This document shows, piece after piece, positions 1-64,000 of a stretch of 64,000 nt of DNA. The position numbers and the translations under genes were made by a program. Source of the DNA: Candidatus Stahliibacteriota bacterium. Lineage in GTDB: Bacteria; Hydrothermota; Tepidihabitantia; B3-TA06. The stretch is taken from the NCBI GenBank assembly GCA_004375895.1, contig SOJW01000069.1, positions 1-64,000 on the forward strand. Reading direction: 5' to 3'. Within the stretch, counting starts at the first letter, position 1; every line of letters begins with the position of its first letter. A model generated the notes under the pieces. The model did not search any database and was not told where the DNA came from. It saw only the letters and a program-made list of their open reading frames with translations.

Positions 1-382
1 CCGGGGAGAGACAAGACCAGAATCACGAACCCTTAAGGCGTTTCAAGCCCTCCTCAGACGCCCTTTGCCCCTCCGAATGCCCTCTTTAACTTACGTACCT
101 ATGTAGCTTGCCTGCCTCCCCTTTCAATAAAAATCAAGTTTACATAATGAATGTTAGGGGAACTAGGCGTAAGTCGTGAAGGTGCTGGGCTTGTGTATCC
201 CGCGCGCGCGTGGAAGGGTCAAGTCCAAGCTCGACCCGCTCTGGTTTCACAGTATCAAGTACCGTTACTGCGAAGGTTACTTGAGTCAAATGCTGTAAGT
301 CATTGAGCTATCGAATGGTTAAGCAAGTGAACTACTTTTTCTACGCTATATCTTACGCAGTACTGACAGTTAGCGACCCACC
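1..382. other. Left flank without a recognised gene
   Basis: No open frame with a ribosome binding site and no RNA gene was recognised here. It contains a CG alternation around 200-209 and AT-rich stretches. It lies upstream of the first promoter of the small-gene array and may be the end of the integrated element or its attachment region. No direct repeat to the far side (about 6000) was found by eye. Confidence 0.4.
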
Positions 383-410
383 TTGACATAGAGCATTTTT
401 TGACTACAAT
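383..410 (+). promoter_or_regulatory. Sigma70-type promoter of the small-gene array
   Basis: TTGACA (383-388), a 16 nt spacer and TACAAT (405-410). The same promoter with its downstream extension TATAGTAAAC recurs almost unchanged at 5282-5309. It is placed to drive the gene array starting at 495. Confidence 0.7.
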
Positions 411-494
411 TATAGTAAACAAAGACACGGGGTGTGCGTCTTATAGGTAGAAGCCACAAGACAAGCTCATTGGACAACAAAGAAGGAGGCTATC

Positions 495-809
495 ATGGGA
501 CGCAGTGAAGACACTATCAAAGAGCGTGACGAACTCTTTAACAATAAGTGGATCAACCTAGTGGGTGATAGTAAGGGCTTTGAGGGTGACACGGAGAAAG
601 ACAAGGACTTGCTTGTATCTCTGGTAGGTAAGTCAAGCTTTGCTTGGACGGAAGAAGACGAGCTAGTCAAAGAAGCAGACAAGCACGGCTACGGAGTAAA
701 CTTGATTGTCTTTGATAAGGCCGAGTGGAAAGAGAACTATCAAAGAGACAGAGGGATTAGGACTAAGAATAGGACTAGGAATCTTAAACTGCGGCGGAAA
801 GCCGCGTAG
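495..809 (+). CDS. Hypothetical protein, first gene of the element array
   Basis: 104 residues, not recognised. The start at 495 follows AAGGAGG at good spacing. The protein is acidic and hydrophilic in its first 90 residues and strongly basic in its last 20 (several RT/RN pairs ending LRRKAA). The last codons are encoded by the hairpin that forms the leader of the next gene, so the C-terminal tail may be a by-product of that RNA element. It is transcribed from the promoter at 383. There is no membrane segment. Function unknown. Confidence 0.6.
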   Translation: MGRSEDTIKERDELFNNKWINLVGDSKGFEGDTEKDKDLLVSLVGKSSFAWTEEDELVKEADKHGYGVNLIVFDKAEWKENYQRDRGIRTKNRTRNLKLRRKAA

Positions 810-814
810 TGAGG
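787..814 (+). repeat. Leader hairpin repeat, copy 1
   Basis: AACTGC, then stem GCGGC (791-795) with loop GGAAA and GCCGC (801-805, allowing for the shared A), then GAGG. It is the first of four related stem-loops, each immediately before a ribosome binding site in this array. Confidence 0.6.
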
Positions 815-822
815 TTGACATC

Positions 823-1005
823 ATGGAACAGATAATAGCTTCAGCTCTCGCGGCTATAGTTGAGTACGCTCAACTGACTGCGTGGATCTGGGTACAGGGA
901 ATAATACAAATGGATGCAGAAGGGTTGATTAGGTTCGTAGTCTCAGGTACGTTACTAGCTGGTTTTTATGGTTATGTAGCGTATTTGGTATATAAGACAG
1001 ACTAA
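823..1005 (+). CDS. Small membrane protein, 60 aa
   Basis: The ATG at 823 is preferred because GAGG-TTGACATC lies just before it; the frame is open further upstream but overlaps the previous gene. About residues 3-27 are hydrophobic (IIASALAAIVEYAQ onwards) and residues 36-57 form a clear membrane segment ending in VYKTD, so one or two transmembrane helices are likely. The size and two-helix shape resemble phage holins or small conjugation proteins, but no specific family is recognised. Confidence 0.6.
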   Translation: MEQIIASALAAIVEYAQLTAWIWVQGIIQMDAEGLIRFVVSGTLLAGFYGYVAYLVYKTD

Positions 1006-1010
1006 CATTA

Positions 1011-1034
1011 AACTGCGCCGGTAATGGCAAGGAG
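1011..1034 (+). repeat. Leader hairpin repeat, copy 2
   Basis: AACTGC, then stem GCCG (1017-1020), loop GTAA (a GNRA tetraloop) and TGGC, then AAGGAG. This copy is fully intergenic, 6 bp after the stop of the membrane protein. Confidence 0.6.
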
Positions 1035-1039
1035 TAATC

Positions 1040-1264
1040 ATGACATACAAGGAAGCAGAAACGAACGGAATCCGGTTTGTGTTTCAACCAAACACCAAGC
1101 CAGAACAATACGCAAAGGGCTTTCCACACGGACGATATGCCTGGACTGCTTATGATATCGAAACAGGTCAAAAACTAGCAGCAGGCGACGATAAAGAAGC
1201 AGTGTATCATCAAGCCCTAGCAAGGAAAAAACAAAACTGCACCGGTAACGGCGTAAGGAGATAA
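1040..1264 (+). CDS. Hypothetical protein, 74 aa
   Basis: Start at 1040 after AAGGAG at 1029-1034. The protein is small, soluble and rich in charged residues (FQPNTKPEQYAKGFPHG, then a basic tail). Its last ten codons (NCTGNGVRR) are written by hairpin copy 3, the leader of the next gene. No family recognised. Confidence 0.6.
   Translation: MTYKEAETNGIRFVFQPNTKPEQYAKGFPHGRYAWTAYDIETGQKLAAGDDKEAVYHQALARKKQNCTGNGVRR
1235..1260 (+). repeat. Leader hairpin repeat, copy 3
   Basis: AACTGCA, then CCG-GTAA-CGG with a GNRA loop, then CGTAAGGAG. It overlaps the 3' coding end of the preceding gene and supplies the ribosome binding site of the gene at 1269. Confidence 0.6.
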
Positions 1265-1268
1265 CATC

Positions 1269-1511
1269 ATGAAGCGCATGATTTATATCCCTGGTATAGA
1301 TCGCTGGGTAACACTTGGCCAGTATGTCAAGGCGATCAAAAAAGTCAAGTCCATGCCTCTTGATACTATCTGGCCTCATAGTTTAGAGGATTGGACATCG
1401 GCTAGAGGTTCTGATATCTTACGGGAATTCATGAAGGGTATCATGGACAGAATCAATCAGGGTATCCCTTATTCTCAAAGAGGGATACATACCGCACCGG
1501 TAACGGCGTAA
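1269..1511 (+). CDS. Hypothetical protein, 80 aa
   Basis: Start at 1269, 8 nt after AAGGAG. A small basic protein with a mid-region predicted helical (LGQYVKAIKKVKSMPLDTIW). The stop lies inside hairpin copy 4, and the residues HTAPVTA at the C-terminus are encoded by that repeat. Unknown function; probably co-transcribed with its neighbours in the element. Confidence 0.6.
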   Translation: MKRMIYIPGIDRWVTLGQYVKAIKKVKSMPLDTIWPHSLEDWTSARGSDILREFMKGIMDRINQGIPYSQRGIHTAPVTA

Positions 1512-1515
1512 GGAG
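1491..1515 (+). repeat. Leader hairpin repeat, copy 4
   Basis: GCACCGGTAACGGCGTAAGGAG, nearly identical to copy 3 (CCG-GTAA-CGG stem-loop plus AAGGAG). It precedes the start at 1522. Confidence 0.6.
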
Positions 1516-1521
1516 TGCATC

Positions 1522-1788
1522 ATGGGAAGCATTAAAGAATATCAACAGCTTTGCAAGGAGAGACAGGAAATCATCAGCGAGAACCGGTCAAGACGTATGC
1601 GCAAACCTTCCCTGCCTCCATTAGAGGTCCCCCCCGTTCCTATACCTCCGATGGGATACGAGATCTACAGGGATGGGGAATACGAATACTTCGACCGGGA
1701 GGATGATCTGGATGCAGTAATAGAACACGCTGAAGAATGGTTTGGGCATATAGGAAAAATCACCGCCCGCAGAGTTCCCTTAAAGTAA
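1522..1788 (+). CDS. Hypothetical proline-rich acidic protein, 88 aa
   Basis: Start at 1522, 6 nt after AAGGAG. The layout is a basic N-terminus, then a proline block (about residues 28-42, LPPLEVPPVPIPP), then an acidic aromatic stretch (EYEYFDREDDLDAVIEHAEEW). It looks like a short adaptor or linker protein. Not recognised. The hairpin leader is absent before the next gene. Confidence 0.6.
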   Translation: MGSIKEYQQLCKERQEIISENRSRRMRKPSLPPLEVPPVPIPPMGYEIYRDGEYEYFDREDDLDAVIEHAEEWFGHIGKITARRVPLK

Positions 1789-1802
1789 AGGAGTGAAACA
1801 TC

Positions 1803-1955
1803 ATGGCACACACAGTCAAGCACGAAAAAAGGGAACCGGAGGAGAGAGGCTATAGGGTATACGTTGACGGTCGCTGGGTATTCTTAAGCCCTGGGCGTAT
1901 ACACAAGGCAAACAAACCACAAAAACAACGCAAGTTTAAGCTTGTGTTTGCGTGA
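1803..1955 (+). CDS. Hypothetical small basic protein, 50 aa
   Basis: A short open frame beginning MAHTVKHEKREPEERG and ending FKLVFA, with AAAGGAG 9-15 nt upstream of the ATG. It follows the previous gene by 14 nt and ends 8 nt before the next start, which fits a real gene in the same operon. It is very basic in its second half (NKPQKQRKFK) and may bind nucleic acid. No family recognised. Confidence 0.5.
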   Translation: MAHTVKHEKREPEERGYRVYVDGRWVFLSPGRIHKANKPQKQRKFKLVFA

Positions 1956-1963
1956 GGTGAATC

Positions 1964-2704
1964 GTGAAAGCAAATATACAAAAAGCGATTGAGGCATGGC
2001 AAAAGAGAGAACGACTCATCGCAGAACGTGACGCATTCTATGATCAATCCAGAACCAGAGATGAGAAAATCAGAGACCGATACGGAGAGCGTATTCGGCG
2101 ACTAGAACAACAAAAACGTAACGCAACATACGAGTTAGAACGCAGAACCACACAAGCACGAGCAGAACTTACCCTACAGATCGAAAACGAGGAGAGAGCC
2201 ATAAGCGAAGTCCAACGTATCAAAGAAATCCTACAGCTCGCGGAGACCCTAACCGATAAGCCAGCACCTACCTGGGACGATACACAGATCAAAGTACCCT
2301 TTAACGGCGAGGTCATACCTTGGGGCACATTCTATAAGGACCGATATATGCTGATACGGCTTTACGTCTACAAAAACGGCAAACCCAAGAACAAATATAC
2401 GCTTGCCGCTTATGGCGTCACCCTTTTCCCAGCTAGTTCTTGGCAAGGAGACAACCCGTTGATTCTAGCGCCCGACGACTACGTAAAGCTTCACGCATCA
2501 GAGACAGGACTTAGATTTAATGTGGCAACCATCGTAAAGGATGCACCGACGCTAGCAGACTTGGGAATATACTACAACAAGCGTAAGGACAAGATTCTTA
2601 AGGACTTTCTGCAAAAGCACAAGGAGTTGATAGAAGAGATCGAACAGATCATGGAGGGAATACACCTTGGAAGACTTGAAACCATTTACACTCGTTGCGT
2701 GTGA
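1964..2704 (+). CDS. Hypothetical coiled-coil protein, 246 aa
   Basis: A GTG start with GAGGTGA directly before it. Residues 5-95 are a strongly charged heptad-like coiled coil (many R/E pairs, few prolines). Residues 100-210 form a mixed globular part containing VPFNGEVIPWGTFY and LRFNVATIVKDAPTLADLG, and a second short coiled segment follows at the end. It resembles structural or scaffold proteins of mobile elements in shape only. Last gene before the candidate structured RNA. Confidence 0.6.
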   Translation: MKANIQKAIEAWQKRERLIAERDAFYDQSRTRDEKIRDRYGERIRRLEQQKRNATYELERRTTQARAELTLQIENEERAISEVQRIKEILQLAETLTDKPAPTWDDTQIKVPFNGEVIPWGTFYKDRYMLIRLYVYKNGKPKNKYTLAAYGVTLFPASSWQGDNPLILAPDDYVKLHASETGLRFNVATIVKDAPTLADLGIYYNKRKDKILKDFLQKHKELIEEIEQIMEGIHLGRLETIYTRCV

Positions 2705-2744
2705 AGACTAAAGCCCCCGGCCTAGGGAAGTTGACATGATGAAT

Positions 2745-2990
2745 AGGCTGCCGCACGGCGTAGCACACTATCGGACGGGTATCAATCCCGCTGTGTGCGA
2801 GGAGTCAGGCCGTATCGAAACCCGACGACGCCGACGTGACGCTTTTGCGGTCGGTAGCTCGGACAACGAGCGAAAAACGAGGGAAAGCTTGACAGTCAAG
2901 GGTGCATCGAGGTCTATTCATCGTTCGCATAAGGTTAAACCGATGGACGGGGCAAATCTGCAAACTTGCCGGGGACTCCCCCGGTATAAA
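2745..2990 (+). ncRNA. Candidate structured RNA of unknown class
   Basis: About 245 nt packed with inverted repeats. GCACAC/GTGTGC (2763-2768 with 2793-2798) encloses CGGG/CCCG. GCCGAC/GTCGGT (2830-2855) encloses CGC-TTTT-GCG. GCTCG/CGAGC is at 2857-2871, CTTGA/TCAAG at 2888-2900, CATCG/CGATG at 2905-2945, GGCAA/TTGCC at 2951-2970 and CCGGGG/CCCCGG at 2969-2984. The last two share CC and cannot form together, as in a switch placed just before the AGGAGG of the gene at 3007. An open frame (2736-3005) crosses it, but the composition is arginine-rich noise. No match to tmRNA, RNase P or group I/II intron cores is visible. Confidence 0.5.
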
Positions 2991-3006
2991 ATAAAAGGAG
3001 GTTGAC

Positions 3007-3171
3007 ATGAGCAACCAGGAACGGCAACGCATAATAAAAGACTTCACTTGGCCGGACTGGGTGGAGTTGACAGAAAAGGTATACGGATGTTGTACCCGAC
3101 GACACTTTCCGTATACGAAAAAACAAAAACAACAACTCCTAACCAAAGCCCACAAGCTGGGGTTTGTATAA
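3007..3171 (+). CDS. Hypothetical protein, 54 aa
   Basis: Starts MSNQERQRIIKDFTW and ends KAHKLGFV. The start sits in the recurrent AGGAGGTTGACATG context and the stop is 12 nt before the next start. It contains WPDW and CCTRRHFPY, with two adjacent cysteines and a basic glutamine-rich C-terminus. Small, soluble, not recognised. Confidence 0.55.
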   Translation: MSNQERQRIIKDFTWPDWVELTEKVYGCCTRRHFPYTKKQKQQLLTKAHKLGFV

Positions 3172-3183
3172 AAGGAGGTTGAC

Positions 3184-4152
3184 ATGAACCAGATTAAACT
3201 TCTTGGGCTTGACTCTAGCTGTCGAGACACTATTGATAGGGCAGGACTACGGGTAAGCAAGGCAAGACCGGAGCTTTTCTGGATTCCTATCCTTTGGTAT
3301 GGAGTTCCCAAGCTGGCCGCCTACTATAGCCTTAACGAGATGCTTGAGGAAATATCCGTCGGTGAAATCAAGCTCCTGAATACTCGTACCCAAGTCTACT
3401 ATTGCGATGGAGAAAAGTACGATCTCCCCAGAGTACCCCACACCTCTAACCTTACTAAAGAATGCTGTGTTTGCAAGCGACCTCTACCCTGGCGGACGGA
3501 AAGCCACTATCCTGCGGAAACTAAGAAATGCCGGTGGATACGCCATAGACAAGACAACACTACTGAGACCATCCGATTCTACGGCGATGAGAACGTTGTT
3601 ATGTGCCCGGATTGCCGAGCACTGGGGTTGACTGGGCTGTTCGTTTGGCCGGATGGTGTCGAGTTCCCTGCGGCATGGTACGTCGAGCGGATGACACCGC
3701 ATCCAAATGACACTCAACTTGCCGAAATCTATAGGCTTATGCTTCGCATTCACGCGCTGTCGAAGTCACCACGCATCACCCTTGACCATGCCCGGGAAGC
3801 GGTAAGCTATCTGTACTACCGACCTGCACCTACGCGGAGACGAAGCTTGTTCGGGACCGAAGAGGAGAACGGTTCGGGATACTGGATAACAGTAGACCAG
3901 GTTTGGTGTATGCTTGCGTCAAGCCTTGCATCCGCATCATCAACGTTGGAATCAAACGCGATCAGGTACGCACGATTCCTGGAGATTATGAGCGCACACT
4001 TCAAGGCTAAGGAGTGGAAGAAAGTATGCAAGTTAGAGATACCAGCAACCCATGCCTGGTATCATACCTGGAACGTAGTCAAACCAAAGGAGGTTGACAA
4101 ATTGAGGAACTATCGGTTGACAAACCGAGAAGCGGTCAGCCATCAGCCCTAA
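3184..4152 (+). CDS. Hypothetical zinc-knuckle protein, 322 aa
   Basis: Starts in AGGAGGTTGACATG. It has two CxxC pairs, CCVCKRPLPW (about residue 94) and CPDC (about 141), separated by a basic histidine-rich stretch; together they look like one zinc-binding treble-clef or HNH-like fold, though a full HNH motif is not seen. The C-terminal half is helical. Near its 3' end (4086-4104) the DNA repeats the AAAGGAGGTTGACA motif in frame, as if a following small gene had been fused on. Function unknown. Confidence 0.65.
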   Translation: MNQIKLLGLDSSCRDTIDRAGLRVSKARPELFWIPILWYGVPKLAAYYSLNEMLEEISVGEIKLLNTRTQVYYCDGEKYDLPRVPHTSNLTKECCVCKRPLPWRTESHYPAETKKCRWIRHRQDNTTETIRFYGDENVVMCPDCRALGLTGLFVWPDGVEFPAAWYVERMTPHPNDTQLAEIYRLMLRIHALSKSPRITLDHAREAVSYLYYRPAPTRRRSLFGTEEENGSGYWITVDQVWCMLASSLASASSTLESNAIRYARFLEIMSAHFKAKEWKKVCKLEIPATHAWYHTWNVVKPKEVDKLRNYRLTNREAVSHQP

Positions 4153-4168
4153 AATAAAGGAGGTTGAC

Positions 4169-4441
4169 ATGGCGTGCTATAAAAAACTTACCTTCGTTTG
4201 CCAACGATGCGGCAAGGAGTTTGAGGCAGAAACACCGAAGATAATACATACGCTTCCCAAGTTCTGCCCGTCCTGCCTAACCGCCGCAGGCGAACAAGCT
4301 TTGCAAAAAATACGCAAACTCATCAAGGAACTTCAGATAATTTACGTTTGGTGGATTGATCCGGCTACGCCTAAAGACCTCACCTGCAAAGTGTCCATAA
4401 CTATCAACGGATTCTACGGACAGAACAATAAGGAGACTTGA
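4169..4441 (+). CDS. Zinc-ribbon protein, 90 aa
   Basis: Starts in AGGAGGTTGACATG. An N-terminal zinc ribbon with CQRCGKEF (about residue 11) and CPSC (about 32) is followed by a helix (QALQKIRKLIKELQIIY) and a short tail. Such ribbons are common in phage and plasmid DNA-binding or transcription accessory proteins. Its stop TGA is the TGA inside the TTGACATG that starts the recombinase, so the two are translationally coupled. Confidence 0.65.
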   Translation: MACYKKLTFVCQRCGKEFEAETPKIIHTLPKFCPSCLTAAGEQALQKIRKLIKELQIIYVWWIDPATPKDLTCKVSITINGFYGQNNKET

Positions 4442-4442
4442 C

Positions 4443-5285
4443 ATGAAAGACTCTATCCGAATCCCCATCATTGAGCGGTTCCTTGACGTGCTACATGCTC
4501 AGCAGGCATCGCCCCGTACCCTGGAAGCCTATCGCTATGATCTTGAGCTTTTCTGCAAGTTCCTGGGTTCGTATGAGGATAAACCGATGGACGCGGCTCG
4601 AGATGAAATCAGGGCGTTCATAGCCTGGGAGTCAAAAAGACATCATCCTAATACCGTACGCAGGCGGCTTGCAACTATCAAAAGTTTCTACAGGTACTTG
4701 ATGACTGAAGGGCTTATCTCTCAAAATCCTGCACGTTCTGTAATCGCGCCTCGGCATCGTCAATCCTTGCCCCGGTTCCTTACTGAAAGAGAAGTCGAGC
4801 AGATCTTCAATAACCACTTTCAATGTTTCAGAGATCGTATCATCCTTGAACTTCTCTACTGTGAAGGATTACGTATCTCTGAACTCGCCAGGTTGAACAT
4901 GGAGGATATTGATTTCGAGAGGAAAACCATTCGCGTCAATGGCAAAGGAAACAAACAACGGATCGCCTTTCTTGGTGATAGATTAGCGACCTTGCTTAAA
5001 GCCTATGTAGACAAAGCTGCATCCGGGCCACTGGTTCGATCTTCACGGACCGGAAAACGGCTCAGTGTGCGTTACTTGCGGATGATCGTTCAGCACTACG
5101 CGAAGACCAATCCTCATGTCTTCCGTCATAGCTTCGCAACCCACATGCTGGATCGTGGAGCAAACCTGCGTGCGGTGCAGGAACTACTAGGACATGCCTC
5201 GCTCTCCACCACGCAGATTTATACCCACCTCACCACCCGGCGTATCAAAGAATCCTACCGAAAAGCCCACCCTAGAGCAACTTGA
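4443..5285 (+). CDS. Tyrosine recombinase, XerC/XerD type
   Basis: 280 residues, the normal Xer/integrase length. Residues 8-100 are the SAM-like core-binding domain (RTLEAYRYDLELFCKFLG, NTVRRRLATIKSFYRYL). The catalytic domain follows with the whole set: Arg144 (EGLRISEL), Lys168 (NGKGNK), His225 and Arg228 (HVFRHSF), His251 (GHASL) and the nucleophile Tyr260 (TTQIYTH). It cuts and rejoins DNA through a phosphotyrosine link, so it is probably the integrase or resolvase of this element. It lies last in the array, overlapping a repeat of the array promoter at its stop codon. Confidence 0.92.
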   Translation: MKDSIRIPIIERFLDVLHAQQASPRTLEAYRYDLELFCKFLGSYEDKPMDAARDEIRAFIAWESKRHHPNTVRRRLATIKSFYRYLMTEGLISQNPARSVIAPRHRQSLPRFLTEREVEQIFNNHFQCFRDRIILELLYCEGLRISELARLNMEDIDFERKTIRVNGKGNKQRIAFLGDRLATLLKAYVDKAASGPLVRSSRTGKRLSVRYLRMIVQHYAKTNPHVFRHSFATHMLDRGANLRAVQELLGHASLSTTQIYTHLTTRRIKESYRKAHPRAT

Positions 5286-5309
5286 CATGGATAGAATTTT
5301 GACTACAAT
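5282..5309 (+). promoter_or_regulatory. Second copy of the array promoter
   Basis: TTGACA (5282-5287), 16 nt, TACAAT (5304-5309), with the same extension TTTTGACTACAAT...GTAAAC as at 383. Its -35 overlaps the recombinase stop codon. It would drive 5348 and 5420. Confidence 0.65.
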
Positions 5310-5347
5310 CTATGTAAACGTAACCCCCCAAGGCGAAGGAGGAAAAC

Positions 5348-5413
5348 ATGACAAGAAAGCTCACAGCCAACCGCTCACAGCCGTCAGCCGATAGCGGTGA
5401 GCCGTCAGCCTGA
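5348..5413 (+). CDS. Possible 21-aa leader peptide
   Basis: ATG at 5348 after GAAGGAGG, reading MTRKLTANRSQPSADSGEPSA. The DNA contains CCGCT/AGCGG pairing and a repeated CCGTCAGCC. It may be a leader peptide or attenuator for the gene at 5420, or chance. Only the strong ribosome binding site and the promoter support it. Confidence 0.3.
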   Translation: MTRKLTANRSQPSADSGEPSA

Positions 5414-5419
5414 ACAGAC

Positions 5420-5983
5420 ATGCTTTGGGGCCAAGGACGAAAGATAATCACGAATTCAAGAATCGCAATAGGGTTAGATAATATGCTCAGGAATTATCGT
5501 AACCTGAAAACTAACCCATCGCTACGGATGCAGAATTTCCACAAGATCTCCTGGGCACTTTTCGGAGAAGCAATTATCCGAATCGGATACGAATATCTAC
5601 AAACATACAACAAAGAAAAAGGATTGGCAGCCACAGTTGAGCACATTGTATCCTGCGGCCTCAATCCTCGATGGGCAAATCTTCCTCGAACTCGATTTCG
5701 CCATGTTCCGCTCAATATCTATCTGCATGTGACGTTTAGAGAAAAACTTCAACACTACCATCAACACATCAAAGAGATCATGAAAAAAAACGAGATCAAA
5801 CCAGTGTCTTGGGCGTATTTTCTACAAGCGTTGCTGGATATAGGGTTATGGCAAGTGGAAAGTATGCCAACCAAAGACGCCACACACTTGATTCTTATGA
5901 CAGTTGCTCAATTTGAAACAGAAGCTATTGCTGAAATCAAGACGAAATTAGAAGCCGCGTTCAAGGATAGCGCAAGTTCATAA
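5420..5983 (+). CDS. Hypothetical protein with an internal duplication, 187 aa
   Basis: Two copies of a helical unit are visible: about residues 18-62 ending KISWALFGEAIIRIGYEYL, and about 105-150 ending PVSWAYFLQALLDIGLWQV. Shared positions are SWAxFxxAxxxIG. The pattern (basic first part, then a hydrophobic helix pair) recalls duplicated ribbon-helix-helix DNA-binding units, which is inference. The ATG at 5420 lacks a ribosome binding site; the in-frame ATG at 5483, 9 nt after AGGG, may be the true start. Last gene of the element as seen here. Confidence 0.6.
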   Translation: MLWGQGRKIITNSRIAIGLDNMLRNYRNLKTNPSLRMQNFHKISWALFGEAIIRIGYEYLQTYNKEKGLAATVEHIVSCGLNPRWANLPRTRFRHVPLNIYLHVTFREKLQHYHQHIKEIMKKNEIKPVSWAYFLQALLDIGLWQVESMPTKDATHLILMTVAQFETEAIAEIKTKLEAAFKDSASS

Positions 5984-5987
5984 CTTA

Positions 5988-6004
5988 CCCCACTGGGGCT
6001 TTCT
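5988..6004 (+). terminator. Weak terminator-like hairpin
   Basis: CCCC-ACT-GGGG followed by CTTTCTCC, 5 nt after the preceding gene. The stem is short and the T run is interrupted. Confidence 0.3.
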
Positions 6005-6093
6005 CCTTGCCCCTCTCTGCGAATAGAAACCCCAAACCAACTCAATGTAGAAAGTGTGCTGCTGCACGATACTTCCAAGTAGTAATCTTGCTT

Positions 6094-6222
6094 TCAATTC
6101 CACTGTGGTGCGATCTTTCACCCCACGAGTTCACTTCGTGACCTCGCGGGGACCCCGTCGGGTTCCCTGCACGGCTGCGTTAGCAGACGTGTAGGGTTAA
6201 CTCAATTCCACTATGGTGCGAT
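6094..6222. repeat. Two CRISPR-like repeats, no full array
   Basis: TCAATTCCACTGTGGTGCGAT (6094-6114) and the same with one change at 6202-6222. The sequence resembles the core of many type I-B/III repeats (TTTCAATTCC...). They are 108 bp apart, too far for one spacer, and a REP-like hairpin (6121-6151) lies between them. No cas genes are in the window. Possibly a degraded array end. Confidence 0.35.
6121..6151. repeat. CCCCAC/GCGGGG hairpin repeat, copy 1
   Basis: CCCCACGAG (6121-6129) pairs with CTCGCGGGG (6143-6151) with one mismatch and is followed by ACCCCG. The same design recurs at 31276-31306. Dispersed intergenic hairpin. Confidence 0.5.
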
Positions 6223-6248
6223 GGAGGGAGTCACAAGGGAGTTCTCAT

Positions 6249-6479
6249 CTAGAGAGGATTCTTGGGAATCAGGTTTTCCATAAACGTTTGCCCTGCTTCC
6301 TCTAAATTGCTGTCTAAAGAAAAGGTCAGGTTTCGTACCCTAATTTCTCCTATTCTTTCATCCAACGGGGTCTCCAATAGGGTTGGGTATATCAAGATCG
6401 CCTCCTTGCAGCTCTTGGCCTCAGCGTAGGTCCCCACCTGAGAGACATCAGCTTCCTCAGGAGAAGAGGGAGTGGCCAT
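6249..6479 (-). pseudogene. C-terminal remnant of a McrC-like restriction subunit
   Basis: The last 76 residues read DVSQVGTYAEAKSC, AILIYPTLLETPLDE and VRNLTFSLDSNLEEAGQ. This matches the conserved end of McrC, the PD-(D/E)XK nuclease subunit of McrBC systems that cut methylated DNA (DxxQxxxYA, then LIYP, then a beta strand). The N-terminal two thirds and an McrB partner are missing; upstream sequence on this strand is antisense to other fragments. Assignment from motif recall, not alignment. Confidence 0.5.
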
Positions 6480-6753
6480 CCTCTCGTATCTCTTTGAGAA
6501 AGGCCGGATCGGAGTCAGGCCTTCGGAGTATGCGCTTCTGCGGCAGTTCCGCTCCTGGCGCAGGGATCAGGCGGGCCATATCGTCAAGAAAGACGACCAC
6601 TTCCCTGACGCACTCATCGCCGGAGCACAGAAGCTGAAGCAGGTTGGGGTCGGAACCGGCAGTAAGACCGTGGGATATGTGCTCTGCAAGCGCCGGGTAT
6701 TCTCGACCGCCGCCCGCATAGGCCGAAGGATCAGAGAGGCGCTCTTGAGGTAA
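6442..6753 (+). pseudogene. Possible phage terminase large-subunit C-terminal fragment
   Basis: The open frame has no good start. It reads LSYLFEKGRIGVRP, then LLRQFRSWRRDQAGHIVKK and DDHFPDALIAGAQKL, which resembles the end of the RNase-H-like nuclease domain of terminase large subunits (DHxxDAL). It overlaps the McrC remnant on the other strand at 6442-6479, so a recombination junction is likely here. Alternative: a fragment of an unknown ATPase. Confidence 0.35.
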
Positions 6754-6777
6754 AATCAAAAAGGGAAAGGAGAAGGG

Positions 6778-7342
6778 ATGCCAGCAGGCTGTCATTGAGT
6801 CCATCAATAAAGCCGCGTCTGAAATAGACGTCGCCATATACATCTTCACAAATCCCGACATAGCCGAAGCCTTGGTAGCCGCCAAGGTTCGAGGCGTCAA
6901 GATCCGGGTGCTCCTGGACGGCGATAACGTCGATATGAACTACTCAAAAGCGGAATCCCTGGTTGACAACGGGATCCCTGTTCGGCACGAGACTGGCGCA
7001 GGCCTGATGCACAATAAATTCGCCGTCGTCGACGACTCGATCACCCTCACGGGATCCTTCAACTGGACCCGTGCCGCCGAGAGTGCGAACGATGAGAACC
7101 TCTTGAAGATAGTCTCCCCGGAGCTGGCAGCGCAGTATGCAGAAGAGTTTTCCGAGTTATGGGGGATAGCTGCGGTGTTCGTGCCAGCGCCTTCGCCCCA
7201 GCAGGAAACCGTCTACGTCACCCGCACGGGCTCCAAGTATCATAGGGCAGGCTGCAGTTGTCTTCGATCCAGCTGTATTCCTATATCCAAGTCTGAGGCT
7301 ATCCGGCGGGGGTATACCCCTTGTTCGAGATGCAATCCGTAG
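6778..7342 (+). pseudogene. Phospholipase D-family nuclease, frameshifted at its second codon
   Basis: The protein frame reads QQAVIESINKAASEIDVAIY, one HKD motif (HNKFAVVD, then GSFNWT), and a C-terminal cysteine-rich module (YHRAGCSCL, CSRCNP) of the type often attached to secreted nucleases. A good AAGGAG and ATG (6778) exist, but one extra C after the ATG throws the frame out; without it the protein would start MQQAVIES. No other start is available before TTG 6872. It is a single-HKD Nuc-like enzyme that would dimerise. Recently broken gene or a sequencing error. Confidence 0.7.
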
Positions 7343-7391
7343 ATGCAGGACGTCCCCTTTTGGGTATGGTATTCTCTGGCGCGCAGGTTCC

Positions 7392-7454
7392 CAAAACGGC
7401 GCACCTTGCAGCAGCTCCGGCTCGCGTCTGCAGAAAAGGGGCACAGTGCAGCGC
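7392..7454 (+). repeat. Defence-promoter element, diverged copy 3
   Basis: The GC-rich block CAGCAGCTCCGGCTCGCGTCT followed by GCAG and, later, CAGCGC resembles copies at 31717 and 37411. The promoter -35 at 7486 begins 31 nt after CAGCGC (33 nt in the 37411 copy). Confidence 0.5.
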
Positions 7455-7485
7455 GGTGGAGAGGGTTGGGGGTAAGACGTAAACC

Positions 7486-7514
7486 TTGACATTTAGCCCT
7501 AGATCCTTTATGAT
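7486..7514 (+). promoter_or_regulatory. Promoter of the ABC-3C operon
   Basis: TTGACA (7486-7491), 17 nt, TATGAT (7509-7514). The expected transcript start is near 7521. Confidence 0.65.
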
Positions 7515-7537
7515 AGTCAGTGATTGCAGGGCTTGTT

Positions 7538-8449
7538 ATGGATGGCTTGAGTTGGGCGTATTACGAAACTCGCTTCGAGCGTGACTTCTACAGAAAAATG
7601 GGAACCGAATTCCAAGCTTTCTTCTGTGAAATTATGAAAAGGGGGCATCCTGGTGACTTCACATTTCCTGCTCCTTGGGGGACAGAAGGGGATCTAAAAA
7701 ACGATGGTTTTTTAAAGTCCGAACGGACGCTTTTCCAGGCCTATGCCCCTGAGAGGATGGAAGAAAAAAAGACTGTTGATAAAATAGAAAAGGATTTCAA
7801 TGGAGCTTTGAAACATTGGAAGGGACGCTTCGATAAGTGGGTATTTGTACATAACCGCCGTTCCGGCCTACCACCTAAAGCAGTGTCTAAAATTATTGAG
7901 TTAAATGAAGCTCAGCCTGATATAGAAGTCTGCGAGTGGGGATGCCCAGAAGTTCACCAAAGATTGAGTAAGTTAAGCCCTCCCGATCTATTATCGCTTT
8001 TCGGAGAAGTACCTTCCCGAAGAACTAGTCGTCGAGTGAGTTTCAACAAATTGAGAAAGATTATATCGTCTCTCTCGCGGCAGAAGCCTTCGCCGGATCA
8101 AGACCTAAGCCCTCCATCGTCAGAAAAGCTGGATGCAAATGGGCTGTCTGATAAAGTACGGGTTTTGCTTAAAGCAGGTATGAGCTTGAGTGCCCAAGTA
8201 GGGCGACTGTTCAAGCAACACTATGATCCTAATTTGGGGGATGAGATAGCCCAAGCCTTCAAGGAGGAATACAAAAGACTCCGGAAAACTGAAGACGATC
8301 CCGATCAAATCTTCCAAGGTCTCCAAGAGTTTGTAGGTGGCTTAGCGCGGGGGGAGCCAGAATATGAAGTGACAGTATTAGCAATTTTAGCTTATTTCTT
8401 CGAACAGTGCGACATCTTTGAGAATCCACCAACGGAAGGCACGTCATGA
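7538..8449 (+). CDS. ABC-3C system effector/CTD-type protein
   Basis: About 303 residues. The N-terminal 160 residues carry GDFTFPAPWGTEGDLKNDG and QAYAPE, a pattern like a PD-(D/E)XK nuclease fold (GDxKNDG, QxYAP), then FVHNRRSGLPP and VCEWGC. The C-terminal part (about 190-300) is helical and resembles the shared C-terminal domain of ABC three-component conflict systems. The next two genes are the expected partners, and the ATG/TGA overlap with 8446 supports one operon. The start at 7538 follows AGGG; a GTG at 7520 directly after the -10 is an alternative leaderless start. Confidence 0.6.
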   Translation: MDGLSWAYYETRFERDFYRKMGTEFQAFFCEIMKRGHPGDFTFPAPWGTEGDLKNDGFLKSERTLFQAYAPERMEEKKTVDKIEKDFNGALKHWKGRFDKWVFVHNRRSGLPPKAVSKIIELNEAQPDIEVCEWGCPEVHQRLSKLSPPDLLSLFGEVPSRRTSRRVSFNKLRKIISSLSRQKPSPDQDLSPPSSEKLDANGLSDKVRVLLKAGMSLSAQVGRLFKQHYDPNLGDEIAQAFKEEYKRLRKTEDDPDQIFQGLQEFVGGLARGEPEYEVTVLAILAYFFEQCDIFENPPTEGTS

Positions 8450-8691
8450 TCCTTCCTACCAAGCGGTTAGGCCAAGATCGGGCTTTGTTATACGTTGGAG
8501 CAGAAATACTAAAACTACTCGATCACCCGAAAACTATTTCCCGAGTTTGGGACGAATTAAAAAAAACACGCTCTGAGAAATCAGAAAATCCTTCCTTGAC
8601 CTATGATTGGTTTGTTCTAGCTCTGGATTTGCTTTATACCGTTGGATGTATAGAATTCGAGACCGGAAGACTAAGGAAGAGGACTCAATGA
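8446..8691 (+). CDS. ABC-3C middle component, small helical protein
   Basis: 81 residues: LGQDRALLYVGAEILKLLD, SRVWDELKK and LDLLYTVGCIE. This matches the compact winged-helix-like middle component that sits between the effector and the ABC ATPase in ABC-3C loci. Its ATG overlaps the previous stop (ATGA) and its own stop overlaps the next ATG. Predicted to bridge effector and ATPase. The family name is inferred mostly from gene order and size. Confidence 0.55.
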   Translation: MILPTKRLGQDRALLYVGAEILKLLDHPKTISRVWDELKKTRSEKSENPSLTYDWFVLALDLLYTVGCIEFETGRLRKRTQ

Positions 8692-10433
8692 TCCATCGTA
8701 TCTTCAGTAAAGACCTAGAGAGCTTTAAGGAAGTAACCTTTCACGAAGGCCTCAACATCCTCGTAGCAACCAAAACAAAGGAAGAAGATCCCCGTAAGAC
8801 GCGTAACAGATCGGGTAAGACAAGCCTTATAGAGATTATGCATTTTCTCTTAGGTGGGAAGTGCGGCACTGATTCAATTTTCCGTTTAGATGATCTAATC
8901 TCGTACACTTTCGGGATGGAATTTGACTTAGGTGATTCCGTAGTTACTGTGCAAAGATCGGGAAGTAACCCTAATGAGTTGATTGTGAGGGGCGGCATCC
9001 AAGATTGGCCAATTTCGCCGTACACCAAAGATGATTCTAATGAACGATTCATTTCAAATACCGATTGGAGGGTTGTGCTAGGACACTTTTTGTTTGATTT
9101 ATCTGGGAGTGCAAGCGAAGAGAAAACGGGGAAATTTGGACCTTCCTTCCGATCATTAATATCATATTTTATTAGAAACGAAAATGCTGGAGGCTTCCTA
9201 ACAGCCGAGAAGCAATCAAAAAATCAGCAGCTTGGGGACGTTCAAGTTAACCTATCCTATCTATTGGATCTTGACTGGACGATCTCACAGGAATTACAGT
9301 TTGTTCGTGAACGTGAAAAAGAAATAGCTGTCCTCCGTAGAGAGTTGAGCAAAGGTACTTTTGGCCCAGTCGTTGGGACTGCTGCGCAATTACAGACCGC
9401 TTTAGCATTGGCAGAAGAAAAAACCAGTGCTATGAAAAAAAGGGGCAAAGAATTCCGGGTTCGCAAGGATTATCACGAACTAGAGAAAGAGGCTTCGGAG
9501 TTAACTCAACAACTTGCGGATTTAGCCGATGGCAATACAATTGATTACGAGCTGATTTCTGAGTTGGAGCGTTCCTTGAAAAGTGAGGAATCACCATCTC
9601 TTGAGAATCTGGAGCGTCTCTATATGGAAGTAGGCGTAGAACTTCCTGATACAGCGGTGCGCCGGTTCGAAGATGTTCGCAAGTTTCACGAAGCTGTTAT
9701 TGAAAACCGCAAAAGTTATCTCGTTCAAGAAATCGAAGCCGCGAGAAGACGAATTGCCAATCGTGAAAGGAGAACACACCGACTTGATGTAAGACGGGCT
9801 CAAATCATGACTATCTTGAAGTCTTCTGGGGCTCTGGAAAGTTACACTAATCTGAGATCTGAATTAACCAGACTGGAAGCGGAAACCGAGTCCCTACGTA
9901 ACCAGTTATTAATAGCAGAGAGGTTAGAGGGGGAAAAGACCGAACTGGAAATGGAACGTGCCCAGCTTCTTACTAGACTCAGACAGAATCATCAAGAACA
10001 ACGTGTCATAGTGAATAAAGCGATTCAGACCTTTGAAGGAATATCTCAACGTCTCTATGAAAAACCGGGAAGTTTAACTATCGAAAGGACACTGAATGGT
10101 CCTATCTTCGATTTCATAATCCAAGGAAAAAGAAGCAAGGGTATCAGACACATGTTGATTTTCTGCTTCGATCTAATGCTTGTTCGATTGTGTAAAAGAT
10201 GCCCTGGTTTTCTGGTCCATGATAGTCATCTTTTCGATAGTGTAGATTCCGACCAAACTGAGACAGCGTTCCAAATAGCTGACGAAGCGACTAAAAAGTT
10301 CGGGTTCCAATATATCTTTACTTTGAATTCGCATAAGCTCCCTAAAAGAATTGAGCTCAGCCATGCGATTCTGCCGGTCTCAATAACTGACGCCACTGAA
10401 GATGGAGGGCTTTTCGGTTTTCGCTTTGGATAG
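8688..10433 (+). CDS. ABC ATPase with DUF2326, ABC-3C sensor
   Basis: 581 residues. The P-loop (NRSGKTSLIEI, about residues 40-50) follows a short N-terminal strand, typical of the SMC/RecN-like class. A long coiled coil spans about 215-470. The C-terminal DUF2326 region has GPIFDFIIQGKRSKGI, then MLIFCFDLMLVRLCKR and the Walker B/D-loop-like FLVHDSHLFDSVD. In ABC-3C systems this ATPase is thought to sense invading nucleic acid and release the effector. The start is the ATG at 8688 overlapping the upstream stop. Confidence 0.75.
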   Translation: MIHRIFSKDLESFKEVTFHEGLNILVATKTKEEDPRKTRNRSGKTSLIEIMHFLLGGKCGTDSIFRLDDLISYTFGMEFDLGDSVVTVQRSGSNPNELIVRGGIQDWPISPYTKDDSNERFISNTDWRVVLGHFLFDLSGSASEEKTGKFGPSFRSLISYFIRNENAGGFLTAEKQSKNQQLGDVQVNLSYLLDLDWTISQELQFVREREKEIAVLRRELSKGTFGPVVGTAAQLQTALALAEEKTSAMKKRGKEFRVRKDYHELEKEASELTQQLADLADGNTIDYELISELERSLKSEESPSLENLERLYMEVGVELPDTAVRRFEDVRKFHEAVIENRKSYLVQEIEAARRRIANRERRTHRLDVRRAQIMTILKSSGALESYTNLRSELTRLEAETESLRNQLLIAERLEGEKTELEMERAQLLTRLRQNHQEQRVIVNKAIQTFEGISQRLYEKPGSLTIERTLNGPIFDFIIQGKRSKGIRHMLIFCFDLMLVRLCKRCPGFLVHDSHLFDSVDSDQTETAFQIADEATKKFGFQYIFTLNSHKLPKRIELSHAILPVSITDATEDGGLFGFRFG

Positions 10434-10435
10434 CC

Positions 10436-10520
10436 TCCCCTAATCTTGCCCTAAACCTTACCCCCACTTCCTGTGCCAAAATTGCACCACTTTTACACCA
10501 ATCTCTTGATTTTATATGCA
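10436..10520. repeat. Dispersed CCCTAA/GCACCA repeat, copy 3
   Basis: CCCTAATCTTGCCCTAAACC, then GCCAAAATTGCACCACTTTT and ACACCAATCTCTTGATTTTA. It is homologous to 43566-43632 and 52612-52700, with an 11-12 nt internal period. No coding role seen. Confidence 0.6.
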
Positions 10521-10609
10521 CACTCACACTCACTTGTTAAGGTAAACTGTAAGCTCTCCACGATAAACACTAAACAATGGTAAAGTTCGTCATCGCCTCT
10601 CCCCAAAAG

Positions 10610-10637
10610 TTGACAAACCGGGGAATCTGGGGATGAT
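10610..10637 (+). promoter_or_regulatory. Promoter with -10 abutting the start codon
   Basis: TTGACA (10610-10615), 16 nt, GATGAT (10632-10637). Only 6 nt separate the -10 from the ATG at 10644. Confidence 0.5.
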
Positions 10638-10643
10638 AGAAAC

Positions 10644-11294
10644 ATGAACCTTCCTTTTTGGGCTTGGTATGCCTTAGCGCGGCATATTTATGAAGGTAAA
10701 TTAGCCCGGACTACATGCAGAGGGGCACCTGACCAGTCAAAGCCGCCTTACCGATTCGGTGAACGCATAACCTTGCCTCAAACCTACTGGGACGGCGGGG
10801 TGTGGGCGATGCCGCCTGACCTGGTATCTGCCGATGACCCTGGGAGTACACGATCACGCCTTTATGTCTACCTCCAGGATCGTAGCTATGGTCGTTGTAA
10901 GCCTCTCTTTGTGTCTCGCCACTGGTTCCCTCGCGGCACAGGACTGAAGTGGCGCTATGAGGCTCTGCGAGGCCGCTACGGGCTATCCCCGGACGACGCC
11001 CGGCTTGTGATCTCCATAGAGGACGACAAGGACTACTCTGAGAACGCCTTAAAGGTCGCCAAGCACCGCGAGCGGCAGATGTTAGAAAAGATCCTCTCTC
11101 GCCCGCCTGGGTTATGCCAAGGGATGCGCTTTGAGGAGTATAAAGCGCTTAGAGAGCTGTTCCCCCAGGCCCAGACGATCCGGATTCCCCGCACCTTGAA
11201 CTCTATCTGGCCCCCTGAGCTTGTAATCTTTTTTGAGGAACGAAACCTGCTCGGCAAGACCTTTTCGTTCCCTCAGCGCCCGCCTTCCAGATAG
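10644..11294 (+). CDS. Hypothetical protein, 216 aa
   Basis: Not recognised. The N-terminus is aromatic (MNLPFWAWYALARHIYEGK), the middle holds VYLQDRSYGRCKPLFVSRHW and a DxxDxxEN-like acidic stretch (EDDKDYSENALKVAKHRERQ), and the C-terminus is basic. There is no membrane segment. No ribosome binding site precedes the ATG, while a promoter ends 6 nt before it, so translation is probably leaderless. GC content is higher than in the ABC-3C genes. Monocistronic. Confidence 0.55.
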   Translation: MNLPFWAWYALARHIYEGKLARTTCRGAPDQSKPPYRFGERITLPQTYWDGGVWAMPPDLVSADDPGSTRSRLYVYLQDRSYGRCKPLFVSRHWFPRGTGLKWRYEALRGRYGLSPDDARLVISIEDDKDYSENALKVAKHRERQMLEKILSRPPGLCQGMRFEEYKALRELFPQAQTIRIPRTLNSIWPPELVIFFEERNLLGKTFSFPQRPPSR

Positions 11295-11375
11295 CTTTCC
11301 CTGTAACCTTTTTGAGAGCAAACCAAGCCTCCTTGGCGGCTTTCCTCATGTAACCTTTTCGCCTTGACAACGCCC

Positions 11376-11801
11376 TCAAATTGCATAGTGCTCGTGCGGA
11401 ACTGGTTTCCGTTTTGCATAGTCGCCGACAAAGTTCTTAAGACGTGTGTGGGAAGGTCTCTCCCCGTAAAGCAGATCAAACATCGCATTGCAGAACGAGG
11501 GCCTATCCAACTCCGGTTGATACAGAATCCCCAGGTCCCCTTTCATGGGAACACTGCGCCACAAGAGATTGTTGTCCTTGCCGATAGTATCCAGGCGTTC
11601 TATGAACTCATCGAACTTCTTCTCATCTATCAGTCTCTTTAGTTCCTTCTTGCTCAGGAGTTCCTTGGCTTTCTCAATGGTGGCTTTCTTGTAGCTGACT
11701 TCATCTTCCATGAACTCAAGGTCGGAGAACCCTTTCCACTTCGGATACCATTTGTGCAGGAGCTCAACCAGCTCCTTGACCTTTTGTTTACTCAAATCCA
11801 T
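11376..11801 (-). CDS. Hypothetical partner of the type IIG-like enzyme, 141 aa
   Basis: Lies 24 nt downstream of the methyltransferase gene on the same strand. The N-terminal half is helical and charged (VKELVELLHKWYPKWKGFSD, KATIEKAKELLSKKELKRL); the C-terminal half has LLWRSVPMKGDLGILYQPEL and FVGDYAKRKPVPHEHYAI. Possibly an accessory or specificity-associated factor, because it shares the operon; no family is recognised. The start follows GAGGAGTTAGC. Confidence 0.6.
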   Translation of the reverse strand: MDLSKQKVKELVELLHKWYPKWKGFSDLEFMEDEVSYKKATIEKAKELLSKKELKRLIDEKKFDEFIERLDTIGKDNNLLWRSVPMKGDLGILYQPELDRPSFCNAMFDLLYGERPSHTRLKNFVGDYAKRKPVPHEHYAI

Positions 11802-11825
11802 GCTAACTCCTCCTCGGTGTAATTT

Positions 11826-14800
11826 CTAAATACGCTCCTCTACACAAACGTCCAAATCGCCTGCGGCGTAAGCGTTCATGTAGGCGATGATTAAATCCCT
11901 GGTGCGGTAGCGACCGTACCGCTTTTCGTCTTCCCGTTTGACGATTGGGAAGGTTTCAAGTATCTCGCGGGCCTCACCGGTGTCCAACCCATACAGGATG
12001 AAGTACAGCGCATCGAGCTGACAGCGCAGGTGGAAGCGGCGTTCCTCGTCCCACTTAAAGGGCGGCCTGGCCTTGCTCTTTTTATCCACATATCCCATGT
12101 CCCGTGCGAACCCGGCAAGGTCGTGGGCGGTGTAGCAAAGCTCAAGCACCTTGGGAGAGATGATGTCAATCAGCTTCTTACCGTGAAACTCTTCCTCGTA
12201 CTTTTCAGGAGGTAGCACGGGCAACTGCTTGACGATAAAGAAGTTGAGATGAGTACCCATCATCTTATTTCTTGTAGCGTAATCAAAAGCGAAAGAACAT
12301 AGGTTAGAAAGCAAGGGAGAAATTTCTTTGGCTGAGCGTTCTGTGAATATAAGCGGTAATTGGTTTCCAACTGCTGACCGAGGGAATATGGTCGCAACAA
12401 AGGTTCTTTCATTTGTTGCATTAGTAATATCTCGAAATCCAAGGAACCAATTTCTTCCTGTTTTGGCAAACTTCTTTAGCTCTAAATCGGATACCCAAAA
12501 TCTCGGAGTGGGAGAGTATTCAGGTTTAAATTTCTCGGCTGACTCAACTTGATCAGATACTTGTCTGCCGATGGTTTTGGTTTCCTCTTGTTCCAGTTCT
12601 GCAAACCTGTGGTCAAAATGCCAAATCATCTTGCCTTCGTACAACGGAAGGTACTCCACGTCAGCTTTCTTGTATATGTTTCCCTCAACAAGGTAGAATT
12701 TGTCCTTCTCAAGCTCTGAAGCGGTGCGGAAAAGGTGTGAGTCGTTGGTCATGTCGAACATCCGCAGGAAAGAGATCCCCCAGGGGTTCTTTTCCTTCTT
12801 GCCGCTTTTGTCTATAAGAATGGGCGCGTGCTCGTAAATCTTGCGTGTAAGCTCGTGGTCGCGCCTGCGCCGGAAGATCGGACAGGTGCGGGTGTTGGGA
12901 TTGAAGAGCGCAAAGTCCTGGGGCTTAAGCTCAATCAACCTCTCGTCACTACCCGCAACAAGCTTCTCAAACTCTTCTTTATGGAGGAAGAACGCGGCGC
13001 TAATCTCATCTAACTTGACCCCTGCGCCGCCGAAAAGAATCATGCTGAACTTGAAGCTACTATGACTATCTTCAAAAAACTTCTTCTTGTTTTCGAAATC
13101 AAGGAGAACTGCCAGTCTGTGATTATCTACAAGCTGTTGGAAGAAGTAACGAGTGGTGTTATCGGTAGCTATGCCGCTTGGGGTAAGGAATCCTACTCTT
13201 CCAATTTGCTTTATGAGCTTTTCCGCCCGTTCCGTAAATACAGCATAGAAGTTGGTGTCCCCCCGCCCCATCAGTGGGTAGAATTCACTTCTATGAAGGT
13301 ATTGAAGCACGCGGTCAGCATCATCTTTTGCCTCCAGGTATTCTTGCCACAATTCCGGGTTTTCTTCCTCCAACATCTTTATCATCTCTTTACGGTCAGC
13401 AGCCCTCGTTGCGAGCGCTATCTTGGATGAGCGTCCGGTAAAGAACTGCACCTCTTCCAGTCGAATCCGCTCCCAGGGTGGGTTACCTATCACAGCATCG
13501 AAGCCTGGGTCTTTCAGCCTCTTGGCGTCTTCATCAAAGTACGCTTCCGGGAACTCTAACTCCCAGTGGAAGAACCGGTGCTTTTCGTAGAGCCTTTGAA
13601 CTTTCTTGAACCAATCCTTTGCCCTCAACTTCTCAAACTCCTTATCCCGCTTCTCCTTGTCCTTTATTTGAAGATTAACGTGTGCCGACTCGTAATCCTC
13701 CCGGTCTATGTCAATAAACCAATCGGCCATCCAAATGTCGGCAACTTCCCTGAATGGCCTGATGAGGTCTCGCGCTTCCTTGAGTAGATTTTCCTTGTGT
13801 TTAACATCATGTGCGGTACGTGAAGGAGTTCTCTCAATAAGAGTGTAGAGGCCTATAGCGTCTTTGATGAAGGGCATCAGGGGAGCTGAGAACAGTGCGG
13901 CTGTTGTGCCCGTTGGCGTCTTCTTCTCATGGCGCAATTTCTGAAGTGAATCGATGGTCGTTCCCAGGAGCGAGTCGCCCCAGCGCAGATGATGGTCAAG
14001 GAAGGAAAGAGCATGGTCTTTTGCCACGGTCTCAATCCACAGCGAGACCTTTGCAAGCTCCACCGCAAGTTCGTTCTTGTCCACGCCAAAGATACAGTTC
14101 TCGACGATGCGGCGCTTGGCTATGCGATAGTCGTTGTCCTCTTCTTCCACTTCCTCTCCCGTAGAGAATTCGGTAAGCCGCTTGGCAAGATACTTGGTTG
14201 CGCTGACCAGGAAGTGCCCCGAACCCATGGCCGGGTCGAGCACACGCAGGGAAAGAATCTTTCGGGGAAGAAGCTCGTCCAGTTGCTTTTGAATCTTGAG
14301 AACCTCGCCTTCCATGCCTTTTTGAGATCTACGCTTTTCAAGCAGTTTTTCCAGTTTCTCGCATTCCGGTTCAATCTCCTTCGCGCACCGTTCGATAATA
14401 GAGTCCAGGGTGTGTTCTACAATATAGTCTACAAGAATACTCGGTGTATAGTAAGAGCCGGAGGTTTTGCGTTCTCCTCGGTCGGTAACGGGATAGTACT
14501 CACCCTTCTTTACCTGCTCCTTCAACCTCACCTTCTTTAGACCACGTGCCTCATTTACTGGTAGCCACCGTTCTTTACCATCCACAACAGCAGGTACAAT
14601 ATCATCCTCGGCAACTTCCAGACGGTTCTCCAGAAGCCCCTCATAGATGCCGCCTAGCTTGTCGATGTCCAGGTAACCGTAGTCGATGAAGTGAAGAACC
14701 AGAAGGTTTTTCTTCTTGGGAGCACGGGAAAGCAGGTCAATGACCTCAGCCAGGTAGCGGTCTGTAATAGTCCAGTCTTCTTTAAAGTAACCGGGGTCGA

Positions 14801-15962
14801 AAAGCCTACCGTTGTACGCAGGAACCTCAAATTCTTCCTTGGGGATGTTGAAGTGTTCGCTACCGTTATCCACGAGACGGAACAATTTCTTGAGCTTCGC
14901 CAAAAGCTCTGAGCCGATGGTGTCGAACCTGGAGTAATTGCGTTTGGATAGGTCGTCTCCTGCCTTCTCCTCTATAAGATGACGCAGACCCCATAGGCTG
15001 TAGTCTTCGTCATAACGTTTGTTGCCTCGTGGCAGGAGACGCTCTTGAGCCTTGTACGGCTTGGATTCGGCGAAGAGAATGAAGAGCAGGCGGTAGATGA
15101 GTATAAAGGACTTCTTTCGGATTAACTCCTTGTCTCGCTCTCTGTTGAGGATATTTGGGTTTGATTTAACAAACCCCTCAGCCAGGATACGCAGCGCCTT
15201 GTATGCGTTCTCCTTGAGGTCTTCGCTGACCACCAGTTCGTAATCAACTGATTCGTTGAGCACTTTCTGGAGGAAGTCAGGGAACGCTTGCCTGCGGAAG
15301 AACAGGTAGAAGTACTTGAAGGCGTCAAGTTGGGAGATGAGTTTGTAGTCGAGGCTTTGCTGACCTGATGGGTCAAGGATACGCACCAGGTCAACCTCGT
15401 ACCACTTCTCCAGACCTTTGCTCTGCTCACGTTCATAGATTCGCCATAGACGGCCATTGGTCAGGACGCCCCACTGGATGCCGGTGCGCAGGAGATAATC
15501 CGTAACCTGTAGCGATGGGTTATTAGGGTCATCGGGAAGTTTGCGGTCCAGTGGACGTTCCCAGCGTTTAGCTTCGAGGATTCCGATTGAGTCCTTGAAC
15601 ACTTCCGGGCTTTTGATATGTTTATAGGCTTCTCTTTTTGCGGCATCGGTGGGATAGAGGCCATAGTCAGGCACCCATCTTTTCTTGGGACTTCTTTTAG
15701 TGGGGCGCAGGACGTAGTGAGGATTTATGATGTCAAGGATAGGTTCGATGAACTCCTTTTCAATGGCATCTTCAGATACATCGGGGCTTAGAATGTCTTT
15801 CTTGTCTTGGTACAGCTTCTGAATACGTTCAAAGGCGTCCTTGGCTTCTTCCTCAATCTCGGCCCATACGTCCAATTCGGGTAGAATGTCGTTCAGGTAG
15901 TGGTCTGCGAAGAGACCGTGGTTCGAGTGCGCGTATTGAATCTTCACGCCGTCCTGTAGCAT
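11826..15962 (-). CDS. Type IIG-like restriction endonuclease-methyltransferase (Eco57I class)
   Basis: About 1378 residues, single chain. The N-terminal 250 residues are a nuclease-type domain (WVPDYGLYP, IGILEAKRWERPLD with the D...ExK spacing, LLRTGIQWGVLTNG). Then come a helical linker, SGSYYTPSILVDYIVEHTL, the SAM-binding motif DPAMGSGHFLVSA (about residue 575) and the amino-methyltransferase motif NPPWERI (about 825). The target-recognition part is C-terminal (FWVSDLELKKFAKTGRNWF, FNPNTRTCPIFRRRRDHEL). It methylates adenine or cytosine N and cuts nearby. The ATG at 15962 lies 6 nt after the -10; TTG 15977 overlaps the promoter and is unlikely. Confidence 0.85.
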   Translation of the reverse strand: MLQDGVKIQYAHSNHGLFADHYLNDILPELDVWAEIEEEAKDAFERIQKLYQDKKDILSPDVSEDAIEKEFIEPILDIINPHYVLRPTKRSPKKRWVPDYGLYPTDAAKREAYKHIKSPEVFKDSIGILEAKRWERPLDRKLPDDPNNPSLQVTDYLLRTGIQWGVLTNGRLWRIYEREQSKGLEKWYEVDLVRILDPSGQQSLDYKLISQLDAFKYFYLFFRRQAFPDFLQKVLNESVDYELVVSEDLKENAYKALRILAEGFVKSNPNILNRERDKELIRKKSFILIYRLLFILFAESKPYKAQERLLPRGNKRYDEDYSLWGLRHLIEEKAGDDLSKRNYSRFDTIGSELLAKLKKLFRLVDNGSEHFNIPKEEFEVPAYNGRLFDPGYFKEDWTITDRYLAEVIDLLSRAPKKKNLLVLHFIDYGYLDIDKLGGIYEGLLENRLEVAEDDIVPAVVDGKERWLPVNEARGLKKVRLKEQVKKGEYYPVTDRGERKTSGSYYTPSILVDYIVEHTLDSIIERCAKEIEPECEKLEKLLEKRRSQKGMEGEVLKIQKQLDELLPRKILSLRVLDPAMGSGHFLVSATKYLAKRLTEFSTGEEVEEEDNDYRIAKRRIVENCIFGVDKNELAVELAKVSLWIETVAKDHALSFLDHHLRWGDSLLGTTIDSLQKLRHEKKTPTGTTAALFSAPLMPFIKDAIGLYTLIERTPSRTAHDVKHKENLLKEARDLIRPFREVADIWMADWFIDIDREDYESAHVNLQIKDKEKRDKEFEKLRAKDWFKKVQRLYEKHRFFHWELEFPEAYFDEDAKRLKDPGFDAVIGNPPWERIRLEEVQFFTGRSSKIALATRAADRKEMIKMLEEENPELWQEYLEAKDDADRVLQYLHRSEFYPLMGRGDTNFYAVFTERAEKLIKQIGRVGFLTPSGIATDNTTRYFFQQLVDNHRLAVLLDFENKKKFFEDSHSSFKFSMILFGGAGVKLDEISAAFFLHKEEFEKLVAGSDERLIELKPQDFALFNPNTRTCPIFRRRRDHELTRKIYEHAPILIDKSGKKEKNPWGISFLRMFDMTNDSHLFRTASELEKDKFYLVEGNIYKKADVEYLPLYEGKMIWHFDHRFAELEQEETKTIGRQVSDQVESAEKFKPEYSPTPRFWVSDLELKKFAKTGRNWFLGFRDITNATNERTFVATIFPRSAVGNQLPLIFTERSAKEISPLLSNLCSFAFDYATRNKMMGTHLNFFIVKQLPVLPPEKYEEEFHGKKLIDIISPKVLELCYTAHDLAGFARDMGYVDKKSKARPPFKWDEERRFHLRCQLDALYFILYGLDTGEAREILETFPIVKREDEKRYGRYRTRDLIIAYMNAYAAGDLDVCVEERI

Positions 15963-15968
15963 AAAGTG

Positions 15969-15996
15969 AGCATACAAAAAAATATAAAGATGTCAA
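15969..15996 (-). promoter_or_regulatory. Promoter of the type IIG-like gene
   Basis: On the minus strand: TTGACA (15996-15991), 16 nt, TATGCT (15974-15969), then 6 nt to the ATG at 15962. Confidence 0.6.
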
Positions 15997-16011
15997 TGAA
16001 GCAAGCTTTAC

Positions 16012-16039
16012 TTGACAAGTCCTGCCTCCAAGCTATAGT
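16012..16039 (+). promoter_or_regulatory. Promoter of the GxxExxY gene
   Basis: TTGACA (16012-16017), 16 nt, TATAGT (16034-16039). It is divergent from the minus-strand promoter 16 bp away. Confidence 0.7.
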
Positions 16040-16075
16040 CAAGTGGCCCTTGGCGGCAGATCAGGAGGAGAAACT

Positions 16076-16837
16076 ATGCGAGAACAAGTAATCGAAGCGG
16101 CCAAAGAGGTCTTTCAGACGCTTGGCCCGGGATACCTTGAAGCAGTTTATCAGAACGCTCTGGCTCACGAGCTTAGGCTGAGGGATATTCTTCACCAGCG
16201 AGAATACAACACACAACTTCTATATAAGAGACATGAACTAGGGATTATCAGAGTTGACCTGGTTGTTGGTGGTGATCTGATTGTGGAGTTGAAAGCGGTG
16301 AAGAAGGTTACAGAAAGCCACAAGCAACAGGTTCGTGCCTATCTGGTCTCGACCGGATTTACCAAGGGGATTCTGGTTAACTTCCCGCCAGAAGGGGAGG
16401 AAGTGGAGGTGTTCGACGAAACCCGTGACGATTCAGTTCTTGTGGAACCGATCTGTAGCTTCAAGGGGAAGGCCATAGAGAAGATCGCCAAGGCCGCTGA
16501 GGAGGTTGCCAATAATCTTGGTGCGGAGTTTTTCTATCAGCCGAAACAGAAATCAGACTACTACCTTAAGGCTCTCAAAACCGAGTTTAGGCTATGTGAC
16601 CTCCCCTACGAGGAGAGAACCTTTGAGCTGCTCTACAAGGACTTCGTAGTCAACGAGGACACCGTGCTTATCGTGGACAAGCGTTATCTGCTGGATGTTA
16701 TCTCTAAAGATGAGATAGACGAGGATACCATTGCCGAGTATCGCTGGAGATGGAGGCCAACCGGCTTGAGGCAGGGAGTTCTCATAAATATACGTCCGGA
16801 TACGGCGCTGGTGGAGATAGAACGGTTCAAGGTGTGA
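16076..16837 (+). CDS. Tandem GxxExxY-domain protein
   Basis: 253 residues from an ATG preceded by AGGAGGAG. Residues 5-120 are a complete GxxExxY domain (PDDEXK-like): GPGYLEAVYQNAL, then IRVDLVVGGDLIVELKAVKK with the D...ExK pair, then HKQQVRAYL and KGILVNF. Residues 150-253 look like a second diverged copy (FFYQPKQKSDYYLKALKTEF, LIVDKRYLLDVISKDEI, RQGVLINI) in which the ExK is replaced by LDVIS, so it is probably inactive. The family's function is unsettled; a nuclease role is inferred from the fold. Confidence 0.75.
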   Translation: MREQVIEAAKEVFQTLGPGYLEAVYQNALAHELRLRDILHQREYNTQLLYKRHELGIIRVDLVVGGDLIVELKAVKKVTESHKQQVRAYLVSTGFTKGILVNFPPEGEEVEVFDETRDDSVLVEPICSFKGKAIEKIAKAAEEVANNLGAEFFYQPKQKSDYYLKALKTEFRLCDLPYEERTFELLYKDFVVNEDTVLIVDKRYLLDVISKDEIDEDTIAEYRWRWRPTGLRQGVLINIRPDTALVEIERFKV

Positions 16838-16859
16838 AGCCCCTTCAGGGGTGATTCTC

Positions 16860-16887
16860 TTGACAGGGGAAAGAAACAGGCTATTAT
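16860..16887 (+). promoter_or_regulatory. Probable promoter for the GmrSD-type locus
   Basis: TTGACA at 16860-16865, 16 nt, TATTAT at 16882-16887. A short CCCC-TTCA-GGGG hairpin (16841-16852) that may end the previous transcript lies just before it. Confidence 0.5.
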
Positions 16888-16909
16888 AAGAAACAAAAAG
16901 GAGTTTACA

Positions 16910-17118
16910 ATGCGAAAAAAAGAAAAATACCGGTGAAAGATGGGGCTAAAGACAAACTCGTCAGATTTTTCAGGGTGATCTCTTGGCTAGACAAGAAAGG
17001 GGGGGGTTGTGAGAAAAGAGTCTAATACCAACCCCCACGACCTCTTGACGAGATCGAGGCTGACATAAAAAAGGTGGAGACAGAAATCATGGAGATGTTA
17101 AAGGAGGTGACAGAATGA
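16910..17118 (+). pseudogene. Decayed small gene(s) upstream of the GmrSD-type gene
   Basis: An ATG with AAGGAG starts MRKKEKYR and stops at once. With one more A in the A-run the frame continues as KIPVKDGAKDKLVRFFRVIS and WLDKKGGG. A later frame gives DEIEADIKKVETEIMEMLKE and VTE, whose stop overlaps the ATG at 17115 (ATGA). Two frameshifts at an A-run and near 17045 therefore separate pieces of what was probably one or two short charged helical proteins coupled to the next gene. Confidence 0.45.
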
Positions 17119-18987
17119 GACCTATCAGAGATGCAGATGATAGAACCGTCGGTTACATACTAAAGGAAAGAAAGTATGGTGTAGATGAATACCAAAGAGA
17201 ATATGACTGGGACTCAAAGAACATCCAAGAGCTAATTGATGATCTTTATTCTAAGTTCTTGTCCAATTACGATGAGAATCATGAAAGAGAAGAGGTTGAA
17301 AAGTATGATGGATACTTCCTTGGTTCTATAATCTTAAGTCGTCGAGAAGGAGTAAGGAAGAGATTTCATAATCGACGGTCAACAGCGTTTAACCTCACTT
17401 ACCTTACTTCTTATATACCTCCACCACTTACAAAAACAATCAGCAATTGAGAGCCCAATCAATCTAGAACCATTCATTTTATCAACAAAGTTTAGTAGAC
17501 AATCATTCAATATGGATATCCCTGAGCGTAGAAAATGTTTAGAGTCTTTACTGAACGTCGGTTCTTATGAGATATCCCAGGAAGACGATCAATCCGTTCG
17601 GAATCTTGTCGATCGTTATGCTGATGTCGAACAGAATTTCCCCGAAGAACTGAAAGGGACTGCCTTACCATATTTTATCGATTGGCTACTTGAAAAGGTA
17701 ATTCTGGTTGAGATTATGGCTGAATCCGATGATGATGCTTACACAATCTTCGAAAGTATGAACGACCGAGGCAAACAATTAAGTCCTACTGATATGCTGA
17801 AGGGGTATTTAATAAGTCAAATAGATGTCTCAGAACGTTCGCGGGTTAACGAAGTATGGAAAAAGAAGATCCTCTCGTTGATAAAACTCGGCAAGGAAGA
17901 AGAATCCGACTTCATTAAACACTGGCTGCGTGCGAAATACGCCCGTGGAATAAGAAAGAAAGAAAAAGGTGCTCCAAAAGAAGATTTCGATATTATCGGC
18001 ACTACTTTTCATAGTTGGGTTAAGGGTAACAGGGAATCTATTGGTCTGAATAGACCCACGGATTTCTATGATTTCGCACATACCTTATTTTCCCACTTCG
18101 CCGATGAGTATTTACGAATTCGTAAAGCAGCGCAGGCATTTGATGATGAGTTGGGTGTTGTTTTCTATAATGCTGACAATAACTTCACTTTACAGTATCC
18201 AGTGTTGCTTGCTCCAATCCGACAGAAGGACGATCTCGAAACTCGAAATCGCAAGATTCGACTCGTTGCCACGTATTTAGATATCATGATAGCCCGTCGA
18301 GCAATCAACTACCAAACTCTGAATTACTCCTCTATGGCTTACAATATGTTTCTTCTCATCAAGGCTATTCGAGATTGCTCACTTTTGGATCTTCACAATG
18401 TGCTCAAACAAAAATTATTTGAACTTGATTCAGATTTCAGTGGCACAAAAGACGGCAAAAGACATGGATTCAAGGAATTCGAATTAAACCAATGGAGTAA
18501 ACGTTACATAAAACACATACTTGCCAGGATAACGTCTTTCATAGAAACGCAGTGCGGAGAACCCAACCGTTTTCCTGAATATGTTGACAAGGAAAGAAAA
18601 GACCCCTTTGAAATAGAACATGTCTGGTCAGATCATTTTGAAGAACACAGGGATGAAATTAATACACTAGAAGATTTTAGACGTATCAGAAACAGAGTCG
18701 GTGGGCTTCTTCTTTTACCCAAAAGTTTTAACGCCAGTTTTAACGATTCAACCTATGAGGAGAAGTATGAGCCATATTTTGGGCGGAATCTTTTAGCGAA
18801 AACTCTGAATCACAAGTGTTATGATATGAATCCTAAATTCAATAGATTCAAGGAGGAAAGCGGTCTCAAATTTAGATTTCATAAGGAGTTCAAGAAGGCT
18901 GACCTCTTGGAAAGACAAAAGCTATATAAAGCCCTCTGTGAGCAGATCTGGGATCCCGCCCGTCTAGATCGGGAGGCAAACGCATAA
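17115..18987 (+). pseudogene. GmrSD-type type IV restriction gene (DUF262-DUF1524), frameshifted
   Basis: The first frame (17115-17450) reads YILKERKYGVDEYQREYDW, typical of DUF262, then is lost near 17355. The correct frame continues with IIDGQQRLTSLTLLLIYL, the hallmark DGQQR nucleotide-binding motif, and runs to 18987. The C-terminal DUF1524 nuclease part has FEIEHVWSDHFEEH and FRRIRNRVGGLLLLPKSFN. GmrSD enzymes cleave glucosylated hydroxymethylcytosine DNA. The one-base shift sits between RRE-GVRK and DFIIDGQQ. Otherwise full length (about 620 residues). Confidence 0.8.
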
Positions 18988-18992
18988 TCGAG

Positions 18993-19061
18993 ATGATCGC
19001 TAAACAGACAAAATCCCGCTGGAAGCCCTACCCGGCATACAAACCCTCAGACATCCCATAG
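18993..19061 (+). pseudogene. HsdS N-terminal scrap
   Basis: 22 residues ending SRWKPYPAYKPSDIP then stop. Type I specificity subunits begin with this PAYKxSDIPWLGEIP pattern. Nothing of the target-recognition domains follows. Confidence 0.45.
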
Positions 19062-19070
19062 CTGAAAACC

Positions 19071-19310
19071 TTGAATACTCGAAGTGGCCCTGATGGCTTT
19101 GATCAAGAAAGTGGACAGGCGCTTCGTTACATGGGATGGGTGATGAAACACATGGCCAAACCTGAAGAAGAAGTTAAAGGTCTTGTTATTGCCCATGAAG
19201 CCGATAAGAAACTGCTGTATGCTTTGGTTGCGATTCCAAACGTATATCTGAAGCTCTATGATGTAAGTTTTTGTTTAAGGAAGTCCCCAGGTCTTAAAGC
19301 GGAAGATTGA
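19071..19310 (+). pseudogene. C-terminal fragment of a NucS/PDDEXK-type nuclease
   Basis: The open frame contains GQALRYMGWVMKHMAKPEEE, VKGLVIAHEADKKLLYAL and VYLKLYDVSF. This resembles the end of NucS-like or DUF91 endonuclease domains (QxxRYMGWVxxxLA, then GIIIAxEID). No start with a ribosome binding site and no upstream catalytic part are present. Another open frame overlaps its end and reads LKRKIEKAKQRVIIHLNKKL, perhaps an HsdS coiled-coil remnant. Confidence 0.45.
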
Positions 19311-19374
19311 GAAGGCTAAACAGAGAGTAATTATTCATCTGAACAAAAAGCTGCTCCTTTAAGGAGGTGAATGA

Positions 19375-20520
19375 ATGAGTAACAGAAACCTGAAGCGCTG
19401 TTTGCGTATCAGAAACCATATTAGAGACGAGGAACCGCATGGCTACCGCGAGATTGATGTCTCTGACTGGGAGCCGGGAGGGAATTTTATTGGACTCTCA
19501 ACCGGCGAGGATTTCCCTGAAGGGGAGGAGTGGTTTTTGTATTATCCCTGGCAAGGCGAGACGAAAATAGATCATCGCTTTGAGAACGGACGGCTTTGGG
19601 TAAACGGTCGCGTCGTGGGCATAGACCTCCGCGAGGTAGGGCTGGACGACCTTGAAGACAAAACGACTATAGTCACAGTTAAGGCTCTCCCAACGCAATT
19701 AACCCAGGTGCAAAAACTACCTAATGTGCTTGTGCTTGAGATAGTCGAAGGAGAAGGAGATCTATCCCCGTTAGCCAAGTTGACTACCCTTACAAAGTTA
19801 ACGATGTGGCCGAGAATAAATGATACCCACCTTGCTTATGTGGAGCGGCTGATCAACCTGAGAGAATTGCACGTTTACTCCGACAGAATCACGGAGGCAG
19901 GACTGATCTATGTGAAGGGACTAAAAAAACTCAGGCATCTGGACTTGTTGCCGCTCGGAAACGGAAATGGTTGGCTGACCGATGCGGGACTGGGTTACCT
20001 CTCGAATCTCGTTAATCTGAGAGAGCTCAGTTTGTTTTGGGAAAAGATTACCGACAAAGGATTAAGCCACATCGAAGGAATGACCGAGCTCACCCAGTTA
20101 ACCCTGGATGGCAACAACATTATGGATGATGGACTTAAGTATCTCAGAAACCTATCTAAGCTAGAGCATCTCTCCTTGGACTCCACCAGGATTACCAATG
20201 ATGGCCTTAAACACCTAAGCCATCTTACGAATTTGAAGGAGCTGTCCCTTATGGCTACGGCTATATCTGACGCGGGTCTTAAACACATCGAGGGGTTGCA
20301 GTCTCTTGAAAAGCTGGTTCTCATCGACACTCAGATTACCGATGCCGGGTTGAAGGAACTGGAGGGGTTGTCTAACCTGAAACTCGTTAACTTGAGCGAG
20401 ACAAAAGTCACAAAAAAAGGAGTTGAGAGGTTCAAGAAGATACTGCCTAACTGTGTAGTTATGGAGAATGTGAGGAAGATTCGTTCGTCTAAATCTCGGT
20501 ACACGTCCGGGAGCGGGTAG
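19375..20520 (+). CDS. Leucine-rich repeat protein, 381 aa
   Basis: Start at 19375 after AAGGAGGTGA. Residues 1-115 are a non-repetitive N-terminal domain. From about 120 to 355 run ten LRR units of the AMN1/F-box cysteine-containing subtype, e.g. ITDKGLSHIEGMTELTQLTL and ITDAGLKELEGLSNLKLVNL. No signal peptide or membrane segment, so probably cytoplasmic. Such LRR proteins bind other proteins; the target is unknown. It lies beside restriction debris but has its own ribosome binding site and is intact. Confidence 0.8.
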   Translation: MSNRNLKRCLRIRNHIRDEEPHGYREIDVSDWEPGGNFIGLSTGEDFPEGEEWFLYYPWQGETKIDHRFENGRLWVNGRVVGIDLREVGLDDLEDKTTIVTVKALPTQLTQVQKLPNVLVLEIVEGEGDLSPLAKLTTLTKLTMWPRINDTHLAYVERLINLRELHVYSDRITEAGLIYVKGLKKLRHLDLLPLGNGNGWLTDAGLGYLSNLVNLRELSLFWEKITDKGLSHIEGMTELTQLTLDGNNIMDDGLKYLRNLSKLEHLSLDSTRITNDGLKHLSHLTNLKELSLMATAISDAGLKHIEGLQSLEKLVLIDTQITDAGLKELEGLSNLKLVNLSETKVTKKGVERFKKILPNCVVMENVRKIRSSKSRYTSGSG

Positions 20521-20525
20521 AGTAA

Positions 20526-20569
20526 ATAGTGTTTACATTATACCATAATGTAATGAAACTGGACACTAT
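20526..20569. promoter_or_regulatory. Nested perfect inverted repeat
   Basis: TTACATTAT-ACC-ATAATGTAA (20533-20553) is a perfect 9-bp palindrome, enclosed by ATAGTGT (20526-20532) and ACACTAT (20563-20569). Further out, TGGGGTAA (about 20569) pairs with TTACCCCA (about 20636). It is either an operator for a dimeric regulator or a large RNA/cruciform hairpin ending the LRR transcript. Confidence 0.55.
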
Positions 20570-20829
20570 GGGGTAAGCATTCCGAGTCTTTGTCGCGTAA
20601 GATTTTTCAGAGGGATACGTTCAGGTAAACAAAACTTTACCCCAGTGCGTCTTAATAGTATGATGAAGTTAGAGAGATTAAAGGCTCTAGCGTGTAAACG
20701 CGTTTCAACCTGCTATACTCGCGGCGCCGCAGGTAGATTAAACACCACCATACGAGCGTACGTGACTATAGGACTATCTTTATAAACCTATCTCTGGTGA
20801 GGAAGCAAGGTAGTAGAAAGGAGGCCGTC
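20570..20829. other. Intergenic region upstream of the protease
   Basis: No gene seen. It contains the outer arm TTACCCCA of the palindrome, a TATACT at about 20715 with no convincing -35, the palindrome AAACGCGTTT, and the AAAGGAGG of the following gene. Confidence 0.4.
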
Positions 20830-22245
20830 ATGGCTTCAAGAATATCCCGCGAAAAGAAAAGGGGACCTTGGGTAAGGTACTTGATGTTGCTTGCATTACT
20901 TCTGATCCCGAGCTTTCTCCTTTCCGCATCTTCCTCGAACAACTTTTTCAAAAAGGCCGAACGCTACACTGTCCGTGTCTATTCAAGCACCATCGTGGCG
21001 CTTGAGGGTGCCGAGCGGGGCTCTTCGGAAGGCTCCGGATTCGTGGTACACATCGATCGCAGGGAAGGGGTTGCCTACGTGGCCACAAACAAGCACGTTA
21101 TAGACGAGGGTATCAGCTCCATCCAGGTAAGCTTCAAGGACGGCGAACGCTTCCCGGCTACCCCTATCTATATAGATCCGGTCTATGACTTCGGGATGAT
21201 CAAGTTCGAGCTGAATGAGTCAGGGGTCCCGGCTAACGCAGTCTCTGCCGAGCTGGGGCGCTCCAGAACAGTCGAGGTAGGCCATCCGGTGGGGACCTTC
21301 GGCAACCCGATGTCCCTTGAGTACTGCGCCACCGAAGGGATTATCTCAAGCGTCACCAACAGCCCCTGGGGCTACGACGGAGCGTTCCTGCAGACCGATG
21401 CGGCTATCAATCCCGGCAACTCAGGCGGGCCGCTTATCTCGCTTCGAAACGGCAAGGTGATCGGCATAAACACAGCCGTCAGTGACGAAAGCGAAGGCAT
21501 CGGCTGGAGCCTGGCCGTAGATCAACTTAAGCCTGTCATCGAACAGGTGATCGCGGGCGAACTCCCCTATGCAGGCCGCATGGGCTGGCTGGGAGTCAAC
21601 CTTGAGGAGATAAACCTTGACCGGGCCAGGGAAGACTTTGGCGCGCAATATGGTTTTAACCATCCTCGTAAGGCGCTCCTGGTGATCGACGTATTCCCCA
21701 AGACTCCGGCTGCGAGAAGCGGGCTCCAACCAGGCGACGTGATCTATTTAATCAACTGGATGATGCCGCAGGACTACGCGGACTATCTTGCCATGATGAG
21801 GGATGTAGCCGGGCAGAACTGCGAGATGCTTCTCTATCGGTTGGGCCAAGAGATCGAATTGGAAGTCGAGGTAGAAGATCGTGGCGAGCTTCGCCCCAAG
21901 GAGTATGTAGCTTTTGCCGGGATGACCATTCAGCCTACTTCTCCCACCGTTTACGAAAGCTACTATTCCATGTTCTCGCTGGAGTGCGTCTTTATAAGTG
22001 ATGTGCTTGAAGGAAGCTCTGCCGAGGCATGGGGCATGTACAGCGGCTACCCTATTCGCGGAGCCATAGTCAATCTCAACTATCATCAGATCAAGTCTCT
22101 GGACGATTTCTGGAACGCAGTTAAGGACGTTGCACCGGGCCAACCGGTGGAGTTCTTCGTTGGCAGCCCGGACAACGGCTGGATAATCAAGGTTGTCTAC
22201 TACTACCCCAGCGAGGCCCCCTTGCGAGAAAGGGTAGAGCACTAA
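20830..22245 (+). CDS. HtrA/DegP-like serine protease with two PDZ-type domains
   Basis: 471 residues from an ATG preceded by AAAGGAGG. Residues 1-33 are a basic then hydrophobic signal anchor (RGPWVRYLMLLALLLIPSFL). The trypsin-like domain has the full triad His89 (ATNKHV), Asp120 (VYDFGM) and Ser198 (GNSGGP). A first PDZ (about 255-345, GWLGVNLEEI, KTPAARSGLQPGD) and a second, more divergent one (about 355-465, SSAEAWGMYSGYPIRGAIV) follow. A periplasmic quality-control protease or chaperone is likely. Cytoplasmic LRR and restriction genes upstream are unrelated. Confidence 0.88.
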   Translation: MASRISREKKRGPWVRYLMLLALLLIPSFLLSASSSNNFFKKAERYTVRVYSSTIVALEGAERGSSEGSGFVVHIDRREGVAYVATNKHVIDEGISSIQVSFKDGERFPATPIYIDPVYDFGMIKFELNESGVPANAVSAELGRSRTVEVGHPVGTFGNPMSLEYCATEGIISSVTNSPWGYDGAFLQTDAAINPGNSGGPLISLRNGKVIGINTAVSDESEGIGWSLAVDQLKPVIEQVIAGELPYAGRMGWLGVNLEEINLDRAREDFGAQYGFNHPRKALLVIDVFPKTPAARSGLQPGDVIYLINWMMPQDYADYLAMMRDVAGQNCEMLLYRLGQEIELEVEVEDRGELRPKEYVAFAGMTIQPTSPTVYESYYSMFSLECVFISDVLEGSSAEAWGMYSGYPIRGAIVNLNYHQIKSLDDFWNAVKDVAPGQPVEFFVGSPDNGWIIKVVYYYPSEAPLRERVEH

Positions 22246-22246
22246 T

Positions 22247-22267
22247 GGATGTCATCATCCTTCTATT
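22247..22267 (+). terminator. Weak terminator-like hairpin after the protease
   Basis: GGATG-TCAT-CATCC followed by TTCTATT, a few bases after the stop. Short stem. Confidence 0.35.
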
Positions 22268-22435
22268 CCCGGCAATCTCGAGACGAGTGAGACATACGAA
22301 AGTTTGATTCTACGAATATCTTCAACAAAGCCAGTTTACATTAAGATGGCATAACGAGGCCGCCTTTGATTCTTGTGACCAAGCGAAGGGCGACTTTCGG
22401 GTAATTTTTTTACGCATTAAGTTTATTTTGTTTCG

Positions 22436-22466
22436 GGCTTGACAACCTCTTGACAATCCGTATATT
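22436..22466 (+). promoter_or_regulatory. Promoter of the ABC transporter genes
   Basis: TTGACA (22436-22441), a 19 nt spacer and TATATT (22461-22466). A second TTGACA at 22450 is too close to be its -35. Only 8 nt lie between the -10 and the ATG at 22475. No TPP or other riboswitch core is visible upstream. Confidence 0.5.
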
Positions 22467-22474
22467 CTTCCTTA

Positions 22475-23266
22475 ATGGGCGGAAACGAAAAAAACAGGAT
22501 GCGTGTCTCCCGGGTGACTAAAGACGTAATCCCCCCGATACTGGTGTGCATTGCCGTGCTCGGCCTGTGGGAGCTTATCGTGCGTGTAGCCCACGTGCCC
22601 AACTACCTCCTGCCCGCACCTTCGCAGATCTTTGCCGAGATCGTCAAGACCATCCTGCCGCTGTTAAAGGATACGGCGGTCACCATGCTGGAGTCGGTGC
22701 TTGGCTTCATAGTCGGCTCCGGGCTGGCCGTCGGGGTGTCGGTGATATTCACTCATTCCAAACTCATGGAGCGCTCGTTCTACCCCTACGCGATCGCACT
22801 CAAAACCATCCCCATCATCGCCATCGCGCCCTTGCTGATCCTGTGGTTCGGCAACGGTATCCCGGCCAAGGTGGTGATGGCGGCGCTCATCTGTTTCTTC
22901 CCGGTGATCGTGAACACCACCAAGGGCCTGCAGTCGGTCTCGCCCGCCGCACTCGACCTGTTCGGCTCTCTCTCCGCCTCCCGCTGGCAGGTGCTTTGGA
23001 AACTGCGCTTCCCCATGGCACTACCCTACATCTTCTCGGCGTTAAAAATCTCCGCCACCCTGGCCGTAATCGGCGCCATCGTCGGGGAGATGGCAGGGGC
23101 AAACATAGGTTTGGGATATACGATCTTGATCGCATCCTATTATATTGATACAAACATGCTCTTTGCTGCTATTGTCCTTGCTTCCCTAGTTGGGGTAGCA
23201 TTCTTTGGTCTTGTAGCATTAATTGAAAAACGTGCCTTGTACTGGCATGACGCGACTCTCGCATGA
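22475..23266 (+). CDS. ABC transporter permease, SsuC/TauC/ThiX class
   Basis: 263 residues with about six membrane helices. The coupling loop is clear: ALDLFGSLSASRWQVLWKLR, then FPMALPYIFSALKISATLAV. LLILWFGNGIPAKV and GEMAGANIGLGYTI are typical of nitrate/sulfonate/pyrimidine-type permeases. It works with the solute-binding lipoprotein (23323) and, probably, the ATPase on the other strand (26739). There is no ribosome binding site and a promoter ends 8 nt upstream; ATG 22499 is an alternative. Codon composition drops sharply in GC after about 23100. Confidence 0.85.
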   Translation: MGGNEKNRMRVSRVTKDVIPPILVCIAVLGLWELIVRVAHVPNYLLPAPSQIFAEIVKTILPLLKDTAVTMLESVLGFIVGSGLAVGVSVIFTHSKLMERSFYPYAIALKTIPIIAIAPLLILWFGNGIPAKVVMAALICFFPVIVNTTKGLQSVSPAALDLFGSLSASRWQVLWKLRFPMALPYIFSALKISATLAVIGAIVGEMAGANIGLGYTILIASYYIDTNMLFAAIVLASLVGVAFFGLVALIEKRALYWHDATLA

Positions 23267-23322
23267 CATTAAGCGAACGTCGCGTGACGTAACTGTCGAA
23301 ATGACAGTAAGGAGGAGTTAAC

Positions 23323-24306
23323 ATGAAACGTAGAGCTTTGAAAGCCTTAATCGCCGCAGCTCTTGTTGTGGCTTTGCTCCCCACCTTGAACTGCAAAAAA
23401 GAACCGGATAAGATTTCGGTGCGGCTGAAGTGGACATACGCTGCGGGATTCGCTGGTGATTTGGTTGCCCTCAGAAAAGGAATCTTCGAGAAAAACGGTT
23501 TAGAAGTCGAGGTACATGAAGGAGGATTCAATCTGTCTCCTATCAAACTTGTGGCTTCTGGAGCGGATGATATTGGACTTGCAGGTGCCGACCAAGTTCT
23601 TCTCGCCCGAGCTGAAGGGCTTCCCCTCGTAGCTATCGCTATTCTATTCCAAACCACTCCGGTAGGTTTTGTTGCCAGAAAAGATTCTGGGATTGAAACA
23701 CCGCAGGATTTTATTGGGCGTAAAGTAGCGATTAGACCAGGGACAGATGCTATGCCGATTTACGAAGCCATGCTGAAAAAACAAGGTATCGATCGTTCTA
23801 AGATAGATGAGATACCGGCCCAGTATTCAATGGTGCCCTTTCTAGAAGGTAAAGTAGAGGTATGGCCTACTTACCTGATATATGAACCTGCCCAGTTGGA
23901 AAAGATGGGAATCGAATACAACGTAATCGACCCTAAGGATTACGGTGTTGATACTTATGGAACCTGCTTTTTCACAACCGAGAAGATGATAAAAGAGCAT
24001 CCCGATGTAGTTGAGCGCTATCTGAAATCCGTTTTGGAAGGCTATCGCTGGGCACTTGAAAACAAGGATGAAGCTACTCAGATAATTCTATCTTTTAGCG
24101 ATAAGCTGGATTCCGCCCAAGAGCGCTACATGTTTGGTAAGATGGATCCCTTTGTATACGGCGAAACGGAAGAACAGATTGGTTGGATGGATAGAGAAAA
24201 ATGGGAAGCTACACAACAAGTTTATCTTGACGTTGGCATGCTAGAGAAGCCTGTTGACCTAGATTCTCTCTACACGACGCAGTTTCTTGAGAAAATCTAC
24301 AAGTAG
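23323..24306 (+). CDS. NMT1/THI5-like solute-binding lipoprotein
   Basis: 327 residues. The lipobox Cys24 follows a hydrophobic signal (LIAAALVVALLPTLNC), so it is membrane-anchored outside the inner membrane. The NMT1/THI5 fold is indicated by VRLKWTYAAGFAGDLVALRK, GADDIGLAGADQVLLARAEG, FIGRKVAIRPGTDAM and EGKVEVWPTYLIYEPAQLEK. Family members bind hydroxymethylpyrimidine, formylaminopyrimidine, sulfonates or nitrate; the WTYAAGFAG start favours a pyrimidine (thiamine-precursor) ligand, which is inference. Strong GGAGGAG before the ATG. Confidence 0.85.
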   Translation: MKRRALKALIAAALVVALLPTLNCKKEPDKISVRLKWTYAAGFAGDLVALRKGIFEKNGLEVEVHEGGFNLSPIKLVASGADDIGLAGADQVLLARAEGLPLVAIAILFQTTPVGFVARKDSGIETPQDFIGRKVAIRPGTDAMPIYEAMLKKQGIDRSKIDEIPAQYSMVPFLEGKVEVWPTYLIYEPAQLEKMGIEYNVIDPKDYGVDTYGTCFFTTEKMIKEHPDVVERYLKSVLEGYRWALENKDEATQIILSFSDKLDSAQERYMFGKMDPFVYGETEEQIGWMDREKWEATQQVYLDVGMLEKPVDLDSLYTTQFLEKIYK

Positions 24307-24369
24307 GGATAAGCACGAATGGAGCGCTGACATAGTAGGTTTTTAAACAGATAGGAGAATAGCGATAGT

Positions 24370-25809
24370 ATGAGTGAAGAATTCCCTTTAGCGGTTTCTA
24401 AGGCAGATATCTATTACGCTTATCCTTTCGTATTGGACTTTCAGCTCCTTAAACATTTTAAAGAAGGGGAGTCCCATTTAAAGTCATGGATAGCCGGGGA
24501 AGGGATAGAGAAATTTAAAGACTTGAGAGAAGTCTTCCCATTAATGAGCGGGTTGCCTGAAACGAGATTAGGTTTCCCCCCCATTCTGCCCTATCGGGCA
24601 TTGATCGAAGAATTCGGACATTTTAATAAACCTGAAGACCCGAAGAGTGATACAGAAGCTCTATTGACCGTTATGACAAAAGAAGGAGAGGACATTGTTG
24701 AAGTTGATAAGAATATCCGTGCGAGTAAGACTTTTGTCGTCAAAGAATGTGGGAATGGAGCGTTAACTTATAAACTAACGGTCGAAAGGGAATCGGATTC
24801 GCAAAGCGCGATCGAACTTCTAAATCCAATAATACGATTAGTCCCTAAAGGGGGGAAGCCGGAATTCCGTAAGGAAGAGTCCCTTTTGAGTGGTGGAATC
24901 TTCGGCGGCGAAAGACGTGCTCTGTTTGGACACGTGAGAAGCGAACTCCTCCGCTTGGAGTTTCTTCTGGAGAAATGTTTTGGTAGGGAGAATCCAGAGG
25001 GGGAGACTCATGGAAAAGAACATGTATGGGAAGACCGCGAGGTTCTCTGCATCGAGGACTCTAAAGGAAAGTTGCCATGGGGACTCGATAGACCGTTTGT
25101 CCAGCCCTTTGCTCTCATAGTTCTTTACCTAAAAGGAAAGAAATACAATTATGACTCCGTCCGTAAATTACTAGCTTATCTTAGTGAAGGCAAGGGAAAT
25201 AACAGGGAAGATCGTGAGGAGATAGAAGCAATAGCAAAGGCACTCCTGGCAATTGTTTATAGGTTCTGGGAACTCAGCAACTATAGGATGACACCCCTGC
25301 AGGGGACACACTTACTTAACATGAAGCGTATTCTCACCATCAACGATTACATGACATGCTTTTTCTACCATACAGCTGTTCTAGCTGTGATAGACGATTC
25401 TGGGAGGGACGAAAATGCCGTTAAAGGTAAAAATTTCGTGGAGAAATGCTTCACACCCGTAATCTTGAATTCCGTAGAGAACGCCGTTTCAAGGGCACAC
25501 TTCGCTTACATACTCGATGGACTTCTCGATAAACAGATAAAAGAATTGAGCACTGCGTCTTTCGACCAACTGTCCTTATATTCCCAAAAACTTGCCAAAG
25601 CTAAATCCCAAACAGCCATGTTCCTGCAGAACATTGGCCAATATATAAAAGGTGGAAACTTAGGATCGGAAATTTTGACTATGCTTGATGATGTTCTAAG
25701 AATTGAGGCATTGGAAAAGAAGTTGCTTGAGAAGATTAGATTGGCGACCGATTCTTTGTTTGACTATACTAGATATAGATTTTCTGAACTCTACGAAGAT
25801 AAAGACTGA
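24370..25809 (+). CDS. Unknown protein, 479 aa, first gene of an inserted cassette
   Basis: Not recognised. The N-terminus reads FPLAVSKADIYYAYPFVLDF; the middle holds WGLDRPFVQPFALIVLYLKG and LSNYRMTPLQGTHLLNMKRI; the last 120 residues are helical with heptads (EILTMLDDVLRIEALEKKLL). No clear membrane segment or catalytic motif. AT-rich compared with the permease. It is 3 bp from the next gene, so it is co-transcribed with it. It separates the transporter's binding-protein and ATPase genes and therefore looks inserted. Ribosome binding site TAGGAG lies rather far from the ATG. Confidence 0.6.
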   Translation: MSEEFPLAVSKADIYYAYPFVLDFQLLKHFKEGESHLKSWIAGEGIEKFKDLREVFPLMSGLPETRLGFPPILPYRALIEEFGHFNKPEDPKSDTEALLTVMTKEGEDIVEVDKNIRASKTFVVKECGNGALTYKLTVERESDSQSAIELLNPIIRLVPKGGKPEFRKEESLLSGGIFGGERRALFGHVRSELLRLEFLLEKCFGRENPEGETHGKEHVWEDREVLCIEDSKGKLPWGLDRPFVQPFALIVLYLKGKKYNYDSVRKLLAYLSEGKGNNREDREEIEAIAKALLAIVYRFWELSNYRMTPLQGTHLLNMKRILTINDYMTCFFYHTAVLAVIDDSGRDENAVKGKNFVEKCFTPVILNSVENAVSRAHFAYILDGLLDKQIKELSTASFDQLSLYSQKLAKAKSQTAMFLQNIGQYIKGGNLGSEILTMLDDVLRIEALEKKLLEKIRLATDSLFDYTRYRFSELYEDKD

Positions 25810-25812
25810 ACG

Positions 25813-26352
25813 GTGGCAAAAAGCAGGCAACCAAAATCTCTCGCTTCCATCATGAAACGAAGAAGAAATTCTTACCTACGTACCATAGGAGGGATTGTAG
25901 CTTCTTCTGGCCTGGCGAATCAAGAGGACCCTACAATGGACCAGAAGGCTCGAAGAATCGCATATATTCTTCAACAGGAGGAAGAAAAAGTCACAGCTGA
26001 TCCATCTCTTGAGTCTATTGAAGAACAAGCACTAGATTCTTTTAAGTACAAATTGATGTTTCGCCCTCAAAAGAATCCCTATTCTGTTATTAAACCAATA
26101 GAAATTTTTTTTGAAATAACAAATATCTTGCCAAAGCTTTTTAAAGCTTTTAGGCTTATAGGCAACAAAATGTCCGATGCGAAGAAGCTTATAGAAAAAA
26201 TCGCCAGCGTCAAACTCTGTTACAGATCCTCTGGGAATGTTTGGGGGATAGTAGAACCTTGCGATTGGGATGCATGGCAAGCTTTTGATAAACTCGAAAT
26301 ATATCTGGATAATATTATAAATAGATTGAAAGAAGAGAAGAAAAAAAAGTAG
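25813..26352 (+). CDS. Unknown protein, 179 aa
   Basis: GTG start, 3 bp after the previous stop. The protein has a very basic N-terminus (KSLASIMKRRRNSYLRT), a helical centre with PIEIFFEITNILPKLFKAFR, and a lysine-rich end (RLKEEKKKK). VWGIVEPCDWDAWQAFDKLE is the most distinctive stretch. Probably soluble or peripheral. Same cassette as 24370 and 26362. No family recognised. Confidence 0.55.
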   Translation: MAKSRQPKSLASIMKRRRNSYLRTIGGIVASSGLANQEDPTMDQKARRIAYILQQEEEKVTADPSLESIEEQALDSFKYKLMFRPQKNPYSVIKPIEIFFEITNILPKLFKAFRLIGNKMSDAKKLIEKIASVKLCYRSSGNVWGIVEPCDWDAWQAFDKLEIYLDNIINRLKEEKKKK

Positions 26353-26361
26353 AGGTGCCAA

Positions 26362-26703
26362 GTGAGGATCGTTGAGTTCTTGCCTCTCCTGCCTTTGGTT
26401 CTTATAGGTATAGGGGTAATTTTATTCAGAATATTTTGCGAACCTGATGCAGATGGTAGATATGCCTTCCGCAGAGGAATACCACTCTCTTTCACCCCCG
26501 CTCTCTATTATGGGTTGGCTCTTGGTATCCGAGCAGTAGATAAAACCTACCCTATGTTTACACTTTTCGTAAAAGTAATTTTGTTACAGTATCCTATAAA
26601 TGACTCCACTCATCTGGTCGCTTGTATACTTATGCTGATTTCTTGGGTTATGCTTCCTTTAATTACGGCTTTCCTTGTAACTTTAATTAACCGAGTGCTT
26701 TAA
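26362..26703 (+). CDS. Small membrane protein, 113 aa
   Basis: GTG start after AGAGGTG, 9 nt after the previous gene. Three or four hydrophobic segments: FLPLLPLVLIGIGVILFRIF, then SFTPALYYGLALGI, FTLFVKVILLQY, and ACILMLISWVMLPLITAFLV. It would be the membrane member of the three-gene cassette. A toxin/pore or sensor role is possible but unsupported. Confidence 0.6.
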   Translation: MRIVEFLPLLPLVLIGIGVILFRIFCEPDADGRYAFRRGIPLSFTPALYYGLALGIRAVDKTYPMFTLFVKVILLQYPINDSTHLVACILMLISWVMLPLITAFLVTLINRVL

Positions 26704-26738
26704 AGGGAACACCCCAGAAGACACTTTATCGATTTAGC

Positions 26739-27518
26739 CTATGTTGATGGGGGCAGGTCCGATTGAAGTTGCTTTCTCAGCTTCTCCACCCGTTCTAAGA
26801 ACCCCTTTTGTACGCTCGTTTCCCCACTTCGTGGCCGTTTGATAGGAACCGAAACCTCATCTTTAACATTGGCAGGAAGATCTGACAGCACTACCACCCT
26901 GTCCGCCAATAGCACAGCTTCAGGGATGGAGTGGGTGACTATTACGATGGTTACACCGGTCTCGTGCCACACGCGCAAAAGCTCAAAGTTCATGCGGTCG
27001 CGGGTAATCTCGTCAAGGTCGCCGAACGGCTCGTCCATGAGCAAAACGTCAGGGTTAAAGGTCAGCGCCCTTGCAATGGCCACGCGGGACTGCATCCCGC
27101 CGGAGAGCTCGTGAGGCAGCGCCTTCTCGAATCCGGTAAGTCCAACAAGATCGATAAGCTCCTTGGTGCGGTTTTTGACCGAATCATCCTTGAACACCTC
27201 GCCGGGAAGCTGAACGTTGGCTTGAACACTACGCCAGGGCAAAAGGGTGGGGTCCTGGAACACGAACCCGAACTTACGCTTCACACGCGCTTCGACCGCG
27301 GTGAGGTGGTCAATGTGAATAGTGCCCTCGGATGGTTCCAGCAGTCCGCCGATGAGCTTGAGCAGGGTGGTCTTGCCGCAGCCGGACGGGCCGATGAGGG
27401 CAACCAGTTCCCCTTTTTTGATAGTGAGATTGACGTCGCGCAGCGCCTCGACAGGATTGCCTGTAGTGTAGGTTTTGCCCACATGCTGGACGCGGATGAT
27501 AGGCTGTTTGACGAACAC
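26739..27518 (-). CDS. ABC transporter ATPase, SsuB/TauB/NrtD class
   Basis: 259 residues. Walker [15 protein letters not shown]-loop [11 protein letters not shown], signature [15 protein letters not shown], Walker [14 protein letters not shown] and switch His in VTHSIPEAV. It powers a permease of the class encoded at 22475, and it lies convergently on the other strand just beyond the inserted cassette. The GTG at 27518 follows a GATACT -10-like box by 6 nt (TTGACT as -35), so it may be leaderless. The gene is GC-rich like the 5' part of the permease. Confidence 0.87.
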
Positions 27519-27572
27519 GTCAAGAGTATCCTTAAAAAAGACTTAAAGTCAAGCAGAGCGGGTATAGTCGAG

Positions 27573-27600
27573 TTGACATCCAATTAAAACGAAATATTAT
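27573..27600 (+). promoter_or_regulatory. Promoter of the 27632 gene
   Basis: TTGACA (27573-27578), 16 nt, TATTAT (27595-27600). Confidence 0.6.
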
Positions 27601-27631
27601 AAGACAGAGTCTTACTAAGTAGGAGGTAGAA

Positions 27632-28378
27632 GTGAGTGTTGAAATTATTGTGGCTCTCATAACGGTGGGGGTCACTGGGATATGTGCAATAGGAGGGTAT
27701 CTCTTTGCCTACTTTCACAAGCTTCATTTAGCGCAGAGAGAAGATAGGCTAAGATTTATAGCAAGACAAATAGACGAGTTCTATGGCCCTTTGTATGTAA
27801 TATTAACGTCAATAAAGAAGACATTCAACTTGCTAATATCCAAAGCCAAAGAAGACGCTGGGTATAAGGTCGAAGAGGAACCTTCCTCACATGAAATGTC
27901 TGAAGCCCTTAGGCAGAAAATGATTGATCGATTTGTCAAAGAACATCGTCCTAAAAGTGCGGATGAGATTTCAGAGTGGAGACTATGGGTTGAAACAATA
28001 TCCATGCCTTGGAGAAGGAAAGTCAAGGATATCCTTCTAAGCAAAGCTCATCTTTTAATAGATGAGGAACTCCCTGAGTGTATCGTAGACTATGTATCAT
28101 ATGTGGGTGAGTGGGAAGGGATACTTAAAAGATGGGAAATGGGAGATTTTTCCCAAGTACGCTCAGTCTTGTTTAAATACCCGACGGAGTTGCAGAAATA
28201 CGCTGAAGAGTGCTATAGGGATTTAAAGAAGAAACAACTTGAACTGCTGGGTGAAAAGGGGATTAGGCCCACTGGGAAAAAGAAAACTTCCGCGTCGGCC
28301 TGCGCTGGTGCTACTACTTCTCCGGAGAGTTTTAGGCAGGGCTGTTCTATAGGGATGAGACATGCAAGGTTACAGTAG
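27632..28378 (+). CDS. Membrane-anchored unknown protein, 248 aa
   Basis: GTG start after AGGAGGTAGAA. Residues 3-28 form one membrane helix (IIVALITVGVTGICAIGGYL), then RQIDEFYGPLYVILTSIKK, the hallmark of a widespread uncharacterised family of single-pass proteins, then a cytoplasmic helical domain. The last 30 residues (TSASACAGATTSPESFRQ) look unlike the rest and may result from a frameshift near 28285. Function unknown. Confidence 0.6.
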   Translation: MSVEIIVALITVGVTGICAIGGYLFAYFHKLHLAQREDRLRFIARQIDEFYGPLYVILTSIKKTFNLLISKAKEDAGYKVEEEPSSHEMSEALRQKMIDRFVKEHRPKSADEISEWRLWVETISMPWRRKVKDILLSKAHLLIDEELPECIVDYVSYVGEWEGILKRWEMGDFSQVRSVLFKYPTELQKYAEECYRDLKKKQLELLGEKGIRPTGKKKTSASACAGATTSPESFRQGCSIGMRHARLQ

Positions 28379-28480
28379 CCTTTTGAGAAACGGATTCATA
28401 ACTTAAGGTGTCCGGCTGCCAGGTACTCTGTCTTTGAACTTAGATATAAGCGACGGGTTAAGACAAGAGGGAGCATCGGA

Positions 28481-28732
28481 TTGACAGACCGTTATTCTCA
28501 TTGGCGGACTGCATCATTTTTTAGAGATGGATTTACTGGCGAGGTTGATTGGATGAACGAGTATCTTCCCGTAAAGAAATTGCTTCCAATTTCGTTGCGA
28601 GTTTTGAGTCCGGTGGGGAGAGGGACTGAGGGTGCACTTTTGATGCTTGAGGTTAGTTCCGTTCTCTTACACTTTGGTTTCGTTCATCTTCCACAGATCC
28701 GCGAGGTGGCAGATTTCTTGAGACGTAAGTAG
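28481..28732 (+). CDS. Doubtful small open frame, 83 aa
   Basis: TTG start without a clear ribosome binding site. It reads SHWRTASFFRDGFTGEVDWM and ends IREVADFLRRK. No family recognised. It may be a gene remnant, and only its length supports it. Confidence 0.25.
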   Translation: MTDRYSHWRTASFFRDGFTGEVDWMNEYLPVKKLLPISLRVLSPVGRGTEGALLMLEVSSVLLHFGFVHLPQIREVADFLRRK

Positions 28733-28775
28733 CGTATTTTTCCCCACTGTCCCTTGGCGCATAGGCTCAAACCTC

Positions 28776-28803
28776 TTGACAAACCCAGAAATAGAACTAT
28801 AGT
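28776..28803 (+). promoter_or_regulatory. Promoter of the beta-helix protein
   Basis: TTGACA (28776-28781), 16 nt, TATAGT (28798-28803). Confidence 0.7.
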
Positions 28804-28864
28804 TTTAATATGGAAAAACTATGAAGGATTGATATCGTAAAAATCAAAACAGAAGGAGGCAAAG

Positions 28865-30883
28865 ATGAGAAAAGTTCTTGGTGTAACAGCAATGTGTTTG
28901 GTTATAAGTTTAACGCAGGCTGCGACCTATACCGTTACCAATACAAAGGATTCCGGCCCCGGCTCATTGCGATGGGCGATAGGCGAGGCGAATGTTGGCT
29001 TAGACGATACGATCGAGTTCGACATCCCGACCTCTGATCCGGGCTATGATGACTCACTGGGTGTGTGGCGGATCTGGCCCGATTCTTCACTACCGACACT
29101 CACTGATTCGGGGACCTATATCAATGGTTGGACACAAACCACCAATCAGGGCGATCTCAATCCCTACGGTCCGGAGATTATCATCTGCGGGGACTCCTTG
29201 AACTTGGAGGAGACACCGGACTCAATTAATGGATTAAGTATCGTATCCTCCTACTGTAAAATCACCTGCCTGACGGTGTGTGGTTTTCCCAAAGATGGAA
29301 TCCTGATCAATGAGGATCTCGTACCGCCGGACTCAGCGCCAGCCACTCGCAATGTTGTCCTTGGCTGCTATATCGGCACCGGTCCTCTGGGTGAAATAGC
29401 CCACCCCAACGGTGGTGGAGTTAATATCTTCGGTGGCTGGACTAATGTCATCGGTGGGCCAGACAGCACTCAACGTAACCTTATTTCCGGTAACAACGGC
29501 GCAGGCATCCGTATCGATGGCGATTCTAATATAGTAATCAACAACTACATCGGCTGTAATCGACAAGGCTCTGGCAGTTTGGGGAATGACTACCATGGAA
29601 TAAACATTTTCCATAGTGCTACACCTGGTCAAGGTTCATATTACGGACGTTCAATTGCCAACAAAATCGGCGGTTGTAGTGCTGACTCCGGCAATGTCAT
29701 TGTTGCTAATGAGGGAATAGGGATAGTTGTTTATGGGCTGGGCGCACCGGACAATCGTGTTATGGGCAACTGGATTGGAACCAATCCTGATTTTGATCCA
29801 GGTTTAGGTAACAAAGGCAAAGCGGGAATACACCTGCATTGGATTGAAGGTAATTACGTGGGAGATACTGTTCCCGGCGCAGGCAATGTAATAGTCAGCA
29901 ACTCTGGAGCAGGAATCTTGCTTTGGAAGACGGGGAACAATGTCATTCGAGGCAACTGGATAGGCACTGACCCGGACACTAGTCTTCTTCTAGGCAACGG
30001 AGAGGACGGCATCCGTATTGATTATGCAACTTGGGATACACCGTGTGATTCGAATCGCATTGAACGAAACTCCATCTGGTACAACGGTAGGGATGGGGTT
30101 CGCATCGAAAGTAAGGACTCGAGTGGTTTCATCTTCCATAATACCATCGGACCAAGCAATTTTATCTGGAACAACGACAGCAACGGGGTTTTGATTAAAG
30201 GTTACTCACATGAGGATTCGGCCACTTGCGGCAACACGATCACGAAGAATTCGATAACGAACAATGGCCTGAAAGGCATCGAGTTGGATAGCATGGGGAA
30301 TTGGGAGATCGAAGCACCAGAGATTGAGACGGTCTCTTGGTCTCCGAATGATTCGATGATGGTAGAAGGAACAGCCCTTCCATTTGCACGAGTCGAGGTT
30401 TTTACCGATCCAGCCGAGGAAGGGAAATGGCCACACTGCTTCACCACAGCGGATGAGGATGGTGATTGGATATTCGTAACCGATTCCCTTATCGGAACCT
30501 ACGTTACCGCAACAACCACCGACACCTTCGGCAATACCTCTGAGTTTTCGGATACATTCCCAAATCCCAGACCTGGGATTGAAGAAGAACCGCCGATTGT
30601 TGCTGATCGGGAAGGCTTCCTGCAAATCCATCCCAACCCCTCCCAGCATGGTGCAGTGATCTTCTACGAACTTCCCAAGGCCGGGAAAATCTCGCTTGCG
30701 ATCTACGACGCCTCGGGACGGCTTGTCCGTCTCCTGGTCAACGGGATCGAAACAGCCGGTCGCCACAGGATCAATTGGTCTGGTAAGGATGAAACCGGCC
30801 GAGAGGTCACGCCAGGAGTCTACTTCTGCCGATTGGAGACCGATGGGCAAAGCGTTATCCGAAAACTGATCCTCATCGAGTAA
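28865..30883 (+). CDS. Secreted right-handed beta-helix protein with C-terminal sorting module
   Basis: 672 residues from an ATG after GAAGGAGG. Residues 1-19 are a signal peptide (KVLGVTAMCLVISLTQAA). TNTKDSGPGSLRWAIGEAN starts the repeat region, followed by many turns with NLISGN, GIRI, NYIGCN and NWIGT patterns, typical of pectate-lyase-like parallel beta-helices. About 590-672 is the FlgD/T9SS-like module (HPNPSQHGAVIFYELPKAGK, GVYFCRLETDGQS). Probably exported to the surface; no catalytic residues identified. Related to the pseudogene at 52926. Confidence 0.82.
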   Translation: MRKVLGVTAMCLVISLTQAATYTVTNTKDSGPGSLRWAIGEANVGLDDTIEFDIPTSDPGYDDSLGVWRIWPDSSLPTLTDSGTYINGWTQTTNQGDLNPYGPEIIICGDSLNLEETPDSINGLSIVSSYCKITCLTVCGFPKDGILINEDLVPPDSAPATRNVVLGCYIGTGPLGEIAHPNGGGVNIFGGWTNVIGGPDSTQRNLISGNNGAGIRIDGDSNIVINNYIGCNRQGSGSLGNDYHGINIFHSATPGQGSYYGRSIANKIGGCSADSGNVIVANEGIGIVVYGLGAPDNRVMGNWIGTNPDFDPGLGNKGKAGIHLHWIEGNYVGDTVPGAGNVIVSNSGAGILLWKTGNNVIRGNWIGTDPDTSLLLGNGEDGIRIDYATWDTPCDSNRIERNSIWYNGRDGVRIESKDSSGFIFHNTIGPSNFIWNNDSNGVLIKGYSHEDSATCGNTITKNSITNNGLKGIELDSMGNWEIEAPEIETVSWSPNDSMMVEGTALPFARVEVFTDPAEEGKWPHCFTTADEDGDWIFVTDSLIGTYVTATTTDTFGNTSEFSDTFPNPRPGIEEEPPIVADREGFLQIHPNPSQHGAVIFYELPKAGKISLAIYDASGRLVRLLVNGIETAGRHRINWSGKDETGREVTPGVYFCRLETDGQSVIRKLILIE

Positions 30884-30884
30884 C

Positions 30885-31155
30885 CCTTACCTGAACCTTC
30901 AGGAACAAAGAGGGGAGCTCACCCCACCTGGCCATCTTTTCCTCAACCTGCTTTGCGTTGTACTCCTCCGCCCCGGAAGGGGAACGCAGGTACTCTTCTA
31001 AATACCACTAAATACCACTGAAGTGTTTTATGGTTTTCTGCATTGAGGGAATCGATGAAAGGAATAAAGTGGGGACAGGTGTAAGTTTCATTCCCCCGTT
31101 GCCAAGATACCTGTATTTGATCGTTACCAAGATCGTTGATACGTAGTAAGTTCAT
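30885..31155 (-). pseudogene. N-terminal remnant of a CHAT-domain-type protein
   Basis: Reads MNLLRINDLGNDQIQVSWQ, then FIDSLNAENHKTLQWYL. A 10-bp tandem duplication (30998-31017) shifts the frame; removing one copy restores EEYLRSPSGAEEYNAKQVEE and KMARWGELPSLF. WYLEEYL followed by WG is characteristic of the region ahead of CHAT peptidase domains in large TPR/CHAT proteins. The rest of the gene is missing where the beta-helix gene ends. Confidence 0.5.
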
Positions 31156-31275
31156 ACGCTTCTCTACCGATCTATATCCAAATGGATATTTGAGGAATTC
31201 ATCCTAGTTTAAGTTCCCTTACTCGTGCCAGATTCTGTGCCGTCCCCTACCTCAGCACTAGCGCCTTTCTTTTTA

Positions 31276-31306
31276 CCCCACACGGCTGCTTCGCACCCGT
31301 GCGGGG
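31276..31306. repeat. CCCCAC/GCGGGG hairpin repeat, copy 2
   Basis: CCCCACACGG (31276-31285) pairs with CCGTGCGGGG (31297-31306), one mismatch, then ACCCCGGC. Same design as 6121-6151. Confidence 0.5.
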
Positions 31307-31313
31307 ACCCCGG

Positions 31314-31685
31314 CTAGCGAAGTAAAACAGCTTTCCTTGTGATCGTTAAGTCAGCGCTTTCCAACCTTACGAAGTAGACACCTGAGGTGAGGGCGGAATT
31401 GAAGTCAACCTTGCCCGAACCTCTCACATTCATACGCTCGATGCGGCGACATGCCGCGTCGTAGAGGGTGAGGGTGCCGATCTCGCCCTGGGGCAGAGTG
31501 TAAGAAACGCAGAGCGGAGTGCTAATAGAGCTAACGGTGAAGATTAAATCATCAGTCCCTGGTTCCTCTTCAACAGCGTTAGTCCATATCTCCTGGGACA
31601 GTTCGTCATCGGCATCAGACTCATCAGGGGTCATTACGGTTCGGATGGTTAAGGTTGAGTTTGATGGGAATACGTCTGACTTCAC
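31314..31685 (-). pseudogene. Orphan C-terminal sorting module
   Basis: 123 residues: the first part reads DESDADDELSQEIW, and the end reads CVSYTLPQGEIGTLTLYDAA and GVYFVRLESADLTITRK, the same module that ends the secreted proteins at 28865 and 32440. No signal peptide and no ribosome binding site precede it. It is the 3' end of a lost secreted protein. Confidence 0.6.
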
Positions 31686-31716
31686 AAAGGGGCAAGACTG
31701 CTGGCTAGCGGCTTCT

Positions 31717-31788
31717 GGAACTGCGCGCCCTGCGGCAGCCCCGCCTCGCGCCTGTAGGTTAGAGCCACATTCCTACACGCAACTGCGG
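31717..31788 (+). repeat. Defence-promoter element, copy 1
   Basis: Contains GGAACTGCGCG, then GGCAGCCCCGCCTCGCGCCT and ends in ACTGCGG. It is closely similar to 37411-37485. The -35 of the following promoter starts 24 nt after the final CTGCGG in both copies. Confidence 0.7.
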
Positions 31789-31811
31789 GATAATGGTCAG
31801 TAGCCGTAAGC

Positions 31812-31840
31812 TTGACAAGCTCTTTACCCAAGGGTATAGT
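31812..31840 (+). promoter_or_regulatory. Promoter of the 31869 gene
   Basis: TTGACA (31812-31817), 17 nt, TATAGT (31835-31840). Confidence 0.7.
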
Positions 31841-31868
31841 TCGCTATGCCGGACGGAGAGATTGAGCA

Positions 31869-32321
31869 ATGATAACCTCAGAGAACGAACGGTCATTCCA
31901 AATCAAACTTATCGGTTGGTTTAATAAGATACTTAGCCCTGCCAAGCATGTAGCTAACGAGGCGGATGGTGAGATAGGCGTCAGGGTGGGTGAGCGGACT
32001 AAATTCCCTGATGTGATTCTATGGTCGAATAAAGCCCAGGAGATAGCCGTAGCCACGATAGAGCTTAAGGATACCAACACCCCCGTAGACGACCCTGAGT
32101 TTCTCAATAACGGCATATCTAAAGCGAAGTCACTCCAGGCAGAATACTTCGTAACCTGGAATGTCCGTCAAACAATTCTCTGGGACATCTCTGGTGAAAA
32201 GCCTCAGCCTTTACAAGTTTACCTTCCTCTTCGAACGGTTCGCAGAAAAGTAAGCAATGCAGAGAACTTGCTTGTTATTAAGGAATCGCAAGAATATCAG
32301 CGTAACTGGTATTTTTATTAA
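31869..32321 (+). CDS. Stand-alone nuclease-type domain of a restriction enzyme, 150 aa
   Basis: ATG after GGAGAG. It matches the N-terminal nuclease domain seen in type I and IIG restriction enzymes: FPDVILWSNKAQEIAVATIE and ELKDTNTPVDDPEFLNN give the PD...ExK pair, followed by KAKSLQAEYFVTWNVRQTIL. The methyltransferase or helicase part that usually follows is absent; the frame stops at 32321. Either a truncated enzyme or a minimal single-domain nuclease. It is transcribed from a strong promoter behind the GC-rich repeat. Confidence 0.6.
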   Translation: MITSENERSFQIKLIGWFNKILSPAKHVANEADGEIGVRVGERTKFPDVILWSNKAQEIAVATIELKDTNTPVDDPEFLNNGISKAKSLQAEYFVTWNVRQTILWDISGEKPQPLQVYLPLRTVRRKVSNAENLLVIKESQEYQRNWYFY

Positions 32322-32439
32322 CCGTCTCTTCAAAAAGTCGCCAAGTGCTTTCTGGGAATTGTCCAGGTGGGGAATGCCGGGATAAATGCTGATATGGGAA
32401 TGAGGGAGAGGATAACACTCCCTTGGATTTTGAATGCCT

Positions 32440-35400
32440 CTAACGGAGTAGAACCACCTTTTCGGTGCGGATTATCGTCTCATTATCCCCTTCGTGCACG
32501 GCCCGGACGAAGTAAACTCCTGAGGCCCAGTTCTTGCAGTCGATAGGCGTTTCTATTTCCACGCCTTGCGCATTCGCCTCGACTTTAAATCTGGCGAGGC
32601 GCCGACCGGTTACGTCGTACGCAACAAGCTCGCACTCATCCGTGGTGAAGACGCTGAACTGGCTCCCCTTCAGGATGTGGCGTGAGATGGCCATTGTGAA
32701 CCTGGGAGAAGATTCAGACTCTGTGATTCCGGGTGGTAGCGATTCCATGTTCCCGCCGAAACCGTCTGGCCTGCGGTAGAAAATTGCCCACTTTGGGCCA
32801 GTGAACGGGCCGTACACGTGCCCGTGCTGGTACAAACATGCTGGCCCCTGGTCTGTGTGGGTTACGTGGCAGAAGTAGCTTTGTTCGTCGCCGTAGGCGC
32901 TGTCAACCCTGAATATGTCCAAATCGGGCAACTTGACACCGAAGATATGCCTGTTATTCCCCGTTCCATTTGTCCATGTTATCATACTATCCGCGATCTG
33001 GGGGTAACGGTTCTCGCCAGAGGCCTGACCACTCACCGCTATAACGATACCCCACGCGTTATAGGCAGAGCTGCGAGGCTTGGCGTTTACGTAAACCGAA
33101 TCGTTCGCGTTGAAGACAACGCGGATTGAGTCCCCTTCAATGTCTATAAACGGAACAAGAGGCTCATCAGACACAGCGCTGATACTATTGGGAAAGCGAT
33201 AGGCAGGCTGCCAGCCATACATGTTTTTCTCTCGATAGTAGCAAGCGGCGGTGCCGTCCTTCACGGCCCCATAGGCTATGGATACCTTTCCGTATTGCGG
33301 GTCCAACTCGATAGACGCTCCGATGGTGTCATGGGAAGTGCCCTGGTCCAGATCGCCGTCAACCAACTCTTCGGTAAGGTCGTCAGGATCGTCCTTCGGG
33401 AAATACGCGTAATAGAGCTTGTCCTGGTTCTCTGAGAGGCCGCGGGTTATGTAAGCGAGGTGAACCATAGGTTCGAAAAAGGAATCAGGAATCGGCGGCA
33501 TTCCGCCTCCGCCGCCGGTCGCGACACCAGGCAGACCTTTAGGTATAGGTATCTCGTAGCCGCCCTCGCCGTTGTAAGAAAACGCAAAATCAATGGCCAC
33601 CGGGCCGGGGTCTCCGGTAAGATCAAGAATGGCAGCAGAATCAAGCGCGTAATACCAATCAGAACTGTTGCCGTGGTAATTGTATACCACTACGGAATCA
33701 TCGAACCACACTGCAGCCGCTCTGTCATTATCGTCAAGGGCAATCGCAGGCCACTTACCGTGACCGAGCAGGTCGGCGGTGTACCACACCTTTGAAGGGT
33801 CGTAGCTCTGAGTATAGTAAACGTAGCCCTTGGATGGGTAGATGAAGTGGAAGGTGTCGGTGGTGTCGCAGAGGAACTTGCGCTGGGTGGTTCTATCCAT
33901 CGCCATCTCATGGTTCGTCCATATCCGGCTACGCCGGATGCAAAGAAACATATCGCCATCCGGCGAAAGGATGTCGTAGCGTATGCCCTCTATGCTTATG
34001 TGCGTGGCTATGTTCTGCCGGTAGCCCGTTTCCGTGACCTCGCCCCATCCGCTTCCTGAAGGATAGGTGCAGTTGAACTTTCCCCACAAGCTGTCATCAA
34101 GTGTATTGTAAGCATCCGAGCATGGATTGGTAAGTGAATGAAAATTCCACTTGTAGCTGGACTTCCAGAAATCGTTGGCGTGGCTGGTTGAAGCATTGAC
34201 TACGGTATCGTTCCAGCCGAACCAACCATCGCCTGGGCACCAACGGTCTATGCGATCCCAGCCAGCTTCGGTTCCCCACGGTGAGAGTGAATCGGCATCG
34301 CCGTTGAGATTCAGAAGTCCTTCAGCACACTCCAGGTCAACCTTTCGCGCCAACTCCGAGGTCACACCAAAACCACTCCTTACGTGCCATATCATCACGC
34401 CCTTTGCGTTAGTGTCCGACTGAAAAGGTTCCCTGTTGATTTCGGCAGGGAAGCTAAGCCCGTAGTCATCTTCCCAGTGGATTTTCTGCTGGTGGTTGGT
34501 GATAAGAAAATATTCACTATCGCTTACGGGAACTTTATAGACCATAGGGTCAACACCAGGGTTGCCTATGTTGAAATCAACGAGGCGGACGTTCTGGGAG
34601 TTCGTATCTATCTCAATGGGTGTTATCCACCCCAAAGAAATACGCTCCCAAGGCGAGTACAAATGCGCGTGCCTGGTGTAGTAGCCCAACTGCATCACTG
34701 AATACTTGCCCTGACCTGCCGAATAGGCATAGGGATTGACTTTTCCCTGGCTATCCTTACCAGCCTCGTAATAGTCGTGAAGCTCCAGATCGTGCCCCAA
34801 CTCGTGCGCCATCAAATGCATTGCACTTCCATAAAGGAGCTGCTTATCAGGGTTACCAGCAAAGGTATAATGGCTGTTTGTGGAACCGAGATGTACACAA
34901 CGACAGACACTAACATCGTCGTTCGTGGAGATTGTATAGTCCGGTCCCGAAATGCCGTAATTGGCTTCGTTTGGATAGGGCGGCGATCCCAAAGGAACGT
35001 GGGGATGGATATAGAATACAAAGTCAACGTAGCCGTCTCCGCCGTGTGGCCATATGTCGTAATCGGAAAAATCCACGTAGGGATCAACTGCACTGATAAC
35101 GTCCTGCACAAGCATTTTTAACCCGTCTGTAACCTGATAATGGGAGAGGCTCTCAGGAGCGATTATGTAGCGATGATTCATGCCTGGGTTGACCGCTCCG
35201 GTAACCTCAAGCTGTTCCCACGAACCTTTGTAAAGGAAATTTGTGATAGACCACTTATAGTTGGAGTCGGTAAGCGCCGCGTTAATGCTAGGCGCGATCA
35301 ACGAATCGTAGAACGTGGGATAGATTGTATCGAGGTCTGCGAAGGAATCCTGACAGATACTGTCATCGGGGAACGCAATAACAAACACCAGCGCTTTGAA

Positions 35401-35547
35401 TGTGCCTGTCTTAGGCACTCCGACCGGGTATGAGAGTGTGGAGTCGTAATCCTCCGGTTCGTTCCACCAGTAAAAACCCTGGTTGGTTGCTTGAAGCGTT
35501 GCCGCACATGCAAGCAGCGCAGCGAGCGCAAAGGTTTTGCCTTGCAT
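32440..35547 (-). CDS. Secreted M6-like metalloprotease with C-terminal sorting module
   Basis: 1035 residues. The start at 35547 follows AAGGAGGG, and a longer frame to 35598 would read through the leader. Signal peptide: GKTFALAALLACAATLQA. The protease domain has FKALVFVIAFPDDSICQDSF and the zinc site MAHELGHDLELHDYYE (HExxH, about residue 245), as in M6 immune-inhibitor-A-type enzymes. A long beta-rich region follows, then the terminal module (VYFVRAVHEGDNETI). Exported endopeptidase of unknown substrate. Divergent promoter shared with 35655. Confidence 0.8.
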   Translation of the reverse strand: MQGKTFALAALLACAATLQATNQGFYWWNEPEDYDSTLSYPVGVPKTGTFKALVFVIAFPDDSICQDSFADLDTIYPTFYDSLIAPSINAALTDSNYKWSITNFLYKGSWEQLEVTGAVNPGMNHRYIIAPESLSHYQVTDGLKMLVQDVISAVDPYVDFSDYDIWPHGGDGYVDFVFYIHPHVPLGSPPYPNEANYGISGPDYTISTNDDVSVCRCVHLGSTNSHYTFAGNPDKQLLYGSAMHLMAHELGHDLELHDYYEAGKDSQGKVNPYAYSAGQGKYSVMQLGYYTRHAHLYSPWERISLGWITPIEIDTNSQNVRLVDFNIGNPGVDPMVYKVPVSDSEYFLITNHQQKIHWEDDYGLSFPAEINREPFQSDTNAKGVMIWHVRSGFGVTSELARKVDLECAEGLLNLNGDADSLSPWGTEAGWDRIDRWCPGDGWFGWNDTVVNASTSHANDFWKSSYKWNFHSLTNPCSDAYNTLDDSLWGKFNCTYPSGSGWGEVTETGYRQNIATHISIEGIRYDILSPDGDMFLCIRRSRIWTNHEMAMDRTTQRKFLCDTTDTFHFIYPSKGYVYYTQSYDPSKVWYTADLLGHGKWPAIALDDNDRAAAVWFDDSVVVYNYHGNSSDWYYALDSAAILDLTGDPGPVAIDFAFSYNGEGGYEIPIPKGLPGVATGGGGGMPPIPDSFFEPMVHLAYITRGLSENQDKLYYAYFPKDDPDDLTEELVDGDLDQGTSHDTIGASIELDPQYGKVSIAYGAVKDGTAACYYREKNMYGWQPAYRFPNSISAVSDEPLVPFIDIEGDSIRVVFNANDSVYVNAKPRSSAYNAWGIVIAVSGQASGENRYPQIADSMITWTNGTGNNRHIFGVKLPDLDIFRVDSAYGDEQSYFCHVTHTDQGPACLYQHGHVYGPFTGPKWAIFYRRPDGFGGNMESLPPGITESESSPRFTMAISRHILKGSQFSVFTTDECELVAYDVTGRRLARFKVEANAQGVEIETPIDCKNWASGVYFVRAVHEGDNETIIRTEKVVLLR

Positions 35548-35586
35548 AATTCCCTCCTTATTAAGGGTTGTTTTTGAAGCTGCGGA

Positions 35587-35615
35587 ATAATACGTCATTT
35601 TGGGATGTTTGTCAA
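35587..35615 (-). promoter_or_regulatory. Promoter of the M6-like protease
   Basis: On the minus strand: TTGACA (35615-35610), 17 nt, TATTAT (35592-35587). It is back-to-back with the plus-strand promoter, 4 bp apart. Confidence 0.65.
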
Positions 35616-35619
35616 GTCC

Positions 35620-35647
35620 TTGACAAATGAATGGAAACGGTCATAAT
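35620..35647 (+). promoter_or_regulatory. Promoter of the 35655 gene
   Basis: TTGACA (35620-35625), 16 nt, CATAAT (35642-35647). The ATG at 35655 lies 7 nt after the -10. Confidence 0.55.
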
Positions 35648-35654
35648 TGAAACT

Positions 35655-36992
35655 ATGAAGCGTTGGGTTATTCTCTTCCTGCTGGCGGGGGTTTTCCATT
35701 CAGCCTACGCTTGGAGAAAAACTTACTCGTTAGGATTTGATGGAACCATGTACTCGGTCAGGGAGACTTCGGATGGCAGTTACGTTGTAGCGGGCACGGT
35801 TACCGCTGATACAGTTCCGGGTAATTACGAGCTTCTATTGTTAAAGGCGGATTCAGTTGGAGATACGATCTGGACAAGAAAATACGGCGGAGCAGGCAAC
35901 GATGAGGGGCGATGCATTAGGCAGGTGTCTGATAGCGGATACATAATCGTTGGGTCAGTTGATGGGGTGGAGTACAGTCCGGGCAAGTTGTGGTTATTGA
36001 AGACGGATGCGAAAGGGGACACGGTCTGGACTAAGAGGTATGGATACATGTTTGGTGAGGACGAAGGTTATTGGGTTGAGGAGACTTCGGACGGGGGATA
36101 TATAATAACGGGCACCTGCAACCCTACAGGAGGGATGAACAACAGACTTTGGTTACTTAAGACGGATGCCGAAGGTGATACGGTTTGGACCCACAAGTAT
36201 ACTATATGTTCCCACGGTTTTTGCGTACGGGGAACAAAAGATAGTGGTTACATACTAGCTTCTCCACTGGGCTTAATTAAAACAGATTCTATGGGTGACA
36301 CCTTATGGACATACCGATTTGTGGCGCAGGAATCTTCTGTTTGTTTGGCTTCAGATGGCGGTTATGTTTTTACAGCCACGACATGGGGCAGTTTTGGCAG
36401 GCGTGACATCTTTTTTATAAAGACTGATACGGACGGCGATTCAATTTGGGGCCATAGTTGGGGGGGAGTAGATGAGGATTACAGTTATGAAGTACAGCAG
36501 ACCAATGATGGCGGCTACATAATAGTTGGTGATACACGTTCTTTTGGGGAAGCGAGGGTTAATGTTTGGCTCTTAAAGACAGATGTCAATGGTGATACCA
36601 CATGGACACGCATCTTAGGCGCGGGTTATGGCCGGAGCGTTCAACAAACTACGGATGGAGGTTATATAATCTGCGGGGGCTTGACATTAATCAAGACCGA
36701 CTCGTTGGGCTACGCCGGGGTTGGGGAGCAACCTTCACCCGTAACACACCAGCCGGACTGGCAGGTTATCTCTCCCATCGGGCAGGAAGTGGTGTTGAGG
36801 TATCACGACAAACCTGGGGGTTTTCACGCAAAAATCTACGATATATCGGGCAAAAAGTGTGACGAGTGCCACTCAAACCTGACGAGCGGAACACTGGAAT
36901 GGGGCGAGGGGATGTCGCGAGGAGTCTACTTCATCCAAGAGATTAAGAGAGGTAGCGGGGAGAAGGTCTCGCGAGTGATTCTTCTGCATTAG
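35655..36992 (+). CDS. Secreted beta-propeller repeat protein, 445 aa
   Basis: Signal peptide MKRWVILFLLAGVFHSAYA. About seven repeats of a 45-50 residue blade follow, with TSDGGYIITG, LWLLKTDAEGDTVWTHKY and similar lines. The C-terminal part (HAKIYDISGKKC, GVYFIQEIKRGSGE, VILLH) is a diverged sorting module. It is a surface or extracellular protein, probably binding rather than catalytic. No ribosome binding site, and the start codon lies 7 nt after the -10 box, so leaderless translation is likely. An upstream in-frame ATG at 35631 lies inside the promoter spacer and is rejected. Confidence 0.75.
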   Translation: MKRWVILFLLAGVFHSAYAWRKTYSLGFDGTMYSVRETSDGSYVVAGTVTADTVPGNYELLLLKADSVGDTIWTRKYGGAGNDEGRCIRQVSDSGYIIVGSVDGVEYSPGKLWLLKTDAKGDTVWTKRYGYMFGEDEGYWVEETSDGGYIITGTCNPTGGMNNRLWLLKTDAEGDTVWTHKYTICSHGFCVRGTKDSGYILASPLGLIKTDSMGDTLWTYRFVAQESSVCLASDGGYVFTATTWGSFGRRDIFFIKTDTDGDSIWGHSWGGVDEDYSYEVQQTNDGGYIIVGDTRSFGEARVNVWLLKTDVNGDTTWTRILGAGYGRSVQQTTDGGYIICGGLTLIKTDSLGYAGVGEQPSPVTHQPDWQVISPIGQEVVLRYHDKPGGFHAKIYDISGKKCDECHSNLTSGTLEWGEGMSRGVYFIQEIKRGSGEKVSRVILLH

Positions 36993-37410
36993 GGGAAATA
37001 CTGCCCGACGCTTAAACGAGTTGTATGAGACTTCCCGGTTTCACCTATCTAGGAGGGTTCCCAGACCAATTAAAGCCTCCCCTCATAGATTATGTTAACT
37101 GAATGGCGAGCTACCGAAGATAAAGAAGGGGGCGCGCTAGCAGTAGCCTTTCGTCAAAAGCCCCTCCGTTGTCGGTGTTTTTCCTCAAGCCATATCCGCC
37201 CGCTGCACCTCACCGCTCCGGTTTCGCTGTGCTTCACTGCGCTCACGGTGCCAACCCCACCCGACCACCCTATTGTAGCAGGCAGCTTCGCCGTGGGCTG
37301 TCCTCGGTCGCGCAGAAAGCCTTGCCCACAAGAGATCGAAGCCAGGGTGTTGCCTTTTAGTTAAGAGACCAAGGTTGGCAAAACGTCCTGAAGATGCGGG
37401 CTGCGGCTAA
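36993..37410. other. Intergenic region without a recognised gene
   Basis: About 420 bp. Open frames here are short, proline-rich and without ribosome binding sites. It contains a GC-rich, partly palindromic stretch around 37265-37330. No RNA gene recognised. Confidence 0.4.
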
Positions 37411-37485
37411 CGAAACTGCGCGTCTAGGGCGGCAGCCCCGCCTCGCGCCTGCAGGTCGGTGCCTCATTCCAGCGCAGCACTGCGG
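37411..37485 (+). repeat. Defence-promoter element, copy 2
   Basis: GAAACTGCGCG, then GGCAGCCCCGCCTCGCGCCT and a final ACTGCGG, as in 31717-31788. Similarity may extend about 12 bp further upstream (GGCTGCGGCTAACG against GGCTAGCGGCTTCTG). Confidence 0.7.
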
Positions 37486-37508
37486 TTTTCGGGTCTCAGC
37501 TCAGAGGG

Positions 37509-37537
37509 TTGACAAGGCAATACTGAGTGCGTATAGT
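37509..37537 (+). promoter_or_regulatory. Promoter of the helicase/DndD/radical SAM operon
   Basis: TTGACA (37509-37514), 17 nt, TATAGT (37532-37537). Confidence 0.7.
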
Positions 37538-37586
37538 GTGATTACGGTGTAGAATTGCGAACGGCAGTTCGAAGGAGATGTCGCGA

Positions 37587-39692
37587 ATGAACTTAAAATC
37601 TCTTGACTTAAAAAAGGCTTACTCCTCGGACTTTGACAACTCATTACGTGATTTTTATATACCCGCACTAGAAGCATCGATTGAGTACAACCGGCTTGCA
37701 GGATTTTTCTCATCCACAAGTTTAGCGATCGCTGCAAGAGGAGTTCTAGGTTTAATTAGGAATGGTGGCACGATGAGACTGATAGCTTCTCCCCAATTGA
37801 GCAAAAGGGATCTTGAGATTATCTTGGATTCTGAAGAGAGAAGAGAAGAATACATAAGTAAAAGAATGCTGGAAGATCTGGCGAGATTAGAAGATGAATT
37901 TGTCAAAGATCACGTTTTTGCTCTTGGCTGGATGGTTGCCAACAGAAAGCTTGAGATTCGGATCGCTGTGCCATACGATGAGGAGGGAAAACTTTTAAGC
38001 TATGAAGAGGTTCAACAGCGAGGGGTTTTTCATCAAAAAGTGGGTATCCTGAAAGACTCTGAGGGGAATCTGATAACCTTCAGTGGGTCCGTTAATGAGA
38101 CTGCCAAGGCTTGGCTAGACAACATTGAAGAGTTTAAGGTTTTTCGGGATTGGGAACCTTCAGAGGAAGATTATGTGGGAGCTGATGTTTCAAAGTTCAA
38201 CAAGTTTTGGAATGATCAATCTCCAAGGGTCAGAATCATGGATGTTCCTAAGGCAGTCGAAAGGAAGCTAATAGAAATCGCTCCAGCGAATGTTGACAAA
38301 ATCGACTTAGAGAGATGGTGCAAAACGCAAAAGAGGAAGCCACAGCTTTTTCAACACCAACAAGCTGCTATCGAAGCTTGGTTAAAGAACGGGATGAGGG
38401 GACTTTTCGAAATGGCAACCGGCACGGGGAAAACCTTCGCAGCTTTAGGTTGCTTGGATAAAGCATCTAAAACAACCCAGAAGCTCATAGTGGTTATAGC
38501 TTGCCCCTATCACCATTTAATTGAGCAATGGATAAAGGAAATCGAAAAATTCGGTGTTGAAACTGATAAATTAATCGTTGCGGATGCTACCAATCAATAT
38601 TGGAGGAACGAGTTGGCCGATTCGCTGATGGATATTTCATTGGGACATAAAACAAAAGTTATGGCGATGACGACGCACCGCACATTCTCCTCACCGGCTT
38701 TCAGAAAGATAATCCAAAGTAATAAACAGGATTCCACTGCTCTCTTAATCGCCGACGAGGTTCACGGTATAGGGGCTGAGAAAAGCCAAGAGGGACTCAT
38801 TGATGAATATGATCTAAGATTAGGTTTGAGTGCCACGCCTAGAAGATGGTTCGATAGTCCAGGTACAGAGTTGATATATGATTATTTCGGGGGAGTTGTT
38901 TATGAATTTGGATTGAAGAAAGCCATCAACACTCTAAACCCGGATACAGATCAAGCCTACCTTACTCCTTATCGATATAGATCAAGATTTGTCTCTTTGA
39001 CTGAGGAAGAGTTAGAGGAATACCATGAAAAGACGAGACGAATTGTAATGAATCTCAATAAAACCGAAACTGAAGAACAAGCAAAGGCAATTCTGGATAT
39101 TTTAATGTTTCAAAGAGCAAATATTGTCAAGAATGCTCTGGGAAAGTATCAGGTTCTTGAGGAAATCCTCGATGAGTTAAGGGAATCTATAAGATGGACA
39201 TTAATCTATTGCAGCCCCGAACAGATCGATGAAGTAATGGAGATAGTCAATCGCCGTGGCATTGCCGCACATCGTTTTACAATGGAGGAAGGAACTTCTC
39301 CCGAAAAGAAATATGGATGGATCTCAGAGAGAGAGCATCTTCTGGAGGAATTTGCGGAAGGCAAGTACAAGATTCTGGTTGCTATGAAATGTTTGGATGA
39401 AGGTGTGGATGTTCCACCCGCAAGGATCGCTATCTTGATGGCAAGTAGTGGGAACCCTAGGGAGTACATCCAACGTATCGGAAGAGTCATAAGAAGATAC
39501 CCTGGCAAAAGTGAAGCTCTCATATACGATGTTGTCACTTCTCCTTCTTTAAGTAACCTTCCATCGGAATTAAAGGAGATGGAGAAAAAGATCTTCGAGA
39601 AGGAATTAAAAAGGTATGAGGAGATAGCGAAGATCGCTCTCAACAGAGCTGAGGCATTAACCCTTATATGTGACATAAAGGAAAAACTGTAG
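37587..39692 (+). CDS. PLD-nuclease/superfamily 2 helicase fusion
   Basis: About 701 residues. The ATG at 37587 is chosen because AAGGAG abuts ATG 37578. The N-terminal 200 residues are a PLD-like domain (FHQKVGILKDSEGN, FSGSVNETAKAW, the HxKxGIxxD form). Helicase motifs: Walker A ATGTGKTF (about 278), DEVH (about 390), SATP, and QRIGRVIRR (about 629), giving a complete DEAD/DEAH-type motor. Such fusions occur in several phage-defence systems and would move on and cut DNA. First gene of a five-gene operon, 11 nt before the next. Confidence 0.85.
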   Translation: MNLKSLDLKKAYSSDFDNSLRDFYIPALEASIEYNRLAGFFSSTSLAIAARGVLGLIRNGGTMRLIASPQLSKRDLEIILDSEERREEYISKRMLEDLARLEDEFVKDHVFALGWMVANRKLEIRIAVPYDEEGKLLSYEEVQQRGVFHQKVGILKDSEGNLITFSGSVNETAKAWLDNIEEFKVFRDWEPSEEDYVGADVSKFNKFWNDQSPRVRIMDVPKAVERKLIEIAPANVDKIDLERWCKTQKRKPQLFQHQQAAIEAWLKNGMRGLFEMATGTGKTFAALGCLDKASKTTQKLIVVIACPYHHLIEQWIKEIEKFGVETDKLIVADATNQYWRNELADSLMDISLGHKTKVMAMTTHRTFSSPAFRKIIQSNKQDSTALLIADEVHGIGAEKSQEGLIDEYDLRLGLSATPRRWFDSPGTELIYDYFGGVVYEFGLKKAINTLNPDTDQAYLTPYRYRSRFVSLTEEELEEYHEKTRRIVMNLNKTETEEQAKAILDILMFQRANIVKNALGKYQVLEEILDELRESIRWTLIYCSPEQIDEVMEIVNRRGIAAHRFTMEEGTSPEKKYGWISEREHLLEEFAEGKYKILVAMKCLDEGVDVPPARIAILMASSGNPREYIQRIGRVIRRYPGKSEALIYDVVTSPSLSNLPSELKEMEKKIFEKELKRYEEIAKIALNRAEALTLICDIKEKL

Positions 39693-39703
39693 GGAGATGT
39701 AAA

Positions 39704-39910
39704 ATGAGTAACGGCAAGATTAAAGTGCTCAATCCACGGATTATAGAAATCATAAAACAGAACTGTGGAAAGGATAAAGTAATAAGCAAATTCTTGATAG
39801 ATTTACTCTACGAAGAATTCGAACACTCAGGACAGTGGTGGTGGGCAGAGACTTACAAGGATAGGATAAAAACATATTCGGCAAGATGGAGTAGTCCCAA
39901 TGAGGATTGA
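39704..39910 (+). CDS. Small protein of the operon, 68 aa
   Basis: Starts 11 nt after the helicase and overlaps the DndD-like gene by 11 nt. It reads KVLNPRIIEIIKQNCGKDKV and DLLYEEFEHSGQWWWAETYK. A compact helical protein, possibly an adaptor between helicase and ATPase. No family recognised, but overlap on both sides argues for a real gene. Confidence 0.6.
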   Translation: MSNGKIKVLNPRIIEIIKQNCGKDKVISKFLIDLLYEEFEHSGQWWWAETYKDRIKTYSARWSSPNED

Positions 39911-41873
39911 GAGGATACTACTCAAAAATTATCGTCAATTCAAAGATATGGAGATTCCGTTCACCAAGAAAACCGACAATGATCTACACATAATTATAGG
40001 GAAAAATGGGGCAGGGAAAACAAACATCTTGAATGCCATCAATTGGTGTTTGTATAATAAAGAGCCTCACTTGTCGAAAAGCTCGAAGCGATTGCCCCTT
40101 TTGAACCTTATGACAATACAAGAAACTAGCCAAGTAGGCAGCCACAAAGTTATCGTAGAGGTATGGACAAGAACTGAAAGTGGCAGCCGCATTAAGTTCA
40201 AAAGACTCGCTCGTTATCGGGTACACGAAGAGGGCGGCGAACCTATGCTTCAGGATACGAACTTTGAGGTGGAAATCAGCGGTGGGAAAGAGGGTACAGA
40301 TTTCCAGAAAAATGAAAAAGCCAAGCCTTATGTTGAGCGCTTTGTACCTGAAGGAATCAGAGAGTTCTACTTTTTCGATGGAGACAGACTTGATGTATAC
40401 TTTAAGGAGGTTACTGAACAGAGAATACAGCACGAAATCTTCAAAATATCCCAGATCGACTTGCTAGATATAGTTTCAAGGGGAATAGAAAAAACCCTAA
40501 AGGATATCAGAAATGAAGCCGGGAAAATGAATCCGGTCATAGACAAGAAACGAGAAGAGTTGGAGGAAAAGGAAGACAGGCTTGCGGAAGCGGAGCAAAA
40601 AATAGAAACCTGTGAGAAAGAGATTTCTAGAGCAAATGTTAAAGTCAAAGAATTAGGAGAGAAACTTGAAGAATTACCTGACGTAGAGGTGCTACAAAAC
40701 AGAAGAGAAGAACTTAAAAAACGTAAAGAAAAAAAGAAGAATTTAAGAGCTACGAAGCTACAGGAAAAGAAAGATCTCTTGCTAGAGTATAGCAAGATTA
40801 TAAGGCTGTGGCCAGCAATAAAAACCACTTTAGAAGTTATTGACGAAGAAAGAAAAAAGAAAACAATCCCGCCGCGTATAGCTAAAGAGGTTCTGGAGGA
40901 AATACTCCAGAACAATACTTGCACTATTTGTGGGAACACTTTAGATGCGGCAGCCAAAAATCATGTAAGGGACTTGCTTAAGAAAATTAAAGTCAGATCT
41001 GATGTGGCTTACGAACTTACAAAAATGGAAACCCCTTTACGCGAATCCAAGGACGAATTGAAAGGTTTCGAGGAGAAATTAATTAAGGTGACACATGAAC
41101 TTGTAGGGTACGAAGAAGACCTTGATGCGATAGAGAGAGAAATCAACAAGATAGATAAGCAGATGAGTGGCTTCGACGATGTTTCAAAAATAAAAATAAG
41201 AGGATGGAGCGAAGACCTTAGGAAATTTGAAGCTTTAGAAAACGAAGAACGGGAGAAGCTAGGTAGTTTGAAAGCTGAGAAGAAGAGACTCCTCTCTGAA
41301 GTCAATCAACTAAAAGGAGATCTTGATACAGAACTGCGTAAGGAAACCAAAGCTGTAAAGTTAAAGAAGCAAATAGATTTCTGTGCAAGGGCTTTAGAAA
41401 TAGCGAATAAGACGAAAACCATGGTAATGACAGGAACAAGAGACAGAGTAGAGGAAGCGACAAAGAAGTTGTTCTTTAGACTATTATGGAAAAAAGAGAC
41501 CTACGGGGATGTCAAGATACACGAGAATTATGAGCTAGAGGTAATCCATTCAATGGGCTACTCATGTTTAGGGTCATTGGGTGCAGGAGAAAGACAATTA
41601 CTGGCTATTTCCTTTACCTTAGCATTGCATCAAGTTTCCGGTTTCGATTCGGCAATTCTAATAGATACCCCCGTAGCGAGGCTCTCTGATGAACATCGAG
41701 AGAACTTCGGTAAGATCTTTTCTGAAGTTAGCACTGACAAGCAGACGATATTGCTATTTACCCCTGACGAGTACTCAGAGGACATAAGCAAGCACCTAGA
41801 TGTAAAGGCTAGCACAAGATATCTCCTTAAATTATCTGAAGACGAGAAAGAAACCCAACTGGTGGTGCTGTAA
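39900..41873 (+). CDS. DndD-like SMC-family ATPase
   Basis: 657 residues, the usual DndD length. The N-terminus reads MRIERILLKNYRQFKDMEIP, with P-loop GKNGAGKTNILNAI at about residue 35. Long coiled coils flank a central zinc-hook-like TCTICGN (only the CxxC half, about residue 340). The C-terminal ATPase half has SLGAGERQLLAISFTLAL (signature) and SAILIDTPVARLSDEHR (Walker B/D-loop). DndD in phosphorothioation systems is a DNA-dependent ATPase. No DndC, DndA or DndB is seen here, so a different chemistry is possible. Confidence 0.75.
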   Translation: MRIERILLKNYRQFKDMEIPFTKKTDNDLHIIIGKNGAGKTNILNAINWCLYNKEPHLSKSSKRLPLLNLMTIQETSQVGSHKVIVEVWTRTESGSRIKFKRLARYRVHEEGGEPMLQDTNFEVEISGGKEGTDFQKNEKAKPYVERFVPEGIREFYFFDGDRLDVYFKEVTEQRIQHEIFKISQIDLLDIVSRGIEKTLKDIRNEAGKMNPVIDKKREELEEKEDRLAEAEQKIETCEKEISRANVKVKELGEKLEELPDVEVLQNRREELKKRKEKKKNLRATKLQEKKDLLLEYSKIIRLWPAIKTTLEVIDEERKKKTIPPRIAKEVLEEILQNNTCTICGNTLDAAAKNHVRDLLKKIKVRSDVAYELTKMETPLRESKDELKGFEEKLIKVTHELVGYEEDLDAIEREINKIDKQMSGFDDVSKIKIRGWSEDLRKFEALENEEREKLGSLKAEKKRLLSEVNQLKGDLDTELRKETKAVKLKKQIDFCARALEIANKTKTMVMTGTRDRVEEATKKLFFRLLWKKETYGDVKIHENYELEVIHSMGYSCLGSLGAGERQLLAISFTLALHQVSGFDSAILIDTPVARLSDEHRENFGKIFSEVSTDKQTILLFTPDEYSEDISKHLDVKASTRYLLKLSEDEKETQLVVL

Positions 41874-42313
41874 TGGCAAAAGGTCCTGATAGGCTCTATT
41901 ACGTTATAGCTGAGGATGACAAAGCTCTGTACGAGAGATTAAATGAAGAGTTTCAAAAAAGAATGAGCAATAAGAATCAGTTTCTCTTAGCTATGGCTGT
42001 GGGATTCAAAGAAGGGAATTTTCGTTCTTTTGGGAAAAAGGTGAGTTTTGTTCGAACTGAGTATCTAAATGATGAAGACAAAGCTTTAATCAATTCCGTT
42101 GCGATAAAAGAAACGGGAGGTGTAGAGGTGCTCTCGAAAACGGAAGAAGTGTTCAGAATAGCTGAAGGTTATGCTCACGGAGGAATCAGATTACTGAATA
42201 CTCAGATCACTTCCAAACAGTTTGGTTCTTTCTTTAAGCAATTTGAGAAGGAGGTGGTTGAAATCTATAGGGGATTGGATTTAGATGATGAAAAAGAGAA
42301 TCCTTCTAGTTGA
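41873..42313 (+). CDS. Small protein in the DndE position, 146 aa
   Basis: Its ATG overlaps the DndD-like stop (TAATG). The sequence contains YERLNEEFQKRMSNKNQFLL and AMAVGFKEGNFRSFGKKVSF, a helix-turn arrangement reminiscent of DndE/ribbon-helix proteins, then VFRIAEGYAHGGIRLL. In dnd operons the gene after dndD is dndE, which binds nicked DNA; the identity here is inferred from position only. It overlaps the radical SAM gene by 29 nt. Confidence 0.55.
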   Translation: MAKGPDRLYYVIAEDDKALYERLNEEFQKRMSNKNQFLLAMAVGFKEGNFRSFGKKVSFVRTEYLNDEDKALINSVAIKETGGVEVLSKTEEVFRIAEGYAHGGIRLLNTQITSKQFGSFFKQFEKEVVEIYRGLDLDDEKENPSS

Positions 42314-43541
42314 ACCTGATTTTCCGATCCCCGCTAAAAGCAAGAACCACAAGAACTTTCTCCCCATAGGGCTGTTGAAGATAGCGTCGTATTTGAGAGA
42401 CAATAGGATCCAAGTACAACTTGTGAGGGGTGTACCTAAAGATTTGCAGAAGGCGTCTGAAATAAGAGAGTTTAAACCTAAAGAAATTTGGGTAACTTCG
42501 TTATTTACATATTGGGCAAGCTTCGTAAAGGAGTCTGTTCACTACTATAAAAAAATGTTCCCGCGAGCCAAGATTGTTGTTGGCGGAATCTATGCTTCTT
42601 TGTTTTCAAGGGATGAGGTAAAAGAGTATACTGGATGTAACGAGGTGCACCAAGGAATAATCCCGGGGGCAGAAAAATACCCTCCGGCGTATGATCTTTT
42701 AGAAAACGCAAATCCTCATCCAATTGATTACCAAATAATCCATGCCTCAAGGGGCTGCGAGAGGCATTGTACCTTCTGTGGGACATGGAAGATAGAACCG
42801 GAATTCATTCCTAAGGAGAGCATAAAGGACGAAATACACTTGGTGAAGCTGGTTTTTTACGACAACAACTTCCTGATGAATCCGTACATTGAGAACATAT
42901 TGGGAGAGCTTATGGATCTGAAACAAAAAAAAGAAATACTGTGGTGTGAGAGCCAATCTGGATTCGATGGAAGGATACTCCTTGAAAACCCTCACTTGGC
43001 AACGATGCTTAAGAAAGCAGGTTTTAGGTATCCTCGTATCGCGTGGGACGGAAGATACGACGAACACCCTCAAATAAAAAGTCAACTAGATGCGCTAAGA
43101 GAGGCGGGTTATCGTTCTAAGGACATCTATGTATTTATGCTTTATAATTGGCATGCACCCTTTGAGGAAATGGAAAAGAAACGATTGAAATGCTGGGATT
43201 GGAAAGTGCAAATCGCGGATTGTAGGTTCAGACCTCTATCCCAATTATATGATAACTATAATCCGCGGGCAAAAGAAGGACAGCCGTCTAGCGATTATTA
43301 TATTCACGAGGGATGGACTGATGCGTTTGTAAGACAATTTCGAAGGAATGTGCGGGAACAAAACATTTGCGTTAGGCAAGAATTAGACTTTTATTCTTCT
43401 AGTTGTGAGCATAAAAAGTTGGATAGGGGAAGTGCAAGAGTAGTAAAAACTTTGAAAGGCAGACGGAGTAAAGAACGATTCCTGAAGGCTAGAGGTATAA
43501 GAGACTACTGGTTCCCAGGTGAAGTCAGATACCCCTTATGA
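42285..43541 (+). CDS. Radical SAM enzyme with N-terminal B12-type Rossmann domain
   Basis: 418 residues. The N-terminal 130 residues look like the cobalamin-binding-type domain of B12 radical SAM proteins (RILLVEPDFPIP, FLPIGLLKIASYLRDN, KIVVGGIYASLFSRDE), without the base-off DxHxxG motif. The [4Fe-4S] cysteines are 158, 162 and 165 (RGCERHCTFCGTW). The second half is a TIM-barrel-like radical domain (LVFYDNNFLMNP, RIAWDGRYDEHPQI). It is the last gene of the defence-like operon, overlapping upstream by 29 nt, so it probably acts with the helicase and ATPase, perhaps as a DNA-modifying enzyme. Confidence 0.75.
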   Translation: MMKKRILLVEPDFPIPAKSKNHKNFLPIGLLKIASYLRDNRIQVQLVRGVPKDLQKASEIREFKPKEIWVTSLFTYWASFVKESVHYYKKMFPRAKIVVGGIYASLFSRDEVKEYTGCNEVHQGIIPGAEKYPPAYDLLENANPHPIDYQIIHASRGCERHCTFCGTWKIEPEFIPKESIKDEIHLVKLVFYDNNFLMNPYIENILGELMDLKQKKEILWCESQSGFDGRILLENPHLATMLKKAGFRYPRIAWDGRYDEHPQIKSQLDALREAGYRSKDIYVFMLYNWHAPFEEMEKKRLKCWDWKVQIADCRFRPLSQLYDNYNPRAKEGQPSSDYYIHEGWTDAFVRQFRRNVREQNICVRQELDFYSSSCEHKKLDRGSARVVKTLKGRRSKERFLKARGIRDYWFPGEVRYPL

Positions 43542-43565
43542 TCTCCCTCTTTACAATTCGGCTAT

Positions 43566-43632
43566 TCCCTTGCCCTAATCGTGCCCTAATTTTGCCCTAA
43601 AGCCTTGCACCAAAATTGCACCAAGGGTTTAA
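43566..43632. repeat. Dispersed CCCTAA/GCACCA repeat, copy 1
   Basis: CCTTGCCCTAATCGTGCCCT, then AATTTTGCCCTAAAGCCTTG and CACCAAAATTGCACCAAGGG. It is about 95% identical over the core to 52612-52670 and directly follows the radical SAM gene. Confidence 0.7.
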
Positions 43633-43774
43633 CCCTGTGCTAACAAGTGTGCTAGTTTTAGCACACTTTTGGAGACTATGAAGACTCTGAAGAACATGGA
43701 GACAGTTCTTTAAGTCCCCTAATCCCGTCAGTTCTGGCTTATGTTGAGCTTTCTCAATTGCTTATCAGGATAGG
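43633..43774. repeat. Scar segment shared with 52428-52545
   Basis: GAAGACTCTGAAGA (43679 on) and GAGACAG, then CTCAATTGCTTATCAGG leading into the tRNA-Cys fragment. The same order occurs at 52428-52545. Otherwise empty of genes. Confidence 0.5.
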
Positions 43775-43821
43775 GAATAGCGGTTTTGCAGACCGCCGCC
43801 TTACCACTTGGCTATGCCGCC
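43775..43821 (-). pseudogene. Truncated tRNA-Cys(GCA), 5' two thirds only
   Basis: On the minus strand: acceptor GGCGGCA, D-arm GCC-AAGTGGTAA-GGC, anticodon arm GCGGT-CTGCAAA-ACCGC with anticodon GCA, then TATTC. The T-arm and 3' acceptor strand are replaced by unrelated sequence with no TGCCGCC partner. The gene was cut where many integrases recombine (between anticodon and T-arm). Confidence 0.7.
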
Positions 43822-43869
43822 TTAAACATAACTATATTAAATTATAGAAGGTTGTCAAGGTTGAAGTAT

Positions 43870-43908
43870 TACAGGGCGAGCGGTTTGTCTGACCGCCGTC
43901 CTTAGGTA
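43870..43908 (-). pseudogene. Second, more decayed tRNA-Cys-like remnant
   Basis: On the minus strand: TAAGGACGGCGGTCAGACAA, then ACCGCTCGCCC. This aligns with TAAGGCGGCGGTCTGCAAAACCGCT of the fragment above, but position 33 is A and the anticodon is changed. Not a functional tRNA. Confidence 0.45.
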
Positions 43909-43999
43909 TAGAGGGTTACCTTAATACCAGCACTTTTGCACACTTGAAAGACCGATAAGCGATAATACACCGCGTTACGACCAATCCCTGCGCAACTGC

Positions 44000-45376
44000 C
44001 TAGGCCTTGAACTTGTCCGAAAGGGGATACACCCTTTGTTTGGCGTGATCCCTCTGGAACAGATTCAGCTGGAAGAAGTAGGCCGACATGAATAAGGTAC
44101 GGGCTATCTGGGTGGCGAAGCCTTCCTCCCCGGAGTAGCTGGTGATGAACCGCCACCAGCGCTTCAGGATGTTTTTCCAGGAGTAGTACACCCGGTTCAC
44201 CCGTTCAAAGGCTTTAAACACGTCGTCCGACCCCACCCCTTTGGGCATGTGCACCAGATGGTCGCCTTCGTAATGGGAAAGATCCTTGTCGAAGATGCGC
44301 CCCTCCGCATTCACCTTGCGGTGGAAGGGTGTACCTTTTATGGGTATGGAGATGGAGAGCAGTATGGCGCTGGGATCGATCTCCTCCAGATGCTCTGGCA
44401 GGCTCTCGTAGTACTCCGGGGTATCCTCGTCAAGCCCCAGCATCACCCCGGTGAAGGTCATGATCCTGCGTCTCTTGAGCTTTTCGAACAGCTCCTTGTA
44501 CTCCTCCACCCGGTTCTGTTTCTTGTGAACGGACAGGAGGCTGGGCTCGTTAAGGGACTCCAGGCCCAAAAAAGCTAGCCCGGCACGCGCCTTGACCAAA
44601 AGGTTCACAAACTCGTCGTCGTGCAGACAGTCGAAGCTGAACTGGAACCCCACCCCCCACATCCTGAGTTTGGCGATCTCCCTCACAACTTCCTTGGCGT
44701 ATTCTATATCACCGCCGAAGTTGTTGTCGTGAAGCATCGCCACCTTGCGTTTGAGGAAGGGGAGCTTGGATGTAGCCGTAAGGTCGCGGATCACGTCCCT
44801 CACCGGCCGCTTGCGGAACGGGGCGTTCTGGATGGTGAGCTGGCAGAAGCTGCACTTGTAGGGACACCCCCGGGTGGCCTCGGTCACCACGGGCACGGAA
44901 AAGTCCGGCTCAATAAGGTCGTATCGCGGTGGCGGGATATTATCAAGGGGTGCCCCGAAGGGAGCTTCGTAAACCTTCTTCGACTTCCCTGCGACCAGAT
45001 CCCTGACCACCTGGGGCCAGATACGTTCGGCCTCGCCCACCACTGTTACGTTCATGTAGGGGATTACTTCCCGGGGGAAGGTGGAAGGGTATCTGCCACC
45101 CGCCACCACGATCTTGCCCTTCTCTCTGAACCTTTTGGCAACCTCGATGGCATGCGGGGCGCAGAAATCCATGAAGCTTAAGGCGATGATGTCCGCGTCG
45201 GTATCGTAATCAATAGGCCTTACCATCTCGTGACGCAAACTCACCTCCACCGCAGGAGGGGTGAGGCCTGCCACCAACGCACCTGACAACGGCGGTGCCG
45301 GGGATCGGGCATAGTAAGCCTGCTTTTCGCCCAGATTCTGGAAAAGCACAATTATTTCAACTTTGGGTTTAGCCAT
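44000..45376 (-). CDS. B12-type radical SAM protein of the lipid operon
   Basis: 458 residues. N-terminal domain LSGALVAGLTPPAVEVSLRH, DIIALSFMDFCAPHAIEVAK and KIVVAGGRYPSTFPREV of the cobalamin-binding-type fold. The iron-sulfur cysteines are in TRGCPYKCSFCQLTIQNAPF (CxxxCxxC). Then AMLHDNNFGGDIEYAKEVV, LAFLGLESLNEPSLLSVHKK and GVMLGLDEDTPEYYE, as in the HpnJ/BchE class that acts on lipids and tetrapyrroles. Last gene of the minus-strand operon, 9 nt after the SDR gene. A lipid-modifying role is inferred from that context. Confidence 0.75.
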   Translation of the reverse strand: MAKPKVEIIVLFQNLGEKQAYYARSPAPPLSGALVAGLTPPAVEVSLRHEMVRPIDYDTDADIIALSFMDFCAPHAIEVAKRFREKGKIVVAGGRYPSTFPREVIPYMNVTVVGEAERIWPQVVRDLVAGKSKKVYEAPFGAPLDNIPPPRYDLIEPDFSVPVVTEATRGCPYKCSFCQLTIQNAPFRKRPVRDVIRDLTATSKLPFLKRKVAMLHDNNFGGDIEYAKEVVREIAKLRMWGVGFQFSFDCLHDDEFVNLLVKARAGLAFLGLESLNEPSLLSVHKKQNRVEEYKELFEKLKRRRIMTFTGVMLGLDEDTPEYYESLPEHLEEIDPSAILLSISIPIKGTPFHRKVNAEGRIFDKDLSHYEGDHLVHMPKGVGSDDVFKAFERVNRVYYSWKNILKRWWRFITSYSGEEGFATQIARTLFMSAYFFQLNLFQRDHAKQRVYPLSDKFKA

Positions 45377-45385
45377 AAATGCCTC

Positions 45386-46189
45386 TCAGTCGCGCAACTT
45401 ACGCGCAATCTTTCTCATTGTCATTTCGTTTAACCCTGGTAGGAGCCCCTTGAAGACTGCCAGGGCTTTGCCTTCCAGGGTCATAACCAGATCCCTTTTC
45501 CCTCTTTCAATTGCCTTGACGATGGCTGCCGCCACCTTGGGGGCGGGGCGGTAGGGATGTCGAGGCCGGTGTCCGCCCCCTACGTTCTTTTCCTTTTCAA
45601 ACATCTCTGTCTGGACATAGCCGGGGCAGACAATCATCACCCGCACCCCGGTCTTTCGTATCGCCTGTTCTGCCCGCAGGCTCTGGCTTACCGCCATAAG
45701 GCCGGCCTTGCTGGAGCTGTAGGTAGCAAGGTAGGGTATGCCATGCAGACCGGCAACCGAAGAGATGTTGACGATCAAGCCCTTACCCTGCCTTTTCATA
45801 ACGGGAAGCACCTCGTACATGCAGCGCAGCGCCCCGAAGAAGTTGACCTCGAATACGTCCTGGAAATCCTCGACGCTTACCCTTGCCGTTTCCCCATAGA
45901 CCGCAGTACCCGCGTTATTTACCATAATGTCGGTCCCTCCCAGACGATCCACGCAGCTCTTGACGAGATTTGCTACATCTTTTTTAACCCTCACGTCGCA
46001 TTTTACCACAAGAGGGGTTGGAGCTTGGGGGAACTCGGAGGTGATACGGGCAGCCACCTGACGTAACCTCTCCAGTCTCCGGGCCGCCAGTACCACCACC
46101 GCGCCTTTGCGGGCGAACTCTGCGGCAAGGGCCGCTCCCAGTCCTGACGACGCACCGGTTACCACTACCCGACTGCCTTCAATTCTCAT
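45386..46189 (-). CDS. Short-chain dehydrogenase/reductase, KDSR/DHRS-like
   Basis: 267 residues. Rossmann motif TGASSGLGAALAAEF, NAG in DIMVNNAGTAVYGET, Ser in NISSVAGLHGIPYLA and catalytic YSSSK, with PGYVQTEM after it and a hydrophobic, membrane-associating tail. It is a classical SDR close in shape to lipid keto-reductases, including 3-ketodihydrosphingosine reductases. Because an alpha-oxoamine synthase is in the same operon, reduction of its keto product is plausible. It overlaps the acyl-CoA ligase by 11 nt. Confidence 0.78.
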   Translation of the reverse strand: MRIEGSRVVVTGASSGLGAALAAEFARKGAVVVLAARRLERLRQVAARITSEFPQAPTPLVVKCDVRVKKDVANLVKSCVDRLGGTDIMVNNAGTAVYGETARVSVEDFQDVFEVNFFGALRCMYEVLPVMKRQGKGLIVNISSVAGLHGIPYLATYSSSKAGLMAVSQSLRAEQAIRKTGVRVMIVCPGYVQTEMFEKEKNVGGGHRPRHPYRPAPKVAAAIVKAIERGKRDLVMTLEGKALAVFKGLLPGLNEMTMRKIARKLRD

Positions 46190-47966
46190 TCCGCTTCCCC
46201 GGTTTTTTGTAAAGGGAAAGGATGCGTTTGGCGTAGCGCTTGAGGATCATTTTTCGCCGGAGCTTAAGAGTGGGGGTAAGCAGCCCGTTCTCTATGGTGA
46301 ACTTCTCCGGTATCAGGGCGAACGCCCTGGCTTGTTCGTGATGCGCCAGCCCAACATTCACCTCTTCTATCTCATGCTCGATGAGTTCGGTGATCTTGCT
46401 TGACTCCAAAAGCGAGGGATAGTCATCAAAAGGAATGTTGTTGTCCCCGGCGTACTTCTCAACCGATTCCTGGTGGGGAACGAGGAGGGCTACCAGGTAT
46501 TTCCTTTTCTCGCCGAAGATCATGGCCTGCTCGACGTATGGGCTATGGGTGATTTTTGCCTCGATGGGCGCGGGCGCGATATTCGCCCCGTATGAGGTGA
46601 CGATTAGCTCCTTTATCCTGCCGGTTATGATGAGGTTGCCTTTCTTGTCGAACCTGCCCTGATCGCCGGTGTGGAACCAGCCGTCCTTGTCTATAACCTT
46701 GGCCGTCTCGGCGGGTTTGTTGAGATAGCCCTTCATCACGTTGGGGCCTTTGACCAGGATCTCGGAGTTCTTCCCGATCCTCACCTCGACCCCCTCAAGG
46801 GGTTTACCCACCGTGCCCAGCACGTTATCTTCAATCGTATTACAGCAAACCACGGGCGAGGTTTCGGTGAGACCGTAACCCTGCAGGATGTTGAATCCCA
46901 GGACATAGAACACTTTTGCAATCTTCTTGTCCAGTGGTGCTCCCCCGGAGAAAACCATGCGCAGCTTCCCCCCGCCGATCTTGCGGAATTTTGACCCTAC
47001 GACAGCATCGTAGAAAAGATGTCTTATCCACAGCCCCAGCGGTACTTTCTGGCTCCTGTACTTGAGATTGGCATAGGTATTGAGGTTCCTTATGGCGGAA
47101 GCCACCAGTATCTTTTGAAGGCCCGGGCCTTCCATTACCCTTTTGGTAACCTCATGATGGACTTTTTCCAGTACCCGGGGTACGGCAAGCATTATGGTGG
47201 GACGGATAGTGGCCACGTCCTGGGCAATAGTGGTCAGGTTTTCAGCAAAGGCGATACTGCCTCCCAGGAACAGCATGGAGTAACAACAGCAGGTACGCTC
47301 TAGCATGTGGCATAGAGGTAGGTAGGAAACCACAACGTCGTGGGAATTTCCGTGCACCACTTCTATGGCGCTTGTGGTATTGGTGACGATATTGTTGTGG
47401 GTAAGGATTACTCCTTTAGGATTCCCGGTCGTGCCCGAGGTATAGACGATGGTTGCGACATCATCCTTATCTACGGTGATCGGGGTGTCAATGGTAGAGT
47501 CAGATTTTTTCTTCACATCCTCAAAGCGCAGGAACTTGCTCTTGCTTTCCGCCTGCGAATCGTCAAACACCACCACTGTCTTAAGGGAAGGGAGTCTGTT
47601 CCGGATGCCGTCAATCAGGGACAGGAGCTCGGCGTTCTCCACAAACAGCAGCTTGATCATGGAGTCTTTGATTATGAACCTTACCACGGGAGCAGGCAAT
47701 GTATGGTAAATGGGGACAACAACGCCGCCCAGCTTGAGGGCTGCCAGGTCGGCCATAAGCCACTCCGGCCGGTTGTAGGAGAATATACCGACGCGATCCC
47801 CCTTGCCTATCCCTAACTTGCGAAGCCCTGCAGCGACCGCATCTACTGAATCGTTCAACTCCCCGTAGGTTATCGGCGAATACTTGCCTTCTTTCTTGTA
47901 CAGAAGGGCGGTTCTCTGCGAATGTTTCCTCGCTGCGTCCAGAAAAGATTGATAGATTGTTTCCAT
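46179..47966 (-). CDS. Long-chain acyl-CoA ligase (AMP-forming)
   Basis: 595 residues from the ATG at 47966, 10 nt after GGAGG. AMP-binding motifs: IVYTSGTTGNPKGVILTHNN (P-loop), GYGLTETSPVV (A5), DGWFHTGDQGRFDKKGNL (A8 region) and the C-terminal lysine motif in ITGRIKELIVTSYG. It has the size and layout of FadD15/long-chain ligases. It activates a fatty acid to acyl-AMP then acyl-CoA and would supply the acyl substrate for the synthase or N-acylation in this operon. It overlaps ThiL-like and SDR genes. Confidence 0.85.
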   Translation of the reverse strand: METIYQSFLDAARKHSQRTALLYKKEGKYSPITYGELNDSVDAVAAGLRKLGIGKGDRVGIFSYNRPEWLMADLAALKLGGVVVPIYHTLPAPVVRFIIKDSMIKLLFVENAELLSLIDGIRNRLPSLKTVVVFDDSQAESKSKFLRFEDVKKKSDSTIDTPITVDKDDVATIVYTSGTTGNPKGVILTHNNIVTNTTSAIEVVHGNSHDVVVSYLPLCHMLERTCCCYSMLFLGGSIAFAENLTTIAQDVATIRPTIMLAVPRVLEKVHHEVTKRVMEGPGLQKILVASAIRNLNTYANLKYRSQKVPLGLWIRHLFYDAVVGSKFRKIGGGKLRMVFSGGAPLDKKIAKVFYVLGFNILQGYGLTETSPVVCCNTIEDNVLGTVGKPLEGVEVRIGKNSEILVKGPNVMKGYLNKPAETAKVIDKDGWFHTGDQGRFDKKGNLIITGRIKELIVTSYGANIAPAPIEAKITHSPYVEQAMIFGEKRKYLVALLVPHQESVEKYAGDNNIPFDDYPSLLESSKITELIEHEIEEVNVGLAHHEQARAFALIPEKFTIENGLLTPTLKLRRKMILKRYAKRILSLYKKPGKRNEN

Positions 47967-47967
47967 A

Positions 47968-49050
47968 CTACTCAAGCCTCCATTTTTCTCCTATGGCCCT
48001 GAACTGCTCGAGATATTGTGCCATGTTGCCCTCCACGGCATAAAAAAGGTTACGCAGGGGGACCATATCTATGTCAACCCTGCGACCGGACGGGAACGCA
48101 AGAGTCAAGGTTGGAGAAGCCTTTACTATACCTAATCTGATCGGGGCAAAACCCTGGGAGGAAGCCGCATTGTTAAATGAGTTGAGTTTGGATTCCGGAA
48201 CCGTAAACACCAGCTCGAACTCGCCATGAAGCCCGGCTGCCATTGCCCAGGCAGGTGTGTCGGTAGCCTTACACAGCTTCAATGCCCGGGGATCAATCAT
48301 CTTCTCCCAGTCACACTCGATCTCGAACCCCAGCCCGTTGATCCGCATCAACTGATCCAGGGCGCTAAACAGCCCGTCGCTTGTATCCATGCACGATGAG
48401 GCGTACTCACTTATAGTTTGACCTTCCTTCAGGCGGGCGATTGGTCGATACAGCTTCTCCGGGAAAACCTCATCGGGAAGCCCGGCAAGCCTGGCCGCTG
48501 CCAGGGCGTTGCCCGAACCTGCCGGTCCGGTGATGAAGACGCTATCTCCTTCCTTGCATCCGGTGCGCATCATCACCCTGTCCTTATCCACCAGCCCGAA
48601 AGCGCAACCGGTAAGCGAGATGGTGGGGGTGGTGTTTACATCTCCGCCCAGGATGTGTATCCCCAGCTTCTGGCAGGCGTCCTGCATGCCCCGGGCTACT
48701 GCGTCGGTGAAAGTCTGGTCTCTGGTCGGCTCCAGTGAGGTGGATATAACCAGCCCCACAGGATCGGCTCCCACCGCGGCCAGGTCGCTTACGGTGGCCA
48801 TCACCGTGACCCAGCCCATGGTGTAGGGGTCTCTATAAAAACCGAGGAGGATCTCTTCGGCTATGGTGTCTATAGTTATCGCCAGATAGCGATGCAGATC
48901 ACCTGCTATCTCCACCAGCTCCGCGTCCGTCTGGTGGGATCGGTTTACTTGATGCGGGGCACGGGCAAAATGCCTGGCCCAGGAGTCTATGATGGCGTTT
49001 TCGGCTATCTGTTGCATGTCTTGCTTTTCACGGGCGTCATTACTATTCAT
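47968..49050 (-). CDS. ThiL/AIR-synthase-like kinase
   Basis: About 360 residues; ATG 49050 with GAGGTG upstream is preferred over GTG 49059. The PurM/ThiL fold is indicated by LAITIDTIAEEILLGFYRDP, MATVSDLAAVGADPVGLVIS, HILGGDVNTTPTISLTGCAF and SCMDTSDGLFSALDQLM. ThiL phosphorylates thiamine monophosphate, but no other thiamine gene is adjacent, and the operon is lipid-like. A related small-molecule kinase role is possible. It overlaps the DAGK-like gene by about 4 nt. Confidence 0.7.
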   Translation of the reverse strand: MNSNDAREKQDMQQIAENAIIDSWARHFARAPHQVNRSHQTDAELVEIAGDLHRYLAITIDTIAEEILLGFYRDPYTMGWVTVMATVSDLAAVGADPVGLVISTSLEPTRDQTFTDAVARGMQDACQKLGIHILGGDVNTTPTISLTGCAFGLVDKDRVMMRTGCKEGDSVFITGPAGSGNALAAARLAGLPDEVFPEKLYRPIARLKEGQTISEYASSCMDTSDGLFSALDQLMRINGLGFEIECDWEKMIDPRALKLCKATDTPAWAMAAGLHGEFELVFTVPESKLNSFNNAASSQGFAPIRLGIVKASPTLTLAFPSGRRVDIDMVPLRNLFYAVEGNMAQYLEQFRAIGEKWRLE

Positions 49051-50003
49051 AGGCAACACCTCACAGCTTTAGGGATAACTTTGAAACGAGCATTTCTCGT
49101 CCGGACCACCTCACCGTCCAACTCTAAGGCGAATGTCCGATTGCTCTCGACAGTGAGGTGGGTAGCGCTCCAACAGTTGGTTCTGGGACGTCCTTGGAAC
49201 CTGGCTTTGGCTAGACCTGCAATCAACCCAACCCTTTCCAGCATGGAAGTTCCTCCACAGAGATTGATGCCTAACTCTCCGTCGTCTGGTTTGATGGGAG
49301 TATCGTAACAGAAGTGGCCTGCGAAATGGGGATTCTTGATGATTCCTAGATTGGTCACCGGAAGCTTCTTGGGTTCCCCATCGTCAATAGAGAGCTGACA
49401 GGGTATGTCGTGATAGGTAAACATCGCTTTCAGGGCACAGGCTACGATGGCAGCCTCTACAGAGATCTTCCGCGCCACCTTGATGAATCCGGAGCGTTCG
49501 TTAAAAAGAGCATTAGCCTCAGCCGTAATGCCTATGCTGGCGTTTATGATGCAGAATTGGGTGTTCTGCATCCCTTCGAGGTACTGGTAGGATATCTGTA
49601 TTACATCACATAGGAAAGCGTTCTTTGCATCGATCCTTACGGGTATTCCATTGATAAATGTCTGGGGCCGGAACGGCTTATGGAAATCGTTGCTCGAACC
49701 AAGCCCCACTGCACCGAGAGTTATCCGGTTGTGTGCCCCCCTTTCGGTCATCACCGCATTGAGCAGAAGATTAACCGTCCCGTCCCCGCCTGCCGCTATA
49801 AGTAAGTTATCTCCGTCTCTTATAGCTCTACTCACATACTCCGCAAACCTCTGGGGCGAATCCGGCACCTCGGTTTTGAATCTTCCTATCCGCCTGCCCA
49901 ACTCATCCTTGACCTGCTCCCATCGCTTGAGTCCGGTACCGTAACTGCAGAAAGGGTTCAAAAGCACCATTGTGCCCGGTCTTTTCCGCATTTGTCTACT
50001 CAT
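49047..50003 (-). CDS. Diacylglycerol/sphingoid-base kinase family protein
   Basis: 318 residues. The catalytic motif is LLIAAGGDGTVNLLLNAV (GGDGT, about residue 71), then GAVGLGSSNDFHKPF and ASIGITAEANALF. The C-terminal beta domain carries NNPHFAGH-like KNPHFAGHFCYDTPIKPDDG, as in DgkB/YegS/LCB kinases. It transfers phosphate from ATP to a lipid hydroxyl. Beside an alpha-oxoamine synthase and SDR, a long-chain-base substrate is conceivable. 12 nt after UbiA. Confidence 0.8.
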   Translation of the reverse strand: MSRQMRKRPGTMVLLNPFCSYGTGLKRWEQVKDELGRRIGRFKTEVPDSPQRFAEYVSRAIRDGDNLLIAAGGDGTVNLLLNAVMTERGAHNRITLGAVGLGSSNDFHKPFRPQTFINGIPVRIDAKNAFLCDVIQISYQYLEGMQNTQFCIINASIGITAEANALFNERSGFIKVARKISVEAAIVACALKAMFTYHDIPCQLSIDDGEPKKLPVTNLGIIKNPHFAGHFCYDTPIKPDDGELGINLCGGTSMLERVGLIAGLAKARFQGRPRTNCWSATHLTVESNRTFALELDGEVVRTRNARFKVIPKAVRCCL

Positions 50004-50015
50004 TCGTTGCCATCT

Positions 50016-51017
50016 CTACACCTGGGTTTTTTCCGGCCTGAGCCTTAAGACCAGCTCAAAGGCTCCGTAGAATACCGCCATGCACACTATCCATATCCAG
50101 TGGGGTCGCAGGGTGAGGACTATGGCCAGACAATAGAGGATAAACGCCCGTACCACGTTGGCTATGGGGGCGTGGGACTTTGCTTCGTCCCGGGTGAGGT
50201 GGATCTTGATCTGGGCAAAGATGTTTATGCCCAGGGCTATCACGAATACCACTATCCCCAAAAGTCTCAACAGATCAAGCTCTTTGAATCCAATCAGACA
50301 TATCACCCAGCCGGTCAGGACGGCGATTGCCGCCGCCACCACGTCGCTGTAGATCGCGCCCGCAACCCACCCGAACGTCACCTGGAAGGTACGGTAACCG
50401 GTCTTGCGGTCCGCGGAGATGTCCTTGAAGTACCCCATGACCACGAAGTTGGCGTAGCCCGCGAAGACGGCAAGAATCGCCAGGAAGAAGGCAAGGTTGT
50501 ACGGATCGCGGAGGTTGAAAAAGGTCCGCAGCTTATATCCCCGGTCCACCAGCCTTCCCATGATGGGCAAGAGCGCCACGATCCAGGAGTTCCAGGGCGG
50601 ACCGCCCCACCAGGTTCGCTTGAGCCAGGTGTAAGTCAGGAGCCCTGCCACCGCCGCAACCCCGAAAACCAGAATCCAGTAGTTGAGATAGCTCATGATG
50701 GCAACCCCTGTCCCCAACCCGACCAGACTGGTGATTAAGACCTGCTTCCTGGTAATCACACCTCTTACCAGTGGCCTGTAGGGCGAGGAGATCGCATCGG
50801 TGTCGGTCTGGAAGCAATCGGTGAGCGCTTGGCCCAGGCCGTAGGAAAAAAACATAGGAATGAATCCCAGCACCAATCTCCACACTGGCTGGGATGGTAT
50901 AAACGCCAGACCGACAAGAGCTGCCGCCCCGGAAACAAACAAGAGGTAGGGCCGCATAGTGATGAGATAGGAACGGAAAAACCCGACGCTGAAGAAACGG
51001 TAAGGGGTCCTGTTCAT
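50016..51017 (-). CDS. UbiA-family prenyltransferase
   Basis: 333 residues with eight or nine membrane helices. The first aspartate motif is in ALTDCFQTDTDAISSPYRP (DxxxDxxD-like, followed by RPL), and the second in GYFKDISADRKTGYRT (DxxxD). Both bind Mg-prenyl diphosphate. UbiA enzymes attach prenyl chains to aromatic rings or to glycerol/sugar lipids. Its acceptor here is unknown. Start 1 nt after the synthase stop, so tightly coupled. Confidence 0.82.
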   Translation of the reverse strand: MNRTPYRFFSVGFFRSYLITMRPYLLFVSGAAALVGLAFIPSQPVWRLVLGFIPMFFSYGLGQALTDCFQTDTDAISSPYRPLVRGVITRKQVLITSLVGLGTGVAIMSYLNYWILVFGVAAVAGLLTYTWLKRTWWGGPPWNSWIVALLPIMGRLVDRGYKLRTFFNLRDPYNLAFFLAILAVFAGYANFVVMGYFKDISADRKTGYRTFQVTFGWVAGAIYSDVVAAAIAVLTGWVICLIGFKELDLLRLLGIVVFVIALGINIFAQIKIHLTRDEAKSHAPIANVVRAFILYCLAIVLTLRPHWIWIVCMAVFYGAFELVLRLRPEKTQV

Positions 51018-51018
51018 C

Positions 51019-52203
51019 TCAGATTATCCTCAGTTTCTTGCCTACGAGCTTGAACTTGTCCAGGGCCGTCTGCAACTCATCGGTGGAAAGGGAAGCCATT
51101 ATGCTCACCCGGATAAGGGCAGACCCCTTCGGTACCGCGGGGTAAACCACAGGATTAATAAATACCCCTTCCTTCTCCAATCCGCCGGTCAGTTTGAACG
51201 CCTTCCGGTCGTTGCCGATGAGAACGGGAATAATAGGGGTTATGGTTTCCTCAACCTCAAATCCCAGATCCTTCAACCCCTGTTTCATGAACTCTGTGTT
51301 CTTGTGTAGCCGCTCCAGCAGTTCGGGCTCTTCCTCGATGACCTCGAGGCAGGCCATTACCGTAGCCGCTACCGAAGGTGGCGAACTGGCCGAGAAGATG
51401 AAGGGACGGGACTGGAGACGCAGGAACGAGACCACCTCGCTGCTCGCGCCGGTAAAGCCTCCGGCTGAGCTCAATGTTTTGCTGAAGGTCCCGCACACCA
51501 GGTCGATCGCACCTTCCATGTCAAAATGTTCGAGGATTCCCCGTCCAGTCGCGCCCAGTGCGCCCGTACCGTGGGCGTCATCCACCATGATCTTTGCCTT
51601 ATACTTGTCGGCCAGGCTCTTGATCTCAGGCAGGTTAGCGACCGATCCTTTCATGCTGAACACCCCGTCTGTGACGATGAGCTTGTTGGCCGAGCGTTTG
51701 CACTCGGAGAGCATCTCCTCCAGACTCTTCATGTCGTTATGCTTGTATACCTTCACCTGTGCCCTGGAGAGCCGGCAGCCCTCCACGATGCTGGCGTGAT
51801 TGAACTCGTCGCTCAGGATAACGTCCCCTTCTTCGGTCAGGGCGGTGATGGTGCCCATCATGGTCATGAACCCTGTGCTGAACACCACCGCGTCTTCGGT
51901 TCCCTTAAACCGAGCAAGCTCCCGTTCAAGTTTGTTATGAAGGCTGGTTGTACCTGTAAGAATCCTCGAGCTGCAGGCACCGGTGCCGAATTTCTTCACG
52001 GCCTTGATTGCCGCTTCGATTACTTTGGGGTGATTGGCAAGCCCCAGATAGTTGTTGGAACCGAGCATGATCATCTTTTTGCCACCCATGGTAACGGTAG
52101 GGGTGGCCGGAGGGTCGATCTCCCGGAGGTAGAAAAACTGGTTTAACGACTTAACTACTTTTACTTGAGCATTAAACTTGCGACACTTGGCAAAGAGATC
52201 CAT
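51019..52203 (-). CDS. Alpha-oxoamine synthase, serine palmitoyltransferase-like
   Basis: 394 residues; ATG after AGGAGGAAAGA. PLP-dependent fold type I: MLGSNNYLGLANHPKVIEAA, GTGACSSRILTGTTSLHNKL, EFNHASIVEGCRLS, VDDAHGTGALGATGRG and the PLP lysine in CGTFSKTLSSAGGF (about residue 239). The family joins an amino acid and an acyl-CoA with loss of CO2 (SPT, KBL, BioF, HemA). The N-terminal NQFFYLREIDPPATPTVTMG resembles bacterial SPT more than KBL. The acyl-CoA ligase, SDR and lipid kinase downstream favour a sphingoid-type product, which is inference. Confidence 0.75.
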   Translation of the reverse strand: MDLFAKCRKFNAQVKVVKSLNQFFYLREIDPPATPTVTMGGKKMIMLGSNNYLGLANHPKVIEAAIKAVKKFGTGACSSRILTGTTSLHNKLERELARFKGTEDAVVFSTGFMTMMGTITALTEEGDVILSDEFNHASIVEGCRLSRAQVKVYKHNDMKSLEEMLSECKRSANKLIVTDGVFSMKGSVANLPEIKSLADKYKAKIMVDDAHGTGALGATGRGILEHFDMEGAIDLVCGTFSKTLSSAGGFTGASSEVVSFLRLQSRPFIFSASSPPSVAATVMACLEVIEEEPELLERLHKNTEFMKQGLKDLGFEVEETITPIIPVLIGNDRKAFKLTGGLEKEGVFINPVVYPAVPKGSALIRVSIMASLSTDELQTALDKFKLVGKKLRII

Positions 52204-52360
52204 TCTTTCCTCCTGGCAACAGTGTTTTCAATAATTCTGGAGGCGGAGTGACCTTGTTTAACCAGGCAATTATTCGCGAAACGCCGTATGCGCTGGACAA
52301 CCCTGTGAACAAACCACCGGCAAGATATTTTCTCTGCAACAAACTCGTAATCGTTGACAT
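52172..52360 (-). CDS. Small protein heading the lipid operon, 62 aa
   Basis: ATG 52360 after AAGGAGG; the ORF overlaps the synthase start by 32 nt in another frame. It reads SLLQRKYLAGGLFTGLSSAY and RIIAWLNKVTPPPELLK. Weakly hydrophobic and basic, possibly membrane-associated. No family recognised. The good promoter and ribosome binding site argue that it is translated; it could act by coupling translation into the synthase gene. Confidence 0.5.
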   Translation of the reverse strand: MSTITSLLQRKYLAGGLFTGLSSAYGVSRIIAWLNKVTPPPELLKTLLPGGKNGSLCQVSQV

Positions 52361-52381
52361 TGCCATCCTCCTTATATTGAA

Positions 52382-52409
52382 ATATAGGGAAAATATTAAA
52401 CTTGTCAAG
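52382..52409 (-). promoter_or_regulatory. Promoter of the lipid operon
   Basis: On the minus strand: TTGACA (52409-52404), 16 nt, TATATT (52387-52382), 22 nt before the ATG at 52360. Confidence 0.7.
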
Positions 52410-52427
52410 GGAAATTTTCACACACCC

Positions 52428-52560
52428 TTGAAGACTCTGAAGACTCCAGAGACTGGAGAGACAGTCCTTGGAATCTTCTATGATCACGGTTCCAGCTAAG
52501 TCGAGCGTTTCCGTTGCTTGTTAGGGAGGGAAGATAGGTTTTGCAGATCCTTGTGCCGAT
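52428..52560. repeat. Integration-scar repeat with tRNA-Cys-like end, copy 2
   Basis: GAAGACTCTGAAGACTCC and GAGACAGTCCTT at the left. At the right (minus strand) GATCTGCAAAACC and CTTCCCTCCCTAACAAGCAA match the tRNA-Cys fragment plus its foreign flank at 43745-43790. The tRNA part is too decayed to fold. Confidence 0.55.
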
Positions 52561-52611
52561 ATCTCTCTCTGAGCCATATTAAAAAAGGAGTTCGCCCCGG
52601 AATTTAGGGAA

Positions 52612-52700
52612 TATACCCCTTGCCCTAATCATGCCCTAATTTTGCCCTAAAGCCTTGCACCAGAATTGCACCACTTTTGCACCAATTCCTTGATTTTAGG
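52612..52700. repeat. Dispersed CCCTAA/GCACCA repeat, copy 2
   Basis: TTGCCCTAATCATGCCCTAA, then TTTTGCCCTAAAGCCTTGCA and CCAGAATTGCACCACTTTTG, ending in TTGATTTTAGG. Best-preserved long copy of the family. Confidence 0.7.
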
Positions 52701-52841
52701 CAGGTTATAGCTACTAAATGCACCACTAAAGCAAACTCCTGCCCCAATTGCAAAAATACACCTATCCCTTAAGGTGTTAAAAACACGTCGCTTGTCGATA
52801 TGTCAGGTTGGCTCAAATCCTGCCCAGAGTTATCCCGCGCC

Positions 52842-52885
52842 TTTCTAATCCGACGGTCGTGGGTTCGAGTCCCTCCAGGCGCGCT
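52842..52885 (+). pseudogene. 3' half of a tRNA-Arg(UCU), probable attachment-site copy
   Basis: Starts exactly in an anticodon-type loop TTTCTAA, then variable region GGTCG, T-arm GGGTTCGAGTCCC, and acceptor strand GGCGCGC. The 5' half is missing (no matching GCGCGCC or D-arm before it). A half gene beginning at the anticodon loop is the usual footprint of tyrosine-integrase insertion. Confidence 0.6.
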
Positions 52886-52925
52886 TTAAGTCTGTGGCTC
52901 CAAAGGTCCCAGCGTTAACCCCTAA

Positions 52926-53386
52926 GATGGAAGCAACGGTTCACTTCTGCAGGCGATAATCAGCGCTAATCCTCAAGACGGGCTATATGTTGCAGGGCCT
53001 GGAAGCGACGGAAAACGCCTATCTCAGAACTCGATCTATGGCAACGACTCCCTGGGGATAGACCTCGCGCCTAAAGGTGTAACCCCTAACGACGGCAGTG
53101 ATGGGAACGACGGGCCTAACGAGAACATGAACTTCCCGGTGCTCAACTCCGCCTCTACAACCCGTATCTACGGAAGACTCCCAGGTCTATCTCGCGAAAC
53201 CGCCGTGATCGAAGCCTTTATTGCTGGTGTGGACCGCACTGAGGTTGAGGCTCCGACTACGGTGGAGGTAGAACCTATATCGGCTCGGGAACGGCAGGTA
53301 GCGATGGGAGATTTGCCGTCGTCACAGAACGTACGGAAATTGGAAACTACGTTACCGCCAAGCTGGTGATCGTTCAGTATGGATAG
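52926..53386 (+). pseudogene. Beta-helix secreted protein, 3' part, frameshifted
   Basis: One frame reads DGSNGSLLQAIISANPQDGL, then RLSQNSIYGNDSLGIDLAPK and IYGRLPGLSRETAVIEAFIA. It must shift near 53240 to continue with GSDYGGGRTYIGSGTAGSDG and RFAVVTERTEIGNYVTAKL before the TAG at 53384. The repeats match the beta-helix protein at 28865. No start, no signal peptide; an upstream in-frame stop is at 52923. Confidence 0.6.
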
Positions 53387-53410
53387 ATTGGCAGACTAAA
53401 AAATATAAAA

Positions 53411-53436
53411 GGCGGTCAAAAGACCGCCCTTTCTTT
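53411..53436. terminator. Bidirectional intrinsic terminator
   Basis: GGCGGTC-AAAA-GACCGCC followed by CTTTCTTT on the plus strand; on the minus strand the same stem is followed by TTTTATATTTTTT. It lies between two convergent units. Confidence 0.8.
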
Positions 53437-53489
53437 AATGCCCCTTTCGCCACTTGGCCGAAGGACCGCTCGCAATGACAAATAAAGCT

Positions 53490-53510
53490 CGGCTAAAGCC
53501 GGCCCCTACG
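53490..53510. repeat. GGCC REP hairpin, copy 1 (weak)
   Basis: CGGC-TAAA-GCCG followed by GCCCCTACG. Shorter member of the family at 55394, 56849, 57561 and 58239. Confidence 0.45.
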
Positions 53511-53542
53511 ATCTAAAAAGACCTTAAGTCACCGCTGAAGGG

Positions 53543-55165
53543 TTACTTCACAAGAAGCATCTTGGTAGTTTGTTTGAAACCGTCGGCTGTTGTCAACTCG
53601 CAGATGTAGATACCGTTGCCGAGTTTTCTGCCCTGCTCGTCTCTTCCGTTCCAGGTTACGCTGTGGGTTCCCGGTTCGAGGGTTCCGTGAATCAGGGTAA
53701 TAACCTTTTGTCCGACGGTGTTGTAGACGGAAACGTCCACCACGCTCTTGGTGGGGATACTGAAGGCTATATCTGTCTTCGAGCTGAAGGGATTGGGGTC
53801 GTTCTGAGCCAGGTAGAAGTTGGGGATGATCATGCCCTGCTGGTTGGGGCCGGGGACGACAGAAAGCCCTGGCACGATGTTGATGAACCGGCAAGCGTTG
53901 CCCTGCTGATCAACCACCACCACGTGAAGGAACCAGTTGCATGTATCGGGAAGTGGGATGGGCATCGGCTGTGGATCAGGTCCGGGTCCACCGCCCACCG
54001 CGGTGTCAGGGCCGACGTGAGGTGTGTCTTCCTTGGGACAGATGATTAACATGTCGGTAAGAGTACCGGTAGGCCCTGCTCCGCTGAAGCCGCTTAAGCG
54101 GCCGGTGATTGGATCCAGGTCTCCCCACTCTATCTCGCCTGTCCAGGGATCCATGAAATCCACCCTGATGGTGCCGTCGAAGTTGGGGGTGTTTACGATG
54201 GAGTTGAAGGTCATCATGTGCCAGTTGTCGCTTCCCGGCCACTGCAGGCGAACCAGCACGTCCTGACACCTTTCCAGTTCGTTGCGGGCATCTTCCCAGT
54301 TGAACGGCTCGTCCCTCATCGTGTAGTTGTCGCCGTGATCTTTGAGCCATTTATCCAAGGCTTCCACGATGTCGTCCCACTGGGTTCCTCCAAGTAACGT
54401 GTCGGTGCCCGCCAGTTCGGCAAGGGAATCCACCAGATCATGAGCGCTCAGACCTCCGGCGACTTCTCCGTCTCCGGTGCCTTCGAAGTACTTCAGACAC
54501 GCCGCCGCCGCCGTTGGCACGCAGTGCCAGGGGGAATGTGGCTGCTGAGATATGCCGGGGATTCCTTTCATGAAGGTATCCTGCTTGGGTTCAACGAATA
54601 TGCTCACCGAATCGATGTCGTGGTAGAGATCGGTTACCATGACCCACAAGGTGTCGTTATGGATTGGCGTCCAGCTCACCACGGCGTCGCAGGGTGGAGT
54701 AGGATCGTAGTTGCGCTGCGTCTCTATGATCAGGGTATCTCCGCCCTGGATGATAGCCACGGCCTGGAACAGGATAACCATGTTCTGGGAGGGCACGATG
54801 TCGTGGGGGAAGACGGTGGCCCAGCCGTCGCCTGCAGAAACTGCCGAGAGGTCCGTTGATGCGGAAGCCATAGGAGAGGACAGGGCTTCGTATCCATCAC
54901 TATCGGTCCCGAAAAGGATCCAGGTCTGGCCCTGGTCTATGGAGTGGTAGAAATCCACCCTCTGGATCGTCTGTGCGCTATCAAGCACGTGGAGTCTGAC
55001 CCTGCTTACGCGGCCCGCTCCTCCGATAAGGTTATGCCAGGGTTCGGCGAGAACCCAGTCCCCGACCGCGAGAACCGGCTCTCCGAACTGAGCCCACAGC
55101 GGCGCAGCAACCAACATAATGATTGAGAGGACGAGCAGCAAGGTTCTTTTACGTTTTGGGAGCAT
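53543..55165 (-). CDS. Secreted C39-peptidase-like protein with C-terminal sorting module
   Basis: 540 residues; ATG after GGAGGAGA. Signal peptide LLLVLSIIMLVAAPLWA. Residues 200-380 resemble a C39-like cysteine peptidase: GISQQPHSPWHCVPTAAAAC (Cys about 212, Gln before it), histidine in NWHMMTFNSIVN and FMDPWTGEIEWGD. The C-terminus (FYLAQNDPNPFSSKTDIAFS, GNGIYICELTTADG) is the FlgD/T9SS-like module. Exported, probably surface-bound. Peptidase activity is inferred from the motif order. It has its own promoter and a 116 nt leader. Confidence 0.7.
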   Translation of the reverse strand: MLPKRKRTLLLVLSIIMLVAAPLWAQFGEPVLAVGDWVLAEPWHNLIGGAGRVSRVRLHVLDSAQTIQRVDFYHSIDQGQTWILFGTDSDGYEALSSPMASASTDLSAVSAGDGWATVFPHDIVPSQNMVILFQAVAIIQGGDTLIIETQRNYDPTPPCDAVVSWTPIHNDTLWVMVTDLYHDIDSVSIFVEPKQDTFMKGIPGISQQPHSPWHCVPTAAAACLKYFEGTGDGEVAGGLSAHDLVDSLAELAGTDTLLGGTQWDDIVEALDKWLKDHGDNYTMRDEPFNWEDARNELERCQDVLVRLQWPGSDNWHMMTFNSIVNTPNFDGTIRVDFMDPWTGEIEWGDLDPITGRLSGFSGAGPTGTLTDMLIICPKEDTPHVGPDTAVGGGPGPDPQPMPIPLPDTCNWFLHVVVVDQQGNACRFINIVPGLSVVPGPNQQGMIIPNFYLAQNDPNPFSSKTDIAFSIPTKSVVDVSVYNTVGQKVITLIHGTLEPGTHSVTWNGRDEQGRKLGNGIYICELTTADGFKQTTKMLLVK

Positions 55166-55287
55166 CTTCTCCTCCTTGGTTTTTTTGGTTTATGAAACGG
55201 GCAGGCCTCGCTTATCAGCGAGTCCTTACCATTGAATGCCTTAAATTAAACTTATGTCCAATAACCATGTACCTATATTAAATTGGA

Positions 55288-55315
55288 AGTATACCCAAAG
55301 GGAGTAGGTTGTCAA
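55288..55315 (-). promoter_or_regulatory. Promoter of the C39-like gene
   Basis: On the minus strand: TTGACA (55315-55310), 16 nt, TATACT (55293-55288). Confidence 0.65.
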
Positions 55316-55393
55316 GTGGTTTTAAGGAAGGAAGAAGGGTGGTGGAAACGAGGGGGTAAGCTCAAGGGACAAGCGAGGGTTACAGGTTAAAGA

Positions 55394-55417
55394 GCCGACC
55401 GCAAGGTCGGCCCCTAC
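55394..55417. repeat. GGCC REP hairpin, copy 2
   Basis: GCCGACC-GCAA-GGTCGGC followed by CCCCTACC. Confidence 0.6.
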
Positions 55418-55458
55418 CATTTCTTTTTGTGATCTTTCGTCCTCCGACGAAAGGAGCC

Positions 55459-55782
55459 CTAAGATTTTACCATCACCAGAAGCATCTTGAAGCGCGTAAG
55501 CGCCCGCAGGGCGTGGGGTTGTGAGGCGGGCATGAGGATCATCTCGCCGGCGGATAGGGTGTAGGGTTTGCCTGAGATGGTGATCTCGGCCTGACCGTCC
55601 AGTATATACACCATGGCGTCGGAAGGTGCGGCATGTTCACTCAGGCCTTGGTCTTTGTCGAACGCAAACAGGGTGACCGTGCCCTGCTTCTTGTCAATGA
55701 TGGTGCGGCTCACCACCGCTCCATCCTGGTAGGAAAGCATCCAGGCGAGATTTGCAACCTCCCCAGCTTTGGTATCTTCCAT
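55459..55782 (-). CDS. Cupin-domain protein, 107 aa
   Basis: The start is set at ATG 55782, which follows GAGGAGAGAAAG; the longer frame to 55845 has no ribosome binding site. A single small cupin barrel: SEHAAPSDAMVYILDGQAEI (motif 1, with H and E), then GEMILMPASQPHALRALTRF (motif 2, with H). Such stand-alone cupins usually bind a metal and a small ligand; substrate unknown. Near DUF302 and SHOCT genes transcribed the same way. Confidence 0.8.
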   Translation of the reverse strand: MEDTKAGEVANLAWMLSYQDGAVVSRTIIDKKQGTVTLFAFDKDQGLSEHAAPSDAMVYILDGQAEITISGKPYTLSAGEMILMPASQPHALRALTRFKMLLVMVKS

Positions 55783-55886
55783 CTTTCTCTCCTCTTTCAT
55801 TGTTCGGATATCCCTTAAGCTTAACCCTAATTTACCAAGACACAATCAAATTGCGATCTTTTGTCCTCCGACAAAAAGAGTATCCA

Positions 55887-56273
55887 TTAGATTGCCTCAA
55901 AGACTCGCTTCAGCTTATCCTCCACACCTTCCGCGATCTTCTTCAACTCGGGATTGTCTATCATACCCATGGCCACCGTAGGTTTGATCACCGAGACCAC
56001 GCTCTTGCCTTCCCTCTCGTAAACGATCACGTTGCAGGGAAGCATGAGACCGATGTCTTCTTCTGCCAGAAGCGCCTTGTGGGCGTTGTGCGGGTTGCAC
56101 GCGCCGAGTATCTGATAGCGCGGGAAATCCACACCCAGCTTCTTGGCAAGTGTGGCCTTTAAGTCTATCTCGGTAAGAACCCCGAATCCTTCTTTTTCGA
56201 GTTCGGCTGTGACCTTCGCTAACGCGTCATCGAAGCCAAGGTCCAGCTCCTTCTTGAATCCGTAGCTAATCAT
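55887..56273 (-). CDS. DUF302 protein, 128 aa
   Basis: ATG 56273 after GAGGAGGCTTGAG; the upstream extension overlaps the SHOCT gene. The family pattern is clear: FDDALAKVTAELEKEGFGVL, IDLKATLAKKLGVDFPRYQI, LGACNPHNAHKALLAEEDIG and LMLPCNVIVYEREGK. DUF302 proteins are small soluble proteins found with redox and metal-stress genes; the reaction is unknown. 17 nt after the SHOCT gene. Confidence 0.85.
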   Translation of the reverse strand: MISYGFKKELDLGFDDALAKVTAELEKEGFGVLTEIDLKATLAKKLGVDFPRYQILGACNPHNAHKALLAEEDIGLMLPCNVIVYEREGKSVVSVIKPTVAMGMIDNPELKKIAEGVEDKLKRVFEAI

Positions 56274-56289
56274 CTCAAGCCTCCTCAAC

Positions 56290-56508
56290 TCATGCGAGGT
56301 CGCGCTTGCGTTCCTCAAACTCTTCCTTCGAGATCTCTCCTCGTGCGTAGCGTTTCTTCAGGATATCGAGTGCCGACTCCTGTCTGCCTCTTCCTGAAAC
56401 CGTCTTGACCAGCCATACCACCAGCAAAACGATGCCCACGAGTAACGCTACCCAGAAGATTATGCCGAGAATCCACCAGCCTTCCATTCCATGCATTCCA
56501 AACCACAT
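56290..56508 (-). CDS. SHOCT-domain membrane protein, 72 aa
   Basis: Starts MWFGMHGMEGWWILGIIFW after AAGGAGG. One membrane helix (about 12-36), then a short C-terminal SHOCT motif (ALDILKKRYARGEISKEEFE). Such proteins are common oligomerising membrane anchors of unknown role, often beside DUF302. First gene of a short operon with 55887. Confidence 0.85.
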   Translation of the reverse strand: MWFGMHGMEGWWILGIIFWVALLVGIVLLVVWLVKTVSGRGRQESALDILKKRYARGEISKEEFEERKRDLA

Positions 56509-56519
56509 ACTGGCCTCCT

Positions 56520-56860
56520 TTAGGTGTTAATTATAGGGAAAAAATCCGACATGTCAAGTAGGAATTTGCAATCGCTTTGGTGCCACGTTTCGGGCGAAAT
56601 TTGCCGCGAACTCGCCAGGTTTGAGTGCCACTCGTCACAATTAAGTGGGACAAAAGCTGGTCAAAAGGTGGTCAGAAGTTGGTCAAAAGCTACCCAAAAG
56701 GTGGACAAAACCCCGGGGTCCCTACGAAATTGCGAAGCACGCTTGCGATGACGGTTACGGAATAATTTTGTGGGGTGAAAAAGTTGGACAATTTGGGGCT
56801 TTTTTGGGGGGGATCGGGTGTTTTTCGGTTTTCAGGAAAGTTCACAGGGGCCGACCGCAA
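56520..56860. repeat. Intergenic region with 11-12 nt periodic GGTCAAAA repeats
   Basis: Between 56644 and 56710 the units GCTGGTCAAAA, GGTGGTCAGAA, GTTGGTCAAAA, GCTACCCAAAA and GGTGGACAAAA follow one another. The rest is unassigned. No convincing gene in either strand. Confidence 0.5.
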
Positions 56861-56868
56861 GATCGGCC
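56849..56868. repeat. GGCC REP hairpin, copy 3
   Basis: GGCCGACC-GCAA-GATCGGCC, one mismatch; just upstream of the promoter at 56877. Confidence 0.55.
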
Positions 56869-56876
56869 ACTTACAC

Positions 56877-56905
56877 TTGACATAGGGCGTAAAAAAGAGT
56901 ATAGT
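56877..56905 (+). promoter_or_regulatory. Promoter of the 56925 gene
   Basis: TTGACA (56877-56882), 17 nt, TATAGT (56900-56905). Confidence 0.7.
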
Positions 56906-56924
56906 TGAAAGAAAAGGAGGGAAA

Positions 56925-57551
56925 ATGAATTTATCACAACAACAGAAAAAGATGTTAAAGAAGGGAGTGGAAAGGGCCAATGAGTTGTTCAAAAAGGGGC
57001 AATTCAAGGTTTTTAAAAACTGGCGGAATCATGAGAAAACACTTGATCAAATTAAAAAGGAGCACGGCTCTTTTAAAGATGCATGTGCGGATCTTAACAA
57101 ATGGTATCGCACTCGCGTTAATTGTGATTTTTGGTCAGAGAGGTTAGAGGCTTTCATGAGAGAAAAAAAAGGACTTCCACAACAATCCTGGGTTAAAGAG
57201 GCAATTGAATATGCTGGCGAAAAGAACCGGAGGTCTTTTCTCTCAAAGTTCTTCCATTTCTTTGTCGCTCCAGAGGTGTTCCCAATATACGACAAGTTTG
57301 CAAAGGCAGCGGTTGTTAGAATTCTAAAGGAAAAAGTCAAAGACGCAATAAGTTACACCGATTTTTGCAGGAAGATTGACGAAATTTCTGAAGCATTAGG
57401 AAACAAGTACAGCTACAGGGAGCTCGACCACTTTTTTTGGATGGCCGGTTATTATTGGCCTCAGCTTTATGCCAAGGACTGGCAAGAAGTGTTTAATGAC
57501 TCTGACTTCGCTGCCTTGAAGGAAATCTTAGATGAGTGGTTAAAACTATGA
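56925..57551 (+). CDS. Unknown protein, 208 aa
   Basis: ATG after AAAAGGAGG. Basic helical N-terminus (QQKKMLKKGVERANELFKKG), then FLSKFFHFFVAPEVFPIYDK (a conserved-looking SKFxHFxxPxxFPIYD motif) and YSYRELDHFFWMAGYYWPQL. The PIYD motif is shared with a group of uncharacterised proteins found near mobile or defence genes. Soluble. It may pair with the nuclease-like gene 60 bp downstream, but a REP hairpin separates them. Confidence 0.55.
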   Translation: MNLSQQQKKMLKKGVERANELFKKGQFKVFKNWRNHEKTLDQIKKEHGSFKDACADLNKWYRTRVNCDFWSERLEAFMREKKGLPQQSWVKEAIEYAGEKNRRSFLSKFFHFFVAPEVFPIYDKFAKAAVVRILKEKVKDAISYTDFCRKIDEISEALGNKYSYRELDHFFWMAGYYWPQLYAKDWQEVFNDSDFAALKEILDEWLKL

Positions 57552-57560
57552 GGTTCGTAG

Positions 57561-57582
57561 GGGCCGACCTTTAGGTCGGCCC
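57561..57582. repeat. GGCC REP hairpin, copy 4
   Basis: Perfect GGGCCGACC-TTTA-GGTCGGCCC, immediately after the preceding gene; it may act as its terminator. Confidence 0.65.
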
Positions 57583-57610
57583 GGATAAGATAAAACCATA
57601 AGGAGGCGAA

Positions 57611-58279
57611 ATGCCTGACATCAACGCTGAAGAGCTACTAAGAAAAGCGTGGGTTGAGTTTTGTAACGATTACGATAAGAAGGTGCGAGAATATTCTAAG
57701 TCTGAGTTCGTGGGCAGTAGAAAGCAAGCTAAGACGGAGCACTGGATATTATGGAATGAATACGATTTAATGGTACAACTAGGCAGGTTCTTCTATGACC
57801 AATTAGCTAGGAACTCACTTTCGGAGATTGAAATGCACACTAATAAAAAATTGGGATCTAGTTTTAACGGCTATGACTTTAAAAGTGAATTAAAGAAGTT
57901 AAAGTGGCAACTTGATGAACGTGAGGCACAACCAGATTTAATAATCGTTCAGGAAGATAGTCTGGGTCCATTTTTATTGTGTGCCGAGGCAAAGTGTTTT
58001 CACTGCTCAGAACGTGGAACTGCAAAAGCCGCAATCGAAAAAGACATTGAAACCTTAGAGGCAATTAGAGACCTGGGAATAGCCGAAAGAGTAGTTTTCA
58101 TACTGTTTGATGACTATTATTGGATCCAGAATGAGGACATTGAGAGTGTGGCAGAGAACGCCTGCAAGGAACATAACATCATCCCAATTGATGCACAATT
58201 CGAAAGCAAAAGTCGAACGTTGGAAATGACCAATAATCGGGCCGGTCTAAAGACCGGCCCCTACGTTTTGACTCCTTGA
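57611..58279 (+). CDS. Predicted PD-(D/E)XK-type nuclease, 222 aa
   Basis: ATG after AAGGAGGCGAA. Helical N-terminal half with EHWILWNEYDLMVQLGRFFY, then EREAQPDLIIVQEDSLGPFL and LCAEAKCFHCSERGTAKAAI, giving the D...(E)xK spacing of the restriction-endonuclease fold. VVFILFDDYYWIQ follows. The last 15 residues (NNRAGLKTGPYVLTP) are encoded by a REP hairpin, so the native C-terminus was replaced. Function unknown; nuclease assignment from motif only. Confidence 0.55.
   Translation: MPDINAEELLRKAWVEFCNDYDKKVREYSKSEFVGSRKQAKTEHWILWNEYDLMVQLGRFFYDQLARNSLSEIEMHTNKKLGSSFNGYDFKSELKKLKWQLDEREAQPDLIIVQEDSLGPFLLCAEAKCFHCSERGTAKAAIEKDIETLEAIRDLGIAERVVFILFDDYYWIQNEDIESVAENACKEHNIIPIDAQFESKSRTLEMTNNRAGLKTGPYVLTP
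58239..58260. repeat. GGCC REP hairpin, copy 5, inside a coding end
   Basis: Perfect GGGCCGGTC-TAAA-GACCGGCCC followed by CCTACG. It lies within the 3' end of the nuclease-like gene. Confidence 0.65.
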
Positions 58280-58283
58280 TACC

Positions 58284-58384
58284 CCATACCGTTCATACCT
58301 GAAGGCGCACAGCATTCACCAGGGGTGTATTTTATCCGGGAAGCGGAGGGTTCTTCTACGCAAAAGGTGATATTGATTCATTGA
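58284..58384 (+). pseudogene. Last 30 codons of a lost secreted protein
   Basis: In frame: EGAQHSPGVYFIREAEGSST then QKVILIH and stop (58382-58384), the C-terminal sorting module pattern. Nothing of the rest of the gene remains. Confidence 0.5.
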
Positions 58385-58735
58385 TCCCCCTTTAATTCCC
58401 CCTTAGTAAGGGGGACTGCTTTGCCCCCCTTCTGAAGGGGGGTGCCCGCAGGGCGGGGGGATTAAAGGAAGGTGGCCGCTTCGAAGAGCGGACGGAGGGA
58501 TTTATTATACCTCCTCCTTGACGGGGCGAAGTGCCCCCGTCGGGTAAGGGGGAGGTGAATCACCCCCTCCCGTTGTGGAGGGGGTAGGGGGCGGGTAAAA
58601 AGTTTCACCTCCTCCCAGCCTCCCCCATCAAGGGGGAGGAAGGATATGTTGCGACCGCTTCAACCTTAAATCACCCCTCCCTTGACGGGACAGCGTGCCC
58701 CCGTCGGGCAGGCGAAAGGGGGACGCTGAAGGGCA
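58385..58735. repeat. Cluster of GC-rich intergenic inverted repeats
   Basis: CCCCCTTTAATTCCCCCTTA with its reverse complement form GGGGGGATTAAAGG (58386-58470). CTCCTCCTTGACGGGG and AAGGGGGAGG follow (58508-58645), then CCCTCCCTTGACGGGA with GTGCCCCCGTCGGG. Three related hairpin-rich repeats in a row, non-coding. Confidence 0.6.
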
Positions 58736-58865
58736 GGTGTTGACTAATATCCGATACGTGGTTATCATTACGGGATGGGTAAGGTACGCTTGATTTCAAG
58801 ACTTATGGGACGTTATCCGAAGCGACTTGAGATGCGAGTCGTAAGGGACTGAGAGTGATGAGGTT

Positions 58866-60164
58866 ATGAACGCGGTCGTAGCCCTGGTTGGGCGTCCAAA
58901 TGTTGGGAAGTCCACCCTGTTCAATCGTCTGGTGGGGCACAGGGAGGCGATTACGCTGAAGACCCCGGGGATAACAAGGGACAGGCTGTACGGAACCGTG
59001 CACTGGCTCTCCAAGAGCTTTACGTTGATTGACACCGGCGGGTTTATCCCTGAGCCTGAGCAGCCGCTGGAGGTCCAGATGCGGCGTCAGGTCCAGCTCG
59101 CTATCAAGGACGCGGAACTGGTTCTTTTGGCGGTGGACGGCAAGGAAGGCCTGCACCCCTCGGATGAAGCACTGGCCCAGACCTTGCGCAAGCAGGCAAA
59201 ACCCTACATCGTTGTGGTCAACAAGTCGGACGTGAAGACCGCTGAGTGGGAGCACCATAGCTTTCATGTGCTGGGCGGGGCAGAGCTTTTCCTCGTATCG
59301 GCAGAGCATGGTGTGGGGTTCGGGGACCTGCTTGAGGAGATCTGCGCTAGACTGACCTTTGGGGAGGAGGGCGAGCCCAGGCCTGAGGTTAAGCTTCTCA
59401 TCGCGGGCAGGCCCAACTGTGGGAAATCAACACTCTTAAACGCTATCGTAGGCGAGGAGCGAGCGGTGGTGGATGAGGTGCCTGGAACTACCCGCGACCC
59501 TGTGGATACCTACCTGGAGGTCTCCGGCCGCATCTGGCGGCTGGTAGATACCGCAGGTCTGCGCCGACGCACTCGCATCAAGGAGAACGTGGAGTACTAC
59601 GCATCAACCAGGCTGCGCAGGGCCCTCGCCAGGGCACAGATCATACTTCTCTTGATCGATCTTACAGAAGGGGTTACGAGACAGGACAAAAGGCTGGCCG
59701 CAGAGGTCATCGGCCGCCGAAAGGGATTGATCTTCGTTCTGAACAAGATAGATCTCTTCGATTCCCAGGCGTTGCGCAACAGGATTGAGGGACTAAGCTA
59801 TCAGCTTAGAGGCATGGAGTCCTTCTTCCGTGTGCTTGTCTCAGGCAAGAAAAAGAAAGGGTTGGATGAACTTATCGGAACGGTCACAGCGCTTGTAGAG
59901 AAACGCAGCCAGCGCATCCCAAAGGAGCTTCTGGGTGAATTTGTCCAAAAGGTTACCCGCGAACGCCCGCCAGGACGAAGGACAAAGATATACCGCCTCA
60001 TACAGAAGGAAGGCGCACCCCCGCTCTTCCTTGTTGAGACAAACAAACCTGACGAGCTTGAAGAGAACTACCTGCGGTTCTTGACCAACCGGCTGCGCGA
60101 TACGTTTGACTTCACAGGCACCAACCTCAAACTCCAACCCACGCAACGACCGAGGCGCAGATGA
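58866..60164 (+). CDS. der: Ribosome-assembly GTPase Der (EngA)
   Basis: 432 residues, normal length. Two tandem GTPase domains: GRPNVGKSTLFNRLVG (about residue 8) with DTGGF and NKSD, and GRPNCGKSTLLNAIVG (about 178) with DTAGLRRRTRIKENVEYY and NKIDLF. A C-terminal KH-like domain follows. Der acts on the 50S ribosomal subunit during assembly. First gene of the housekeeping operon; its stop overlaps the plsY start. Confidence 0.95.
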   Translation: MNAVVALVGRPNVGKSTLFNRLVGHREAITLKTPGITRDRLYGTVHWLSKSFTLIDTGGFIPEPEQPLEVQMRRQVQLAIKDAELVLLAVDGKEGLHPSDEALAQTLRKQAKPYIVVVNKSDVKTAEWEHHSFHVLGGAELFLVSAEHGVGFGDLLEEICARLTFGEEGEPRPEVKLLIAGRPNCGKSTLLNAIVGEERAVVDEVPGTTRDPVDTYLEVSGRIWRLVDTAGLRRRTRIKENVEYYASTRLRRALARAQIILLLIDLTEGVTRQDKRLAAEVIGRRKGLIFVLNKIDLFDSQALRNRIEGLSYQLRGMESFFRVLVSGKKKKGLDELIGTVTALVEKRSQRIPKELLGEFVQKVTRERPPGRRTKIYRLIQKEGAPPLFLVETNKPDELEENYLRFLTNRLRDTFDFTGTNLKLQPTQRPRRR

Positions 60165-60778
60165 TCTCGCCTCTCTGGGACACGGTGATACTGGCAGCGG
60201 TCGGGTTCCTGTCAGGCTCCATACCCTTCGGTTATCTCGCTGCCTCTGCCAGGGGTGTGGACATCCGCAAGGTAGGCTCGGGCAACATAGGCGCGACCAA
60301 TGCGATAAGGGCGCTGGGAACGGGCTGGGGTATAGGGGTAGGGCTGCTGGACGCGATCAAGGGAGCGGTGCCTGCCTACCTTGCTTTGCAGTTCTCACCC
60401 TTGCCTGGTATAGTAGGTGCGGCCGCTGTTTTAGGCCACATCTTCTCACCCTGGCTGCGGTTCAAGGGCGGCAAGGGTGTCGTAACCACTTTTGCCGTAT
60501 TCCTTGTACTTACCCCTTTCCCTGCGCTTACGGCAGTAGGGGTCTGGATACTTCTCTTTCTTACCACCGGCTACGTTTCGGTTGCTTCCGTACTCTCGCT
60601 CACCGCGCTGCCCGCACTTATCTTCCTCTTGGGAAGACTGAACCCTGAGATCTCGATAATCGCCGCTGCAGCCGGCTGCGCTCTTCTGGTGGCGTGGGCG
60701 CACCGTGGCAATATGTTCCGGATTGCCGCAGGCAAAGAACCTAAAGCAAGATTGTGGAAAAAGCTGTGGAAAAGATGA
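60161..60778 (+). CDS. plsY: Glycerol-3-phosphate acyltransferase PlsY
   Basis: 205 residues with about five membrane helices. Family motifs: SGSIPFGYLAA, KVGSGNIGATNAIRALGTG, LGHIFSPWLRFKGGKGVVTT and AWAHRGNMFRI. It transfers the acyl group from acyl-phosphate to glycerol-3-phosphate, the first step of phospholipid synthesis, at the inner membrane. Its 4-nt overlaps with der and gpsA show one operon. gpsA makes its substrate. Confidence 0.95.
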   Translation: MISPLWDTVILAAVGFLSGSIPFGYLAASARGVDIRKVGSGNIGATNAIRALGTGWGIGVGLLDAIKGAVPAYLALQFSPLPGIVGAAAVLGHIFSPWLRFKGGKGVVTTFAVFLVLTPFPALTAVGVWILLFLTTGYVSVASVLSLTALPALIFLLGRLNPEISIIAAAAGCALLVAWAHRGNMFRIAAGKEPKARLWKKLWKR

Positions 60779-61767
60779 GGGTAAGTTTCCTTGGTGCAGG
60801 TGCCTGGGGCTCGACCATGGGGATCATGCTCTCACGTGAGGGGCACGATGTGAGGTTGTGGGAGATTGATGCCGCCCGGGTAAAGAAGCTGAAACACAAG
60901 CGCAGGCTTCCAGGTATTCTGCCTGGTGTAAGGATACCCAGCCAACTACACTATGCCTCGGATATAGAAGAGGCACTGGCTGGAGCCGATCTTCTGGCCC
61001 TTGCGGTGCCCTGCCAGGCGCTGAGGGCCACCCTGAGGAGGCTGCCCAGAGGATATGAACCGCCGAGGATGGTGGTGAGTCTCATAAAGGGACTGGAGCG
61101 CAGGACTGGCTTTCGTCCCAGCCAGGTCTGGGCCGGGTTTTTCCCTCGCCGTCCGGCGACTGTGCTTTCCGGTCCCTCGATCGCCATCGAGGTGCTTAAT
61201 GGGCACCCAACCGCGTTGGTTGCAGCTGGGGACGACAGGGAGGGGGTGAAGAGCGTGCAGAAGGTTTTCTCCATAAACAACCTGCGGGTGTACCGCTCGG
61301 ACGATGCTGTGGGCGTTGAGTTGGGCGGAGCCTTAAAGAACGTTATCGCCATCGCCTGCGGTATCGCCGAAGGGCTGGGGACCGGAACCAATACCCGTGC
61401 CGCGCTTCTTTCAAGAGGGTTGGCTGAGATCACAAGATTGGGTGAGAGGTTAGGTGCCAACCCAAGGACGTTCGCTGGTCTTGCAGGCTGGGGTGATCTT
61501 ATCACAACCGTTTGGAACCCTGCCTCGCGCAACCACCGCGTAGGTCTGGGGCTTGCCAGAGGCAAGAAGCTTGAGGCGATACTTGCCGAGATCGGGATGG
61601 TCGCCGAAGGGGTTGAAACCTGCCGGATTGCCAATAAACTAGGCAAGATGCACGAAGTCCAGATGCCCATAACCGAGGCCACCTACCGCGTGCTGGTCAG
61701 GAACGCGGACCCGCGCAAGGAGATTACGCGTCTTCTTTCACGGTCTTTAAAGGAGGAGGTATGGTAG
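60775..61767 (+). CDS. gpsA: Glycerol-3-phosphate dehydrogenase GpsA
   Basis: 330 residues from ATG 60775, which overlaps the plsY stop (ATGA); GTG 60754 is an upstream alternative. NAD(P) motif VSFLGAGAWGSTMGIML, then VSLIKGLERRTG, SGPSIAIEVLNGHPTALVAA, catalytic LGGALKNVIAIACGIAEGLG with the conserved Lys, and AGWGDLITTVWNPASRNHRV. It makes glycerol-3-phosphate from dihydroxyacetone phosphate for PlsY. Confidence 0.95.
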   Translation: MRVSFLGAGAWGSTMGIMLSREGHDVRLWEIDAARVKKLKHKRRLPGILPGVRIPSQLHYASDIEEALAGADLLALAVPCQALRATLRRLPRGYEPPRMVVSLIKGLERRTGFRPSQVWAGFFPRRPATVLSGPSIAIEVLNGHPTALVAAGDDREGVKSVQKVFSINNLRVYRSDDAVGVELGGALKNVIAIACGIAEGLGTGTNTRAALLSRGLAEITRLGERLGANPRTFAGLAGWGDLITTVWNPASRNHRVGLGLARGKKLEAILAEIGMVAEGVETCRIANKLGKMHEVQMPITEATYRVLVRNADPRKEITRLLSRSLKEEVW

Positions 61768-62102
61768 AAGAGCAATTCTACACAATTACTCAGGTCTCGC
61801 GCATGACAGGGATCAAGCCGCACGTGCTGCGATACTGGGAGAAGGAGTTTCGCTGGCTGCGGCCACGAAAGAACTCGGCAGGACGCCGCATATACTCCGA
61901 GCATGACATCGAACTCATAAGGCTGATTGAGAGGCTCCTGCACAAGGAAGGCTACTCTATAGCGGGCGCGCGCAGGCGGGTAGGGAAGCTTCTTGCGCTT
62001 TCTAACCAACTTCAACTGCCGCTCTCCGAGGTTCAAACCAATCCCTTGGAAAGGTTCAAGCAGGAACTTAAAGAGCTCCTTAAGATGCTGGAGCGCAAGT
62101 GA
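61761..62102 (+). CDS. MerR-family transcriptional regulator, 113 aa
   Basis: ATG after AAGGAGGAGG, overlapping gpsA. Residues 6-70 are the MerR winged helix (FYTITQVSRMTGIKPHVLRY, WEKEFRWLRPRKNSAGRRIY, IELIRLIERLLHKEGYSIAG), then a short dimerisation helix. No effector domain, as in the YcgE/HspR-like short group placed after gpsA in other bacteria. Operator unknown. Confidence 0.88.
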   Translation: MVEEQFYTITQVSRMTGIKPHVLRYWEKEFRWLRPRKNSAGRRIYSEHDIELIRLIERLLHKEGYSIAGARRRVGKLLALSNQLQLPLSEVQTNPLERFKQELKELLKMLERK

Positions 62103-62620
62103 CGCCTGCGGAAACCTCGTGGGGACCTCTGCTGCCCTGGGTTATAGACGGCATCGCAGCGCTATTGATCCTCGGCTCGGGCATCTCGGGTCTCATCAAG
62201 GGGGCGATACGCATCCTTGGAGCGATTGCAGGCGTTGTGGCCGCCATAATCCTGGGCTGGCGCTTCACACCCGCGCTTGCTGAACTCCTGATCCCCAGGA
62301 TAGGATCGGTCTTCTTCGGCAAGGTGCTGGCCTTCCTTGCAATCTTTATCGCGGTGATGATAGTTGCCGCGCTCGTTGTCTTCCTCTTGAACAAGCTCTT
62401 TGACGCCATCCTTCTGGGCTGGGTCAACAAGCTTCTGGGTTTCGTGATAGGACTCGTTATCGGGACGTTCATCGTTTGCGTTATCATCTGGGTCTCGCTT
62501 CAGCTTTACCCTGAGCTTGCAGACCTCTACACCCATACCCGGCTGGTCAGGCTGTTAGCCGCTATCCTCCTTGTGTTCGCCCCGGGCGCAAGGAGCCCCC
62601 CTGTTCCTCCACCTGCCTGA
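62099..62620 (+). CDS. CvpA-family membrane protein, 173 aa
   Basis: GTG start overlapping the MerR stop (GTGA). Four membrane helices: IDGIAALLILGSGISGLIKG, AIRILGAIAGVVAAIILGW, VLAFLAIFIAVMIVAALVVF and LLGFVIGLVIGTFIVCVIIW. The pattern SGLIKGAIR matches CvpA/colicin V production proteins. The C-terminal tail FAPGARSPPVPPPA looks unusual and may reflect a late frameshift. Last gene of the housekeeping operon. Confidence 0.82.
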   Translation: MTPAETSWGPLLPWVIDGIAALLILGSGISGLIKGAIRILGAIAGVVAAIILGWRFTPALAELLIPRIGSVFFGKVLAFLAIFIAVMIVAALVVFLLNKLFDAILLGWVNKLLGFVIGLVIGTFIVCVIIWVSLQLYPELADLYTHTRLVRLLAAILLVFAPGARSPPVPPPA

Positions 62621-62754
62621 TCCCTGCTTCGATTATCTCTATCCCGGTAGTCTGCCCCACAAAGGTCTCTATGCTGTCAGTAACTTGTTCGGTATCAACC
62701 GGTGCAAAGGTAGCCTGCGCTCCGCCCGATGGCGTAACCGTTATTGTATCAGAG

Positions 62755-63999
62755 TCAGCGCACGCGGATGAGCTTTCTTGTAGCCGTATGGTTCCCTGCC
62801 TGCATCCTGATGAAGTAGACGCCAGGGGCCACAGCTCGACCGAGATCATCTCGACCATCCCAGGTTATAGCATAATAACCCGAGGCCTTGATACCAGAGC
62901 TCAGGGTCTTCACTGGCCTACCCGAGACATCGTAGACCTTCAGGTTGACCAGGCCTGAATGGGCAAGCGAATAGTAAATATCGGTGGAAAGCTTGAAGGG
63001 GTTTGGAGCAGGCTCCTTCAGGTCTAACTTGAAACCCAAAGCTGGTAATTCGTCGATCCAGACGGTGCGATCGTATTTTATCGTCTGGAAGTCGTAGTCC
63101 GTCCCGTTGGAAGACCAGCCCGTGACATAGAGATAGCCTTGCTCATCTACCGCCACACCGGTGGCATGATCGTCATTGCCTGAGTCGTAGGTCTTATCCC
63201 AGATGAGATTGCCATCCTTGTCATAGCATATCGTCAGGAGACTAAAGGACGGCCCCCATCCTGTGACATAGACGAAGTTATCGTCAACCGCCACACCGAA
63301 GGCCAACTCGCTGAAGGCTCTCGAGCCGTAGACCTTGTTCCAAATGAGATCGCCATTCTTATCATAGCATATTGTCAGAAAATCCTTTTCCCCGCCGTTC
63401 CAAGATCTGCCTGTGACATAGACGAATCTATCGTCTACCGCCACACCCTGGGCCACATCCCTGATGCCTGAGTCATAGACCGTATTCCAGATGAGATTGC
63501 CATCCTTGTCGTAACATATTGTCAGGTAGTCCTCATCCGTCCCGTTGAAATACCATCCCGTGACATAGACGAATTCACCATCTACTGCCACACCGTTGGC
63601 CCGATCGTCATTGCCTGAGTCGTAGACCTTGTTCCAGATGAGATCGCCATATCTCTTATCATAGCGTATCGTCAGGAAGTCGTAGCCCGACCAGATGGAA
63701 GAATAGCCCGTGACATAAATGGATTCATCATCTACCGTCACACCTCTGGCCTGTTCACTTCCGGCGGATGTGCCGTAGGTCTTGTTCCAGATGCGATTGC
63801 CATCCTTATCATAGCATATCGTCAGGAAGTCCCAGTCCTCTTCGTTTTCGTTGAAAAAGGAGCCCGTGACATAGACGAAGTTATCATCTACCGCCACACC
63901 GTTGGCCATATCCTGGGCGCCTGAGTCGTAGACCTTGTTCCAGATGATAGCCGGACCGTCATAGGTATTGGCCCATATCAAGCCAAAAGCAAGAGCCAA
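62755..63999 (-). CDS. Secreted beta-propeller protein, 5' end outside the window
   Basis: At least 414 residues; the frame reaches the window edge, and LALAFGLIWANTYDG looks like the end of a signal peptide. Six repeats of about 50 residues follow, each with FVYVTG, DFLTICYDKDGNLIWNKVYD and GVAVDD, a seven-bladed-propeller-like SBBP pattern. The C-terminus (PAPNPFKLSTDIYYSLAHSG, GVYFIRMQAGNHTATRK) is the sorting module. Related to 35655 in overall design. Probably surface-exposed binding protein. Confidence 0.75.
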   Translation of the reverse strand: MALAFGLIWANTYDGPAIIWNKVYDSGAQDMANGVAVDDNFVYVTGSFFNENEEDWDFLTICYDKDGNRIWNKTYGTSAGSEQARGVTVDDESIYVTGYSSIWSGYDFLTIRYDKRYGDLIWNKVYDSGNDDRANGVAVDGEFVYVTGWYFNGTDEDYLTICYDKDGNLIWNTVYDSGIRDVAQGVAVDDRFVYVTGRSWNGGEKDFLTICYDKNGDLIWNKVYGSRAFSELAFGVAVDDNFVYVTGWGPSFSLLTICYDKDGNLIWDKTYDSGNDDHATGVAVDEQGYLYVTGWSSNGTDYDFQTIKYDRTVWIDELPALGFKLDLKEPAPNPFKLSTDIYYSLAHSGLVNLKVYDVSGRPVKTLSSGIKASGYYAITWDGRDDLGRAVAPGVYFIRMQAGNHTATRKLIRVR

Positions 64000-64000
64000 C

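Follow-up and report, generated by a model that had tools for sequence, protein, structure and literature searches.

A B12-binding radical-SAM gene linked to one clade of PbeABCD modules: a candidate DNA-marking partner

What might a B12-binding radical-SAM (rSAM) enzyme do when its gene ends an operon of restriction-like proteins? The operon in question lies within a 64,000-nt stretch of DNA, here called the window. Judged by sequence, four of its five genes make up PbeABCD, a bacterial phage-defense module already known (Xiong et al. 2019, PMC6459918) and also described as the CxC-ABC ATPase-DndE system (PMC10853773). We favor the reading, at a probability of roughly 0.55, that the operon belongs to a distinct PbeABCD clade whose dedicated partner, the rSAM enzyme, replaces DndABCDE, Ssp or a methyltransferase and would mark host DNA.

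Operon architecture and the PbeABCD module

All five ORFs were confirmed on the + strand, spaced +11, -11, -1 and -29 nt in gene order, in agreement with the initial annotation of five co-directional genes that are 11 nt apart or overlap. The promoter it had placed ahead of the operon corresponds to a sigma-70-like consensus match ~50 nt 5' of pbeA. Its choice of pbeA start was also upheld: 37578 can be annotated as an alternative, but an AAGGAG ribosome-binding site favors 37587. The operon stretch forms a low-GC island (GC 0.40-0.42 vs 0.50-0.56 in the flanks), with a tRNA-Cys (GCA) remnant lacking the T arm at its right edge.

Table 1. Features of the operon and its borders in the window
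Feature	Position	Strand	Basis
Candidate promoter TTGACA-17-TATAGT	37509..37537	+	Consensus match only (sigma-70-like, 11/12)
pbeA	37587..39692	+	TIGR04095 1.6e-126; PADLOC PbeA 1.5e-235
pbeB	39704..39910	+	Position; 30-49% identity to small protein of L001, L002, L004
pbeC	39900..41873	+	PADLOC PbeC 3.5e-180 vs DndD 1.8e-48
pbeD	41873..42313	+	TIGR04062 dnd_assoc_4 2.5e-6 (under its cut-off); predicted fold
B12-binding rSAM gene	42285..43541	+	phrog_9298 family; CxxxCxxC at 42756-42779
tRNA-Cys (GCA) remnant, truncated	43772..43821	-	RF00005, 24.8 bits (gathering score 29 bits, not reached)

The operon had been described as having no recognised match, a claim that fails against the PADLOC models, which name both PbeA and PbeC (Table 1). 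PbeA (701 aa) carries a PLD/HKD nuclease domain fused to an SF2 helicase of the type I/III restriction-like kind, with HxK (38031-38039), DEVH-box and QRIGRVIR motifs; the PLDc_2 match taken by itself fell under the Pfam cut-off. These domains and motifs, together with the PADLOC match, bear out the PLD-SF2 helicase fusion seen at the outset, and PbeA is likely the restricting arm, as was then proposed. Counting against the favored reading, PbeABCD is reported to work without cleaving viral DNA (PMC6459918). Between pbeA and pbeC lies the gene for PbeB, a small, fast-evolving protein of 68 aa. PbeC (657 aa) belongs to the CxC/DndD group of coiled-coil ABC ATPases and has a GKNGAGKT Walker A motif and a CTIC hook (40920-40931) that is conserved as CxxC. 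It had been called DndD-like; the kinship holds, but the label does not, since its top PbeC model in PADLOC scores over 400 bits higher than its top DndD model. The 146-aa protein assigned to the dndE position is likewise a DndE relative encoded by a gene better named pbeD, and the best PDB matches of its predicted model were DndE (probability 0.96, but E 0.18).

The locus thus shares with PbeABCD the order A-B-C-D, the HKD/PLD-SF2 helicase, a small protein of 60-70 aa, the CxxC-hook ABC ATPase and the DndE-like protein. It differs in having a B12-rSAM gene directly after pbeD, and in missing dndCDEA, ssp and methyltransferase genes alongside; no Dnd, Ssp or methyltransferase partner was found in the operon or adjoining it. 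Likeness to Dnd (DndABCDE/DndFGH) extends to the distant kinship of PbeC with DndD and of PbeD with DndE; unlike in Dnd, the genome has no DndC match and the ATPase is far closer to PbeC. The absence of DndC, claimed initially, was borne out by a family search (TIGR03183) of the source draft genome (G000, 89.9% complete), and DndC was not found in the genomes of relatives either (G147-G150, G092 and the finished G824). We therefore rejected, as to DndC, an ordinary dnd system completed elsewhere in the genome. A modification partner is not obligatory for PbeABCD, many cases being solitary, and other modifications have been suggested as the mark for such solitary modules (Xiong et al., PMC6459918).

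Recurrence of the five-gene unit in one clade

Four more genomes, representing at least two additional phyla, carry the complete set in unchanged order: L001 and L002 (Chloroflexota), L004 (Clostridia) and the finished genome G824 (L046), taken from the phylum to which the Clostridia MAG belongs. Because genes and order both recur in these genomes, the set is not a product of chance. The rSAM enzyme is the most conserved of the five proteins, at 57-66% identity to that of the window. A sixth locus, L057, was found on a viral contig with the PbeA query only; there a 632-aa rSAM protein, deeply divergent but with the catalytic motif residues in common (phrog_9298, 1e-56), ends directly upstream of pbeA. 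Recurrent linkage in unrelated genomes, set by the initial annotation as its own test, was thus observed in four genomes and at L057.

In trees of PbeA and of PbeC, all six loci formed one clade with support of 100/100. An rSAM gene of the phrog_9298 family is present in 6/6 loci of this clade, a count that is partly biased because rSAM served as the query that found five of the six; among the other PbeA/PbeC loci examined it was found in 0/16. In most of those 16 loci, either an additional DndD-like ATPase or genes for Dnd, Ssp or a DNA methyltransferase are present. Absence of the enzyme from most homologous loci, named at the outset as a refutation, therefore holds for PbeABCD at large and not for the clade of the window locus. 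The rSAM tree did not resolve for or against monophyly of the PbeABCD-linked enzymes. The family is rare in the genomes scanned, occurring in 1/400 Chloroflexota and 3/147 of the window's own phylum, one of the three being distant. Sequence comparison shows the five-gene unit to be conserved, with rSAM in every clade locus found and the usual modification genes missing alongside, and the linkage of rSAM to PbeABCD is well supported.

The pairing is unmentioned in the text of PMC6459918 and PMC10853773. Nor was it found in the main text of open-access articles searched for rSAM together with DGQHR, CxC/DndE, cobalamin and phage DNA, or phosphorothioate.

The radical-SAM family and its neighborhoods

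The window enzyme (418 aa) has a B12-binding domain followed by an rSAM domain (PF02310 9e-9, over the cut-off; PF04055 8e-6, slightly under it). C158, C162 and C165 were invariant in an alignment of 17 sequences. The designation B12-type radical SAM proved sound on the strength of PF02310, the CxxxCxxC motif and the predicted fold. The enzyme matched phrog_9298 (3.9e-23), with catalytic motif residues in common, and so belongs to the same family as this phage 'radical SAM domain protein', for which PHROGs gives a domain name without further function. The sequence search against PDB gave no match; by Foldseek against PDB the predicted fold was nearest CysS, TokK and OxsB, with moderate TM-scores of 0.47-0.58 for a model built from 11 sequences. 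These cobalamin-dependent rSAM C-methylases and relatives likewise combine an N-terminal B12-binding domain with an rSAM domain, but are 12-15% identical to the window enzyme and act on antibiotic precursors. By sequence and model, we regard it as a candidate cobalamin-dependent rSAM enzyme.

Phage relatives 60% identical to the window enzyme exist, and the phage contexts of the family include DNA-methylating enzymes. In one phage operon, overlapping genes encode a SAM-synthetase-domain protein, a ParB-N4/N6 methyltransferase, rSAM and a C5 methyltransferase; elsewhere rSAM accompanies a C5 methyltransferase and ferredoxin, and one family member adjoins a terminase-like gene. Viral scans with single phage proteins (L008, L009) returned nothing beyond the contigs encoding them or near-identical ones; a scan with the Marinitoga virus protein gave no match. 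The C5-methyltransferase neighbors raised 5-methylcytosine as an obligatory rSAM substrate, an idea that we rejected: PF00145 had no match in five genomes (G000, G147, G148, G149 and G150), so 5-methylcytosine is probably not needed for the PbeABCD form.

Bacterial relatives were found beside a DpnII-type R-M system with DpdB/DGQHR and ParB, beside DGQHR proteins on Rhizobium and Novosphingobium plasmids, and beside NurA-HerA. The resemblance to Dpd (7-deazaguanine in DNA) and other DGQHR-linked systems lies in the DpdB/DndB-like DGQHR proteins that adjoin rSAM relatives in G092 and on plasmids; the window operon differs in having no DGQHR protein.

A possible DNA mark and its alternatives

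An rSAM gene in place of the usual DNA-marking genes, carried by phages next to DNA-methylating enzymes, suggests a novel DNA mark. We infer that the enzyme installs such a mark, with much better circumstantial support than before; DNA is proposed as substrate through guilt by association, and the enzymes nearest in fold have small molecules as substrates. Working with B12, SAM and a 4Fe-4S cluster as CysS and TokK do, it would attach a carbon-centered group to a base of host DNA, methyl being the likeliest. The PbeC-PbeD pair would scan sites, and PbeA would attack unmarked DNA, serving as a restriction arm or acting via suicide, so that the mark would let PbeABCD separate self from non-self. 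The clade gives a concrete candidate for the mark of solitary PbeABCD modules. More tentatively, and at somewhat less than even odds, the whole family may represent a further epigenetic self-marking chemistry, in which a B12-dependent radical enzyme forms a C-C bond on a DNA base, common to phages protecting their own DNA and to unrelated bacterial modules (PbeABCD, DGQHR-ParB, NurA-HerA). If rSAM does mark DNA, it would count as a type of DNA-modifying enzyme not recognised before, one that restriction-like modules can exchange and that phages use, and this would also explain phrog_9298.

Viperins are rSAM enzymes in defense that produce nucleotide analogues. By this precedent, and because CysS and TokK work on small molecules, the enzyme could instead make a small antiviral molecule, a modified nucleotide or a PbeA-activating signal, its substrate not being DNA. 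We consider this unlikely, given the 60%-identical phage relatives near terminase-like, methyltransferase, SAM-synthetase-domain and ParB genes, odd company for an antiviral toxin, and the bacterial relatives adjoining DpdB/DndB-type proteins.

Slightly less probable still is modification of protein or RNA, either of PbeB/PbeD as a regulatory switch or of tRNA. B12-rSAM enzymes often modify peptides, and lipids are also among their substrates; the small, fast-evolving PbeB is encoded in the same operon, and the viral structure matches include a tRNA methylthiotransferase. However, PbeB is present in rSAM-free PbeABCD loci, and the phages and the DGQHR locus have rSAM without PbeB.

Two distant relatives adjoin spore-photoproduct-lyase-like or PA0069-like rSAM genes, as might fit an eraser that removes or repairs DNA adducts, for instance in response to damage by PbeA or to counter the modified bases of phages. 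We think this improbable, since the clade lacks any other mark-making modification gene and the phage operons, with their methyltransferases and SAM-synthetase-domain protein, look mark-making. Solitary PbeAC pairs are frequent (320/553, PMC6459918), but the very improbable case of a PbeABCD restriction module minus its modification partner, with rSAM as an unrelated downstream passenger, was rejected on three grounds: five genomes share the gene order, their genes overlapping or tightly spaced; rSAM is the best conserved protein; and there is a second, deeply divergent rSAM subfamily at the sister locus L057.

Operon layout and identity of the first four genes

The five co-directional genes of the initial annotation were all confirmed in the window as described. 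Successive genes lie +11, -11, -1 and -29 nt apart, behind a sigma-70-like promoter that matches the consensus at 11 of 12 positions; an alternative pbeA start at 37578 is also readable, and we placed the start at 37587 because the ribosome-binding site AAGGAG fits it. The operon stretch has a G+C content of 0.40-0.42, against 0.50-0.56 in its surroundings, and near its end is a truncated tRNA-Cys that is likely a scar of integration or deletion; the stretch therefore looks like an island.

PADLOC identified gene 1 as PbeA (1.5e-235), and this gene also matches TIGR04095, 'DNA phosphorothioation system restriction enzyme'. Gene 2 encodes a small protein positioned as in PbeABCD modules. Gene 3 is PbeC (3.5e-180, versus 1.8e-48 for DndD), and gene 4 has a weak TIGR04062 match and a predicted structure resembling DndE (7x4e, 4lrv; probability 0.96 but E 0.18). 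Genes 1-4 are thus the known PbeABCD module (PMC6459918), treated in PMC10853773 as identical to the CxC-ABC ATPase system, and the operon was wrongly said to have no recognised match. Of the genes described as a DndD-like ATPase and a protein in the dndE position, the former is PbeC and the latter PbeD, a relative of DndE.

Features of the operon, its right-hand neighbours and loci in other genomes
Sequence	Coordinates	Strand	Feature
Window	37587-43541	+	pbeA, pbeB, pbeC, pbeD, rSAM
Window	42285-43541	+	rSAM
Window	43772-43821	-	Truncated tRNA-Cys (GCA anticodon, T arm missing), right edge of low-G+C island-like stretch
Window	44000-45376	-	Second radical-SAM gene, adjoining the operon; remote kin of rSAM (29.7 bits against family profile); first of a minus-strand run resembling core genome
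L052, Rhizobium indigoferae plasmid	7342-18401		PbeB-, PbeC-, PbeD-, PbeA-like genes, A last; beside them Ssp-like PAPS-reductase family, ATP-binding, DUF4007, cysteine desulfurase
L039, genome G092	249-7911		N4/N6 methyltransferase fragment and DpnII-like restriction enzyme directly upstream of DGQHR/DpdB-like protein, rSAM, ParB-domain protein
L003, Ca. Desulfaltia	11-7499		One run: NurA, HerA, 62-aa protein, SMC-like ATPase, 300-aa protein, rSAM
L093, Oscillospiraceae phage NatCom_21982	4000-8908		Overlapping: SAM-synthetase N-terminal-domain protein, ParB-N4/N6 methyltransferase, rSAM, C5 methyltransferase
L046, genome G824	1546-3499		TcmP-like 'three-Cys-motif partner' gene beside another radical-SAM gene
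L040	7426-10795		As L046; also distant rSAM-family member and HSP90-like ATPase

Recurrence of pbeABCD with a radical-SAM enzyme

Recurrent linkage of all five genes, which the initial annotation took as support for a system, was found in other genomes. Searching with rSAM, the B12-binding radical-SAM enzyme of the fifth gene, recovered pbeABCD-rSAM in L001, in the Chloroflexota locus L002 and in the Clostridia locus L004 (where the contig end cuts pbeA), and later in the finished genome G824. Identities of the first three to the window are 57-66% for rSAM, 54-61% for PbeA, 37-52% for PbeD, 37-46% for PbeC and 30-49% for PbeB. An independent PbeA scan of viral contigs found L057, where the gene for a 632-aa member of the rSAM family stops immediately upstream of pbeA. 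This prophage-like contig carries PbeABCD and the divergent rSAM near phage replication genes, and looks like phage-carried defence. Phylogenies of PbeA and of PbeC each place the six rSAM loci in a single clade (100/100 support). Profile searches with PbeC across 147 genomes of the window's phylum, 400 of Chloroflexota and 26 of G824's class gave strong matches (>800 bits) only in G000 (the window's draft genome), G148 and G824, all three with rSAM.

No rSAM family member was detected by profile search in 16 other PbeA/PbeC loci (L031-L037, L047-L054, L058), some with incomplete flanks. Their neighbours include DndBCDE or DndCDEA (L031, L035, L054), Ssp-type genes (L052), DNA methyltransferases (L032, L034, L047, L050) and a second DndD-like ATPase (L036, L037, L048, L049); none of these adjoins L033, L053 or the rSAM loci. 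DndC, noted as missing in the initial annotation of the operon, was found in none of the rSAM-bearing genomes searched (drafts except G824), and a search for C5 methyltransferases across the drafts G000 and G147-G150 found none.

The unit is conserved, and rSAM is present throughout the clade in the loci found, with the ascertainment caveat that rSAM as query yielded five of the six. We put the probability that pbeABCD and rSAM are linked as a functional unit at about 0.9. As partners of PbeABCD, the main texts of the papers covered give Dnd genes and cytosine methylases and do not name rSAM; pbeABCD-rSAM is a new form of PbeABCD.

The radical-SAM enzyme and a proposed mechanism

rSAM combines a B12-binding with a radical-SAM domain and belongs to phrog_9298. 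Its AlphaFold2 model (pLDDT 80.6) best matches the cobalamin radical-SAM enzymes CysS, TokK and OxsB. Down to 22% identity, 20 of 23 tracked motif positions, including CxxxCxxC, GG, GxDxR, AxD and YN, are identical in 17/17 family members; the other three vary in L057 only.

From context and fold, we lean slightly towards rSAM placing a carbon-centred mark on host DNA: using SAM and cobalamin, it would attach a carbon group to a base there, and this group would probably be methyl. PbeC-PbeD would scan the DNA and PbeA would restrict unmarked DNA, whether by cutting the invader, stopping replication or killing the cell; PbeABCD is reported to stop replication (PMC6459918). If rSAM does mark DNA, it would belong to a new class of DNA-modifying enzymes.

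Other genomic contexts of the rSAM family

The near relatives share 53-65% identity with the PbeABCD-linked enzymes and occur in L039, in L003, whose run is a possible second rSAM-linked defence cassette, and in viral contig L008, directly before a protein judged terminase-like by eye (no Pfam match). Farther relatives in gut phage contigs stand beside a C5 methyltransferase and a second radical-SAM gene, or between ferredoxin and a C5 methyltransferase; others are plasmid-borne in Rhizobium and Novosphingobium, next to DGQHR proteins, or lie in a NurA-HerA context in Marinitoga virus 1. The rSAM tree does not separate these contexts, and the gene therefore seems to move between them. The operon of NatCom_21982, which also holds a farther relative, looks like an elaborate DNA-modification pathway; the same phage has a PAPS-reductase-annotated gene after its terminase.
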